40,469 nucleotides of DNA from Nitrososphaerales archaeon. GTDB taxonomy: Archaea; Thermoproteota; Nitrososphaeria; Nitrososphaerales; Gagatemarchaeaceae. A program made the position numbers and the translations under genes. Under the pieces are notes generated by a model, which saw nothing but the letters and a program-made list of their open reading frames with translations, did not search any database and had not been told where the DNA came from. Location: the NCBI GenBank assembly GCA_014874415.1, contig JACWAI010000004.1:1-40469 (forward strand), given 5' to 3'. This document shows, in pieces, positions 1 to 40,469 of this stretch; the stretch's first letter is position 1, and every line of letters starts with the position of its first letter.

Positions 1-1
1 A

Positions 2-102
2 TGGTGCGGTGGCCGGGATTTGAATTCTCGAGTCATTTGCATGACTTCCCGAGTTAGTAGCGTGGCAGGCTACTGTCCTGGACCAGGCTAGACGACCACC
101 GC
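2..102 (-). tRNA. tRNA-Gly(GCC) with a T-arm intron
   Basis: Read on the minus strand, the acceptor stem GCGGTGG pairs perfectly with CCACCGC. A D-arm (GUCU/GGAC) follows, then an anticodon arm GUAGC-CUGCCAC-GCUAC, which gives anticodon GCC. The T-stem strands UCGGG and CCCGG are separated by 23 bases more than a T-loop needs. Removing about 23 bases (roughly 25-47) leaves a 75-base tRNA with loop UUCAAAU. The extra segment carries a perfect 6-bp hairpin (31-46), as expected of an archaeal bulge-helix-bulge intron. The 3' CCA appears encoded at 2-4. The exact splice sites are inferred. Confidence 0.9.
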
Positions 103-127
103 TCGTTTCAAGTCGCCTTATGTGGAG

Positions 128-136
128 GATAAAAGC
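128..136 (-). promoter_or_regulatory. TATA-like box for tRNA-Gly
   Basis: On the minus strand the AT-rich element GCTTTTATC is centred about 29 bases before the first base of tRNA-Gly, the usual archaeal TATA distance. Confidence 0.5.
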
Positions 137-152
137 TTGCGCCGCGGCTGAT

Positions 153-491
153 TCAGCCGACCTTCGTCCCGAGGGTGACGCTCCTGTCGGGCGAGAGGAG
201 CGAGAGTTCGCTGTCATTATAGGCGGTCAAGAGCATGCATTCGGAGACCACTCCGGCAACTGATTTGGGCTCCAGGTTCACCACTGTCACCACTATCTTT
301 CCAGACAGTTCTTCCTTCGTGTACCTGTCTTTGATACCGGCGGCACACTGCTTAGTCATCCCCTCCCCGAAGTCGATGGTCAACTTGTAGATTGGCTTAC
401 GGGCTGTCGGGATATCTTCTACAGCGGCTATCCTTCCCACTTTCATCTCGACCTTTCCAAATTCGGAAATTGAAATCGACAATTCAGGCAT
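153..491 (-). CDS. small tRNA-binding domain protein (Trbp111/CsaA-like)
   Basis: This 112-residue protein is a single OB-fold tRNA-binding domain of the kind found in Trbp111, CsaA and the C-terminus of MetRS beta. The opening ISEFGKVEMKVGRIAAVED matches the typical start of this fold (phi-x-K-V-[DE]-[ML]-[RK]-V-G-x-I). A mid-domain IVVTVVNLEPKSVAGVVSEC resembles the conserved strand and loop that precede the RNA-contacting segment. The family binds tRNA structure without strict sequence specificity and can act as a free subunit or as a chaperone. The ATG lies about 30 bases from an AT-rich element shared with the divergent tRNA-Ala promoter. Which synthetase, if any, it partners cannot be told from here. 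Confidence 0.85.
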   Translation of the reverse strand: MPELSISISEFGKVEMKVGRIAAVEDIPTARKPIYKLTIDFGEGMTKQCAAGIKDRYTKEELSGKIVVTVVNLEPKSVAGVVSECMLLTAYNDSELSLLSPDRSVTLGTKVG

Positions 492-520
492 AGATGAAAC
501 AAAGTGGAATTAAGCCTTAA

Positions 521-530
521 AGAGCGCCGA
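521..530 (+). promoter_or_regulatory. TATA-like box for tRNA-Ala
   Basis: The element CCTTAAAGAG sits about 25 bases before the first base of tRNA-Ala. The same AT-rich patch (about 510-527) also lies upstream of the divergent tRNA-binding protein gene. Confidence 0.45.
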
Positions 531-549
531 CCTTCGAGCCGGCGATATC

Positions 550-655
550 GGGCCGGTAGTCTAGTCTTGTAGGATACAGAGCCTTTCGTCCATCCCCTTG
601 GCATGACACCACCCCAGAATGGGGGAGGTCGGGGGTCCAAATCCCCCCCGGTCCA
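550..655 (+). tRNA. tRNA-Ala(GGC) with two apparent introns
   Basis: Acceptor GGGCCGG pairs with CCGGUCC and contains a G3-U70 wobble, the alanine identity element, with discriminator A. The T-stem is GGGGG/CCCCC. The anticodon loop UUGGCAU gives GGC. The gene is 106 bases, 32 more than a 74-base tRNA. One excess of about 16 bases lies between the D-stem and the anticodon stem (about 576-591), flanked by GGAU/AUCC that can pair. The other, about 16 bases, lies after position 37 in the anticodon loop. The D-loop lacks G18 and the T-loop reads UCCAAAU, with C at position 55. No CCA is encoded. Confidence 0.82.
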
Positions 656-699
656 CTTCTACTTTGTGAAAGGCCGCTCACGACCGGCCTAGGCTCGTT

Positions 700-1611
700 T
701 CACTTGGCCGAGGGCGTGTTCACGATTTCCTTGTAACCAAGATACAGGTTTCCGAGCCCTATCACCCCCACCGTGAATAGAACGAGGACGGTTGCGACAC
801 CTACCGAATCAAGGTTCGGGATAGAATTTCCTGTGCTGATGGCTATGCTGTCCAGGAAGGGGAAGGCAACGATCAAGGCCCCAATGATTGCGAAGGCGAG
901 GCCTCCGAGATAGAGAGTCCGTGCGGCGGCCGACCTTCCGACGTATTTTATCTGGTTCACGCTGAGTTTCTTGATTCTCATAACGTTGGCAAAGACTGAA
1001 CCGAGGATGATCTGCATGAACATCGTTCCGACACCGAAGGAAGTTCCAACCAACGCAGCGAGGATGATGTTCGGCATCTGCGGAGCCAGTACGAACACGA
1101 TTATGCTCGCATAGGCGCCGAGCCCCCACCCCGCAATGAACCCGTGCACCGTCGCCAGCTTCAGCGGGACAGGCTTTGTCCCGGCCTCTGACTCGTGCAT
1201 CGGTACTCTTTCTGCCGATGTCGTGTGGTGTTCTTTTGCCCCAAGCAGGCGGTCCAGTGGGACGTGGATGTCGGTCCCCTTTAGCAGGTAGTATCCAGCG
1301 AGGAGCATCCCCACTCCTACGAGTACGTAGACGTACCCGTCCAGGTTGTAGGTTTCATAGACTGTTGCCAGCCCCGCGAACCCCAGGGCAGCGAGTATGG
1401 TCCTCTGGATTGTGAACCCGCTCGAGAACATGAAACCTGCCTTCATGCCTCCTCGTGAGCTATAGCTCCCAACGGAGTAGCTGAAAGTTATTGGCCAAGT
1501 GTGCTCGTCGGGGGTCAATCCATGCAACATCCCCAGGACGATGGCGATGACGAGTATCGTAGGGATTGCAAGGCCAGATGAAGGATGAAGGAGAGATCCG
1601 AGGTCAAACAT
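700..1611 (-). CDS. putative divalent metal (NicO/NiCoT-like) membrane permease
   Basis: This is a polytopic membrane protein of about 303 residues (306 if the GTG at 1620 is used). It has a long hydrophobic segment near residues 18-36 followed at once by HGLTPDEH, which resembles the H-x4-D-H signature of NicO/NiCoT nickel-cobalt permeases. A second HGFIAGWG element lies at the start of a later helix, and a histidine-rich loop (EHHTT...MHES) sits between. The gene follows the DtxR-type regulator with an overlap of a few bases, so the two are co-transcribed under the TTAGG/CCTAA operator at 2029-2054. That context argues for transport of Fe, Mn, Ni or Co. The direction and metal are inferred, and other UreH-like membrane families remain possible. 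Confidence 0.65.
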   Translation of the reverse strand: MFDLGSLLHPSSGLAIPTILVIAIVLGMLHGLTPDEHTWPITFSYSVGSYSSRGGMKAGFMFSSGFTIQRTILAALGFAGLATVYETYNLDGYVYVLVGVGMLLAGYYLLKGTDIHVPLDRLLGAKEHHTTSAERVPMHESEAGTKPVPLKLATVHGFIAGWGLGAYASIIVFVLAPQMPNIILAALVGTSFGVGTMFMQIILGSVFANVMRIKKLSVNQIKYVGRSAAARTLYLGGLAFAIIGALIVAFPFLDSIAISTGNSIPNLDSVGVATVLVLFTVGVIGLGNLYLGYKEIVNTPSAK

Positions 1612-2038
1612 GCCGGGCACCCAGCGGGATCGGTCTGCCGTGCGGACAGAGGTTCGGATGGCTCATGTGCGAGCACAGTTGCTCCAAGTAGACTTCGTCT
1701 ATGGGGCCCCTCAGCGATGAAGAGATTCTGCATGCTTCGTCGACGGAGATCCCGTTTCTCACAAGGAGCGTTTCAATGAGCCTGTGAGACCTGGTAGCCT
1801 CGTTGAAGCACTCTATCCCTTTCGTGGACAGCCTGTAACCACTTGGTCCCTTCTCGACGATGCCTAAGCCCAAAAGCTTGTCAAGGAACTCGACCGCAGT
1901 AGGCGGCGCCACCCTGAGCCGAGCCGCGATGTCCTTGACTCTTGCAGGCCATCCGCCTGATGATAAAGCGTGGACAGACTCGACGTAGTCGTAGTCTCTA
2001 CGGCTCAATATCGCCTTCATTCTGTTAATCCTAATCAT
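1604..2038 (-). CDS. DtxR/MntR-family metal-dependent repressor
   Basis: This 144-residue regulator has an N-terminal winged helix (about residues 10-70, with RVAPPTAVEFLDKLLGLGIV as the recognition region). A dimerisation and metal-binding segment follows, ending in HPNLCPHGRPIP, the classic DtxR-family HPx2CPHGxPIP motif. The family senses Fe(II) or Mn(II) and represses uptake genes when the metal is bound. The open frame starts at ATG 2038, inside a palindromic operator, and an alternative ATG lies six codons later at 2020. Judged by the distance from the TATA box (2055-2063), either could be the start. It overlaps the downstream permease gene and is probably self-regulated. There is no C-terminal SH3-like FeoA domain, so it is the short form. 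Confidence 0.92.
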   Translation of the reverse strand: MIRINRMKAILSRRDYDYVESVHALSSGGWPARVKDIAARLRVAPPTAVEFLDKLLGLGIVEKGPSGYRLSTKGIECFNEATRSHRLIETLLVRNGISVDEACRISSSLRGPIDEVYLEQLCSHMSHPNLCPHGRPIPLGARHV

Positions 2039-2054
2039 GTTAGGATGACCCTAA
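2029..2054. promoter_or_regulatory. DtxR-type operator: three half-sites at 10-bp spacing
   Basis: The plus strand reads CCTAA (2030-2034), TTAGG (2040-2044), CCTAA (2050-2054). The first two form the perfect palindrome TCCTAATCATGTTAGGA. The last two form a second one, with ATGAC as spacer. TTAGG/CCTAA are the half-sites of DtxR/IdeR boxes. The array lies between the TATA box and the regulator's start codon, where a bound repressor would block transcription. Confidence 0.75.
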
Positions 2055-2063
2055 TATAAACTT
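2055..2063 (-). promoter_or_regulatory. TATA box of the regulator-permease operon
   Basis: On the minus strand the sequence AGTTTATAT stands about 20-25 bases upstream of the start region and abuts the operator array. Confidence 0.6.
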
Positions 2064-2080
2064 GCGGGCATGCCGTGTTC

Positions 2081-3415
2081 TTACTGGAGCGCTCCTTCGT
2101 CGGGACTAGACGGCTTCGGAAGCCTACCTACCACCCCCATAGCAGCGAACAACAGAATCCCGGCGAGGATGAAGGTGGTGTCGTATCCAACGTACACAGA
2201 GATGAAGCCCGAAGCTAAGGAGCCCGCCATGGACGCGATCCCTACAATTGCTGAGTAGACCCCCAGGGCAGCACCGGCGGACTTGCTCTGGACTGTGGTG
2301 AACATCATCGTGTTTGCGGAGGTGTAATAGATCGCGAATGCGACTCCTCCGGCCAATGGGTACAGGATCAGCGCGGGGATCACGAAGATGGGGCCCGATA
2401 GCAGCAGGACCGCGGCCCCAATCCCCACATAGGACCAGCCGCGGAGCAGGAGCCCCTGGATGGACGTCGTGATGAGGCTCCGGGAACCGACGAATTTGCC
2501 CGCAAACTGGAACGCCAAGCTCTGAACAACCATGCCGGCCAGAATCACGGCGAACACCTGCTGGTCCGGCAGTGAGAAGAGATGCATGGCGGGAACGAAT
2601 GATGTGTTGAAGAGGCCGGCGGAGAGATAGAAGAGAATCGTCGAGATGTAGAAGAGCGGGACGCTCCTGGTGAGGCTTGAACGGAGCCCCCGGAAGATGC
2701 GCCTGAAGTCCGAGAGGGTAGGGATGACAATGAAGAAGACCGGATTGGCGAGGAGCCGGCTGAAGAAGCTCGGCCTCCTTCTCGCGACTGTCTCTCTCTC
2801 AAATACGAACGGAGGCTCCTTTATCATCACGACGGACAAGGCCGACGAGGTCAGAGCTAGGGCTCCCAAGGGGACGAAGAGGAGGACGAGCTGGGAGGGG
2901 ATCAGGTCGGTCCACACAACGCTGACGACGAGCCCTGCAACGTTGCCGACGCTTGATACCATCGAAAGCTTTGCGAACGCACCTGCCCACCTGCTCTTCT
3001 GTTCCGTCTCCATAATCAGAAGGTTGAGGGGAGTCGCCGAGGCGAACGAGACGAAGGAGACCACAGAGTAACGGGCGATGGTCCCTTCAGTGGACCCTCC
3101 GACATAGAAGGATACGAGCGCGATGGCGGTCAGGGCGTAGCTGAGCCCTATCAGGGACCTCCGCTTGTGGAGCCTGTCGATGGTCAGCCCCCACAACAGG
3201 GCCGCGGGGATGCTGATGCCGTTGTAGATGGCGGCGGCCAGGCCACCGTAGATGGTGCCCAGAGCCTGGCCGTTCAGCTCAATCAGGTAGAGCTGAATCA
3301 TGGTGCCCAACGGCCCAATGGCAACTGAGATTGGGAAAGTAGAGTAGAGCCAGTTGTCCTTCTTCGGCTTCTCCTGGGCGCCCATCAGTCCAACTCCCAG
3401 GTGGTTTCTATTCAT
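2081..3415 (-). CDS. MFS transporter
   Basis: This 444-residue protein has about twelve hydrophobic segments in two halves joined by a basic central loop (residues 205-250, rich in R and K), the usual major facilitator layout. The loop after the second helix contains GLTIDRLHKRRSLIG, which matches the MFS loop 2-3 signature G-x-L-x-D-R-x-G-[RK][RK]. No substrate-specific motif was recognised. It ends 42 bases before the DtxR-type regulator on the same strand, and the operator lies between them, so metal-linked regulation of this gene itself is not implied. The ATG at 3415 is used here; a second ATG at 3385 removes ten residues. Confidence 0.85.
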   Translation of the reverse strand: MNRNHLGVGLMGAQEKPKKDNWLYSTFPISVAIGPLGTMIQLYLIELNGQALGTIYGGLAAAIYNGISIPAALLWGLTIDRLHKRRSLIGLSYALTAIALVSFYVGGSTEGTIARYSVVSFVSFASATPLNLLIMETEQKSRWAGAFAKLSMVSSVGNVAGLVVSVVWTDLIPSQLVLLFVPLGALALTSSALSVVMIKEPPFVFERETVARRRPSFFSRLLANPVFFIVIPTLSDFRRIFRGLRSSLTRSVPLFYISTILFYLSAGLFNTSFVPAMHLFSLPDQQVFAVILAGMVVQSLAFQFAGKFVGSRSLITTSIQGLLLRGWSYVGIGAAVLLLSGPIFVIPALILYPLAGGVAFAIYYTSANTMMFTTVQSKSAGAALGVYSAIVGIASMAGSLASGFISVYVGYDTTFILAGILLFAAMGVVGRLPKPSSPDEGALQ

Positions 3416-3479
3416 GTGCTTTGCACCGGCGAGTTCCTACGGGAGAAGACTGAATTAGAGCGGCCCGCGGCCGGCTTCG

Positions 3480-4304
3480 ATGGCGCGGCCGGGAATGAGG
3501 GTGGCAATATCCGTCCCCGATACGGTCCTCGAAGAGAAGGCGTCTCCCAGGGAAAAGATGACCAAGCTGGGTCTCATTGCCAGGGCATGCGCGATCTACG
3601 GTGTGGATGTGATCGAAGTATTCAGAGACCCCCTGGGGAGAGGAGAGAGCAAACTGATCCGCACTGTGCTGGAGTACTTGGAGACCCCGCAGTACCTGAG
3701 AAAGAGGCTCTATCCGCTCGACGAGACGCTGAGATACGCAGGCATGCTCCCGCCGCTCAGGATACCGTCACACAAGGCGAAGGTTCCGACGAGCAGCATT
3801 CTTTCTGGAGAGGTCAGGGAGGGGGTCGTGAACAGGGACGGGACGGTGGACATCGGACTGGATGCAGCTCCTCTTCTGGAAGGGGGAGGGCAACCGGGCA
3901 GGCGGGTGACCGTCAAGGTCTCCTCTCTGAGTCCCCTTACGGCCAGGGTGATTCAACGCCAACAGGTGGGCAGCTACTGGGGCTACACGGTGGAGACGAA
4001 GACGGTGGAAGAATCGCTTTCTGACCGGAGGTTTCCCCTGAAGGTGGCGACCTCGAAATTCGGTACCCCTGTCGTCGACACCGTCGAACGCCTGAGAACC
4101 GCGTTGAGAGTTTCTCAGAGTGTCAAGATGATCTTCGGATCTCCGTCGAGAGGTCTATTCAATATCGTAGGCCGGAACCTTCCTGGGAGGGTGGACTTCG
4201 TCGTCAACTTATTCCCGGAACAGCAGGCTGAGACGGTAAGGACCGAAGAGGCGATTTTCGCCGGTCTAGGTATTGTGAGCCTGCTTTTCGCCGAAAAGGC
4301 TTAA
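3480..4304 (+). CDS. SPOUT-fold RNA methyltransferase (archaeal, C9orf114/DUF171-like)
   Basis: This 274-residue protein resembles the archaeal SPOUT methyltransferase usually encoded just upstream of ribosomal protein L3. The opening VAISVPDTVLEE and KMTKLGLIARACAIYGVD match the N-terminal half of the trefoil-knot domain. An OB-like insert (about residues 95-165, GREVR...VDIGL) follows. The C-terminal half carries the SAM-binding knot (MIFGSPSRGLFNI; VDFVVNLFPEQQAETVRTEEA). The family is thought to methylate rRNA uridines with S-adenosylmethionine. The target is not shown by sequence. A TATA-like GAATTAGAG lies about 27 bases before the ATG. An internal ATG at 3495 is an alternative start. 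Confidence 0.85.
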   Translation: MARPGMRVAISVPDTVLEEKASPREKMTKLGLIARACAIYGVDVIEVFRDPLGRGESKLIRTVLEYLETPQYLRKRLYPLDETLRYAGMLPPLRIPSHKAKVPTSSILSGEVREGVVNRDGTVDIGLDAAPLLEGGGQPGRRVTVKVSSLSPLTARVIQRQQVGSYWGYTVETKTVEESLSDRRFPLKVATSKFGTPVVDTVERLRTALRVSQSVKMIFGSPSRGLFNIVGRNLPGRVDFVVNLFPEQQAETVRTEEAIFAGLGIVSLLFAEKA

Positions 4305-4346
4305 GTGCGAACCGTAAAACGGGCCATCGGAAAGGTTTAGCGTGAA

Positions 4347-5300
4347 TTGGGACATAGGAAGCATTCTGCACCCCGTAGAGGTAGTCTTGCATACAGGCCC
4401 AGAGGACGAGCTAAGAGCTTCGTCCCTCGGATAAGGACCTGGCCAAAGGTAGAAGCAGAGAAGCCGATCCTGCTAGGATTCCCGGGATACAAGGCGGGGA
4501 CCGCTCACGTCATCACAGTAGACGACAGGGCGAAGACGCCGAACTTCGGGAAGCCACTCTTCAACATGTCTAGCGTGTTGTCCCTCCCAGACACGCAGGT
4601 CGTCGGGCTGAGGCTATACCGTCACGAGAACGGCCAGGACATGGCCATAGCAGACGTCAAGCAGGCTGGGCAGACAACGATGGAGAAGCTTCCTCTGGGC
4701 AAGACGAGCCGGGTGACGGCCGTAGTCTCGTCCGTCCCCCGCGACGTAGGGCTCTCCCAGAAGAAGCCGGTCGTCCTCGAGGTCGGGGTCTCGGGTGGCG
4801 ATGTGAAGGCGCAGGCGGAGTTCGTGATGGGGCTGCTGGGCAAGAAGGTGAAGTTCACCGACGTCTTCAAGGTAGGCATGTACGTGGACGTTCTCGGGAT
4901 TACCAAGGGGAAGGGATTCGAGGGGCCGGTCACGAGATTCGGGGTCAAGAGGAAGCAGCACAAGTCGAGAAAGAGCGTGAGGGCTGTAGGTGTGATAGGC
5001 CCGTGGCATCCGGCTGCGGTGATGTACACCGTAGCCAGAGCTGGACAGATGGGATTCCATCAGAGGACAGAGACGGGGAAGAGGATACTCTTGACGGGGA
5101 ATGCTTCTGCCAACCCGGTGACACCGCCGGGAGGGTTCGACCATTTCGGCAACGTCGCAGGGGACTACGCCGTAGTTCGTGGCTCGGTCCCCGGGCCGGC
5201 GAGCAGGTTCGTACTCGTGCGGCTCAGGGTGAGGGGGTATACTAAGAGCCAGAACCCACCGCAGGTGATCGAAGTCAGCACGAGGCAGAGGAAGCGCTGA
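4347..5300 (+). CDS. rpl3: 50S ribosomal protein L3 (uL3)
   Basis: The protein has 317 residues and opens MGHRKHSAPRRGSLAY, the typical archaeal/eukaryotic L3 start, encoded from a TTG codon. The central RFGVKRKQHKSRKSVRAVG and WHPAAVMYTVARAGQMGFHQ segments belong to the L3 extension that reaches the peptidyl-transferase centre. L3 binds 23S rRNA early in large-subunit assembly. It heads a plus-strand cluster with L4 two bases behind it. The upstream methyltransferase ends 42 bases before and may share its transcript. A TATA-like GGCTTAAGTG at the end of that gene could be a separate promoter. Confidence 0.97.
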   Translation: MGHRKHSAPRRGSLAYRPRGRAKSFVPRIRTWPKVEAEKPILLGFPGYKAGTAHVITVDDRAKTPNFGKPLFNMSSVLSLPDTQVVGLRLYRHENGQDMAIADVKQAGQTTMEKLPLGKTSRVTAVVSSVPRDVGLSQKKPVVLEVGVSGGDVKAQAEFVMGLLGKKVKFTDVFKVGMYVDVLGITKGKGFEGPVTRFGVKRKQHKSRKSVRAVGVIGPWHPAAVMYTVARAGQMGFHQRTETGKRILLTGNASANPVTPPGGFDHFGNVAGDYAVVRGSVPGPASRFVLVRLRVRGYTKSQNPPQVIEVSTRQRKR

Positions 5301-5302
5301 AG

Positions 5303-6100
5303 ATGAAGGCTGAAGTCGTCGGCATGAACGGCAAGCCATCTGGCCAGGTCCAGGTCCCTGAGGTATTTTCGACCCAGCTTCGCCCCGACCTTGTGAAGCG
5401 CATGTTCTGGCTCGTGGGGTCGCACGGGTTCCAGCCGAAGGGGAGGGACCCCATGGCAGGAGAGAGGACCAGTGCCGAGACGCACAGCCCCCCGACAGGG
5501 ACGGGACGTTCAAGGATCCCCAGGGTAAAGGGGGACAGGTACCCGAGAGGAGGCCTCGCAGGCGGAGTGGCCAGCGTCGTCAAGGGGAGGCTAGCTCACC
5601 CTCCGAGGTCAGAGAAGGTCATTCATCTTAGAGTGAACAAGAAGGAGAAGAAGCTCGCGACTGACTCGGCCATCGCATACACCGCCAATCTTGAGGCGGT
5701 CAAGGCGCGCGGGCACAGGGTCAAGAAGCTGGCGCTCCCCATGGTCGTCGCCGACGACATCGAAACGGTCGAGAAGACAGCGGAGCTCGTTTCATTCCTT
5801 GAGAAGGTCGACCTGAAGGCGGAGCTCGAGAGGGTCGACGGGAGGACCAAGAGGAACTCCGGAAAGCGGAGGCTGAGGGGAAGGGTATACAGGGGAGGGG
5901 TCGGTCCCCTTATCGTGGTTACCAACGACAGGGGCGTGGGGAAGGCAGCGGGTGGTATCCCCGGGGTCGAGGTCACCAGGGTCGAAGACATCAGCGTGCT
6001 CCACCTCGCGCCGGGAGGAGTCCCGGGGAGGCTCACCATATGGACGGAGTCGGCCTTCAGCGCCCTGGAATCGAGAATGGGGGGTGGCGTCCTAGGATGA
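5303..6100 (+). CDS. rpl4: 50S ribosomal protein L4 (uL4)
   Basis: The 265-residue protein matches archaeal L4: VEVFSTQLRPDLVKR-like N-terminal region (here VPEVFSTQLRPDLVKRMFW), the long basic tentacle with TGTGRSRIPRVKG, and the globular domain ending near VLHLAPGGVPGRLTIWTESA. L4 contacts 23S rRNA and lines the peptide exit tunnel. It starts with ATG two bases after the L3 stop, and its stop overlaps the L23 ATG in an ATGA, so translation is coupled. Confidence 0.96.
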   Translation: MKAEVVGMNGKPSGQVQVPEVFSTQLRPDLVKRMFWLVGSHGFQPKGRDPMAGERTSAETHSPPTGTGRSRIPRVKGDRYPRGGLAGGVASVVKGRLAHPPRSEKVIHLRVNKKEKKLATDSAIAYTANLEAVKARGHRVKKLALPMVVADDIETVEKTAELVSFLEKVDLKAELERVDGRTKRNSGKRRLRGRVYRGGVGPLIVVTNDRGVGKAAGGIPGVEVTRVEDISVLHLAPGGVPGRLTIWTESAFSALESRMGGGVLG

Positions 6101-6363
6101 GGCTCGAGGACGCGCAGAAGATCCTGAAGCGCCCCTACGTGACCGAGAGGACATTCGACCAGATAGAGAAGGAGAACAAGCTCTGCTTCTTGGTCGAAGA
6201 CAGGGTCTCGAAGACCCAGATCGCCGCGGCTGTCCGGGCGCTCTATGAAGTCAAAGTTGAAGCTGTGAACACTTCCAGGACAGTCCGCGGGAAGAAGGCT
6301 TTCGTCCGCCTAGCCGAAGCAGGGAAGGCGGCCGAACTTGCGACGAAGCTGGGGCTGGTGTAG
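6097..6363 (+). CDS. rpl23: 50S ribosomal protein L23 (uL23)
   Basis: The protein has 88 residues from the ATG at 6097, the A of which lies in an ATGA overlap with the L4 stop. A longer open frame reaches back to 6040, but that part lies inside L4 and does not resemble L23. The segment ILKRPYVTERTFDQIEKENK is the typical L23 start, followed by VKVEAVNTSRTVRGKKAFVR. L23 sits at the exit of the peptide tunnel and docks SRP. Confidence 0.95.
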   Translation: MRLEDAQKILKRPYVTERTFDQIEKENKLCFLVEDRVSKTQIAAAVRALYEVKVEAVNTSRTVRGKKAFVRLAEAGKAAELATKLGLV

Positions 6364-6366
6364 GAA

Positions 6367-7110
6367 ATGGGTAAGAGAATACTTCAGAGGAGGCGCGGGA
6401 AGGCAGGAATCCAATTCAGGGCGCCGAAAAAGGGGAAGATCGCGCCGGTGAGGTATCCTAGGTTCGGGACGGGATCGTCTGAGGCAACGATCACCGCGAT
6501 CTTGGACGAAAGAGGCAGGAGCGCTCCTCTGGCTCAACTCAGGCTTGACCGGGACAGGTATGCCTACCTCCCTGCGGTGGCCGGAATGGCGGTTGGTCAG
6601 CAGGTGAGCATGGGCTCGTCCGTCCGGGTGCAGGAGGGCAACATGCTTCCGCTGGCGAGCGTCCCCGAAGGGACGAGGGTGTGCAACATAGAGCTGAGAC
6701 CGGGGGACGGAGGGAAGCTGGTGAGGGCTTCGGGGACTTCGGCGGTGTTGTTCTCGAAGGCCAACGGGAGGGCGATCATCAAGCTGCCTTCGGGGAAGAA
6801 CATACTCGTGAACGACAGGTGCATGGTCACCATCGGGGAAGTCGCGGGAGGAGGGAGGAGGGAGAAGCCCTTCCTCACAGCGGGCGCGAGGCACCACGCC
6901 ATGAGGGCTTCCGGGAGGGTATATCCGAGGATGAGGGGTATAGCCATGGCAGTCGTTTACCACCCGTTCGGAGGAGGGAGGCACCAGCATCCGGGCAAGT
7001 CGACCAGCACCTCGAGGAACGCGCCCCCAGGTAGGAAGGTAGGGTTAATAGCGCCGAGGAAGACCGGAAGGAAGAGATTGGCAAGGTCAAGCGCGGAGGT
7101 CTCGAAGTAG
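6367..7110 (+). CDS. rpl2: 50S ribosomal protein L2 (uL2)
   Basis: This 247-residue protein opens MGKRILQRRRGKAGIQFRAP as archaeal L2 does. It carries the C-terminal GVAMNPVDHPHGGG-equivalent loop as GIAMAVVYHPFGGGRHQHPG, and a basic tail. L2 is needed for subunit association and peptidyl transfer. The central glycine-rich loop is AVVYHPFGGGRHQ; most archaeal L2 proteins have NPVDHPFGGG here, so the N-P-V-D part is replaced. It begins three bases after L23 and its stop is directly followed by the S19 ATG. Confidence 0.96.
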   Translation: MGKRILQRRRGKAGIQFRAPKKGKIAPVRYPRFGTGSSEATITAILDERGRSAPLAQLRLDRDRYAYLPAVAGMAVGQQVSMGSSVRVQEGNMLPLASVPEGTRVCNIELRPGDGGKLVRASGTSAVLFSKANGRAIIKLPSGKNILVNDRCMVTIGEVAGGGRREKPFLTAGARHHAMRASGRVYPRMRGIAMAVVYHPFGGGRHQHPGKSTSTSRNAPPGRKVGLIAPRKTGRKRLARSSAEVSK

Positions 7111-7506
7111 ATGCCGAAGGAGTTCAGGTACAGAGGGAAGAGCCTGGAAGAACTCAACTCGATGTCCACGGAAGCTCTGCTCGAGCTCCTCCCGTCGAGG
7201 GCGAGGCGCTCCCTGAACAGGGGCGTGTCGGATGAGAAGCGCAAGCTGCTCGAGGACGCCCGGGCTATCAAGGATGGGAAACAGGAGGGACAGATCAAGA
7301 CGCACGCGAGAGACATGATAATACTCCCGACGATGGTCGGGCTGACAATCGCAGTCCACAACGGGCGGGAGTTCGTGCCACTTGAGGTGAAGCCCGAGAT
7401 GATTGGGAGGTACCTCGGGGAGTACGTAATCACGAACAAGAAGGTCGTCCACGGGACCCCCGGGATCGGCGCGAGCCGCTCCAGCCTCTACGTCCCGCTG
7501 AAGTAA
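7111..7506 (+). CDS. rps19: 30S ribosomal protein S19 (uS19)
   Basis: This 131-residue protein has [15 protein letters not shown] at the start, the archaeal S19 opening, then [20 protein letters not shown] and the conserved C-terminal [22 protein letters not shown]19 contacts 16S rRNA in the head of the small subunit. Its ATG follows the L2 stop without a gap. The usual next genes (L22, S3, L29) are absent, and a convergent aldehyde dehydrogenase ends only 8 bases beyond the S19 stop. Confidence 0.96.
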
Positions 7507-7514
7507 GGGCCCTT

Positions 7515-9122
7515 CTACTCGACCGTTGTCTGTGACTGGTCTCTGAGGAAGTTAAGCAGGTAGTACGGACTCCCGACCCCCCTGCCTGTGACCCCGCTCG
7601 CCTTCCACCCTGTGAATGACTGGGCGCCGGGCCAGGCGCCGGTTGTCGAGCCTCCGCTCCTGTTGGCGTAGGTGACCCCGAACTTGATGCCGTCGAAGAA
7701 CTTCTTGATTTCCCGCTTGTCCTTGCTGAAGATGCCTGCGGTCAGCCCGTATTCGGTGGCGTTCGCCCGGTCGATCGCATCATCAACGGAGTCGTATCCG
7801 TTCACCACCACGAAGGGGACGAACAGCTCCTGCTTCACCAGGGGGTTGTCTTCAGGGAGGTCGGCCACCACGGTCGGGGAGACGTAGAACCCCTTCTGCA
7901 AGCTCCCTTCCTTCATGGCGTCCCCGCCGGTGACGAAGTTGGCCCCTGACTGCCTAGCCTTTGAGACTGCGGTCTGGAAGGTCTCCACGGCCTTGGCGTT
8001 GATCAGCGGGCCCATGAATGTGTCATTCAACCGGGGGTCTCCCACTGAAATCTTGGCGACCCGGTCCTTAAGGGCGCCTAGGAACTTGTCCTTGACCCCG
8101 TTCTGGACGTAGACCCTGGACGTCGCGCTGCACTTCTGTCCCCCATACCCGAAGGCAGCCCGGACAGTCCCCTCAACGGCCTTCGGTATGTCGGCCTTGG
8201 AAGTGATTATGGTCGGGTTCTTGCTCCCCATCTCGAGGACCATCGGCTTCGGATATTCCTGCTCTGTGTGAAAGCGGCGGAAAAGCCTCATCCCCACGTC
8301 CCTGGAGCCGGTGAACGCCAGCCCGGCCACGTCGGGGTTGGTGACGAACTCGTCCTCGAAGTTGGACCCGGGCCCGGTCACAAAATTCACGGCTCCCCGG
8401 GTGACCCCCGCATCCACGTACAGCTGGTACAGCATGATGCCAGTCAGCGGGGCTTCGCTGGTCGGCTTGAGAATGACAGAGTTGCCTGTGATGAGTGCGC
8501 CCATGGCCATCCCGTTGGCGAGCATGAACGGGAAATTGAATGGAGAGATTACGGGCCAAGCCCCGAAGGGCTTGCATGCGTCGATGTTGTGCTCTCCAGG
8601 GCCGCCGGGGCCCATGCGGATTGTGTATCCCCTTTCCCTGCGCATCACTCCGGAATAATACTTCACGGCGTCGATCGCCTCCCAGCACTCGGCGAGCGCC
8701 TCGAGCCTGTTCTTCCCTACCTCGTAGGTGATGGCCGCTGCGATGTCGAACTTCCTGTCATCGATGAGCTTCGCGTACCTGTCGAGGACCTTCACCCTTT
8801 CCTGCCAGGGCTTGTTGCTCCATACCTCGAAGGCCTGCTTGGCAGCTTCGATGGCCTGCCTGGCGTGCTCCCTCGTGCCGACCTGGAACCTCCCGACGAC
8901 GATGGACGTGTCGATGGGGCTCCTGTGCTCGAACTCCCCAGCCTCGGAGCGGACCTCCTCCCCCCCGATGTACATCGGGTAGCTCCGGCCGAGCTTCGGC
9001 CCAAGGCTCTTCAGTGCCTCTTCGAACTTCGGGTTGAGACTCTCGTCGGCGAAAAGCGTAGTGTAGGTTATCTTCTTGACCTGGCGTTTCGGCTTCGCAC
9101 GGGCAGAGATCTTGCTTGGCAT
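7515..9122 (-). CDS. aldehyde dehydrogenase, probably 1-pyrroline-5-carboxylate dehydrogenase
   Basis: This 535-residue member of the ALDH superfamily has the oxyanion Asn in PFNFP (N196), the cofactor-binding ILKPTSE (K219), the general base in LEMG (E297) and the catalytic cysteine in GGQKCSATSR (C331). FTGSRDVGMRL and GGQKCSATSR are typical of P5C dehydrogenases, which oxidise glutamate semialdehyde to glutamate with NAD+ in proline breakdown. No proline dehydrogenase is in the window, so the substrate remains an inference; other semialdehydes are possible. A TATA-like GTTATTTAG (9146-9154) lies 28 bases before the ATG, so it may be transcribed alone and leaderless although it follows lipB by 38 bases. 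Confidence 0.85.
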   Translation of the reverse strand: MPSKISARAKPKRQVKKITYTTLFADESLNPKFEEALKSLGPKLGRSYPMYIGGEEVRSEAGEFEHRSPIDTSIVVGRFQVGTREHARQAIEAAKQAFEVWSNKPWQERVKVLDRYAKLIDDRKFDIAAAITYEVGKNRLEALAECWEAIDAVKYYSGVMRRERGYTIRMGPGGPGEHNIDACKPFGAWPVISPFNFPFMLANGMAMGALITGNSVILKPTSEAPLTGIMLYQLYVDAGVTRGAVNFVTGPGSNFEDEFVTNPDVAGLAFTGSRDVGMRLFRRFHTEQEYPKPMVLEMGSKNPTIITSKADIPKAVEGTVRAAFGYGGQKCSATSRVYVQNGVKDKFLGALKDRVAKISVGDPRLNDTFMGPLINAKAVETFQTAVSKARQSGANFVTGGDAMKEGSLQKGFYVSPTVVADLPEDNPLVKQELFVPFVVVNGYDSVDDAIDRANATEYGLTAGIFSKDKREIKKFFDGIKFGVTYANRSGGSTTGAWPGAQSFTGWKASGVTGRGVGSPYYLLNFLRDQSQTTVE

Positions 9123-9145
9123 GAGGGGCGCCGACCGGACGTGCG

Positions 9146-9154
9146 CTAAATAAC
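9146..9154 (-). promoter_or_regulatory. TATA-like box for the aldehyde dehydrogenase
   Basis: The minus-strand element GTTATTTAG is centred 28 bases before the ATG at 9122, in the short gap after lipB. Confidence 0.5.
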
Positions 9155-9160
9155 TGTCGC

Positions 9161-9799
9161 CTAGTGCGGGGCGACGAGGCGCTGGTGGGTGAGGGACAGG
9201 CCCGTGACCGCTGAATACTCCCTGGCGAACATCGCCTTCACTTCATCGAACGGGATTGGCTTCCCCGTGATCTTCTGCATGGACGTCATGGTAGAGGGGT
9301 CCAGGCCGCAGGGGCGAATGAGCTCGAAGTAAGAAAGGTCAGTGTTGACGTTGAGGGCGAACCCGTGGTACGTCACCCATTCGGTGACGGCGACGCCGAT
9401 GGACGCGAGCTTCTTCCCCTGGACCCAGATGCCGGGGTGCCCCTCCATCCTTTGACTCTCTATGCCGTAGGCTCTTGCGGTCCTGATTATCGCTTCCTCC
9501 ATCCCCCTAACGTGGCGCCTCACGTCGTGGTCTGACAAGAGGACGATGGGGTACCCCACCAGCTGTCCGGGTCCGTGGTATGTGGCGTCCCCGCCTCGCT
9601 CGACCTGGAAGACGGGTATGCCTTGAGGCCTGAAGTTGGCAGGGGTGGTCTTGCGCCCCAGGGTTATGACGTGGTCGTGCTCTACCAGGACAAGGGTGTC
9701 CGGGATTTCCCCCCTGGCCCGCTTTTCCACGAGCTGCCGCTGGAGCTGCAGGGCCTGGCCGTACTCCATCCGGCCGAAATCGACTAGGTAGCCGTTCAT
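9161..9799 (-). CDS. lipB: lipoyl(octanoyl) transferase LipB
   Basis: This 212-residue protein shows the LipB signature RGGDATYHGPGQLVGYPI (residues 68-85), the catalytic lysine in GKKLASIG (K130) and the catalytic cysteine in IRPCGLD (C164). LipB moves octanoyl groups from acyl carrier protein to the lipoyl domain of E2 subunits, after which LipA inserts sulfur. Its ATG overlaps the stop of the E3 gene by four bases, so it is coupled to the 2-oxoacid dehydrogenase genes whose E2 it would modify. Length and motifs are complete. Confidence 0.95.
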   Translation of the reverse strand: MNGYLVDFGRMEYGQALQLQRQLVEKRARGEIPDTLVLVEHDHVITLGRKTTPANFRPQGIPVFQVERGGDATYHGPGQLVGYPIVLLSDHDVRRHVRGMEEAIIRTARAYGIESQRMEGHPGIWVQGKKLASIGVAVTEWVTYHGFALNVNTDLSYFELIRPCGLDPSTMTSMQKITGKPIPFDEVKAMFAREYSAVTGLSLTHQRLVAPH

Positions 9800-11229
9800 G
9801 TCCTGAGCTGATGGATGGGCCTGCCTGCGGCCGACTCCGAGGCTTCCATGATCGCCTCGGGGAGGGTCGGGTGAGGGTGTATGGTGAGAGCTATGTCGTC
9901 GACCGTCGCGCCCATCTCTATGGCCAGGGCCACCTCGCTGATCAGGTCTGAGGCCTCGGGGCCGACGATCTGGACCCCCAAGACCAGCCCGTCACCTTCG
10001 TTGGAGACCACCTTTACGAACCCCTCCGGCTCCCCTGTCGTCAGCGCCCTTCCAAGGGCTGCGAACTGGAACCTGCTACGCTTTACCTTGTAACCCGCCT
10101 CAGCCGCCTTCGCCTCGGTCAATCCCACGCTGGCGACCTCGGGGTCGCAAAACACCGCGTCGGGGATCACCTTCCAGTCCGCCGCCGAGGGCATCCCTGC
10201 GATGCATTCGGCCGCCACGATCCCTTCCTTCGAAGCCTTGTGGGCAAGGAGGGGCGGGCCCCTCACGTCCCCGATGGCGTAGACCCCCGGAACGTTGGTC
10301 TGCATCCTGTTGTCCGTGATGACGTATCCCCTGGCGTCAGTCTGGACACCCATCTTCTGGAGGTTCAGTTTCTCTGTCCTTGGCTTGCGGCCGACGCTCA
10401 CGAGTATCCTGTCGAACCCGAGCGTCACCTTGCCATCGGGCGTGTCTATCTCGGCTCTCGCTTCGGAGTCGGTCTTGTCGACATGGGCGACCTTCGACTT
10501 CAGAAAGACCTTGACGCCTTTGCTCTCCAGCTTCCTATGGACCACCCGGACGACCTCGGGGTCGCTCCCCGGAAGCAGCTGGTCCATGATCTCCACCACT
10601 GTGATGGCGCTCCCCAGCTTCTGGAACATGGACGCGAATTCGAGCCCGATGGCCCCACCTCCGACGATCAGCAGGCGGCTGGGTGGACCCTTCAGTTCGA
10701 GTCCCTCCTTCGAGCTGATTATCCTCTCGCCGTCGAACTCCAAGCCAGGGAGGCTCGACGTCCTCGTCCCGGTCGCTATGACCAGGTTCTTGCATGAAAT
10801 CTCCTCCTTTCCCTGGGAGGTGGTCACGGCGATCCTGTCCTTTGCGACGAGCTCCGCCTCACCTAAGATGACTGTCGCGTGGTATCCCCGAAGAAGGAGC
10901 TCTATCCCGCTCACCAGCCGCGATATGACCTCTGACTTCCACTTTTGCAGCTGGGCGAAGTCGACGGAGACGTTCGAGGCGCGAAACCCGTACTTCTCCG
11001 CCTCCTTCACCTTGTCGACTAGCTTTGCGACGCTGATCAGCGACTTCGAAGGGATGCACCCATAGTTCACGCACTCCCCCCCTAGCCTGTCAGCTTCGAC
11101 CACGACAGTCTTCAGCCCGAGCTGGGCCGCGCGGATGCCGCAGACGTAGCCCCCGGGGCCTCCGCCGATTATCGCGATGTCCGCTTCAATCAAGATATTG
11201 GGCTCGCGAAGCGTTATCGGCTTAAACAT
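9796..11229 (-). CDS. lpdA: dihydrolipoamide dehydrogenase (E3)
   Basis: This 477-residue flavoprotein has the FAD-binding GGGPGG near residues 22-27 and the redox disulfide GGECVNYGCIPSK (C53, C58). The second dinucleotide fold reads VGGGAIGLEFASMFQKLG, the ATG-like YAIGDVRG binds FAD, and the C-terminal catalytic dyad is in HPTLPE (H453, E458). It reoxidises dihydrolipoyl groups of E2 with NAD+. It lies 18 bases after E2 and overlaps lipB by four bases. All key residues are present. Confidence 0.96.
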   Translation of the reverse strand: MFKPITLREPNILIEADIAIIGGGPGGYVCGIRAAQLGLKTVVVEADRLGGECVNYGCIPSKSLISVAKLVDKVKEAEKYGFRASNVSVDFAQLQKWKSEVISRLVSGIELLLRGYHATVILGEAELVAKDRIAVTTSQGKEEISCKNLVIATGTRTSSLPGLEFDGERIISSKEGLELKGPPSRLLIVGGGAIGLEFASMFQKLGSAITVVEIMDQLLPGSDPEVVRVVHRKLESKGVKVFLKSKVAHVDKTDSEARAEIDTPDGKVTLGFDRILVSVGRKPRTEKLNLQKMGVQTDARGYVITDNRMQTNVPGVYAIGDVRGPPLLAHKASKEGIVAAECIAGMPSAADWKVIPDAVFCDPEVASVGLTEAKAAEAGYKVKRSRFQFAALGRALTTGEPEGFVKVVSNEGDGLVLGVQIVGPEASDLISEVALAIEMGATVDDIALTIHPHPTLPEAIMEASESAAGRPIHQLRT

Positions 11230-11247
11230 TGCTGATGGTTTGGGGGG

Positions 11248-12465
11248 CTAGAGGACTTCGGAGAGGAGCTTCTTTGTGTCCTGGATCGTCTCCACGACCC
11301 TGGAAGTGAACCTGGCGGCGTAGGCCCCGTCGAAGACGCGGTGGTCGAAGGAGAGCGAAAGGTAGGTGGTGTCCCTCACCTCTATCTTCCCGTCCCGAAC
11401 CACGGGGCGCTTGGCTATCTTGTGGAGCCCAAGTATCGCGACTTCGGGGACGTTGATTATCGGCGTCGCGAACAAGCCGCCTATCGCCCCCACGTTCGTT
11501 ATAGTGAACGTGGACCCGTGCACCTCGTCGAGGGTCAGCTGGGCGCTCCTCGCCTTCTGAGAAAGCTTCTCTATCTCCCCGGCGATCTCGAAAATGTCCT
11601 TCCTGTCTACGTCCTTCACTACGGGGACCACCAGCCCCTGGTCGGTGTCCGTGGCGATTCCCATGTTGTAATATCTCTTGAGAATGATGTTGCCTGCCTG
11701 CTCGTCGAGCGTCGAGTTGACGTAGGGGAACTCCTTGAGCGCGGGCACGAGCGCCTTTATGATGAACGGAAGGTAGGTGAGGCGGACGCCCCTCTTCTCC
11801 GCGCTCCCTTTGAACGCCTCACGCAGAAGGACGAGCTCTGTCATGTCGGCCTCGTCCACGTGGGTCACCTGGGCCGTCGTCCGGAGAGATTTCGCCATCC
11901 TTTCGGCTATCGTCCGCCTCAGCCCCCTCAGTGGGACGACCTCTTCCTTCGGGGCCCCTCTCGAGGGTTGAGTCTGGACAGCCTGGGCGGCGACGGCAGA
12001 CGTGCCCGAGCCCGATGCCGATCGTTTCACGTCTTCGTCAGTGACCCTCCCCTGCGGTCCGGTACCGCGTATCTTGCCCATGTCGACGCCGAGCTCTCTG
12101 GCGAGCCTGCGCGTCGCGGGAGTGGCTAGGACCCCTGCGGAAGGTGCAGGCGACTGCACTTGAACGACCTGGGCGGAAGCTGTCACTGGTTGTGGTGAAG
12201 TGGGAGTGGAAACTGGAGCCGGAGGTCCTGAGCCTCCCTCGTCTATCACCATGATCGTCTGCCCGACCTTGGCCACGTCCCCCTCTTTCACGAGGATCTT
12301 GGCGACCTTGCCTGTCCTCGGGGACGGGATCTGGACGTTGACCTTGTCCGTCATCACCTCGACGATGGGCTGGTCCTCTTTGATCTGATCCCCTTCCTTT
12401 GTCATCAGCTTCAGAATCTCCCCTTCAGTAATCCCCTCCCCCAGGTCTGGAAGTTTGAACTCCAT
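11248..12465 (-). CDS. dihydrolipoamide acyltransferase (E2) of a 2-oxoacid dehydrogenase complex
   Basis: This protein of about 405 residues has one lipoyl domain, with the lipoylated lysine in VMTDKVNV (K43 counted from the TTG at 12471). A proline- and alanine-rich linker (80-115), the E3/E1-binding domain (ATPATRRLARELGVD, about 117-150) and the catalytic acyltransferase domain follow, with SFDHRVFDG (H377, D381). The acyl group is not readable from sequence. The ATG at 12465 is preferred; a TTG lies two codons earlier. A TATA-like GTTTTTAACC (about 12493-12502) stands about 30 bases upstream, so E2-E3-lipB may have an internal promoter in addition to read-through from E1, which ends 45 bases upstream. 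Confidence 0.94.
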   Translation of the reverse strand: MEFKLPDLGEGITEGEILKLMTKEGDQIKEDQPIVEVMTDKVNVQIPSPRTGKVAKILVKEGDVAKVGQTIMVIDEGGSGPPAPVSTPTSPQPVTASAQVVQVQSPAPSAGVLATPATRRLARELGVDMGKIRGTGPQGRVTDEDVKRSASGSGTSAVAAQAVQTQPSRGAPKEEVVPLRGLRRTIAERMAKSLRTTAQVTHVDEADMTELVLLREAFKGSAEKRGVRLTYLPFIIKALVPALKEFPYVNSTLDEQAGNIILKRYYNMGIATDTDQGLVVPVVKDVDRKDIFEIAGEIEKLSQKARSAQLTLDEVHGSTFTITNVGAIGGLFATPIINVPEVAILGLHKIAKRPVVRDGKIEVRDTTYLSLSFDHRVFDGAYAARFTSRVVETIQDTKKLLSEVL

Positions 12466-12515
12466 GTACAATCTGGGCGATTGGATGGCAGGTTAAAAAC
12501 TCTGTAGACGCGCTG

Positions 12516-14660
12516 TCAGTAGCTGACCAGGTCCAGGGCGGCCTTCGTCACTCTCTCTTTGTTCGGGATGTAATTGTCTTCGAGCCTTGCCAGGGGGATG
12601 GGTATGTCATAGCCCGTGACCCTTTTGATGGGCGCCTTCAGGTAGTCGAGGGCCCTCTCGGCTACAGTAGCCGCCACCTCCGCGCCTACCCCGACGTTCC
12701 TGGGCGCCTCGTGGACTACGACGAGCCTACCAGTCTTCTGCACCGAGGCGAGAACGGCGGAGAAATCGATCGGAGAGACGGTCCTGAGGTCGACGACTTC
12801 GGCGGCGACCGACTTTTCCCCCAGGGCATCGGCTGCCTGCAGGGTGGGCACCATCATGGCTCCGTAGGACACCAGAGTCACATCAGTACCCTCCCTGACG
12901 ACCTTCGCCTTGCCGATGGGGATCCGATAATCCTCCTCCGGAACGTCCATCTTCGGGGAGTCGTAGATCTTCTTCGGCTCCATGAAAATGATCGGGTCTG
13001 GAGTCATGAGGGCCGACGCGAGGAGCCCCTTGGCGTCATAGGGGGTGGACGGGATCACAACCTTCAGGCCAGGGGTGTGGGCGAAGTACGCCTCGGGAGA
13101 TTCAGAGTGCAGCTCGGGGGGCCTTATGCCCGCCCCATACGGAAAGCGGATGACGCCCCTCGGTGCAAAACGGCCCCTGGACCTATTCCTCATGCGTGCG
13201 ATGTGGCTGAAGATCTGGTCGAAGGCGGGGAGGGAGAAATTGTCGAACTGGAACTCCGCCACCGGGACCATCCCGCCGATGGACAGCCCGACGAAAATCC
13301 CGCCGATGCTGAGCTCTGCAAGCGGGGTATCGAAGACCCTGTCCCCGAACTCATCCGCGAGCCCTCGGGTGACCTGAAAGACCCCTCCGTTCTTGGCCAC
13401 GTCCTCCCCGAAGATGACGACTTTTTCGTCCCGCCGCATCCCCTCCCTGAGGGCCATGTTGACAGCGTTCCTGATGTTCACTCCAGGCTTGCCTCCTGAG
13501 ACGGTCGGCTCAGGCGCGTCGGGGGCTGGGGTCCCTTCCACCCCAAAGTTCTCCGCGCGCTCCACAACAAGATTCGGCGTGGGCGATGAGAATGTGTAGT
13601 CGAAAATCGACGTGGGCGGCGGAGCAGGCGTTGCGCGGTAGGCGGCTATGGCGTCGGTCATCCTGGCCTGGGCCGCTTCGGTTACGGCTTCCTTCGACCT
13701 GTCGTCAAGTAGACCACGGTGCCGGAGATACTTTTCGAACCGGGTGATGGGGTTCCTCTTTTCCCACTCTGCGACCTCCTCGGGGGCCTTGAGCTTGTTG
13801 GACACGAGCTCGGCAGTTGTGTGCGGACCCATCCTGTAGGTCGAATACTCGATGAGCGTAGGACCGCCGCCCCTTCTCGCCTTGTCCACGGCGTATTTCG
13901 TAGCCTCGTAGGAGGCGATGATGTCGTTGCCATCGACGAAGATCCCCTCGAACCCATAGGCCACGGCCTTCTGGGCGATCGTCTTGGATGCGGTCTGGGC
14001 GTTCCTCTTCACCGACAGCGCCCACTGGTTGTTCTCGACGCCGAAGACGACCGGAAGATCATAGACGCCTGAGAAGTTCAGAGCTTCGTGGAAGTCGGCC
14101 TTGGAGGTGCCCCCGTCGCCGGTGGCGACGAATGTGACAGATTTCTCGCCCTGCATGCGCTTGGCCATGGCGAGCCCCGCGGCATGGGGGAGCTGGGTGG
14201 CGACGGGCACCGCCAGTGGGAGCATGTTCAGGCCATCGGGCATCTGCATCCCCCTCTCGTCCCCTCCCCAGTAGAGGAGGAGCTTGGGCGCAGGGAGGCC
14301 GAAGGCGAGCATGCCGGCGGAGTCCCTGTACATCGGGACGTACCAGTCCCCCTTCTCCAGGGCGTTCACTGGTCCCACCTGGCATGCCTCCTGGCCCTTC
14401 CCCGGGGCGTAGGTCCCTATCTCCCTAAGGGTCGAGAGGTTGGTCGCCTTGTCATCGAAGAGCCTGCCGAAGACGAGCTGCTCGTACAATCTCCTGAGAG
14501 TTTCAGGTGAAAGGTTGGGGTCCTTCCCTCTGAGAGTCCCGTCCGGGGCAAGGCGCTGATAGAGGAAATCCTCGGCCTTTGTGAACTTGAAATCGTTCTC
14601 GCTGAAGATGCGGGGGACCGGGTCGGACCCCGAGGCCTTCAGAAAGTCTGCCTCTGTCAA
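12516..14660 (-). CDS. 2-oxoacid dehydrogenase E1, alpha and beta subunits fused
   Basis: This 714-residue protein joins two chains that are usually separate. Residues 1-365 are E1 alpha: thiamine diphosphate motif GDGG...NN (G181 to N211) and the loop TYRMGPHTTAE (about 274-284), which holds the phosphorylation-site region of related enzymes. A linker rich in P, E and G (about 365-393) leads to E1 beta, recognised by EKVVIFGEDVAKNGGVFQVT and FDTPLAE. The enzyme decarboxylates a 2-oxoacid and acylates the E2 lipoyl group. YRMGPHTTAE fits pyruvate or branched-chain enzymes, and the substrate cannot be fixed here. The TTG start overlaps the lipA stop by four bases. Confidence 0.93.
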   Translation of the reverse strand: MTEADFLKASGSDPVPRIFSENDFKFTKAEDFLYQRLAPDGTLRGKDPNLSPETLRRLYEQLVFGRLFDDKATNLSTLREIGTYAPGKGQEACQVGPVNALEKGDWYVPMYRDSAGMLAFGLPAPKLLLYWGGDERGMQMPDGLNMLPLAVPVATQLPHAAGLAMAKRMQGEKSVTFVATGDGGTSKADFHEALNFSGVYDLPVVFGVENNQWALSVKRNAQTASKTIAQKAVAYGFEGIFVDGNDIIASYEATKYAVDKARRGGGPTLIEYSTYRMGPHTTAELVSNKLKAPEEVAEWEKRNPITRFEKYLRHRGLLDDRSKEAVTEAAQARMTDAIAAYRATPAPPPTSIFDYTFSSPTPNLVVERAENFGVEGTPAPDAPEPTVSGGKPGVNIRNAVNMALREGMRRDEKVVIFGEDVAKNGGVFQVTRGLADEFGDRVFDTPLAELSIGGIFVGLSIGGMVPVAEFQFDNFSLPAFDQIFSHIARMRNRSRGRFAPRGVIRFPYGAGIRPPELHSESPEAYFAHTPGLKVVIPSTPYDAKGLLASALMTPDPIIFMEPKKIYDSPKMDVPEEDYRIPIGKAKVVREGTDVTLVSYGAMMVPTLQAADALGEKSVAAEVVDLRTVSPIDFSAVLASVQKTGRLVVVHEAPRNVGVGAEVAATVAERALDYLKAPIKRVTGYDIPIPLARLEDNYIPNKERVTKAALDLVSY

Positions 14661-15583
14661 ACGTCGGTTTCGGCGTTCGCGGCCATATAAGATTGGTGCC
14701 GCCCTGTGTCGTTTCCAATGGCTGTCCTGATGAAGAACTCGCCTGCCCTGTAGCTGCTCCTCACCAACGGGCCGGATGCGACGTACCTGAAGCCCAGGTC
14801 CTCTCCGATGGACCTGTAGCGCTCGAACTGGCTGGGATTGACGTATTCGACGACCTTCAGGTGCCTCGGCGAGGGGCGGAGGTACTGGCCCACCGTGAGG
14901 AAATCCACGCCGGCCTGTCTCAGGTGGACCATCGCTTGGGTTACCTCTTCTTCGGATTCGCCGAGTCCGACCATTATCGAAGACTTCGTGTAGATGCGGT
15001 CGCTGAGCTTTTTCACGTTCCTCAACACAGACAGGGACTGCCAGTAGTGGGCCCTCGGGTCTCTGACCTTGTGCGTCAGGGACATCGTCGTCTCGATGTT
15101 GTGTGCTATGACATCGGGTCTCGCGTCAACGACCAGCTTCAGGTCGGCCAGGTCCCCCTGGAAATCGGGGATGAGTACCTCTACGAGCATGCCCGGGTTC
15201 TTCTCCTTGACCAGGCTGATCGTCCTGGCGAAGTGCGAAGCGCCTCCGTCCGGGAGGTCGTCCCTGTCCACGGACGTCAGGACCACGTAGGTGAGCCCCA
15301 TCTGGGAAAGCGCGAATGCCACGTTCTCTGGTTCGAACTGGTCTAGCACCCCCAGGGGCTTCCCTGGAGTCACCATGCAGAACCTGCAGGCCCTCGAACA
15401 GACGTCTCCCATCAGCATGAGGGTCGCCGTTCCCCCTCCCCAGCATTCGTGGACGTTGGGGCAGTGAGCTTCTTCGCAGACAGTGTGGAGGTTGAGGGTC
15501 CCGAACAGCCCCTTCAGTTCCTCGTAGCTCTGGCCCTTTGGCGGTGTTACCGTCAGCCACTGGGGCTTCGGCTCAGCCAGCAT
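14657..15583 (-). CDS. lipA: lipoyl synthase LipA
   Basis: This 308-residue radical SAM enzyme has both iron-sulfur sites of LipA: the auxiliary cluster CEEAHCPNVHEC (C36, C41, C47) and the SAM cluster CSRACRFC (C62, C66, C69), plus the C-terminal VRSSYRAGE motif. It inserts two sulfurs into octanoyl-E2. It follows the HTH regulator gene by one base and overlaps the E1 start by four bases, so cofactor synthesis and the enzyme that needs it form one transcription unit. The motifs are complete. Confidence 0.97.
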   Translation of the reverse strand: MLAEPKPQWLTVTPPKGQSYEELKGLFGTLNLHTVCEEAHCPNVHECWGGGTATLMLMGDVCSRACRFCMVTPGKPLGVLDQFEPENVAFALSQMGLTYVVLTSVDRDDLPDGGASHFARTISLVKEKNPGMLVEVLIPDFQGDLADLKLVVDARPDVIAHNIETTMSLTHKVRDPRAHYWQSLSVLRNVKKLSDRIYTKSSIMVGLGESEEEVTQAMVHLRQAGVDFLTVGQYLRPSPRHLKVVEYVNPSQFERYRSIGEDLGFRYVASGPLVRSSYRAGEFFIRTAIGNDTGRHQSYMAANAETDV

Positions 15584-15584
15584 T

Positions 15585-16016
15585 TCAGCTGCCGACTACT
15601 TTCAGCCTGTCAAAATCCTTTCCGGTGAAGGTCCCTTCACAGGCGTAGCAGCCCTCGGTCGGGAACCCTGGTTCCAGGTCTCCGTGAAGGGTGCACATCA
15701 GCTTGTTGAAGCGGATGTAGTCGAGTACTTCCGTCATTGACCTCAGAGCCTCCCTGCTGTCTGGCTCATCTGCCGAGAGGTCCCTTGCAATCTTGTCTGC
15801 CGCCTTTACAACGGTCCTGTCCGCTTCGAGGTTGACCATCATGCCGCGTGTCTTGCGCGCGTAGTTGCTTACTGTGGCCTGGGTCACTCCAAGGCGCTTG
15901 GCCACCTGCTGCTGGGTCAGGTGGAAGTCCTCCTTCAGCCTCCTGGCTATCATCGCACGCAGAGCCGGTAAGGCAGAGTTCGCGACTATCTCGTACGGGC
16001 TGATAAGGCGGGACAA
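15585..16016 (-). CDS. HTH transcriptional regulator with C-terminal cysteine motif
   Basis: This 143-residue protein has a Cro/XRE-like helix-turn-helix at about residues 30-55 (LTQQQVAKRLGVTQATVSNY). The C-terminal part holds CTLH and CYAC, a possible C-x2-H...C-x2-C metal site. It resembles small archaeal predicted regulators of the COG2522 type. It is the first gene of the lipA-E1-E2-E3-lipB run, one base before lipA, which suggests it controls that operon. The start used is TTG 16016. Its TATA-like box (about 16046-16053) and a palindrome (16026-16039) lie just upstream, consistent with autoregulation. The ligand is unknown; a lipoyl-, thiamine- or redox-linked signal would fit the context. 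Confidence 0.8.
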   Translation of the reverse strand: MSRLISPYEIVANSALPALRAMIARRLKEDFHLTQQQVAKRLGVTQATVSNYARKTRGMMVNLEADRTVVKAADKIARDLSADEPDSREALRSMTEVLDYIRFNKLMCTLHGDLEPGFPTEGCYACEGTFTGKDFDRLKVVGS

Positions 16017-16025
16017 CTGTAGACA

Positions 16026-16039
16026 ATAACGTATGTTAT
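16026..16039. promoter_or_regulatory. palindromic operator candidate at the lip/2-oxoacid dehydrogenase operon
   Basis: ATAAC-GTAT-GTTAT forms a 5-bp inverted repeat with a 4-base spacer. It stands between a minus-strand TATA-like TTAAATATC (about 16045-16053) and the TTG start at 16016, where a repressor would act. Confidence 0.5.
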
Positions 16040-16197
16040 ACTCTGATATTTAAGCCGATGGCCCCCTGAAGGGAACAGTTTCAAGATAGCAGGGTGGGCT
16101 ACGGTTTGAAGACCGCAAGCTTATTGGAGGAGGCGAAGACGTTTCGATTCTTCTTGCAGATTGAAGCTCTCGGAGTGAGATTGAGGTCTGAAATCTG

Positions 16198-19065
16198 ATG
16201 TCTAACCAGAACGTGTTCCAGCTGCTTTCGCCCCCTCTCGTCGCTGCCCTCAAAGAGCGGGGTTTCGACACACCCACAGACCCCCAGGAGAAGCTGGTCC
16301 CGATCGTAAGAGAAGGCAAAAACGCTCTACTCATGGCCCCGACGGGGACAGGCAAGACCGAGGCGGCCCTCCTCCCGATACTCGACGCCATGGTCAGGGA
16401 GGGGGAGTCCAGGGAGAAGGGGACGAAGCTCCTCTACATCACACCACTGAGGGCGCTGAACAGGGACATGCTCGACAGGATGCAGTGGTGGTGCAAGCGC
16501 TTCGACATCAGGCTCGGGGTGAGGCACGGGGACAGTTCGCAGGCGGAGAGGACAAACCTCAGCTTCGCGCCCCCTGACATACTGATAACGACTCCGGAGA
16601 CCCTGCAGATCCTGCTCGTCGGCAGGAGGATAAGGCAGAACCTAGCCAAGCTCCGCTGGGTCGTGGTTGACGAGGTCCACGAGCTTTCCGAAGACAAGAG
16701 GGGGAGCCAGCTCAGCGTGGGCCTCGAGAGGCTCAGGGACGTGGCGGAGAAGGAGTTCCAGATAGTCGGGCTGTCGGCGACAGTCGGGTCCCCTGAGAGG
16801 GTCGCCCAATTCCTCGTGGGGAGCGGGAGGCAGTGCGAGGTCGTGAGGGTCCCTGTGGAGAAGAGCCTCTCGCTCAAGGTCGTTGCTCCGCGCGCCACGG
16901 GGGACGACAGGGTCCTGGCCGAGTCCATCTATTCCTACCCCGAAGTCGCGGCCCGCCTGAGGACCATCAGGGAGCTCGTCGAGAAATACAAGTCTGTGCT
17001 CATATTTACCAACACACGGTCGGAGGCTGAAGCCCTCTCCAGCAGGTTTCGCGTATGGGACCCCGAATTTCCCATAGGGATACACCACAGCTCCCTTTCC
17101 AAGGCCACCAGGGAGGCGGTGGAGAGGAGCCTGAAGGAAGGGAAGCTCCTCGGCGTCATCTGCACCAGCAGCCTAGAGCTCGGGATCGACATTGGGTTCT
17201 TGGAATACGTGGTCCAGTACAACTCCCCCAGGCAGGTCACCAGGCTCATACAGAGGGTGGGACGGAGCGGCCACAAGGTGGGTGAGGTGTCAAACGGCCT
17301 GGTGATAACGCAGGACTCCGACGACATACTCGAAGCAGCCGTCCTCTGCAGGAAGTCGGTGATGGGGGAGTTGGAGCCGCTGGAACCGGTCTTCAACCCA
17401 TACGATGTGGCAATCCACCAGGTAGCCGGCCTCCTGATCGAGCAGACGAACTGGAACTTCGACGACTTGCTTAGCCTGTTCAGGAGGAGCTACGCCTATG
17501 CGGACTTCGAGGGGGAGAAGCTGAGGAAGGTCCTCACTTACATGAGAGAAAGGTACCCGAGGCTGGCGTACTACAGCGAGTCGGACGGGAAGGTGTTCAG
17601 GGCCAGGGACGTCAAGCCGCTCTTCCAGTATTACTTCGACAACCTCTCCATGATTCCGGACGAGAAACAGTATCTCGTGATCGAAGGGGAGAACTTCGTC
17701 GGGACGCTGGACGAGGCGTTCGTTTCAGAATACGGTGAGGTAGGGGTGAAGTTCGTCGAAGCTGGGCGCTGCTGGAAGATAGAGCAGATCTACGGCAACA
17801 AGGTCTACGTGAGGTCAGAGGAGGACCCGACGGGCGCTGTCCCCAACTGGGTGGGGGACGAGATACCGGTGCCCCGGGAGGTGGCGGCCGAGGTCGGCGC
17901 CATACGTAGGAAGTACGCCGAGGAGCTTGAGAAGGGTGGAGCGGAGAAGTACCTCGAGGAACTCTGCAGGACCTATCCCGTGCCAAAGGAGGCGATGCTG
18001 GACGCCCTGAAGGAGGTCGAGGAGCAGCACGCGGCCAGGCTGCCCATCCCTTCAGAGAGGGTCGTGACCATAGAGAGGTGGGACAGGTACCTCGTAATCC
18101 AGGCCGCCTTCGGCCACAGGGTGAACAGGCTCCTGGCGAGGGTGATCGGTCACCTGATTTCGGAGAAGATCGGGCAGTCGGTGGCCGTTCACCAGGACCC
18201 GTACAGGATAGTGATCGAGGCCGACGTTTCGCCGTCCTCGGTCATGTCGATAATAGAGGAGCTGCACAAGCTGGACCTCCGGACGGCGACTGAGAGGGCG
18301 GTGGAGAGAAGCGGGATATTCAAGCGCCGCCTCATCCACGCGGGGAAGAAGTGCGGCGCCATCGCCAAGGACGCCGACTACGCTAGCGTTTCAATCTCTG
18401 GGATAATCGAAGCCCTGCGTGACACCCCGGTTTACGAGGAGGCAATGAGCATGATATTCCACGACGATTTCGACCTTTCAGGCGCGGCCGAGGTGGTGGA
18501 GAAGATGAACGCGGGGGCCATAGAGGTCAAGCTGGTCGAATACGAGGGGCTGACACCAATCGCGAGGATAGGCGTGGAGGAGATAAGCAGGAGAGGGGAG
18601 ATCGTCTCCCCCGAAAGGCTCAGGGCACTCCTCAAGCAGTCCACCAGGGCGAGGATCAACGACACGTTCCTGGTCGCGGTCTGCACCAACTGCTGGAACT
18701 TCCTGGAGCTGAAGAAGGTCGGGGACCTCGAGGGGCTCGACAGGTGTCCGGTGTGCGAAAAACAGGCGCTCGGCCTTTCGACCGACTCCTACGAGAACGT
18801 GTTCTCGCTCGCCATGAAGGCGAGGAGCAGGGCAGACCTGCGAGGGAGCAAGCTGAAGGCAGTCGAGGCGCTGAGGAAGTCGGCAGAGCTTCGGAAGGAG
18901 TATGGCCATGCCGCTGATATGCTCCTCGCAGGCAGGGGCGTGAGGCTTGCAGAGGCCGCGGCACTCGCAGCCAAGATGAGGAAGGAAGGGACGGACGTGG
19001 TCGAGCTGATTATTGATGGCGAGCGGGAGGCGCTTCGCAGGCGCTACTTCTTCGCCGCTTCCTGA
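16198..19065 (+). CDS. Lhr-type superfamily 2 helicase (first of two)
   Basis: This 955-residue helicase has motif I APTGTGKTEA (47-56), motif II DEVH (from 158), motif III SAT (about 192) and motif VI QRVGRSGH (about 352). The winged-helix and Lhr-core region follows. The C-terminus has a zinc-ribbon-like pair, CTNC (about 829) and CPVC (about 849). Lhr proteins are 3'-5' DNA translocases linked to repair and recombination. A GAGGT at 16183-16187 sits ten bases before the ATG and could be a ribosome binding site. The 3' end overlaps the convergent KITE-like gene by 22 bases. The second Lhr gene begins 3.4 kb downstream. Confidence 0.94.
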   Translation: MSNQNVFQLLSPPLVAALKERGFDTPTDPQEKLVPIVREGKNALLMAPTGTGKTEAALLPILDAMVREGESREKGTKLLYITPLRALNRDMLDRMQWWCKRFDIRLGVRHGDSSQAERTNLSFAPPDILITTPETLQILLVGRRIRQNLAKLRWVVVDEVHELSEDKRGSQLSVGLERLRDVAEKEFQIVGLSATVGSPERVAQFLVGSGRQCEVVRVPVEKSLSLKVVAPRATGDDRVLAESIYSYPEVAARLRTIRELVEKYKSVLIFTNTRSEAEALSSRFRVWDPEFPIGIHHSSLSKATREAVERSLKEGKLLGVICTSSLELGIDIGFLEYVVQYNSPRQVTRLIQRVGRSGHKVGEVSNGLVITQDSDDILEAAVLCRKSVMGELEPLEPVFNPYDVAIHQVAGLLIEQTNWNFDDLLSLFRRSYAYADFEGEKLRKVLTYMRERYPRLAYYSESDGKVFRARDVKPLFQYYFDNLSMIPDEKQYLVIEGENFVGTLDEAFVSEYGEVGVKFVEAGRCWKIEQIYGNKVYVRSEEDPTGAVPNWVGDEIPVPREVAAEVGAIRRKYAEELEKGGAEKYLEELCRTYPVPKEAMLDALKEVEEQHAARLPIPSERVVTIERWDRYLVIQAAFGHRVNRLLARVIGHLISEKIGQSVAVHQDPYRIVIEADVSPSSVMSIIEELHKLDLRTATERAVERSGIFKRRLIHAGKKCGAIAKDADYASVSISGIIEALRDTPVYEEAMSMIFHDDFDLSGAAEVVEKMNAGAIEVKLVEYEGLTPIARIGVEEISRRGEIVSPERLRALLKQSTRARINDTFLVAVCTNCWNFLELKKVGDLEGLDRCPVCEKQALGLSTDSYENVFSLAMKARSRADLRGSKLKAVEALRKSAELRKEYGHAADMLLAGRGVRLAEAAALAAKMRKEGTDVVELIIDGEREALRRRYFFAAS

Positions 19066-19604
19066 GCCCGTGAGAGGATCAGGGTCATCAGGGTCTTCTC
19101 GTCGACCTCAGCGTGGGTCCTCCACCCGATGTGCAACATTCCCCTGTCGTCCTGCTCGAGATATCCCCTCTTGACGTACCTGTCGAGGGAGTAGTCTATG
19201 CGCCATTTGGGGAACTTCTCCCTTAGGAACTGCTCGACTTCCCGCCTCGCCACCCTGCTCTGTTTCGAGTTGATGAAGGCTATCGTCGCGGCCAGGACGG
19301 CGAGGTCGTCTATCCTGATACCGGAGGTCTCGGCTTCGCTGATGGTAGGCGGCTCCCTGAACCTGAGTAGGAACCTGGAGGAGTCGTCTGTCCCGTCGGC
19401 GCCCTTCACCTCGTATACCTCGAGGCCCATGGGGGAGACGTCCTCCGAGAGGACTTCGATTATCTTGCGGTAGTCTCTCCCTAGGTGCCGCTTCATCTCC
19501 CACCCCTTTACCCCTGGGTTGCGGCCGCGCTGCAGGACCAGTACCTGGAACGCCCTCCTCACCTTGCGCTCGAGCAGCGCTCTGTCTGAGGATTCGGTTT
19601 CCAT
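19044..19604 (-). CDS. KITE-like tandem winged-helix protein, resembles Nse3/MAGE (SMC partner)
   Basis: This 186-residue protein appears to have two winged-helix units (about 8-85 and 98-165), the KITE architecture. By eye it resembles MAGE/Nse3 more than ScpB. The first unit has HLGRDYRKIIEVLSED and GLEVYEVKG. After a break near ETSGIRIDDLAVL comes a helix-rich unit and the ending GYLE...LHIGWRTHAEVDEKTL, close to the MAGE ending YLE...WGPRAHAETSK. Its ATG shares one base with the kleisin-like stop (TGATG), so it is coupled to the ATPase operon. KITE proteins bind the kleisin bridge and often DNA. The assignment rests on unaided pattern matching and needs a profile search. ScpB is the main alternative. 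Confidence 0.6.
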   Translation of the reverse strand: METESSDRALLERKVRRAFQVLVLQRGRNPGVKGWEMKRHLGRDYRKIIEVLSEDVSPMGLEVYEVKGADGTDDSSRFLLRFREPPTISEAETSGIRIDDLAVLAATIAFINSKQSRVARREVEQFLREKFPKWRIDYSLDRYVKRGYLEQDDRGMLHIGWRTHAEVDEKTLMTLILSRAQEAAKK

Positions 19605-20362
19605 CAGCCCTCACCCGTTATCGAGATCGCCACCGACTTCGGCATCCCCTTCACCTTCTCGGCCAGAGCCGTGATCCAAATCTTCCCAGTGAGGGGCTCG
19701 GTCTTCAGCAGGGCCCTCCCCTCGCTAATCAGGAATGCGAGGAGATAGGCACGTCTCACCTTGGACTCGAAGCTCTCGTCTCCGATGAACTGGCGGTAGT
19801 CCACCCACTCCCCGTTCGACTCATGCAGTAGCTCTTCGTGCAACTCGGCGAGGCTGCTTTCGAACTGCTCTCTCGTGAACACGCCGAGGTTGATCAGGTC
19901 GGAGTATTCGACTACGCCGGGCCCAATCCCGTAGTTCCCGAACTTGTCTTTGAAGCGCTCAGAAATAGGGGTGAGGTCGCGCCAGTAGATGAACGCCCTC
20001 TCCAGCCCACGGGGGGAAAGCTGGTCCACTTGGGCCACCGGATGCCAACTCTTGATGAACGCCTCCGAGAGCGCCTCCTTGGGGAGGAGCTTCAGTTTGA
20101 GCTGGATAAGGAGCGGGTCGATGTAGAGGGCGCTGGCCCTGCCCTTGAGATACTGATCTTGAAGTCGGATTATCCGTGATAACTCCAAGATGGCTTCTGA
20201 GTCGACGAGAAGTTCGTCCAGAAGCTTCAGCTCGGGGAGGCGCTCCTTCAAGATGAGTAGTTTCTCTGTAATATCGACATCGAAGGGGTTGGCCGAACTC
20301 GATTCCACGTCGCGGCATAGCTCGATGACTCTCAGGTAGTCGTCGAGTCTGGTCTGCTCCAA
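19604..20362 (-). CDS. kleisin-like subunit (ScpA/Nse4-type)
   Basis: This 252-residue protein resembles kleisins in layout. The N-terminal part NPFDVDITEKLLILKERLPE (25-44) and the following helix with ELSRIIRLQDQYLKGRASAL (60-79) look like the ScpA region that binds the SMC neck. A poorly conserved middle follows. A C-terminal segment (SKVRRAYLLAFLISEGRALL and LTGKIWI, about 200-230) looks like the winged helix that binds the SMC head. The TTG start follows the SMC stop with no gap and the stop overlaps the next start, so the three proteins are made together. In SMC complexes the kleisin bridges the two heads and recruits KITE proteins. Similarity is weak and the call leans on operon context. 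Confidence 0.6.
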   Translation of the reverse strand: MEQTRLDDYLRVIELCRDVESSSANPFDVDITEKLLILKERLPELKLLDELLVDSEAILELSRIIRLQDQYLKGRASALYIDPLLIQLKLKLLPKEALSEAFIKSWHPVAQVDQLSPRGLERAFIYWRDLTPISERFKDKFGNYGIGPGVVEYSDLINLGVFTREQFESSLAELHEELLHESNGEWVDYRQFIGDESFESKVRRAYLLAFLISEGRALLKTEPLTGKIWITALAEKVKGMPKSVAISITGEG

Positions 20363-22399
20363 TCACTTCAGCTCCTTGACTTCGGATGACCCGTGGACGG
20401 CCTGGACAGTAATCACGTGAGCGCTCCTGTCAAAGACTGTGAGAATCGACGGCGTGATAACGATGTACTGGGAAGCCTCCCTCTGCTTTATCTGGGAGAG
20501 TATCATCTTGAACATGGCCTCCCTATTCTTGGGATCCATGTGGATGTCGAACTCGTCCATGGCTCTAAGAGGGGAGACAATCCTCGCCTGAAGCGAGAGT
20601 ATGAACGCCATGAGGGCTACCGACCTCTCCCCTCCGCTTTGAGTAAATGGGTCGAGCGTGGTGGGAGCCCCGCCTCGGAAGCCGACATACAAGTCTAGCC
20701 CTGCGTCCTCAATGACGTCAGCCTGCTCGAACTTTACGAAGCCACTGGCGTCTGCTGCGGCCAACACTGCCTGATATGCGGGGTCGACCGACTCAATAAG
20801 GTCCTCCATGGCTTTCTTCCATACATCCTTCCGCGCATCCAGCTCGGTTAGCATCGACTTCTTGTTCTCCTGCAGCTTTGCCAGTTTCACTTTCAGCTCT
20901 TCGATATTCCCCGAGTAGTCGTTGTAGATTTTCTCAGCGTCGTCGGGGACGTCCTGCATCTTCTGGATATGGGCGGATACCAGCTTGAGTTCCTCTGAGA
21001 CCTCGTAGGGCTGCCTGAGGGTCTCGATCTTTGGCCCTGCTCTTTCAAGCTCGGGGGCCATCTTTTCGAGCTCCGACCTGTATTCCCTAGCGCCCCGTTC
21101 TAGCTCCCTGAGGTCCGATTCCGTGACGCGGATCCTGTAGGATAGGACCTCGGCCTTGACCTTGAAGGAGACGTAGCTGTCTGTAGTCCGTTTGATGAGC
21201 TCCTCGGTCTTTGTTATGTCAGGCTGGAGTGCCGAAACCTCCCTGTCGAGCTCTCCCTTGCGGCGTCGTGCGTCCTCTTCCGCCGCAGCTCCCTTTCCTT
21301 CGATGTAGGTGGCGAGTTCCTTCAGTCTCTTCACGCTCTTGTCGGAACTTCTCGCAAGCAGCTCGTCGATAGTGATTGAGAGCCCCGCCAAGTCCTCCTT
21401 TACCGAATGATAGGCGTTCGTGGCAGACTCGTCCTTCGCCTTCTCCGACTCCGTCCTGACAAGCGCGTAGTACAGCTTCCTCAGCTCGACCTGCTTGTCC
21501 AGAAGGGTCTGGTGTGTCTGCTCGGCGTCGGCGGAGACCTCTGCCTGCTGCGACTTCAGATCCTCAAGAGCCCTAGTCTTCGACAGTATCTTCTCCTCGG
21601 CGGACTGTAATGACTTCGTCAGCCTGGCTTCCGAGCTCCAGAGCAGCTCCTTTGTGAGCAGGTCCCGGTGCTCGATGAGCTTCCGCTTCTCCTGATATCG
21701 GTCGTAGATCTGCTTCCAGTATTCCAGCGCCTGGTTGGCGTTGTCGATGAGCTGTAGTAGCGAGCTCTCCTCCCCGATGAGCCCGCCGAGCTCCTGCTCC
21801 GCCAGAAGTATCCTCTGCCTGTACTCGGAGAACCCCACCGCCTCCTCCACCATGCGCAGCCGCTCCTGAGGGCTGACAGCCCCTAGCTCCTCTATCATCC
21901 CCTGGTGCATGATGATCAGGAGGTTGTCAGGGTTGATCCCGAACTCCCTGAGGAGGCGCACGACCTCGCTCTTGTCTATCTCCTTGTAGTCGGCCTCGAA
22001 CCAATAGGAGCCGTCGCGCCTGAGGTACCTGCTTAGCATGAATGTGTCCGACTTCGAATACGGTATGGGGCGCTTCCCTGATTTCGCAGAATTGTCAAAG
22101 ATGAGTGAGACCCTTGCTATGTCCTTGCCTCGGCGTATCAGGTCTGAAAGCTTGCGCGACCTCTCCGTGTAAGCCTGGCCGAAGGCGACCGAGATGGCGA
22201 GCAGGACGGAAGACTTCCCCGCGCCGTTAGGCCCGATGATGAGGTTGAGACCCTCGCGGAGGGGTATCCTGGCGTACTCGTAGCTCATGAAGTTCTCCAG
22301 GATTATCTCCTTTACAGTGGTTGAATGAGACGGCCTCTCCTGAGAGACCTCTTCGGTGCTCCTCGACAAGCTTTCTGACCGCAGGGAGGCGGGGCGCAT
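20363..22399 (-). CDS. SMC-like ATPase with Smc6-type head motifs and short coiled coil
   Basis: This 678-residue ATPase has Walker A GPNGAGKSS (56-64). Following it, RSRKLSDLIRRGKDIARVSL resembles the Smc5/6 segment after Walker A. Long charged coiled-coil stretches (about 230-345 and 380-520) follow, then the signature SGGERSVALM (about 587) and Walker B/D-loop PLRAMDEFDIHMDP (about 609-622). PxRxxDEFDxxMD is the Smc6 version of this motif. The coils are far shorter than in canonical SMC (about 1,150 residues). The middle (345-380) is too short for a normal hinge and has no Rad50 CxxC hook. The first 27 residues precede the conserved core, so the true start may be later. A TATA-like GGCTTAAAGT lies at 22413-22422, divergent from the second Lhr gene. 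Confidence 0.85.
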   Translation of the reverse strand: MRPASLRSESLSRSTEEVSQERPSHSTTVKEIILENFMSYEYARIPLREGLNLIIGPNGAGKSSVLLAISVAFGQAYTERSRKLSDLIRRGKDIARVSLIFDNSAKSGKRPIPYSKSDTFMLSRYLRRDGSYWFEADYKEIDKSEVVRLLREFGINPDNLLIIMHQGMIEELGAVSPQERLRMVEEAVGFSEYRQRILLAEQELGGLIGEESSLLQLIDNANQALEYWKQIYDRYQEKRKLIEHRDLLTKELLWSSEARLTKSLQSAEEKILSKTRALEDLKSQQAEVSADAEQTHQTLLDKQVELRKLYYALVRTESEKAKDESATNAYHSVKEDLAGLSITIDELLARSSDKSVKRLKELATYIEGKGAAAEEDARRRKGELDREVSALQPDITKTEELIKRTTDSYVSFKVKAEVLSYRIRVTESDLRELERGAREYRSELEKMAPELERAGPKIETLRQPYEVSEELKLVSAHIQKMQDVPDDAEKIYNDYSGNIEELKVKLAKLQENKKSMLTELDARKDVWKKAMEDLIESVDPAYQAVLAAADASGFVKFEQADVIEDAGLDLYVGFRGGAPTTLDPFTQSGGERSVALMAFILSLQARIVSPLRAMDEFDIHMDPKNREAMFKMILSQIKQREASQYIVITPSILTVFDRSAHVITVQAVHGSSEVKELK

Positions 22400-22457
22400 T
22401 TAGACCTTCCTGACTTTAAGCCCCGGAAACACTTTCACCTCACCCTCTCCCCCGAGC

Positions 22458-22468
22458 CCTTAAATCGG
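22458..22468 (+). promoter_or_regulatory. TATA-like box for the second Lhr helicase
   Basis: CCTTAAATCGG is centred about 28 bases before the TTG start at 22491. With the SMC gene's TATA-like box at 22413-22422 it forms a compact divergent promoter. Confidence 0.5.
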
Positions 22469-22490
22469 CGCAGGCCGCTGTTTTCCGAGG

Positions 22491-25334
22491 TTGCCCACCG
22501 AGAGCTCCTTCGAGTCCCTGGTTCCCTCTGTGAGAAGTCTCTTGCTGGAGACGGGGATCGTTGAGCCTACCCCTCCTCAGGTGCAGGCATGGCCCCTGAT
22601 ATCGAAGGGGGAGGATGTGCTTGTCATCGCGCCGACAGGCTCCGGCAAGACCGAGGCCGCCCTCCTGCCCCTGCTGGGAAGGCTTGTGTCTGAGGGGCAC
22701 GGCGAAGGCATCTCGCTTCTCTACATCACCCCCATGCGCGCACTGAACCGGGACATGCTGAAGCGGCTCCAGGTCTGGTGCGCCAAGCTGGGGCTGACAG
22801 TCGACATCAGGCACGGCGATACGCCCCAGTCGCAGAGGACCAGGCAGTCGACCCACCCTCCCGACGTGCTTGTTACGACTCCGGAGACCCTGCAAGCCGT
22901 CCTGCCCGGACGGAGGATGAGGGAGAACCTCTCCCATCTGAAGGCGGTGGTCGTCGACGAGCTCCACAACCTGGTGGAGAGCAAGAGAGGGGTGCAGCTC
23001 TGCGTGGGGCTCCAGAGGCTCAGGAAGGTATCCCCCCGCTTCCAGCTCGTCGCGCTCTCAGCCACCGTGGGGACGCCGGAGGTGGCGGCCAGGTTCCTCT
23101 TCGGGGAGGGTCCCCGACGCATCGTCAGGGCCGAAGCTCCGAAGGAGTTCACCTACGCCATCGAATACCCTGTACCCGACCCGACTACTCAGTCTGCGGC
23201 GAAGGCGACGTATGCGGCTCCCGACCTGGCCGCCCGGCTCTCGAGGATCAACTCTTTGATCGATGGCCACACGTCGACGCTGATCTTCGTCAACAGCAGG
23301 ACTGTGGCGGAGATGCTCGGGGAGAAGCTTGCCAGGCTGAGGAAAGACGTCGGCGTGCACCACGGTTCGCTCCCGAGGGAGGAGAGGGAAAGGGTCGAGC
23401 AGGCGTTCAAGTCGGGGGCACTGAAGGCACTTGTATGCACAAGCACGTTGGAGCTTGGCATCGACGTCGGCTCCGTGGACCTTGTGGTGCAGTACATGTC
23501 TCCCCGCCAGGTGACGAGTCTTGTCCAGAGGGTGGGGAGGAGCGGCCACAGGATGGGGAAGACGTCGAAGGGGGTCCTGGTGACCGTCTCGGCGGACGAC
23601 ATACTCGAATCGTCGGTCAGCATACTCTTGGCAGGGCAGGGTAGGATCGAGCCGACGAGGCCGTTCTCTAACTCCCTGGACGTGCTGGCGCACCAGATCG
23701 CAGGATACCTGATGGACTTCGAGACGATGGACGCGGATAGGGTGTTAGCCGAGGTCCGGAAGGCCGAGCCGTTCAGGGGGCTGACAGAAGACGCGTTCAT
23801 GCGCACAGCGGGCTACCTGTCTGAGCTCCGGAAGATCAGGTTCGACGGCAAGACCCTTTCAAGGACCAGGCTGACGAGAGACTACTATTACGAGAACCTG
23901 TCCATGATCCCGGATGAGACGAGGTACCTGGTCGTCGACGTCTCGACGAACCAGACGGTCGGGATCCTGGGAGAGGAGTTCGTCCTGTTGAGCGTGAAAG
24001 TGGGGGTTCACTTCGTCTGCAAGGGGAAGATCTGGCAGGTCGAACAGATCGCTCAGGACAGGAAGATCTACGTGACCCCGGTGGAGGACCCGCTCGCTGC
24101 TATACCAGGCTGGGACGGTGAGATGCTCCCCATCCCCTATGAGCTGGCCATGCAGACGGGGAAGCTGAGGCGGGAGATCTCCGACGGCCTGGATCTAGGG
24201 GAGGGCGCCCTGGCCGAGGTTTCGAAGAAGATCCCCGGGGACGCGGCGGCTCGAGCGCTTGTCATAGACGAGATAGCCGAGCACAAGAAGATGGGCGCGG
24301 CCGTGCCTTCGGACAAGCTGATACTCTTCGAGGGGTTCGGCAAGTACCTAGTGGTGCACCTTTGCTTCGGTGAGTCTGTGAACAGGACGTTCGCCTACGT
24401 GTTCGAGGAGATGCTTTCGCGGAGGGGGCTGGTCAGGATCTGGTGGCTCGATGGTTACAGGCTCCTGATGGAGCTGACCGCCGACACTGAGGAGCTGGAC
24501 CTGAAGGCGATCGCACGGGAGCTCACGAGCCTGACCCCGGAGGATCTGGAGAGGACATACGCGGTGGCTGCGCAGAGGAACTTCCCCTTCCCTGCGCGGG
24601 TCAAACAGGTGGCGGAAAGGTTCGGTGCGCTGAAACGAGGGAAGCTCATCGCGCATCCGAACCTCTGCTCCCTCCCGACTCGATTCGAGAAGACGCCGAT
24701 ATTCGAGGAGGCGCTCCAGGAGACGGGGAGGGACCTGATAGACATGGAGCGGGGGAAGCAGATACTCGTCGCCGTGGCCAAGGGGGACATCGCAGTAGAG
24801 ACGTTCCTGGCCGGAGACAGGCCCACCCCCATAGCCTACGGGCTCCTCTACAGGTACCTGGAGGTGCCGGAGGCAGTGGCCCCCGACTCCCTAGGCAAGT
24901 CTTCCTACCAGAGGATGAAAGCGAGCATCTTCGGGACGGAGGTCAGCCTGCTCTGCGTGAAGTGCGGCGAAGATCAGGGGGGGACCACCGTCGGGGACCT
25001 GGCCGAGGAGCCGAAGTGCGCCGCCTGCGGTTCAGGCCTGCTTGTGCCTTGCTACTGGGGGACGGCCAAGCTGGCGGACTTGGTGAAGAAACGGGAGGAA
25101 AGGGCTCCGCTCAACGAGGAAGAACGCTCGGAGCTTTCAAGGGCGAGGAGGGGCGCCGACCTGGTCCTCTCCTACGGAAAGAAGGCCGTCGTGGCCCAGT
25201 CCGTGTACGGGATCGGACCCCAGACCGCTTCGAGGATCCTGGCGGAGATGCATGACGATGAAGAGGCGTTCTACAGGGACCTTCTTGAGGCAAAAATCCG
25301 ATTCGTGACCACGCGGCAGTTCTGGGGGAACTGA
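22491..25334 (+). CDS. Lhr-type superfamily 2 helicase (second of two)
   Basis: This 947-residue helicase has motif I APTGSGKTEA (47-56), DELH (from 156), SAT and QRVGRSGH (about 346). Zinc-ribbon-like CVKCG (about 822) and CAACG (about 842) pairs follow, then a helix-hairpin-helix-like GIGPQTASRILAEM near the C-terminus. It shares layout with the first Lhr gene but is clearly diverged, so this is an old pair of paralogues and not a recent duplication. It starts from TTG, apparently leaderless. It is divergent from the SMC-like operon and is followed by an uncharacterised gene and a metallophosphoesterase, a partner often found beside lhr. Confidence 0.94.
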   Translation: MPTESSFESLVPSVRSLLLETGIVEPTPPQVQAWPLISKGEDVLVIAPTGSGKTEAALLPLLGRLVSEGHGEGISLLYITPMRALNRDMLKRLQVWCAKLGLTVDIRHGDTPQSQRTRQSTHPPDVLVTTPETLQAVLPGRRMRENLSHLKAVVVDELHNLVESKRGVQLCVGLQRLRKVSPRFQLVALSATVGTPEVAARFLFGEGPRRIVRAEAPKEFTYAIEYPVPDPTTQSAAKATYAAPDLAARLSRINSLIDGHTSTLIFVNSRTVAEMLGEKLARLRKDVGVHHGSLPREERERVEQAFKSGALKALVCTSTLELGIDVGSVDLVVQYMSPRQVTSLVQRVGRSGHRMGKTSKGVLVTVSADDILESSVSILLAGQGRIEPTRPFSNSLDVLAHQIAGYLMDFETMDADRVLAEVRKAEPFRGLTEDAFMRTAGYLSELRKIRFDGKTLSRTRLTRDYYYENLSMIPDETRYLVVDVSTNQTVGILGEEFVLLSVKVGVHFVCKGKIWQVEQIAQDRKIYVTPVEDPLAAIPGWDGEMLPIPYELAMQTGKLRREISDGLDLGEGALAEVSKKIPGDAAARALVIDEIAEHKKMGAAVPSDKLILFEGFGKYLVVHLCFGESVNRTFAYVFEEMLSRRGLVRIWWLDGYRLLMELTADTEELDLKAIARELTSLTPEDLERTYAVAAQRNFPFPARVKQVAERFGALKRGKLIAHPNLCSLPTRFEKTPIFEEALQETGRDLIDMERGKQILVAVAKGDIAVETFLAGDRPTPIAYGLLYRYLEVPEAVAPDSLGKSSYQRMKASIFGTEVSLLCVKCGEDQGGTTVGDLAEEPKCAACGSGLLVPCYWGTAKLADLVKKREERAPLNEEERSELSRARRGADLVLSYGKKAVVAQSVYGIGPQTASRILAEMHDDEEAFYRDLLEAKIRFVTTRQFWGN

Positions 25335-25370
25335 ACACCCATAAACAGGAGACCTCGGGGGCGAATCAAT

Positions 25371-26054
25371 TTGGTGCTGGCAGGGAAGGTCTTCCTGGTC
25401 AGGGAGAACTATGAGATGGACACCCTGGCTGAGAAGCTGAAGTCGTTCAAGATAGAGACGGAAACCAGTGTAGAGGAGAAGGAGTTCAAGCTCGTTTCGG
25501 AGATCACCGACCTCAGCGTCGGCAAGGGGACGCTGGAAGGGAAGCTCTCCTTCGACTCGGTCTTCGTCGTCCCCCACAGGGGGGAGCCTGTCCCGGTCCC
25601 CAGGACCTACGAGGCGCCGTTCTCGTTCAACATGCACAACGACAGGATGTTCCTTACGGTATACGACAAAAAGAACAGGGCGAACAACGTGGCCAATGAG
25701 ATAAGTAAGGCAGTCTTCATGAGCCTTGGACAGGTGGTCGAGGCGAGGATCGACCCGGAGACGCTGAGGAAGTTCCACGAAGCCAACTTCGAGGACACGA
25801 AAGTGATTTTTTACGACGGAGTTGATCTACCAAATATCACAAAATTATCTCTTTATGGGGCTGAGCTCGGAAATACTAGCCTGTATAGTGATTATCTGAC
25901 CCATGGAAAGCTATGGTATATCGTTTTCAAGAGCAAGGGATACGGATACGTCTTCGGCCTCACGAGGAACTGCATCCTCACGGGGTTCAGCAAGATGGAG
26001 CTGTCAGAGTTCAAGAACTTCGTGTACAGCCAGGTACTCCCGCTGATCGCGTAG
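25371..26054 (+). CDS. uncharacterised protein between Lhr and metallophosphoesterase
   Basis: I do not recognise this 227-residue protein. It starts at TTG (or the GTG one codon later), 36 bases after the helicase stop, and its stop is one base before the phosphoesterase start, so the three genes look like an operon. It has no signal peptide or membrane segment. The pattern is alternating strands and charged helices, with an aromatic-rich C-terminal third (LWYIVFKSKGYGYVFGL). Bases 25801-25930, inside the gene, are visibly richer in A and T than the surroundings, yet the frame stays open and reads as normal protein. Context suggests a nucleic-acid-processing role with Lhr, but nothing in the sequence shows it directly. 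Confidence 0.75.
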   Translation: MVLAGKVFLVRENYEMDTLAEKLKSFKIETETSVEEKEFKLVSEITDLSVGKGTLEGKLSFDSVFVVPHRGEPVPVPRTYEAPFSFNMHNDRMFLTVYDKKNRANNVANEISKAVFMSLGQVVEARIDPETLRKFHEANFEDTKVIFYDGVDLPNITKLSLYGAELGNTSLYSDYLTHGKLWYIVFKSKGYGYVFGLTRNCILTGFSKMELSEFKNFVYSQVLPLIA

Positions 26055-26055
26055 A

Positions 26056-26814
26056 TTGCTGAAGATAGTTCCTGGCGAAGCCGCCCTGGTATTCACGGAA
26101 GAGGGGGAGGGCACCCTCCTGATCTCCGACCTGCACCTTGGGCTCGAGAAGGAGATGGCGAAGAAGGGGTTCCGCCTCCCGGGCTATTCCGTGAAGATGG
26201 TGGAGCGGGTGAAGAACCTGTCGGAGAGGTACGGGACGAGGCGCCTCGCCGTCCTCGGGGACGTCAAGCACACTGTCGGGAAGGTTGAGGACATAGACTG
26301 GGGGGTGGTCCCTTGGTTCTTTGACACAATGCTCGACCTGTTTGGGTCGGTCGAGGTGGTGCCCGGGAACCACGACGGGAACATCAGGACCGTCCTTCCT
26401 CAACGGGTGGTGCTTCACCCTTCGCAGGGGACTGTCCTGGGGAAGGGGCGGGGGAGGATAGGGGTCGCCCATGGCCACGCATGGCCCTCAGAGGAGGCCA
26501 TTGCCACACGGAACCTGGTGATAGGTCACTCGCACTTCACATATGAGATGAGAGACTCCCTTGGCTCGAGGTCGAGGGAGTCAGTCTGGGTGACGTCCGA
26601 GTACGACGTCGCAGAGCTGATGGGGGGCGCGGGTTACGCTTCGAAGGCCAGGGGGAAGGGGAAGCTCACGGTCATGCCCCCATTCAACAGGATGGTCGGG
26701 GGCCAGCCCATAAACAGAAGCAGGTCGTTTCAGTTCGGGCCCGTCCTCTCATCTCGGTCGGTGAGCCTTGATGACGCGGACATCTTCCTGACCGACGGCA
26801 CACGAGTGACGTAA
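26056..26814 (+). CDS. calcineurin-like metallophosphoesterase, Lhr-associated type (COG1407-like)
   Basis: This 252-residue enzyme has the five metal-binding motifs of calcineurin-like phosphoesterases in order: DLH (25-27), GDVKH (D69, H72), GNHD (104-107), AHGHAW (H139, H141) and GHSH (157-160). In bacteria, related enzymes are encoded beside lhr and act on DNA or nucleotide phosphoesters. The archaeal COG1407 group is also found near helicase genes. The start is TTG one base after the previous stop. No membrane segment is seen, so it should be cytosolic. The substrate is not known from sequence; the operon suggests DNA ends or intermediates made by the helicase. Confidence 0.88.
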   Translation: MLKIVPGEAALVFTEEGEGTLLISDLHLGLEKEMAKKGFRLPGYSVKMVERVKNLSERYGTRRLAVLGDVKHTVGKVEDIDWGVVPWFFDTMLDLFGSVEVVPGNHDGNIRTVLPQRVVLHPSQGTVLGKGRGRIGVAHGHAWPSEEAIATRNLVIGHSHFTYEMRDSLGSRSRESVWVTSEYDVAELMGGAGYASKARGKGKLTVMPPFNRMVGGQPINRSRSFQFGPVLSSRSVSLDDADIFLTDGTRVT

Positions 26815-26821
26815 TCGAGCG

Positions 26822-27160
26822 CTATCTTTCGATGGCGCCTTTCACGAGCCGCTCGAGCGAGGCCTCGCCCACCGCCCCTATCACAGCATCCATGGGCTGG
26901 CCGTTCTTGAAGACCATGAAGGTCGGTATCGAGAACACCTGATAGCGCGACGAGATGTTCATCTCCTCGTCGACGTTCACCTTCCCGAAGAGCATCTTCC
27001 CCGAGTATCTTGCCGCGAGCTTCTCGACGACGGGGTCCATGACCCTGCAGGGCCCGCACCACACCGCCCAGAAATCCACGAACATGGGCCTTTCGGACTT
27101 GCTCAGGGAGTCGAAGTTCGCCTCGGTAAGCCTTACAGTCGAATCATGACTTGTCTCCAT
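26822..27160 (-). CDS. trxA: thioredoxin
   Basis: This 112-residue protein is a complete thioredoxin: FVDFWAVWCGPCRVMDP with active-site disulfide C35/C38, followed by the cis-proline region SIPTFMVFKNG. It lacks a signal peptide and so is cytosolic, reducing protein disulfides with electrons from a thioredoxin reductase not present here. It ends 7 bases after the convergent phosphoesterase stop. Its ATG faces the Nudix gene across a 66-base spacer holding an AT-rich TATTTAAAAT element that could serve both directions. Confidence 0.96.
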   Translation of the reverse strand: METSHDSTVRLTEANFDSLSKSERPMFVDFWAVWCGPCRVMDPVVEKLAARYSGKMLFGKVNVDEEMNISSRYQVFSIPTFMVFKNGQPMDAVIGAVGEASLERLVKGAIER

Positions 27161-27190
27161 ATCGAGTTCCCTCCTGTCGTTTTGCGATGC

Positions 27191-27201
27191 GTATTTAAAA
27201 T
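27191..27201. promoter_or_regulatory. shared TATA-like element, thioredoxin / Nudix divergent promoter
   Basis: GTATTTAAAAT is nearly symmetrical. It is about 30 bases from the Nudix ATG on the plus strand and about 35 bases from the thioredoxin ATG on the minus strand. Confidence 0.45.
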
Positions 27202-27226
27202 TGGAGCCGCGTCACAATAGTTTGAC

Positions 27227-27784
27227 ATGACAGGGGAGCTTATCGCGAAAGTGGCGAAGCGCCTCGTGCCACACGAGCCTCCCCAGAAGGGCCTGCGCTT
27301 TGCCGCCGTCTCGATGATAGTCAGGGACAGGCAGAACCCGAGCGTCCTCCTGATCAAGAGGGCCGAGCGCCCCGGGGATCCCTGGTCCGGTCAGATAGCA
27401 TTCCCGGGAGGGAAGATGCAGTCGGGGGACAAGACTGCCAGGGACACGGCCGTCAGAGAGACGATGGAAGAAGTAGGCATCGACCTCGACGTGAAAGCTG
27501 AATTCTTGGGATACGGAGGCGTCACCACCACGCACACCGGGACCATGGACGTGGTCCCCTCCGTCTTCATGCTGAAGGAGGGGGTCGAAGTCAGCCCCAA
27601 TGACGAGGTAGCGTCGTACCGCTGGGTGGATCTAGAAGACCTACTTGAGCCCCGGGCAAGGTCGACATACGAACTGGAGTTCGAAGGGAAGTCGGTGGGG
27701 ATGCCTGCATTTGTGGTCGGGGATTATGTCGTGTGGGGACTCACATATCGAATATTGAGCTCCCTTATCGGGGAACCAGGATGA
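27227..27784 (+). CDS. Nudix hydrolase, CoA-diphosphatase-like
   Basis: This 185-residue protein has the Nudix box core RETMEEVG (77-84). Preceding it is LIKRAERPGDPWSGQIAFPGGK, whose GQIAFPGG part (55-62) belongs to the CoA-pyrophosphatase subgroup (NUDT7/8, YeaB). As in that subgroup, the residue after the GG-x5 spacer is Asp, not Glu. Such enzymes split CoA or related dinucleotides to 4'-phosphopantetheine and ADP with Mg or Mn. The ATG lies about 30 bases after the TATA-like element, which suggests a leaderless transcript. Substrate is inferred from subgroup motif only. Confidence 0.88.
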   Translation: MTGELIAKVAKRLVPHEPPQKGLRFAAVSMIVRDRQNPSVLLIKRAERPGDPWSGQIAFPGGKMQSGDKTARDTAVRETMEEVGIDLDVKAEFLGYGGVTTTHTGTMDVVPSVFMLKEGVEVSPNDEVASYRWVDLEDLLEPRARSTYELEFEGKSVGMPAFVVGDYVVWGLTYRILSSLIGEPG

Positions 27785-27863
27785 CATTCGCAATCATTGC
27801 AAGACTGGCAAACTAGACTTGGGTGGGCAAACCGTAAGCGGCGAGAAACCCGTCTCTGGCTGC

Positions 27864-28358
27864 CTAATGATTGATTACAAGTGTTTTGATATGCGCATCT
27901 GTTAGAAACTCCATTGCCGCCTTTGAGAAACCAGATTTGCCTTTGTTCTCAACGCTGACCATCGTAGCTCCATTAATCAATCCGGCAATTATCATTTTCC
28001 CCAAACCAAATCCTTGATACGAAGCGCGTGGAAGGCCAACGCGGCCCATTTTTACTTCATATACCCATTTCGACTTCCTATCATAGAGGTCGACTGCCCA
28101 TGTTCCGAAATTCTTCGTAAAGAGCGTGGCTGGATTGCACCTAACTCTGTTGTGAGCCCACAACCACTCCTGGGTGAGCATCTCACTCCTTCGTCCAATC
28201 GACTTCGTGCTTTCCCGCCGTCCAGAGGAGGCTGACAAGATGTCTGGACCCTGCCCTTCAGGAAATCTCCTTTCTACTATTGTTGGGTCAAGAAATCGCT
28301 CGACCCCGTTACCGATTCTTGATTGCCCCAATTTCAGACATGCAACTTCGGATTTCAA
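27864..28358 (-). CDS. hypothetical protein with a possible PD-(D/E)xK-like core
   Basis: I do not recognise this protein. The open frame gives 164 residues from TTG 28358; an ATG at 28181 would leave about 105 residues and keeps the more protein-like half. That half contains WAVDLYDRKSKWVYEVKMG: an Asp, then about ten residues, then E-x-K, the spacing of the catalytic core of PD-(D/E)xK nucleases, followed by a small-residue helix (GLGKMIIAGLINGATMV). Base composition is more AT-rich than the flanking genes and there is no operon partner, so this could be an acquired gene. The nuclease idea is a guess from the motif alone. Confidence 0.5.
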   Translation of the reverse strand: MKSEVACLKLGQSRIGNGVERFLDPTIVERRFPEGQGPDILSASSGRRESTKSIGRRSEMLTQEWLWAHNRVRCNPATLFTKNFGTWAVDLYDRKSKWVYEVKMGRVGLPRASYQGFGLGKMIIAGLINGATMVSVENKGKSGFSKAAMEFLTDAHIKTLVINH

Positions 28359-28512
28359 TGACGAAATCAGGAATTAAGCATAACCGCCTTCAGGCTCAAT
28401 ATTCCTTCGGGGGGTCAGTGAAAGTGCAGCTAACAGGTCCATCGAGGCCAATCCATTGTATTCTCTGATGGACCGTTGAATCAGGGGAAACAGTGGGCTA
28501 GCCCAGAGCTTG

Positions 28513-28944
28513 TTACCCCGTATACTCTCGAATCGCTCTTAGAATCTGGGGATTGTTGTGCAAATACTCCGCAAGGCGCTCGAATTTGCGAAGAGTGCTG
28601 GGGTGAACATGATGCTCTATCCCTTCCGTGTCAACGAAAGCGGTAACGTCATCTACGCCAAGCATTGAAATCAAGTTCGAGATTACCCTATGCCGTTTGA
28701 TGACCGATCGGGCAATTTTCTCGCCAGACGCCGTTAGCCTCATCCCTCTGTACTTCTCGTGTTCGAGGTATCCCTTGTCCGCGAGGCTCTTGATCATGTT
28801 TGACGCTGTGGGTGGTTTTACAACCAGCCTCTCCGATACATCGGCGGTGCTAACGTAGCCTTTCTCCTCATTGAGGTTGTAAATGGCCTCAAGGTAGTCT
28901 TCGAGGCGTGAAACGTCCCTCTTATGCTGCACGATTGTGGCCAA
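28513..28944 (-). CDS. MntR/DtxR-family manganese-type regulator
   Basis: This 143-residue short-form DtxR-family protein opens with RLEDYLEAIYNL (the helix that carries a metal ligand Asp/Glu) and a winged helix with KPPTASNMIKSLADKGYLEHE. The ligand segments are KRHRVISNL and DTEGIEHHVHP. The E-x2-E-H pattern and the absence of the CPHG motif make it closer to MntR than to the regulator at 1604-2038. It is divergent from an NRAMP metal importer, so the likely role is to repress uptake when Mn or Fe is plentiful. The TTG at 28944 gives the listed length; a GTG four codons later is an alternative. A minus-strand TATA-like TTTTAT lies near 28977-28982. Confidence 0.9.
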   Translation of the reverse strand: MATIVQHKRDVSRLEDYLEAIYNLNEEKGYVSTADVSERLVVKPPTASNMIKSLADKGYLEHEKYRGMRLTASGEKIARSVIKRHRVISNLISMLGVDDVTAFVDTEGIEHHVHPSTLRKFERLAEYLHNNPQILRAIREYTG

Positions 28945-29057
28945 CTGCGGTCAACAAGTGATTCATCCCCTAGGCGATAAAAGGATTCTGCACCTCAGGA
29001 GCCAATTTCACCGCCACAGCATTATGAGAACGCCAAATCAAAGTTTTGCCCACCTAA

Positions 29058-29064
29058 CTTATAT
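29058..29064 (+). promoter_or_regulatory. TATA-like box for the NRAMP gene, next to a CCTAA half-site
   Basis: CTTATAT directly follows CCTAA (29053-29057), the half-site also used in the 2029-2054 operator. Only one half-site is present here. The box is 13-19 bases before ATG 29077 and about 28 before ATG 29089, which favours the second as the start. Confidence 0.4.
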
Positions 29065-29076
29065 GGAGCGCAATAC

Positions 29077-30477
29077 ATGGCGCCCGCAATGCGACTCCCC
29101 TGGAAAAGGACTCTTGAACCCCCGAAGGGGTTCGCAGGGCGGCATGGGACAGCCAAGTCCGACTTCAGACACTCTCTCTGGCAGTTCGCCCGTTGGGTCG
29201 GCCCCGCCCTCATGGTGTCGATCGCCTACATGGACCCCGGCAATTACGGCACCGATATTGGCGCGGGAGCCGGATACAAATACGATTTGCTTTGGGCGGG
29301 TTGGCTCGCCTCCGCCATGGCGATGCTCCTCCAGTACCTTTCAGGCAAGCTCGGGATTGCTTCGGGGCACCACCTTGCGGAGCTGGTCAGGCAGTCGCTC
29401 GGCGGAAAGAGGAGGTACGTAATCCCCTATTGGCTCGCGGCAGAAGCGGCTGCGGCAGCGACTGACCTCGCCGAGTACTTGGGGACAGTGCTCGGGCTCA
29501 ACATCCTCTTCGGCATTCCGCTCATCTACTGCGCCATATTCGGCGCCCTTGACGTAATCATACTGCTCACCATGATGACGAGGAGATTCCGCCTGATAGA
29601 GCAGTACTTCGCGATTCTCATCAGCATTCTGGTGATTGGGATATTCTACGACCTACTGGTCATTGGGCACTTCGACATCTCGCAGGTCGCGTACGGTTCT
29701 GTCTTCCCCTTGGCTCGGGACAATACCGCGCTCTTCATCGCTGTCGGGATGATCGGGGCGACTGTAATGCCTCATGCTCTGTTCGTCCACTCCTGGCTCT
29801 CGAAAAACAAGATGGACCTCCTCGGCACGCCAGTCAACGGGGCTACGAAGGCCGCCTCGATAGCAGACATGTCAGCCAAGACTGGAGAGAATCATCATGC
29901 GTATACCGCAGAGCAAAGACATGCGACGAACAGACTTCATCGCAATGAAACCATAATCGCGCTGTCGATAGCCGGGGTCGTCAACGCCGGAATACTTCTC
30001 GTCGCCATCCCTCTCTTCCAAGGATACGGAGTGAATGTCAACCTGACCGTTCAAAGCTTCGTGGCCGGGATGAGCCAAATATACGGGCCCGCCATCGGAA
30101 TACTCTTCGCCCTCACATTACTGGCTTCCGGATTGTCCTCGTCTGCCCTTGGAACAATAGCCGGACAAGTTATCATGGAGGGTTTGATTGGAAAGCGTTG
30201 GAACATATGGGCGAGGAGGATAATCACCAGGATGATCAACGTCTTTCCAACGACGATAGCAATCCTGTTAGGCCTAAGTCCGCTGGTCTTATTGATTACC
30301 AGCCAAGTCATACTTAGCTTGATGATCCCCCTGCCGATGATACCTCTGGTGTACTACACCTCTAAAACGAAGTTCATGGGAGCGCTGGTGAACAGAAGGC
30401 TAACGATTATCTTGGCCTTGGTGACCGTGGCGCTCATACTTGCCTTCAATGGCCTGCTACTGACGACTCTGGTCTAG
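29077..30477 (+). CDS. NRAMP-family Mn/Fe importer (MntH-like)
   Basis: This 466-residue membrane protein has the two unwound-helix motifs that bind metal in NRAMP: DPGN (53-56) in helix 1 and MPH (231-233) in helix 6. The methionine favours transition metals such as Mn(II) and Fe(II). About eleven hydrophobic segments follow the family layout. A longer loop after helix 6 (about residues 250-290) has several histidines (ENHHAYTAEQRH). It is divergent from the MntR-like gene. The ATG at 29077 is listed, but the TATA position favours ATG 29089, four codons later. Transport is proton-coupled in characterised relatives. Confidence 0.95.
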   Translation: MAPAMRLPWKRTLEPPKGFAGRHGTAKSDFRHSLWQFARWVGPALMVSIAYMDPGNYGTDIGAGAGYKYDLLWAGWLASAMAMLLQYLSGKLGIASGHHLAELVRQSLGGKRRYVIPYWLAAEAAAAATDLAEYLGTVLGLNILFGIPLIYCAIFGALDVIILLTMMTRRFRLIEQYFAILISILVIGIFYDLLVIGHFDISQVAYGSVFPLARDNTALFIAVGMIGATVMPHALFVHSWLSKNKMDLLGTPVNGATKAASIADMSAKTGENHHAYTAEQRHATNRLHRNETIIALSIAGVVNAGILLVAIPLFQGYGVNVNLTVQSFVAGMSQIYGPAIGILFALTLLASGLSSSALGTIAGQVIMEGLIGKRWNIWARRIITRMINVFPTTIAILLGLSPLVLLITSQVILSLMIPLPMIPLVYYTSKTKFMGALVNRRLTIILALVTVALILAFNGLLLTTLV

Positions 30478-30674
30478 GGGTTCCGTTAACCCGGCGACTG
30501 GCAGTTGTCTGTGCTAGCCCGAGCTTTACGACCCATCCGAGTCTTGCCCCCGTTCTCTCGATTCGGGCGGAGCATGGACGACGAATCTGGGTGACGATCG
30601 TCCAGCGCCAAGCGAATGGAAAGTCAATGCATAGACGCAAGCGTTTAATGCAAACAATCCCACACGAACCTTCG

Positions 30675-31400
30675 ATGTCGTTCGGCACGGTCTGCACAAC
30701 GTGCAAGTGCGAAGAGTTCTCATGCGAGAGCTGCGTGACCCCCAGTGAGTGCGCAGGCGCTGCTTGTTGCTGTTCGCTGACACACAAGTCATGGCGAATG
30801 GGCAGGATTCGCCAGGGCGTTAGGTGGGAATACGTCAGCCTCGGGTGGATGGGTGTCGAGGTTATTGGCTCGATTGGAATAGGGCTGATTTCGGGCAGTC
30901 TTGCGCTCCTTGCTTTTGGGGGGGACAGCCTTGTCGAAATCATCTCTGGGCTTGCCGTAACGCTCCATCTGAGACGCGATACATCTAGCTCGGCCGACCT
31001 CGGTGAAGGGACGGAGAGGTTGACCAAATTCCTTCTCGTCTCCCTCATTCCGACAATCGGCGGAGGGGCAATCTATTCCTATCTCGCTGGAATCAGACCT
31101 GGGTCTTCCCTGCTGGGGATAGCAATAGCCTTCGGAGCAGTCATGATCATGCCCGTCCTCTGGATTCAGAAAAGGAGGATAGGCAGAGAGACAAACTGTG
31201 TGCCCCTTTCGATGGATGCCGTGCAGTCTGCCACATGTTTCCTGATGGCAGTTGCCCTACTCGGAGGACTGCTCTCCAACTTTCTCTTCGGCTTGAGCTG
31301 GATGGACTATGTCGCTTCAGGCGTCATTCTAGCCTTCGTCTCCAAGGAGAGCGTCGATGCGCTTCACGGACGAGGTTCTCTTCCATCAACCGCGGGTTAA
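30675..31400 (+). CDS. cation diffusion facilitator-like transporter with cysteine-rich N-terminus
   Basis: The membrane part resembles CDF-type cation transporters of the short form: GLISGSLALLAFGGDSLVEI (helix 2 with the metal-binding Asp) and PLSMDAVQSATC (helix 5 with its Asp), with five to six hydrophobic segments. It is preceded by a soluble N-terminus with nine cysteines in about 27 residues (CTTCKC, CESC, ACCC), a likely metal-thiolate site. ATG 30675 is chosen because a TATA-like TTTAAT (about 30643-30648) lies 29 bases before it; the frame stays open back to GTG 30591. It follows the NRAMP gene on the same strand, giving an import plus efflux pair. The metal is not known. Confidence 0.75.
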   Translation: MSFGTVCTTCKCEEFSCESCVTPSECAGAACCCSLTHKSWRMGRIRQGVRWEYVSLGWMGVEVIGSIGIGLISGSLALLAFGGDSLVEIISGLAVTLHLRRDTSSSADLGEGTERLTKFLLVSLIPTIGGGAIYSYLAGIRPGSSLLGIAIAFGAVMIMPVLWIQKRRIGRETNCVPLSMDAVQSATCFLMAVALLGGLLSNFLFGLSWMDYVASGVILAFVSKESVDALHGRGSLPSTAG

Positions 31401-31450
31401 CACGGATCAATGCCATCTGTCAAGTTAACAGGGCCGGTCTAGGGCGCAGG

Positions 31451-31945
31451 TTAGGGCGCCTCCCTTCCGGCTTCCATTTCGGACCTCTGCCTCCCCACTT
31501 CGCCCAGCTCGAAGGGGAAGACTATCCACTCAGAGACGCTTTCCAGATAGTAGTCGGGCTCCACCGTGCTCCACGGCTTCTTGAACATCACAGCAGTCTC
31601 CAGCGATTTGGGCTTCTGTTCCATGAGGAACCGCTTCATGAAGGACATCGTGTCCCCCTGGTCCACCAGGTCGTCGACGAGCAGTACGTCCTTATCCTCG
31701 ACCCCTTCCGTAAGGGTGGAGAGGATTCTGGGCGCGGTCCGCTTCCCAATGTCGTTGTAAGACTTCACGTTGACGAAGTCGATCTTGACGTTCAAGTGAT
31801 CCGACACCACCATGGCCACAGGGATACCCCCTCTCGCTATGCCCACCACCAGGTCGTACTTCTTCTCGTTCGCCCGCACCTTCTCGGCCAGCGCCTCGGC
31901 CAGGTTCCCGTACTCAGACCAGTTGATGTATCTGAAGTTGGGCAT
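31451..31945 (-). CDS. purine-type phosphoribosyltransferase
   Basis: This protein of 164 residues from ATG 31945 (the frame extends to GTG 31957) has the PRPP-binding loop VLLVDDLVDQGDT and the upstream VVGIARGGIPVAMVV element of type I phosphoribosyltransferases. It is closest in style to archaeal hypoxanthine/xanthine transferases (COG2236-like), which make IMP, XMP or GMP from free bases and PRPP. The base specificity cannot be read from the sequence. It is a single gene, convergent with the CDF-like gene (50-base gap). Confidence 0.88.
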   Translation of the reverse strand: MPNFRYINWSEYGNLAEALAEKVRANEKKYDLVVGIARGGIPVAMVVSDHLNVKIDFVNVKSYNDIGKRTAPRILSTLTEGVEDKDVLLVDDLVDQGDTMSFMKRFLMEQKPKSLETAVMFKKPWSTVEPDYYLESVSEWIVFPFELGEVGRQRSEMEAGREAP

Positions 31946-32065
31946 CTGTAAACCCACTCGGCAATCCGTAGATAACTCTTCGAGTTTGATTTGACGAGGG
32001 GATGTGAAGACATGGGCCGGGGCGGATTCGCTGCTGGCGGACCGGCTGACTTGGTTAGCCTGGGT

Positions 32066-32074
32066 GTTAAATAT
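32066..32074 (+). promoter_or_regulatory. TATA-like box upstream of the broken LAGLIDADG-like gene
   Basis: GTTAAATAT lies about 24 bases before a GTG at 32094. The palindrome ATTAG-T-CTAAT (32078-32088) sits between them. Confidence 0.4.
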
Positions 32075-32093
32075 GAAATTAGTCTAATCTAGC

Positions 32094-32561
32094 GTGTCGG
32101 TCTACCCCGCCGAGCCAGCGAAAAGAGGAGAACGCGAGAAATCGCGCGGAGAAGTACGGCCGTGGAATTTCGAAAGCGCAGTTGACTGATTCGAAACTGA
32201 AGGGTCAGTCTTCACAGCCTTGGGAGGAAAACACAAGCCTACGCGCATGAGAGTGGTATTAGGTTCGCAACAAGAAAACAAAGTAATCAAAAGTCTATCC
32301 GGATATTTCGAGAGCCTAGGATTCCATCCACTGTTCAGACCCACGTGCTACGTTGTCAAGAAGGGGCTGGTGAGAACGAGAAGTGCAGAATGTGAGCTAT
32401 TGCGGACCTTAGAACAATATTGTTTTCTGAAGCAATGTCTGCCCCTGTTACGAACAGAGAAGCGAATCCGAGAAGTCAAGGATGCAATACATTGGCTCGA
32501 AGAAAAGAAAGTGTTGTCCCGCAAGTGGTTCAAGAGATTCGATTGCCCGAATCTTGGATGA
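32094..32561 (+). pseudogene. LAGLIDADG-like protein with an in-frame TGA
   Basis: The only start-to-stop frame here runs from TTG 32220 to 32561 (113 residues), but the same frame stays open upstream to a TGA at 32187-32189. Between them it reads FETEGSVFTAL. Beyond the TGA it continues as RPWNFESAVD back to a GTG at 32094 placed correctly behind a TATA-like box. Across the stop, AVD-stop-FETEGS has the spacing of the LAGLIDADG helix ending in ETEGS/DADGS. The rest (basic, with YVVKKGLVRTRSAECELLRT) suits a homing-endonuclease-type DNA-binding fold. One W or R codon changed to TGA would explain this. It lies 4 bases from tRNA-Val. A short functional protein from TTG 32220 is the alternative. 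Confidence 0.5.
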
Positions 32562-32565
32562 TAAG

Positions 32566-32640
32566 TGGGCCGACCAGGATTCGAACCTGGGGCTTTCGCC
32601 GTGTAAGGGCGACGTCCTAACCGAGCTAGACGATCGGCCC
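32566..32640 (-). tRNA. tRNA-Val(TAC)
   Basis: Acceptor GGGCCGA pairs with UCGGCCC, discriminator A. The anticodon arm UCGCC-CUUACAC-GGCGA gives UAC, and the T-loop is UUCGAAU. It is 75 bases with no intron, unlike the other three tRNA genes here. No CCA is encoded. A minus-strand TATA-like GCTTATTACC (about 32662-32671) lies 27 bases upstream. Confidence 0.97.
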
Positions 32641-32736
32641 AAAAGCCGCCCGAGGGGAACCGGTAATAAGCGTTCGAGCGGCCGTAGATGGCCGAATCAG
32701 ATTTAACGTGCTCCGCCCGGCGAATGCGCTGAAGCG

Positions 32737-34017
32737 TTGAAACAGGCGGCCAAAATCATCGACGTCAGTGCGAGAGAAGTTCTTGACTCTCGTGGTAATC
32801 CTACGGTCGAAGCAGAAGTGCTGACCGACTCATCTATCGGCAGGGCGAGCGTCCCGTCTGGAGCGTCGAAGGGCAAGCTGGAGGCTCTGGAGCTCCGAGA
32901 CGGAGACAGGAGACGGTTTCATGGCAAGGGGGTAACGAAAGCGGTTTCCAACGTGAACAAGATTATCGGTCCTAAGGTTCGTGGGCTCAACAGCCTTGAT
33001 CAAAGCAAGATAGACAGAATGATGATACGACTTGACGGGACGCCAAACAAGAACAGGCTCGGGGCCAACGCCATCCTCGCCGTCTCCATGGCAACGGCCT
33101 GGGCGGCGGCCAACGCCCTGCATGTGAGCCTGTACCGGCTGCTCGAGGATTCGCGGGGATACACGCTCCCGGTTCCCATGATGAACGTAATCAACGGCGG
33201 AGAACATGCAGGCAACGAGCTGGCTATCCAAGAGTTCCTCATCGAGCCGGTCGGAGCTGACTCCTGCACCGACGCGATCAGGATGGGTTCGGAAGTCTAT
33301 CAGTCGCTGAAGGAGGTCCTCATCTCGAAGTACGGAAGGGGCGCAATAAACGTCGGCGACGAAGGAGGGTTCGCGCCTCCCCTGAAGAAGACCAGAGACG
33401 CCCTGGACGCCATCCGCCATTCGATACGGCAGTCAGGATATTCAGAAAACGACGTGAGGATGGGGATGGACGCAGCATCCTCTACCTTCTATGACAACAA
33501 GGCTCGCGCCTATACATTGGATGGAATGAGGATGGATGCAAATGAACTCGAAGATTTCTATGCCTCGGTCAAGGACGAGTACGACCTTCTGACTTTGGAG
33601 GACCCTTTCGAAGAGGGTTCCTTCCGCTCGTTCGCGTCGATTACGAAGAGAATCGGGAAGACGACTTCGATAATCGGCGACGACATCTATGTCACCAGCG
33701 TCCCACTGATCCGAAAGGGGATCAGGGAAAAGGCGACGAACGCCGTGCTACTAAAGCTCAACCAGATAGGTACGGTGACGGAGACGAAGGCAGCCATCCA
33801 GGAGTGCGCCCGAGCGGGGTGGGAAGCCGTCGTCTCGCATCGCTCAGGTGAGACAGGCGACCCTTTCATCGCGCACCTCGCCACGGCATACGGCGTATCT
33901 TTCATCAAGGCCGGAGCACCTGCGAGGGGGGAAAGGGTGGCGAAATACAACGAGCTGCTGAGGATAGACGGAGAGCTGGCAGGAAGGGGCAAGTTCGCGG
34001 GCCGGCGCTTCAGCTGA
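32737..34017 (+). CDS. eno: enolase
   Basis: This 426-residue enzyme is full length. It has AREVLDSRGNPTVE at the start, the substrate loop SVPSGASKG, metal ligands in GMDAASS, LEDPFEEG and IGDDIY, the catalytic lysine in LLKLNQIGT and SHRSGETGD near the end. It interconverts 2-phosphoglycerate and phosphoenolpyruvate. The motif SHRSGET is usually followed by ED; here GD is found. The TTG start lies about 34 bases after a TATA-like GATTTAACG. It is transcribed alone. Confidence 0.98.
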   Translation: MKQAAKIIDVSAREVLDSRGNPTVEAEVLTDSSIGRASVPSGASKGKLEALELRDGDRRRFHGKGVTKAVSNVNKIIGPKVRGLNSLDQSKIDRMMIRLDGTPNKNRLGANAILAVSMATAWAAANALHVSLYRLLEDSRGYTLPVPMMNVINGGEHAGNELAIQEFLIEPVGADSCTDAIRMGSEVYQSLKEVLISKYGRGAINVGDEGGFAPPLKKTRDALDAIRHSIRQSGYSENDVRMGMDAASSTFYDNKARAYTLDGMRMDANELEDFYASVKDEYDLLTLEDPFEEGSFRSFASITKRIGKTTSIIGDDIYVTSVPLIRKGIREKATNAVLLKLNQIGTVTETKAAIQECARAGWEAVVSHRSGETGDPFIAHLATAYGVSFIKAGAPARGERVAKYNELLRIDGELAGRGKFAGRRFS

Positions 34018-34086
34018 GGGTAGCCTGATCGAGGGCTCCGTCTGCCATTAGAGCGGAGGCAAATCAGTTGAGCGGAGAGGGGAGAG

Positions 34087-34228
34087 CGCAGGGGGTGGGA
34101 TTCCCGCCCACCCTTGAGGAGTGGGATTCGAACCCACGAGTCCCGTTAGAGACACAGGCTTAGCAAGCTTGCGCCCGATTTGCTGCGCCTTACCAGGCTC
34201 CCCGTCGAGGACTCTAGGCTACCCCTGC
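34087..34228 (-). tRNA. tRNA-Ser(GCT) with three apparent introns
   Basis: On the minus strand GCAGGGG pairs with CCCCUGC and the discriminator is G, as in archaeal Ser tRNA. The loop UUGCUAA gives GCU. A long variable arm (GUCUC-UAAC-GGGAC) and T-arm GUGGG-UUCGAAU-CCCAC are present. The gene is 142 bases; a class II tRNA built from these parts is 86. The excess falls in three places: about 16 bases in the D-loop, 14 bases (34169-34182) inside the 5' strand of the anticodon stem near position 29/30, and 26 bases between the T-loop/T-stem and acceptor, flanked by a repeated TCCCAC. Removing 16+14+26 gives exactly 86. Splice points are inferred. Confidence 0.88.
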
Positions 34229-34253
34229 GCGAGGGACGAGCCGATTCGTGGGC

Positions 34254-34261
34254 GATAAAAA
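34254..34261 (-). promoter_or_regulatory. T-run: probable SRP RNA end and tRNA-Ser TATA box
   Basis: On the minus strand TTTTTATC directly follows the closing helix of the SRP RNA, as an archaeal U-run terminator would. It is also about 29 bases before the first base of tRNA-Ser, the position of a TATA box. Confidence 0.5.
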
Positions 34262-34588
34262 CGAAGTGGCGGCAGACCCCCCGGAGTTCACCATCACTCT
34301 CCGCCCCCATCTCATTGGACGGGGAATCCCCCACGTAGACGAGGCAGCGTGGCCGCGTCGCCTTAGGGCTGCTCCCTCCCGGATCTCGCCCGATTCGGCA
34401 ATTAAGAGTCAGGCCCTCTCCTTCGAGAGGGCTGCCCCTCATGACCGCCCGCCTCGGCGTGAGTTCGTCTTCCCTGCCCGGTGCGGGTGACGAGGAAGAT
34501 GGCTTTACCCGAGGGTTGCTGGCCTCTGCATGAAGCCTTTCTCAGTATTCTGGGAGAAGGCTGGCCTCCCGACCCTACCCACCGCCAG
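34262..34588 (-). ncRNA. SRP RNA (7S RNA)
   Basis: The minus strand contains GAUCCGGGAGGGAGCAGC followed by CCUAAGG (about 34363-34387), the helix 8 signature bound by SRP54. The hairpin GCCCUCUC-GAAG-GAGAGGGC (34413-34432), with a GNAR tetraloop, matches helix 6, bound by SRP19. The ends pair as UGGCGG/CCGCCA (34582-34587 with 34267-34272), the archaeal closing helix 1. Length is about 325 bases, within the archaeal range. A TATA-like element (34608-34617) lies 25 bases upstream of the predicted 5' end. The end points are accurate to a few bases only. Confidence 0.92.
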
Positions 34589-34599
34589 CAGTTCGCCGG

Positions 34600-35532
34600 C
34601 TAGGCTCTTAATTTAACGTGCTCCTCGATGGCGGCCTTCATCCTGCACACGTTACAGAGGCCGCTGGAGGAGGGCTTGCCACAGACCGAACAAGGGACTG
34701 ACTCCTTTTGCGATGAATGAGAGTAATGAGAGATCACGTCGAGGCTGGACCTCAGAAGCACGTTCTTGATCCCGGGATGGTTCGCTTCCATCGTGTTGAG
34801 GTAGTCCCTGACTTCGCTCCGCAGTCCCTCGTGCATGTAGGGGCAGCTCACGCTCTGGAATGGCAAACCTGCCTGGAATGCGAAGAGGGCCACCTCCTCC
34901 TCGTAAATCTCCATGAACGGCTTTACCCTCCTGACAGGGAACGAGAGGTCCGCGTAGGCCGGGTCGAGCCAGCCCAGGCGGGCCACGTCCCCGTGCATCA
35001 GGTTCATCATGAACGTCTGCACGTAGTCGTCCAGGTTGTGGGCGGTGGCCACGACGGATGCTTTGGCTCTGACCGCCGCTTCGTCGATGGCGCGGCGCCT
35101 GAACACGCCGCAGAAGCTGCAGGACGAGACGTCCCGGTCCTCCTTCCAGTCCAGCGCCTCGTCCAGCGAGAAGCCGAACAGGTCCTTGTAGGAGACCACG
35201 AACTGTTTGACGCCCAGTTCTTCAGCCAGGAAGCGGGCGTGGTCCAGCGCCTCGTCCCTGTACCCCGCGACCCCCTCGTCCACAGAGATGGCCATAATCT
35301 CGTTCCCGCGTGGACGGTATATCTCGCTCAGTATCCGGAGGAGCGACAGGCTGTCCTTTCCACCCGACACTGCGACAGCGATGCGGTCCCCGGAGGCGAT
35401 CATCTTGTATTTTGACACCGTCTTCCTCGTCTTTTCGACGAACGACTCCCTGAAGCAACCGGCGCAGAACGTCTCCCCCGAGTAACGCCTGGTGTAGAAG
35501 GGCTTCCCTCCGCAGCGCGTGCAGTCGACCAT
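34600..35532 (-). CDS. tRNA 2-thiolation protein NcsA/TtuA-like (Ncs6/CTU1 family)
   Basis: This protein of about 310 residues has an N-terminal zinc site CTRCG...CAGC, the ATP-binding PP-loop SGGKDS, active-site cysteines in CSFCG and CPYMH, and a C-terminal zinc site CSVCG...CNVC, the complete layout of TtuA/NcsA. The enzyme adenylates a tRNA uridine and replaces oxygen with sulfur, usually from a ubiquitin-like carrier. The ATG at 35532 is preferred to GTG 35559, because a minus-strand TATA-like element (35560-35570) would place the transcript start near 35540. The last codons precede the TATA box of the SRP RNA by a few bases. Confidence 0.93.
   Translation of the reverse strand: MVDCTRCGGKPFYTRRYSGETFCAGCFRESFVEKTRKTVSKYKMIASGDRIAVAVSGGKDSLSLLRILSEIYRPRGNEIMAISVDEGVAGYRDEALDHARFLAEELGVKQFVVSYKDLFGFSLDEALDWKEDRDVSSCSFCGVFRRRAIDEAAVRAKASVVATAHNLDDYVQTFMMNLMHGDVARLGWLDPAYADLSFPVRRVKPFMEIYEEEVALFAFQAGLPFQSVSCPYMHEGLRSEVRDYLNTMEANHPGIKNVLLRSSLDVISHYSHSSQKESVPCSVCGKPSSSGLCNVCRMKAAIEEHVKLRA
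34608..34617 (-). promoter_or_regulatory. SRP RNA TATA box inside the 3' end of the NcsA gene
   Basis: GTTAAATTAA on the minus strand is centred about 25 bases before the predicted SRP RNA 5' end. It lies within the last six codons of the NcsA-like gene, so that reading frame and the RNA promoter share bases. Confidence 0.6.
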
Positions 35533-35606
35533 GCGAAGCGGTCTGGATCTGCCGTTCACTATAAAGTATCAACCCTTAAAGCGACAGTAGGATTCGGCAG
35601 GCCAAA

Positions 35607-37178
35607 ATGGGACAAGAGGAGTACAACAGGTTCGAGTTCCACTATGGGATCATACTCCTGCGCACCAGGAGGTTTCAGTCTCTCATGGACAGGCTGGGGG
35701 GGAACCGAATCTCCAAACCTGTAGGATGGTTCCTCCTCTACGTGATGCCGGTGGCAGCCGCCATCGGTTTCTACCTCTTTCTCAGCGAGCTTGGCATTCT
35801 CCTCTCCCCACGCGGGGCTGCCGTGGCTAGCTTCGTCAGGACCCTCAGCCCGCTCGCGAACCTTGGACTGCCTGGAATCAACCCGTACCTTCCTGTGGTC
35901 GACGGATGGATCGCCCTGGTGATAGCAATGATAATCCACGAGGGGGCCCATGGCGTCGTCGCTAGGAGCCTGGGGCTGCCGGTCAAGGCCTCCGGCCTCC
36001 TTTTCTTCCTCTTCGTGCCCATTGGGGCGTTCGTCGACGTTGACGAGGGTGCCCTTAAGAACGCGAGAGCCTCATATTCAGGAAGGGTACTTGCAGCGGG
36101 GGCGGGCATAAATCTGGTCGCCGGGGTGATAGCGCTCCTCCTGCTGGTCGCCCTGGTCGCGGGGATGGCCCCGGCGGCAAACGGAATCCCGGTCTCTCAG
36201 GTCAGCGTTCCCTCTCCGGCTAGCAAGGCGGGCATCCTTCCAGGGGACTTCATTGTCTCGGTCAATGGAATCCCGTACACCAATGGAGCCCAGATCCTCA
36301 ACGCCTCATGGTACGCGCCTGGGAAAGTGGTCAATGTGATGATTTCGAGACAGGGGGACTCGAGGGTCATCCAACTCACGGTCGGGGCCAGGCCCAACAC
36401 GACCCTCACTTGCACAAGTCCGATTGTGGTAGGCGAGGCTGGGACTTGCACAGCGGTAGTATCCGGTTACCTCGGGAGCATCACAGGCGACAAGGTCGCC
36501 TTTTCATCGAGCGGTCAGGGGTCCTTCAACTCAACGTCATGCGCCATAGTTGGAGACTCCTGCGGAGCAGAGTACACGCCGTCGACAGCCCAAGGCTCAC
36601 CCCATAACATTACCGCCGTCTACCAGGGGGACGGGTCCAACCTATACAGCGTAGGGAGCGCTCTGGCAGAAGTGAGGGCGTCTCCAGTACAAAGTGGGGC
36701 TGCCGCCCAGACCGCCGGAGCTTCGGCTCACCAGAAGCAGGGGTCCGACCCGTCGCGGCCATTGGGATGGATTGGGACGGGAAGCCTGAGCAATTCCGAG
36801 CTGACGGCTCTGGTCTCGGGCTATACGTCGGTGCTCCAGAATCCCTGGCAGTACGTCTGCATACCGACATTGCCCCAATGCCAATCGAGGGTCCCTTTCT
36901 CTGACGCCATGGGGGTATTCTACACCTCGGCCCTGGGATCGGTCACGGCCCCCCTTGCGAACCTCCTCTACTGGATCTTCTTCCTCAATTTCAACCTGGC
37001 AATATTCAACGCGCTGCCAATCTACCCTCTCGACGGGGGACAAGCATTCATGGTGGGCGTGAAGGCCGTGGGCAGAGGGAAACTGAGTGAAAGGAGACTG
37101 ATGCAGATAACGGGGGCCGCCACCCTAGCGGTCGTAGCCCTGATCTTAGGGGTCGTAGCCGGCCCCTGGCTCCTGTAA
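35607..37178 (+). CDS. site-2 protease-family membrane metalloprotease with PDZ and Ig-like domains
   Basis: This 523-residue protein starts with several membrane helices. The zinc motif HEGAH (111-115) lies in one of them, and the partner motif YPLDGGQ (about 472-478, containing LDG) lies in a C-terminal helix, the S2P pair. Between them is a PDZ domain (about 196-262; AGILPGDFIVSVNG). An Ig-like segment (about 268-350; TTLTCTSPIVVGEAGTCTAV and paired cysteines) follows, then a low-complexity Ser/Gln/Ala stretch. Such proteases cut transmembrane segments of regulators or clear signal peptides. The Ig-like insert would face outward and could bind substrate or cell surface. A TATA-like CCCTTAAAG lies about 30 bases before the ATG. 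Confidence 0.88.
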   Translation: MGQEEYNRFEFHYGIILLRTRRFQSLMDRLGGNRISKPVGWFLLYVMPVAAAIGFYLFLSELGILLSPRGAAVASFVRTLSPLANLGLPGINPYLPVVDGWIALVIAMIIHEGAHGVVARSLGLPVKASGLLFFLFVPIGAFVDVDEGALKNARASYSGRVLAAGAGINLVAGVIALLLLVALVAGMAPAANGIPVSQVSVPSPASKAGILPGDFIVSVNGIPYTNGAQILNASWYAPGKVVNVMISRQGDSRVIQLTVGARPNTTLTCTSPIVVGEAGTCTAVVSGYLGSITGDKVAFSSSGQGSFNSTSCAIVGDSCGAEYTPSTAQGSPHNITAVYQGDGSNLYSVGSALAEVRASPVQSGAAAQTAGASAHQKQGSDPSRPLGWIGTGSLSNSELTALVSGYTSVLQNPWQYVCIPTLPQCQSRVPFSDAMGVFYTSALGSVTAPLANLLYWIFFLNFNLAIFNALPIYPLDGGQAFMVGVKAVGRGKLSERRLMQITGAATLAVVALILGVVAGPWLL

Positions 37179-37217
37179 AGGCTTGCCCGTTAAATACGAA
37201 ACCCTGGTAGTAAGTGG

Positions 37218-37484
37218 ATGCTCGATATTCCACCCACCCCAGGCGCAGAGGGACTCGTCCAGCAGCTTGCACAGCAGTTCACCGCGATGGTAACTGCCCT
37301 GCTGACAACCATAGATTCCACCGTCATCGACATCTCTCGGGTCGCGTACATTACGCTGCTGATGCTGGGGATCTTGCTCTATTTCACCCACATCGAAAGG
37401 AGGCTGGGGAAGGACCTGATCAAGGGCGGAGTGGCCCTCGCGATCGTCGCCGAGTTCGTCTTCCCCTATCTCGCTAAGCTCTGA
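37218..37484 (+). CDS. small hypothetical membrane protein
   Basis: This 88-residue protein has two hydrophobic segments (about 40-56 and 69-84) separated by a charged HIERRLGKDLIK turn, and an N-terminal amphipathic part. I do not recognise it. A TATA-like GTTAAATACG is centred about 26 bases before the ATG, which supports an independent leaderless gene. It follows the S2P protease on the same strand and its last 11 bases overlap the convergent Pelota gene. Confidence 0.65.
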   Translation: MLDIPPTPGAEGLVQQLAQQFTAMVTALLTTIDSTVIDISRVAYITLLMLGILLYFTHIERRLGKDLIKGGVALAIVAEFVFPYLAKL

Positions 37485-38526
37485 GCGCGTAGCGCAAGAG
37501 CGCCACTATGCCGCCGAAAGCGGAGACCTGTTTGCCGTACTCCATGGACGAGTCGGCCAAATAGACAGAGCCTCCCTTTCCTTCCACCGTGTTGAGGGTC
37601 TCCACCAGCTCCTCTTCGTCGACCCCGGTGGCAAAGACGTCATCGGAGACGGCGCACGCCTCCACGGCCCCAGTAGCCGCGGCTGCCTTCACCCTGGGGA
37701 GGGTGTATGCTACCTTCGCGTCCCCCATCGAAATCCGCTTGACGACCTCGGCGACGAGCTTCTGAAGCTCCACCACCAGGGAGTCTTTCGCCAGGCTCTC
37801 GAACGACTTGGCCTTAATCAGGGCACGGACCCCATCCGCCCCTGTCAGGTCGAGCCCTTCGAGGACGGTCACGGGGATGGACTGCCTCTCCTTGATCTGA
37901 TTGGAGATGGCGTTCTTGAAGTTCCCCGGTCCGGCGGCGACGACCCGGTCCCCTTCACGGAGTGTCAGGGCGACGACGTCTGCGACCTTTGAGATGTACG
38001 GCTTGGGGCTCTGCTCGTCCCCCATTTTGCCCCCCAGCCCAGACTCGATTGTGGTGACGAATGTAAGGTGAGAGCCGCTCAGGGTACCTACCCCCGCCTC
38101 CCTCCGGTCCGCAGCCACCAGGAGGAACCTCGATGAAAGGCGCCGAGGAGGACGGACGAGACGCATCCCGAGGGGGGTCCATTCGCGCTTCCTTAGCGTC
38201 AGGGAGTGTCCGGGAGAGAGAGTGACAGAGTGGGATCCTACCTTGGTGACGCTTTCGTCGCTCGCCTCCACGATCGTCCCCCTTACGCGGACCCTTTCGA
38301 TGCTGCTGTCGAGATGGACTTCGTCCACGGACAGGGCGAGGGTGACCTTAACCCTCTCCCCCTTGTCGGGACGGGAGTATTCGTCTTCCCTCTTGACGAC
38401 CCTGGAGCTGCGCGTCACAAGGACGTCCCCCTTCGCGATGAGGCGCCTGAGCGTCCAGAGGTCTTCGGCAGACTCGATGGTCAGGGAACAGAAGCCGCGT
38501 TTCGGGTTGAACTCGTTGACTATCAA
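37474..38526 (-). CDS. pelA: Pelota/Dom34 ribosome rescue factor
   Basis: This 350-residue protein has the three Pelota domains: the N-terminal Sm-like part (DLWTLRRLIAKGDVL), the central eRF1-like domain with GPGNFKN, and the C-terminal eL30-like domain ending LADSSMEYGKQVSAFGGIVALLRY. It lacks the GGQ of release factor aRF1. With ABCE1 and an EF-1A-type GTPase it splits stalled archaeal ribosomes. It follows dnaG by nine bases and is probably co-transcribed. Confidence 0.96.
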   Translation of the reverse strand: MIVNEFNPKRGFCSLTIESAEDLWTLRRLIAKGDVLVTRSSRVVKREDEYSRPDKGERVKVTLALSVDEVHLDSSIERVRVRGTIVEASDESVTKVGSHSVTLSPGHSLTLRKREWTPLGMRLVRPPRRLSSRFLLVAADRREAGVGTLSGSHLTFVTTIESGLGGKMGDEQSPKPYISKVADVVALTLREGDRVVAAGPGNFKNAISNQIKERQSIPVTVLEGLDLTGADGVRALIKAKSFESLAKDSLVVELQKLVAEVVKRISMGDAKVAYTLPRVKAAAATGAVEACAVSDDVFATGVDEEELVETLNTVEGKGGSVYLADSSMEYGKQVSAFGGIVALLRYALRA

Positions 38527-38535
38527 CGGCCTTGG

Positions 38536-39696
38536 CTACTCGAGCCCGAGGTCGCGGAAGGTCCCAATCCTCACGTCGCCGGGGACTTCGTTAAGCTCGC
38601 CTGTCCTGTGGCCGATAATCCCCTTGACACCGACCCGGGCGGCCGATTCGACGAGCCTCTGGGTCACGATGCCGTCAAAGATCAGGAACTGCGCACCGCT
38701 CGTCCCCTCCATCTTCAGCACGAGCTCGCTTATCGGGAATCTGCCAATCTCTTGCAGACCCTGGTCGAGGAGTATCGCTTCGAGGGTCCCGTTGAGGTCT
38801 GGGTAGAGCTCGCGGGCCTTGAGCACGACGGGCTCTTCGGGTTCTTCGGGCGCCCTGGGCTGGGCCCTCTCGGCTCCCCTTTCTCTGCGGGGCGCGGACG
38901 GCCCCTCGGCCTTCAGCATGTTGAGCACGTCTATCGGCGTGAGATCCTCCACTTCCTTCCCTGTGGGCGCCCTCAGGACCTTCTCGACTCTCACCACCTG
39001 GGCGAGCTCCTTTTCGATGAGGTCTCCACCCCTGTCGCCGTCTAGCACGGCTATCAGCCGCTTCTTCTTTCCGAGCTCGATTATCGATTCGGGGACGCTG
39101 GTGCCTTCGAGCGCCACCACGTTCTCGATTCCCGCCCTGAGGAAAAGGACCACGTCTGCCCGTCCCTCGACGAGGTAGACAAGCTCGGATGAGTAGACTC
39201 CGGGTCCGGCAGGGAGGTTCTCGAGGCCGTAGTTGACCACCTTGGCCCTCTTGGTGGACTCGGTTACGTCCTTGAGCAGGTTCTCACCCTCGCTCGACGT
39301 CTTCGAGCTCCAGTCTCTGACTATCAGCTTGGCCCTGTCGACGATCTGTTTGCGCTTCACCGCCCTCACGTCCTCGATGTTGCCGACGTTGAAGTGGGCG
39401 CTGCATGGTCCGACCTTGTCGACGCTCTCGACTGCCGCTGCGATGAGGGCCGCCGTACCTATGTCGGTGGACATGGGTATGATGACCTCACCTCGTGTCT
39501 TGTCGTTCTTCGACTCTAGGTTGATCTCTATCCTGCCAACTTTCCAGCTCTTCTGAAGCTCGTTCAGGTTCATCTCAGGCCCGAAGAGACCCTCGGTCTG
39601 CCCGAAGATCGCCCCGATGACGTCCGCCCTTTCGACGACCCCGTCTACTTCAAACCTCAGTTTGACTAGATACTTTACTATACCTGAATCTGGCAA
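38536..39696 (-). CDS. dnaG: archaeal DnaG-type Toprim protein
   Basis: This 386-residue protein opens SGIVKYLVKLRFEVDGVVE and IFGQTEGLFGPEMNLNELQK, the archaeal DnaG start. The Toprim domain follows, with LVEGRADV (catalytic Glu) and VLDGDRGGDLI (the D-x-D equivalent). A charged low-complexity stretch (Pro/Glu/Arg, about 275-300) separates it from the C-terminal part. Archaeal DnaG has primase activity and associates with the exosome. The start used is TTG 39696. A strong TATA-like GTTTATATCCC lies farther upstream (39778-39788), which would give a leader of about 60 bases; a nearer ATTAAG-type element is possible. Confidence 0.96.
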   Translation of the reverse strand: MPDSGIVKYLVKLRFEVDGVVERADVIGAIFGQTEGLFGPEMNLNELQKSWKVGRIEINLESKNDKTRGEVIIPMSTDIGTAALIAAAVESVDKVGPCSAHFNVGNIEDVRAVKRKQIVDRAKLIVRDWSSKTSSEGENLLKDVTESTKRAKVVNYGLENLPAGPGVYSSELVYLVEGRADVVLFLRAGIENVVALEGTSVPESIIELGKKKRLIAVLDGDRGGDLIEKELAQVVRVEKVLRAPTGKEVEDLTPIDVLNMLKAEGPSAPRRERGAERAQPRAPEEPEEPVVLKARELYPDLNGTLEAILLDQGLQEIGRFPISELVLKMEGTSGAQFLIFDGIVTQRLVESAARVGVKGIIGHRTGELNEVPGDVRIGTFRDLGLE

Positions 39697-39777
39697 TCTC
39701 CTTCTCTCCGCTCATTTCTCTTTCACTCGTGCTTAACGGTCTTAATCGTTAATTGTTTCTTGGCGAAATTTGTCAGG

Positions 39778-39788
39778 GATATAAACTT
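39778..39788 (-). promoter_or_regulatory. TATA-like box upstream of dnaG
   Basis: GTTTATATCCC on the minus strand is the clearest TATA-like sequence in the 205-base spacer between the small Toprim gene and dnaG. Confidence 0.45.
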
Positions 39789-39901
39789 CTTGTTTTGTGG
39801 TTCTGTTAACTCTACACCGTGTCGGCCCAATTTGTCTCGTCTTCAACCTCTTGTCCAGCTTTCGAGGCCATAGAGATTGCATCGAGCCGGTCGTAGGCGG
39901 T

Positions 39902-40348
39902 TTACTCCCTAGTTCGCCTGAAAGTCGCTTTCCGGCTAAATCGCCTGAGCCCCTCTCTGTACGGCTTGCCTGGCTTCGGGGGCGAATTGCCGACTCCCTG
40001 ATCCCACCTGCTCGCTTCAGTCCTGGCGAACCTTACGAGGTTCTCGACGTGGAGGAACACCCCTCGCGACGCCGCCTTCAATCTCCTGCGCTCGCTGAGC
40101 GAAGTCTCGATCCCCTCGTGGTTCAATCTCTTCACGAACTTCGATGCCAGCAATGTGCCTTCTCTGTCCAGGTCGGTAAGGATGACTACTTTCTTCAAAC
40201 CTATCAAAGCGGCTGCGCCGTTCCTCCCCATTAGCGATACTGTCATCAGGGAACCGCGATACCCCAACAGCCTGAGCGCTCTCTGGTCCCGTGGGCCTTC
40301 TACCAAGAAAGACCATCCCTCTTCAGACCTGTTGTTCAGGTCGCGCAC
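39902..40348 (-). CDS. small Toprim-domain protein (RnmV/COG1658-like)
   Basis: This protein of 148 residues from GTG 40348 has FLVEGPRDQRALRLLG (Toprim Glu) and VVILTDLDREGTLLASKF (the D-x-D motif), with little beyond a Toprim fold and a basic C-terminus. Such archaeal proteins resemble bacterial 5S rRNA maturase M5. The frame stays open upstream to about 40430 (ending RVYQAFGIFLADF before the GTG) and looks protein-like, but has no ATG, GTG or TTG there, so the true start is uncertain. The frame beyond the TAA stop also reads as plausible protein for about 29 codons. Confidence 0.8.
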   Translation of the reverse strand: MRDLNNRSEEGWSFLVEGPRDQRALRLLGYRGSLMTVSLMGRNGAAALIGLKKVVILTDLDREGTLLASKFVKRLNHEGIETSLSERRRLKAASRGVFLHVENLVRFARTEASRWDQGVGNSPPKPGKPYREGLRRFSRKATFRRTRE

Positions 40349-40406
40349 GAAGTCGGCGAGGAAGATCCCGAACGCCTGGTAGACCCGCTCCCTGTTGTCT
40401 ATCGTC

Positions 40407-40469
40407 TCATTCGCCTCTTTGGAATTGTTGCCCGTCTCTGACAGCCCGGATCATGTCCCAGCTTTCAGC
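40407..40469 (-). CDS. possible 3' end of an upstream gene
   Basis: A minus-strand frame entering from the window edge reads AESWDMIRAVRDGQQFQRGE and then TGA. It could be the last 20 residues of a gene that starts outside the window, overlapping the open frame of the small Toprim gene. Too little is visible to name it. Confidence 0.25.
   Translation of the reverse strand, partial: AESWDMIRAVRDGQQFQRGE

Follow-up and report, generated by a model that had tools for sequence, protein, structure and literature searches.

An archaeal operon for a hinge-less SMC-type ATPase, a kleisin and a KITE protein with probable kinship to the eukaryotic Smc5/6 core

We have found in an uncultured Nitrososphaerales archaeon an operon of three abutting minus-strand genes (positions 19044-22399 of the window, i.e. 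of the whole 40,469-nt stretch of DNA that was analysed), whose products are an ATPase of the SMC type, a kleisin and a KITE protein with tandem winged helices (Table 1). Sequence profiles and predicted structures make it very likely that these products form an archaeal SMC-kleisin-KITE complex sharing common descent with the eukaryotic Smc5/6 core (Smc5/6 with Nse4 and Nse1/Nse3). The initial annotation had proposed an archaeal relative of the Smc5/6-Nse3-Nse4 core; this proposal gains from the family-level evidence on ATPase, kleisin and KITE, and is narrowed by the absence of a hinge and by the single SMC gene. The system is not the Smc5/6 complex proper but a relative that has no hinge, a single SMC gene and one KITE without RING. 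In eukaryotes Smc5/6 uses the kleisin Nse4 and the KITEs Nse1 and Nse3; prokaryotic SMC uses ScpA and ScpB. The operon may help to show the source of Smc5/6 and of the MAGE proteins.

Table 1. Genes of the operon and the neighbouring helicase gene (positions in the window)
Feature	Coordinates	Strand	Description
Lhr-type DEAD/H helicase (LhrA)	16198-19065	plus	Pfam DEAD, Helicase_C, WH_Lhr, DEAD_assoc
KITE	19044-19604	minus	186 aa, ATG start; tandem winged helix, nearest Nse3(MAGE) and Nse1
Nse4-like kleisin	19604-20362	minus	252 aa, TTG start; N-terminal helical part, C-terminal winged helix
Hinge-less Smc5/6-like SMC-type ATPase	20363-22399	minus	678 aa, ATG start; SMC_N 1.7e-35

The stop of the ATPase gene directly adjoins the start of the kleisin gene (zero gap), and one base is common to the kleisin stop and the KITE start. 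The ORF coordinates and junction sequences thus bear out the zero-gap or one-base overlaps first described, and the quoted motifs are all present in the ORF translations: PLRAMDEFDIHMDP in the ATPase, and LGRDYRKI, GLEVYEVKG and GWRTHAEVD in the KITE. Since the family alignments hold a mean column identity of 49-52% across several archaeal groups (51% for 31 ATPases, 49% for 32 kleisins and 52% for 34 KITEs), the three proteins are conserved beyond chance.

Judged by its sequence, the ATPase head is closest to the heads of Smc5/6. Searched alone against PDB, the window's ATPase matched best yeast Smc5 (2.9e-29) and yeast Smc6 (5.8e-24), followed by SMC head constructs (3.3e-18 and below) and Rad50 (1.4e-9), with human Smc6 (4.5e-17) standing under several canonical SMC heads. 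The profile of 31 members, compared with 177,635 PDB sequences, had five Smc6 and five Smc5 sequences as its top ten (3.3e-57 to 1.5e-44), all from yeast and human and mostly construct variants; Smc (8.3e-42) and Smc2 (1.6e-40) ranked next, the lowest Smc5 (156 bits) being little above Smc (147 bits). When a canonical archaeal SMC served as the control query, none of the 44 PDB matches at E<=1e-20 was Smc5/6. A tree of heads (free alignment, 16 of the 31 aligned archaeal ATPases, Smc1-4 absent) separated canonical SMC and Rad50 from the archaeal ATPase, Smc5 and Smc6 with support of 96.6/98, so that in this taxon set the archaeal heads fell inside neither canonical SMC nor Rad50. The two Rad50 rows of the tree were named from size and an Mre11-like neighbour gene, not from a family search, and cSMC_G016 was omitted because its locus is truncated. 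The AU test did not reject a grouping of the ATPase with canonical SMC (p 0.155). The Smc5/6 likeness suggested earlier for the ATPase is supported by profile ranking and tree, with the AU test not decisive.

The two halves of the ABC head (approximately residues 29-200 and 530-670) flank a coiled-coil-like middle region. Walker A and the signature motif are intact in all of 80 ATPases (the window's and those of 79 loci, the truncated L040 having been dropped), and in the same set no middle region has a zinc hook CxxC. The SMC_hinge model (PF06470) gave seven ORFs over the cut-off in 13 genomes, none of them the operon ATPase gene, and is absent among the best 25 of the 124 families matched by the 31 ATPase members. 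The window's genome has only one Smc5/6-like SMC gene, and no locus among L001-L084 has two matching ORFs. In a scan of viral contigs, the best of the matches listed was at 6e-13, and the matches covered mostly the N-terminal head. Across the family the ATPase is about 580-680 aa long; such a length and the lack of a hinge are RecN-like traits, which would fit a repair ATPase akin to RecN or Rad50 that merely has two genes for winged-helix proteins as neighbours. We consider this highly improbable: among the matches listed, which include no RecN chains, the head is far more like Smc5/6 than Rad50, no CxxC occurs in the 80 middle regions, and the neighbours are kleisin- and KITE-like and co-occur with the ATPase almost perfectly. 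The hook count and the ranking of Smc5/6 heads far above Rad50 led us to reject the Rad50/ASRP assignment in particular. Like ASRP, coalescin, Sph and Rad50, the operon ATPases are archaeal members of the SMC superfamily that have no SMC hinge; they differ from these mostly zinc-hooked proteins, as described in the parts of PMC9389158 consulted, in having no zinc hook.

Archaeal 'SMC5/6-related' ATPases are already in print (Yoshinaga et al. 2022, PMC9389158); according to the consulted parts of that paper they group with Smc5 and Smc6 (MLBP 100%, BPP 0.99). The operon ATPase presumably belongs to the same clade. Such an archaeal 'SMC5/6-related' SMC was reportedly presented by Yoshinaga and Inagaki in 2021 as well. 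In the 2022 paper (PMC9389158), as far as consulted, the word 'kleisin' is absent from the main text, and we did not find partner genes or hinge loss described for the 'SMC5/6-related' SMC. Nor did we find the kleisin and KITE partners or the hinge-less build in the portions of literature searched, the scope of which did not include the SMC-origins preprint of van Hooff et al. 2024 (bioRxiv 2024.01.07.573240).

The kleisin-like nature of the middle protein is upheld at the family level, and its profile matches qualify it as an Nse4-type kleisin. The four best PDB sequences for the family profile are all Nse4 (best 1.6e-4), followed in fifth place by the N-terminal domain of an archaeal ScpA (0.077). 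Pfam Nse4_C matches 23 of the 32 members (best 3.5e-7); among the 24,736 Pfam models, 21 other families match one member each, and neither ScpA nor ScpB is one of them. Nse4_C scores under its cut-off for the window's own kleisin (E 0.093). The predicted structure of this kleisin (pLDDT 68.6) has Nse4 as the top fold matches (7qcd_F, 1.0e-4; 7tve_G, 2.3e-3) and a ScpA winged helix next (1.1e-2). Nse4_C was found in 64 of 299 genomes, in 63 of these no more than 2 kb away from the KITE gene.

As modelled, and at the level of the family, the third protein is a KITE of the Nse1/Nse3(MAGE) type. Foldseek with the AlphaFold2 model (pLDDT 79.9, pTM 0.45) ranked 5hvq_D, from a MAGE-G1/NSE-1 entry, first (3.9e-6), then 7dg2_C (2.0e-5) and 7dg2_A (2.6e-5) of an Nse1-Nse3-Nse4 entry; the JetABC chain 8dk1_F was fourth (3.1e-5), and ScpB was also matched (4.9e-4), TM-scores of the fold matches being ~0.35. 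Over 299 genomes the MAGE HMM gave 24 matches, 17 of them inside the KITE gene, and none in 14 control genomes; most KITE genes were missed (matches in 17 of 122 KITE-bearing genomes and in 2 of 34 aligned members), the one in the window's own genome included. The ScpB model matched none of the 34. Four of five KITE relatives scanned have both MAGE (2e-5 to 5.3e-4) and SMC_Nse1 (4.1e-4 to 0.06) matches, these four having been chosen by the MAGE model, and a profile headed by them found Nse3 as the best PDB match (E 0.029). The Nse1 HMM is unspecific genome-wide: the KITE gene accounts for 5 of its 21 matches. The single KITE sequence had no match in PDB, the first KITE profile had one unrelated match there, and phmmer with one MAGE-matching KITE returned nothing informative. 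The window's KITE itself has neither a MAGE nor an Nse1 Pfam match, and its translation, lacking cysteine, has no RING domain. Hence the MAGE-like character first noted holds for the family, by fold and by MAGE matches, and not for the window's member by the MAGE model. Because that member has no MAGE match and the window's kleisin is below cut-off, the case for Smc5/6 likeness rests on the families.

It is conceivable, and in our view rather unlikely, that only the ATPase is of Smc5/6 descent and that a generic archaeal kleisin and KITE were recruited independently, so that they are not orthologs of Nse4 and Nse1/Nse3. The weak similarities of single partner members, the ScpA-like N-terminus of the kleisin (the fifth match above), the KITE-fold matches of JetABC and ScpB and the many KITE genes missed by MAGE speak for it; against it stand the concentration of Nse4_C in 23 kleisins versus one member for each other family, the recognition of some KITEs by MAGE and of none by ScpB, and the first place of Nse4 and Nse3/MAGE in both sequence and fold searches. 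An ordinary Smc-ScpA-ScpB complex would have the same three-part logic of SMC, kleisin and KITE; the genome of the window yielded no ScpA gene, and in NCBIfam the window's ATPase matches canonical SMC_prok_A best (8e-46), its 156 bits falling far short of the 729-bit cut-off (no Smc5/6 model showed in this comparison). Yet that genome holds, as a gene apart, a hinge-bearing canonical SMC of 1209 aa, and ScpA, detected in 12 of 32 genomes with operon genes, is likewise a separate gene, with coordinates near the canonical SMC gene in G166 and G001. This very unlikely identification was rejected, as none of the 32 kleisins and 34 KITEs is matched by the ScpA/ScpB models, whose standing as best matches the initial annotation would have taken as a refutation, and the ATPase is without the canonical hinge. 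That the operon is an SMC-based defence system of the Wadjet/MksBEF, Lamassu or MADS type is scarcely credible. JetABC likewise consists of SMC, kleisin and KITE and provides the fourth fold match of the KITE, and the ATPase matches the PADLOC models mad3 (5.2e-29), LmuB (7.1e-17) and JetC (3.2e-10); these matches reflect the ABC head that such ATPases have in common, the match to SMC_N is stronger, and co-inheritance is near-perfect across many genera. We rejected it because kleisin and KITE have no PADLOC match at E<=1 and no nuclease subunit was recognised among 20 flanking proteins scanned (partial annotation).

ATPase and KITE were both present in 121 of 299 genomes and both absent in 175, with the ATPase alone in two and the KITE alone in one. 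Record titles with relatives name Thaumarchaeota/Nitrososphaerota, Hecatellales, Bathyarchaeota, Methanomethylicia and Methanophagales. Of 80 ATPase loci (the window itself, L001, not counted), 58 also hold the kleisin and 57 the KITE. Two of the 22 kleisin-less loci, L030 and L040, are Thaumarchaeota records; the other 20, mostly titled Methanophagales, Methanosarcinales or Methanomicrobia, we infer to be of ANME-1 type. Among 18 whole genomes of this type (17 without partners beside the ATPase, and L065 with the full operon), 17 hold the KITE.

The preferred relative of the Smc5/6 core has the closest heads, an Nse4-like kleisin and a MAGE/Nse1-like KITE in common with its eukaryotic counterpart, and differs in having one SMC gene for a short hinge-less protein, one KITE gene without RING and no further gene, Nse2 and Nse5/Nse6 not being in the operon. 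With bacterial Smc-ScpAB and archaeal Smc-ScpA it has in common the SMC and kleisin (and KITE) architecture and ScpA-like kleisin ends, whereas canonical SMC is a hinge-bearing protein of about 1200 aa and the operon partners are unmatched by ScpA/ScpB models. The logic is also that of MukBEF and Wadjet JetABCD, from which the lack of PADLOC matches for kleisin and KITE sets the operon apart. In the consulted parts of PMC7055376, tested archaeal ScpAs bind no ScpB and archaeal SMC complexes, there the canonical Smc-ScpA, are viewed as generally without KITE subunits; the operon carries a KITE and qualifies that view.

The complex would most likely act as a DNA clamp or loop machine powered by ATP, with a predicted role in repair and chromosome organisation. 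Two short SMC copies would pair head-to-head upon ATP, and a single kleisin may span the pair asymmetrically: its N-terminal helices would bind one SMC at the neck, and its C-terminal winged helix would bind the other SMC at the cap. KITEs, probably two, would sit on the kleisin middle and shut a DNA clamp above the engaged heads, and ATP turnover would power DNA entrapment or translocation. As the hinge is absent, the ring would be closed at the arm tips by other means, or be open there. A compact relative of this kind would make the origin of Smc5/6, of its Nse4 kleisin and of the MAGE family testable and offer a minimal model in which to study how DNA is clamped, and it raises the question of whether a hinge is indispensable to SMC machines. 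We put forward tentatively, with somewhat less than even confidence, that eukaryotes received the Smc5/6 core as a ready three-gene archaeal machine: the kleisin would have become Nse4, one KITE would have duplicated into Nse1 and Nse3 (and thence all MAGE proteins), one SMC would have given Smc5 and Smc6, and the surviving archaeal branch would be a hinge-less homodimer, the sole SMC complex in some lineages. If true, an SMC machine with kleisin and KITE is able to function with no hinge.

The job would likely be genome maintenance (recombination or replication-fork repair, and compaction), perhaps together with the Lhr helicase. The helicase gene is convergent with the operon, 22 bases of its end lying in the end of the KITE gene, and 39 of 80 ATPase loci have an LhrA ortholog in the flanking DNA retrieved; LhrA is a possible functional neighbour.

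The initial annotation described an operon of three genes, for an SMC-type ATPase, a kleisin-like protein and a KITE protein. All three ORFs lie at the positions claimed on the minus strand, with neighbours abutting or overlapping by one base, and the motifs quoted for them were found in their translations. The genome carrying the operon is 1.69 Mb long in 114 contigs (completeness 91.6%, contamination 3.6%).

Features of the operon and its surroundings
Feature	Position	Strand	Description
KITE	19044-19604	-	operon gene
Kleisin	19604-20362	-	operon gene
ATPase	20363-22399	-	operon gene
LhrA	16198-19065	+	Lhr-family helicase, convergent with operon
LhrB	22491-25334	+	Lhr-family helicase, upstream of operon
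2-oxoacid dehydrogenase cluster	9796-15583	-	E3-like, E2, 714-aa E1 (both halves in one frame), radical-SAM lipoyl-synthase-like protein
Small HTH gene	15585-16016		beside 2-oxoacid dehydrogenase cluster
Ribosomal proteins L4 and L2	5303-7110	+	ribosomal protein genes
Putative RNA methyltransferase gene	3480-4304		near L4/L2 genes

The composition of the operon, the co-inheritance of its genes and the head motifs of its ATPase are matters of direct observation. Profiles of the ATPase (E≤1e-40) and the KITE (E≤0.001) were run over 299 genomes sampled evenly across the window's phylum, the window's own genome among them. They matched 123 and 122 genomes, respectively: 121 carry both genes, two the ATPase only, one the KITE only and 175 neither (Fisher 4.5e-81, uncorrected for common descent). 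Of the 121 genomes holding both, 119 came with ATPase coordinates; the two genes are within 4 kb in 111 of these, 6-10 kb apart on the same contig in three and on separate contigs in five. In two genomes (G080 and G187) a match to the Pfam model Nse4_C lies ∼2 kb from the KITE gene and the ATPase 6-7 kb from it; the gene order there is rearranged. In genomes of ANME-1 type the ATPase is often away from its partners, yet the KITE was present in 17 of the 18 searched. The kleisin gene adjoins the KITE gene in all 16 loci centred on either of them.

A search of genome contigs yielded 255 ATPase relatives, and the best 80 of the 255 were taken further. Among these 80, the closest are Thaumarchaeota/Nitrososphaerota MAGs (86-89% identity), and others come from records labelled Hecatellales, Bathyarchaeota, Methanomethylicia, Methanophagales and Methanosarcinales; a kleisin was found at the ATPase locus in 58 and a KITE in 57. 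One short contig titled Candidatus Nitrosotalea (L061) encodes an ATPase 41% identical to the window's, scoring among the Methanophagales/Methanosarcinales records, and is possibly misbinned. MAG YP3.bin16, possibly a mixed bin, carries the region on two contigs, each with an ATPase 88% identical to that of the window.

In a phmmer search of PDB with the window ATPase, yeast Smc5 (2.9e-29) and yeast Smc6 (5.8e-24) rank above constructs of SMC heads (at best 3.3e-18) and above Rad50 (1.4e-9); with this single query human Smc6 (4.5e-17) falls below several canonical heads. The best NCBIfam match is the canonical model SMC_prok_A (8e-46), yet it gathers 156 of 729 bits. With a profile of 31 ATPases the top ten PDB sequences are Smc6 or Smc5 (198 to 156 bits), followed by Smc (147 bits) and Smc2 (142 bits), and a control search with a canonical archaeal SMC produced no Smc5/6 among 44 matches at E≤1e-20. 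A tree of ATPase heads (28 sequences, 360 columns, LG+F+R4; Smc1-4 left out) separates canonical SMC and Rad50 from the archaeal ATPases, Smc5 and Smc6 (support 96.6/98), the archaeal ATPases (99.2/99) and Smc5 with Smc6 (83.6/93) each forming a clade. In the AU test this topology had p 0.887; placing the archaeal ATPases with canonical SMC was not rejected (p 0.155), and placing Smc5/6 with canonical SMC had p 0.033. According to Yoshinaga et al. (2022, PMC9389158), archaeal 'SMC5/6-related' SMCs group with Smc5 and Smc6 (MLBP 100%).

Every ATPase of the motif set (80 sequences: the window and 79 loci, truncated L040 being left out) retains an intact Walker A and an intact signature motif. 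The strict Walker B pattern matched 71 of them, the other nine showing DEFD-I/V-HMD after a differing residue, and none of the 80 has CxxC in the middle region. An N-R pair after Walker B and a T-P pair at the head end are kept in 31/31 aligned ATPases; yeast and human Smc6 share both and yeast Smc5 shares T-P, whereas the canonical SMCs compared have other residues at these positions. The ATPases are ∼580-680 aa long, and in 13 genomes the hinge model PF06470 found seven ORFs over the cut-off, the operon ATPase gene never being among them.

With a 32-member kleisin profile, places 1-4 among 177,635 PDB sequences go to Nse4 (1.6e-4 to 6.6e-4), followed by an archaeal ScpA N-terminal domain (0.077) covering the opposite end of the protein. 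Nse4_C matched 23 of the 32 members (best 3.5e-7), the window's kleisin weakly (0.093). At E≤0.01 it matched in 64 of the 299 genomes, eight above the curated cut-off, and gave a single weak signal among 14 control genomes. No more than 2 kb separates the match from the KITE gene in 63 of the 64 cases; the exception falls in a 90-aa reading frame that contains a stop. A fold search with the kleisin model (pLDDT 68.6, pTM 0.37) returned Nse4 twice (1.0e-4, 2.3e-3), then a ScpA winged helix (1.1e-2).

Judged from the helices and strands of its predicted structure (pLDDT 79.9, pTM 0.45), the KITE protein is modelled as two winged-helix units. The best Foldseek match is 5hvq_D of a MAGE-G1/NSE-1 entry (3.9e-6), followed by chains C (2.0e-5) and A (2.6e-5) of the Nse1-Nse3-Nse4 entry 7dg2, JetABC (3.1e-5) and ScpB (4.9e-4); since TM-scores are low (∼0.35), the fold claim rests on the E-values. 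From chain lengths we read 5hvq_D as MAGE-G1 and 7dg2_A as Nse1, and 7dg2_C carries the name of a MAGE domain protein in PDB. The MAGE model matched two of the 34 KITE members of the first alignment and the ScpB models none. It had 24 matches across the 299 genomes, one reaching the Pfam cut-off, and none in the 14 control genomes; 17, including the best 11, fall inside the KITE gene, so that the model picks out 17 of the 122 KITE genes and misses that of the window. Four of five KITE relatives scanned, preselected by the MAGE model, show both MAGE and SMC_Nse1 (best 4.1e-4), and the fifth (L072) shows neither. Both signals in the same proteins would fit a single KITE predating the Nse1/Nse3 split, but across genomes the SMC_Nse1 model is unspecific: its best match lies outside the KITE gene, which accounts for five of the 21. 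A profile headed by the four MAGE-matching KITEs had Nse3 (7dg2_C) as its best PDB match (E 0.029), the aligned region being the first two thirds of the protein from the N-terminus.

For the archaeal complex, stoichiometry, binding, clamping and cellular role are inferred from what is known of Smc5/6, Smc-ScpAB and MukBEF. A search of open-licence PMC papers brought up no account of its kleisin and KITE partners. The same three-gene system may be described by van Hooff et al. (preprint, 2024), who reportedly trace SMC complexes to their prokaryotic roots.

The window's genome has an additional canonical SMC (1209 aa, with hinge) and no detectable ScpA; ScpA was detectable in 12 of 32 genomes chosen for carrying the operon's genes. 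Neither TIGR02169 nor the hinge model found a canonical SMC in three genomes (G004 and G207, 95-96% complete, and the unrated G311), and these cells may therefore have no SMC complex other than the Smc5/6-like one.

The operon is bracketed on both sides by Lhr-type helicase genes, whose cross-matches are at ∼36-38% identity in close relatives. Because Smc5/6 has helicase partners in eukaryotes, we regard an Lhr helicase as a possible functional neighbour of the operon, a lead and not evidence. LhrB turned up mainly in close relatives and LhrA also in distant ones: with rows matching LhrA merely as LhrB cross-matches left out and flanks of unequal length, LhrA was found in the fetched flank of 39/80 loci, 15 of them from the 51 most distant, and in 36 of the 39 it lies on the strand opposite to the operon.
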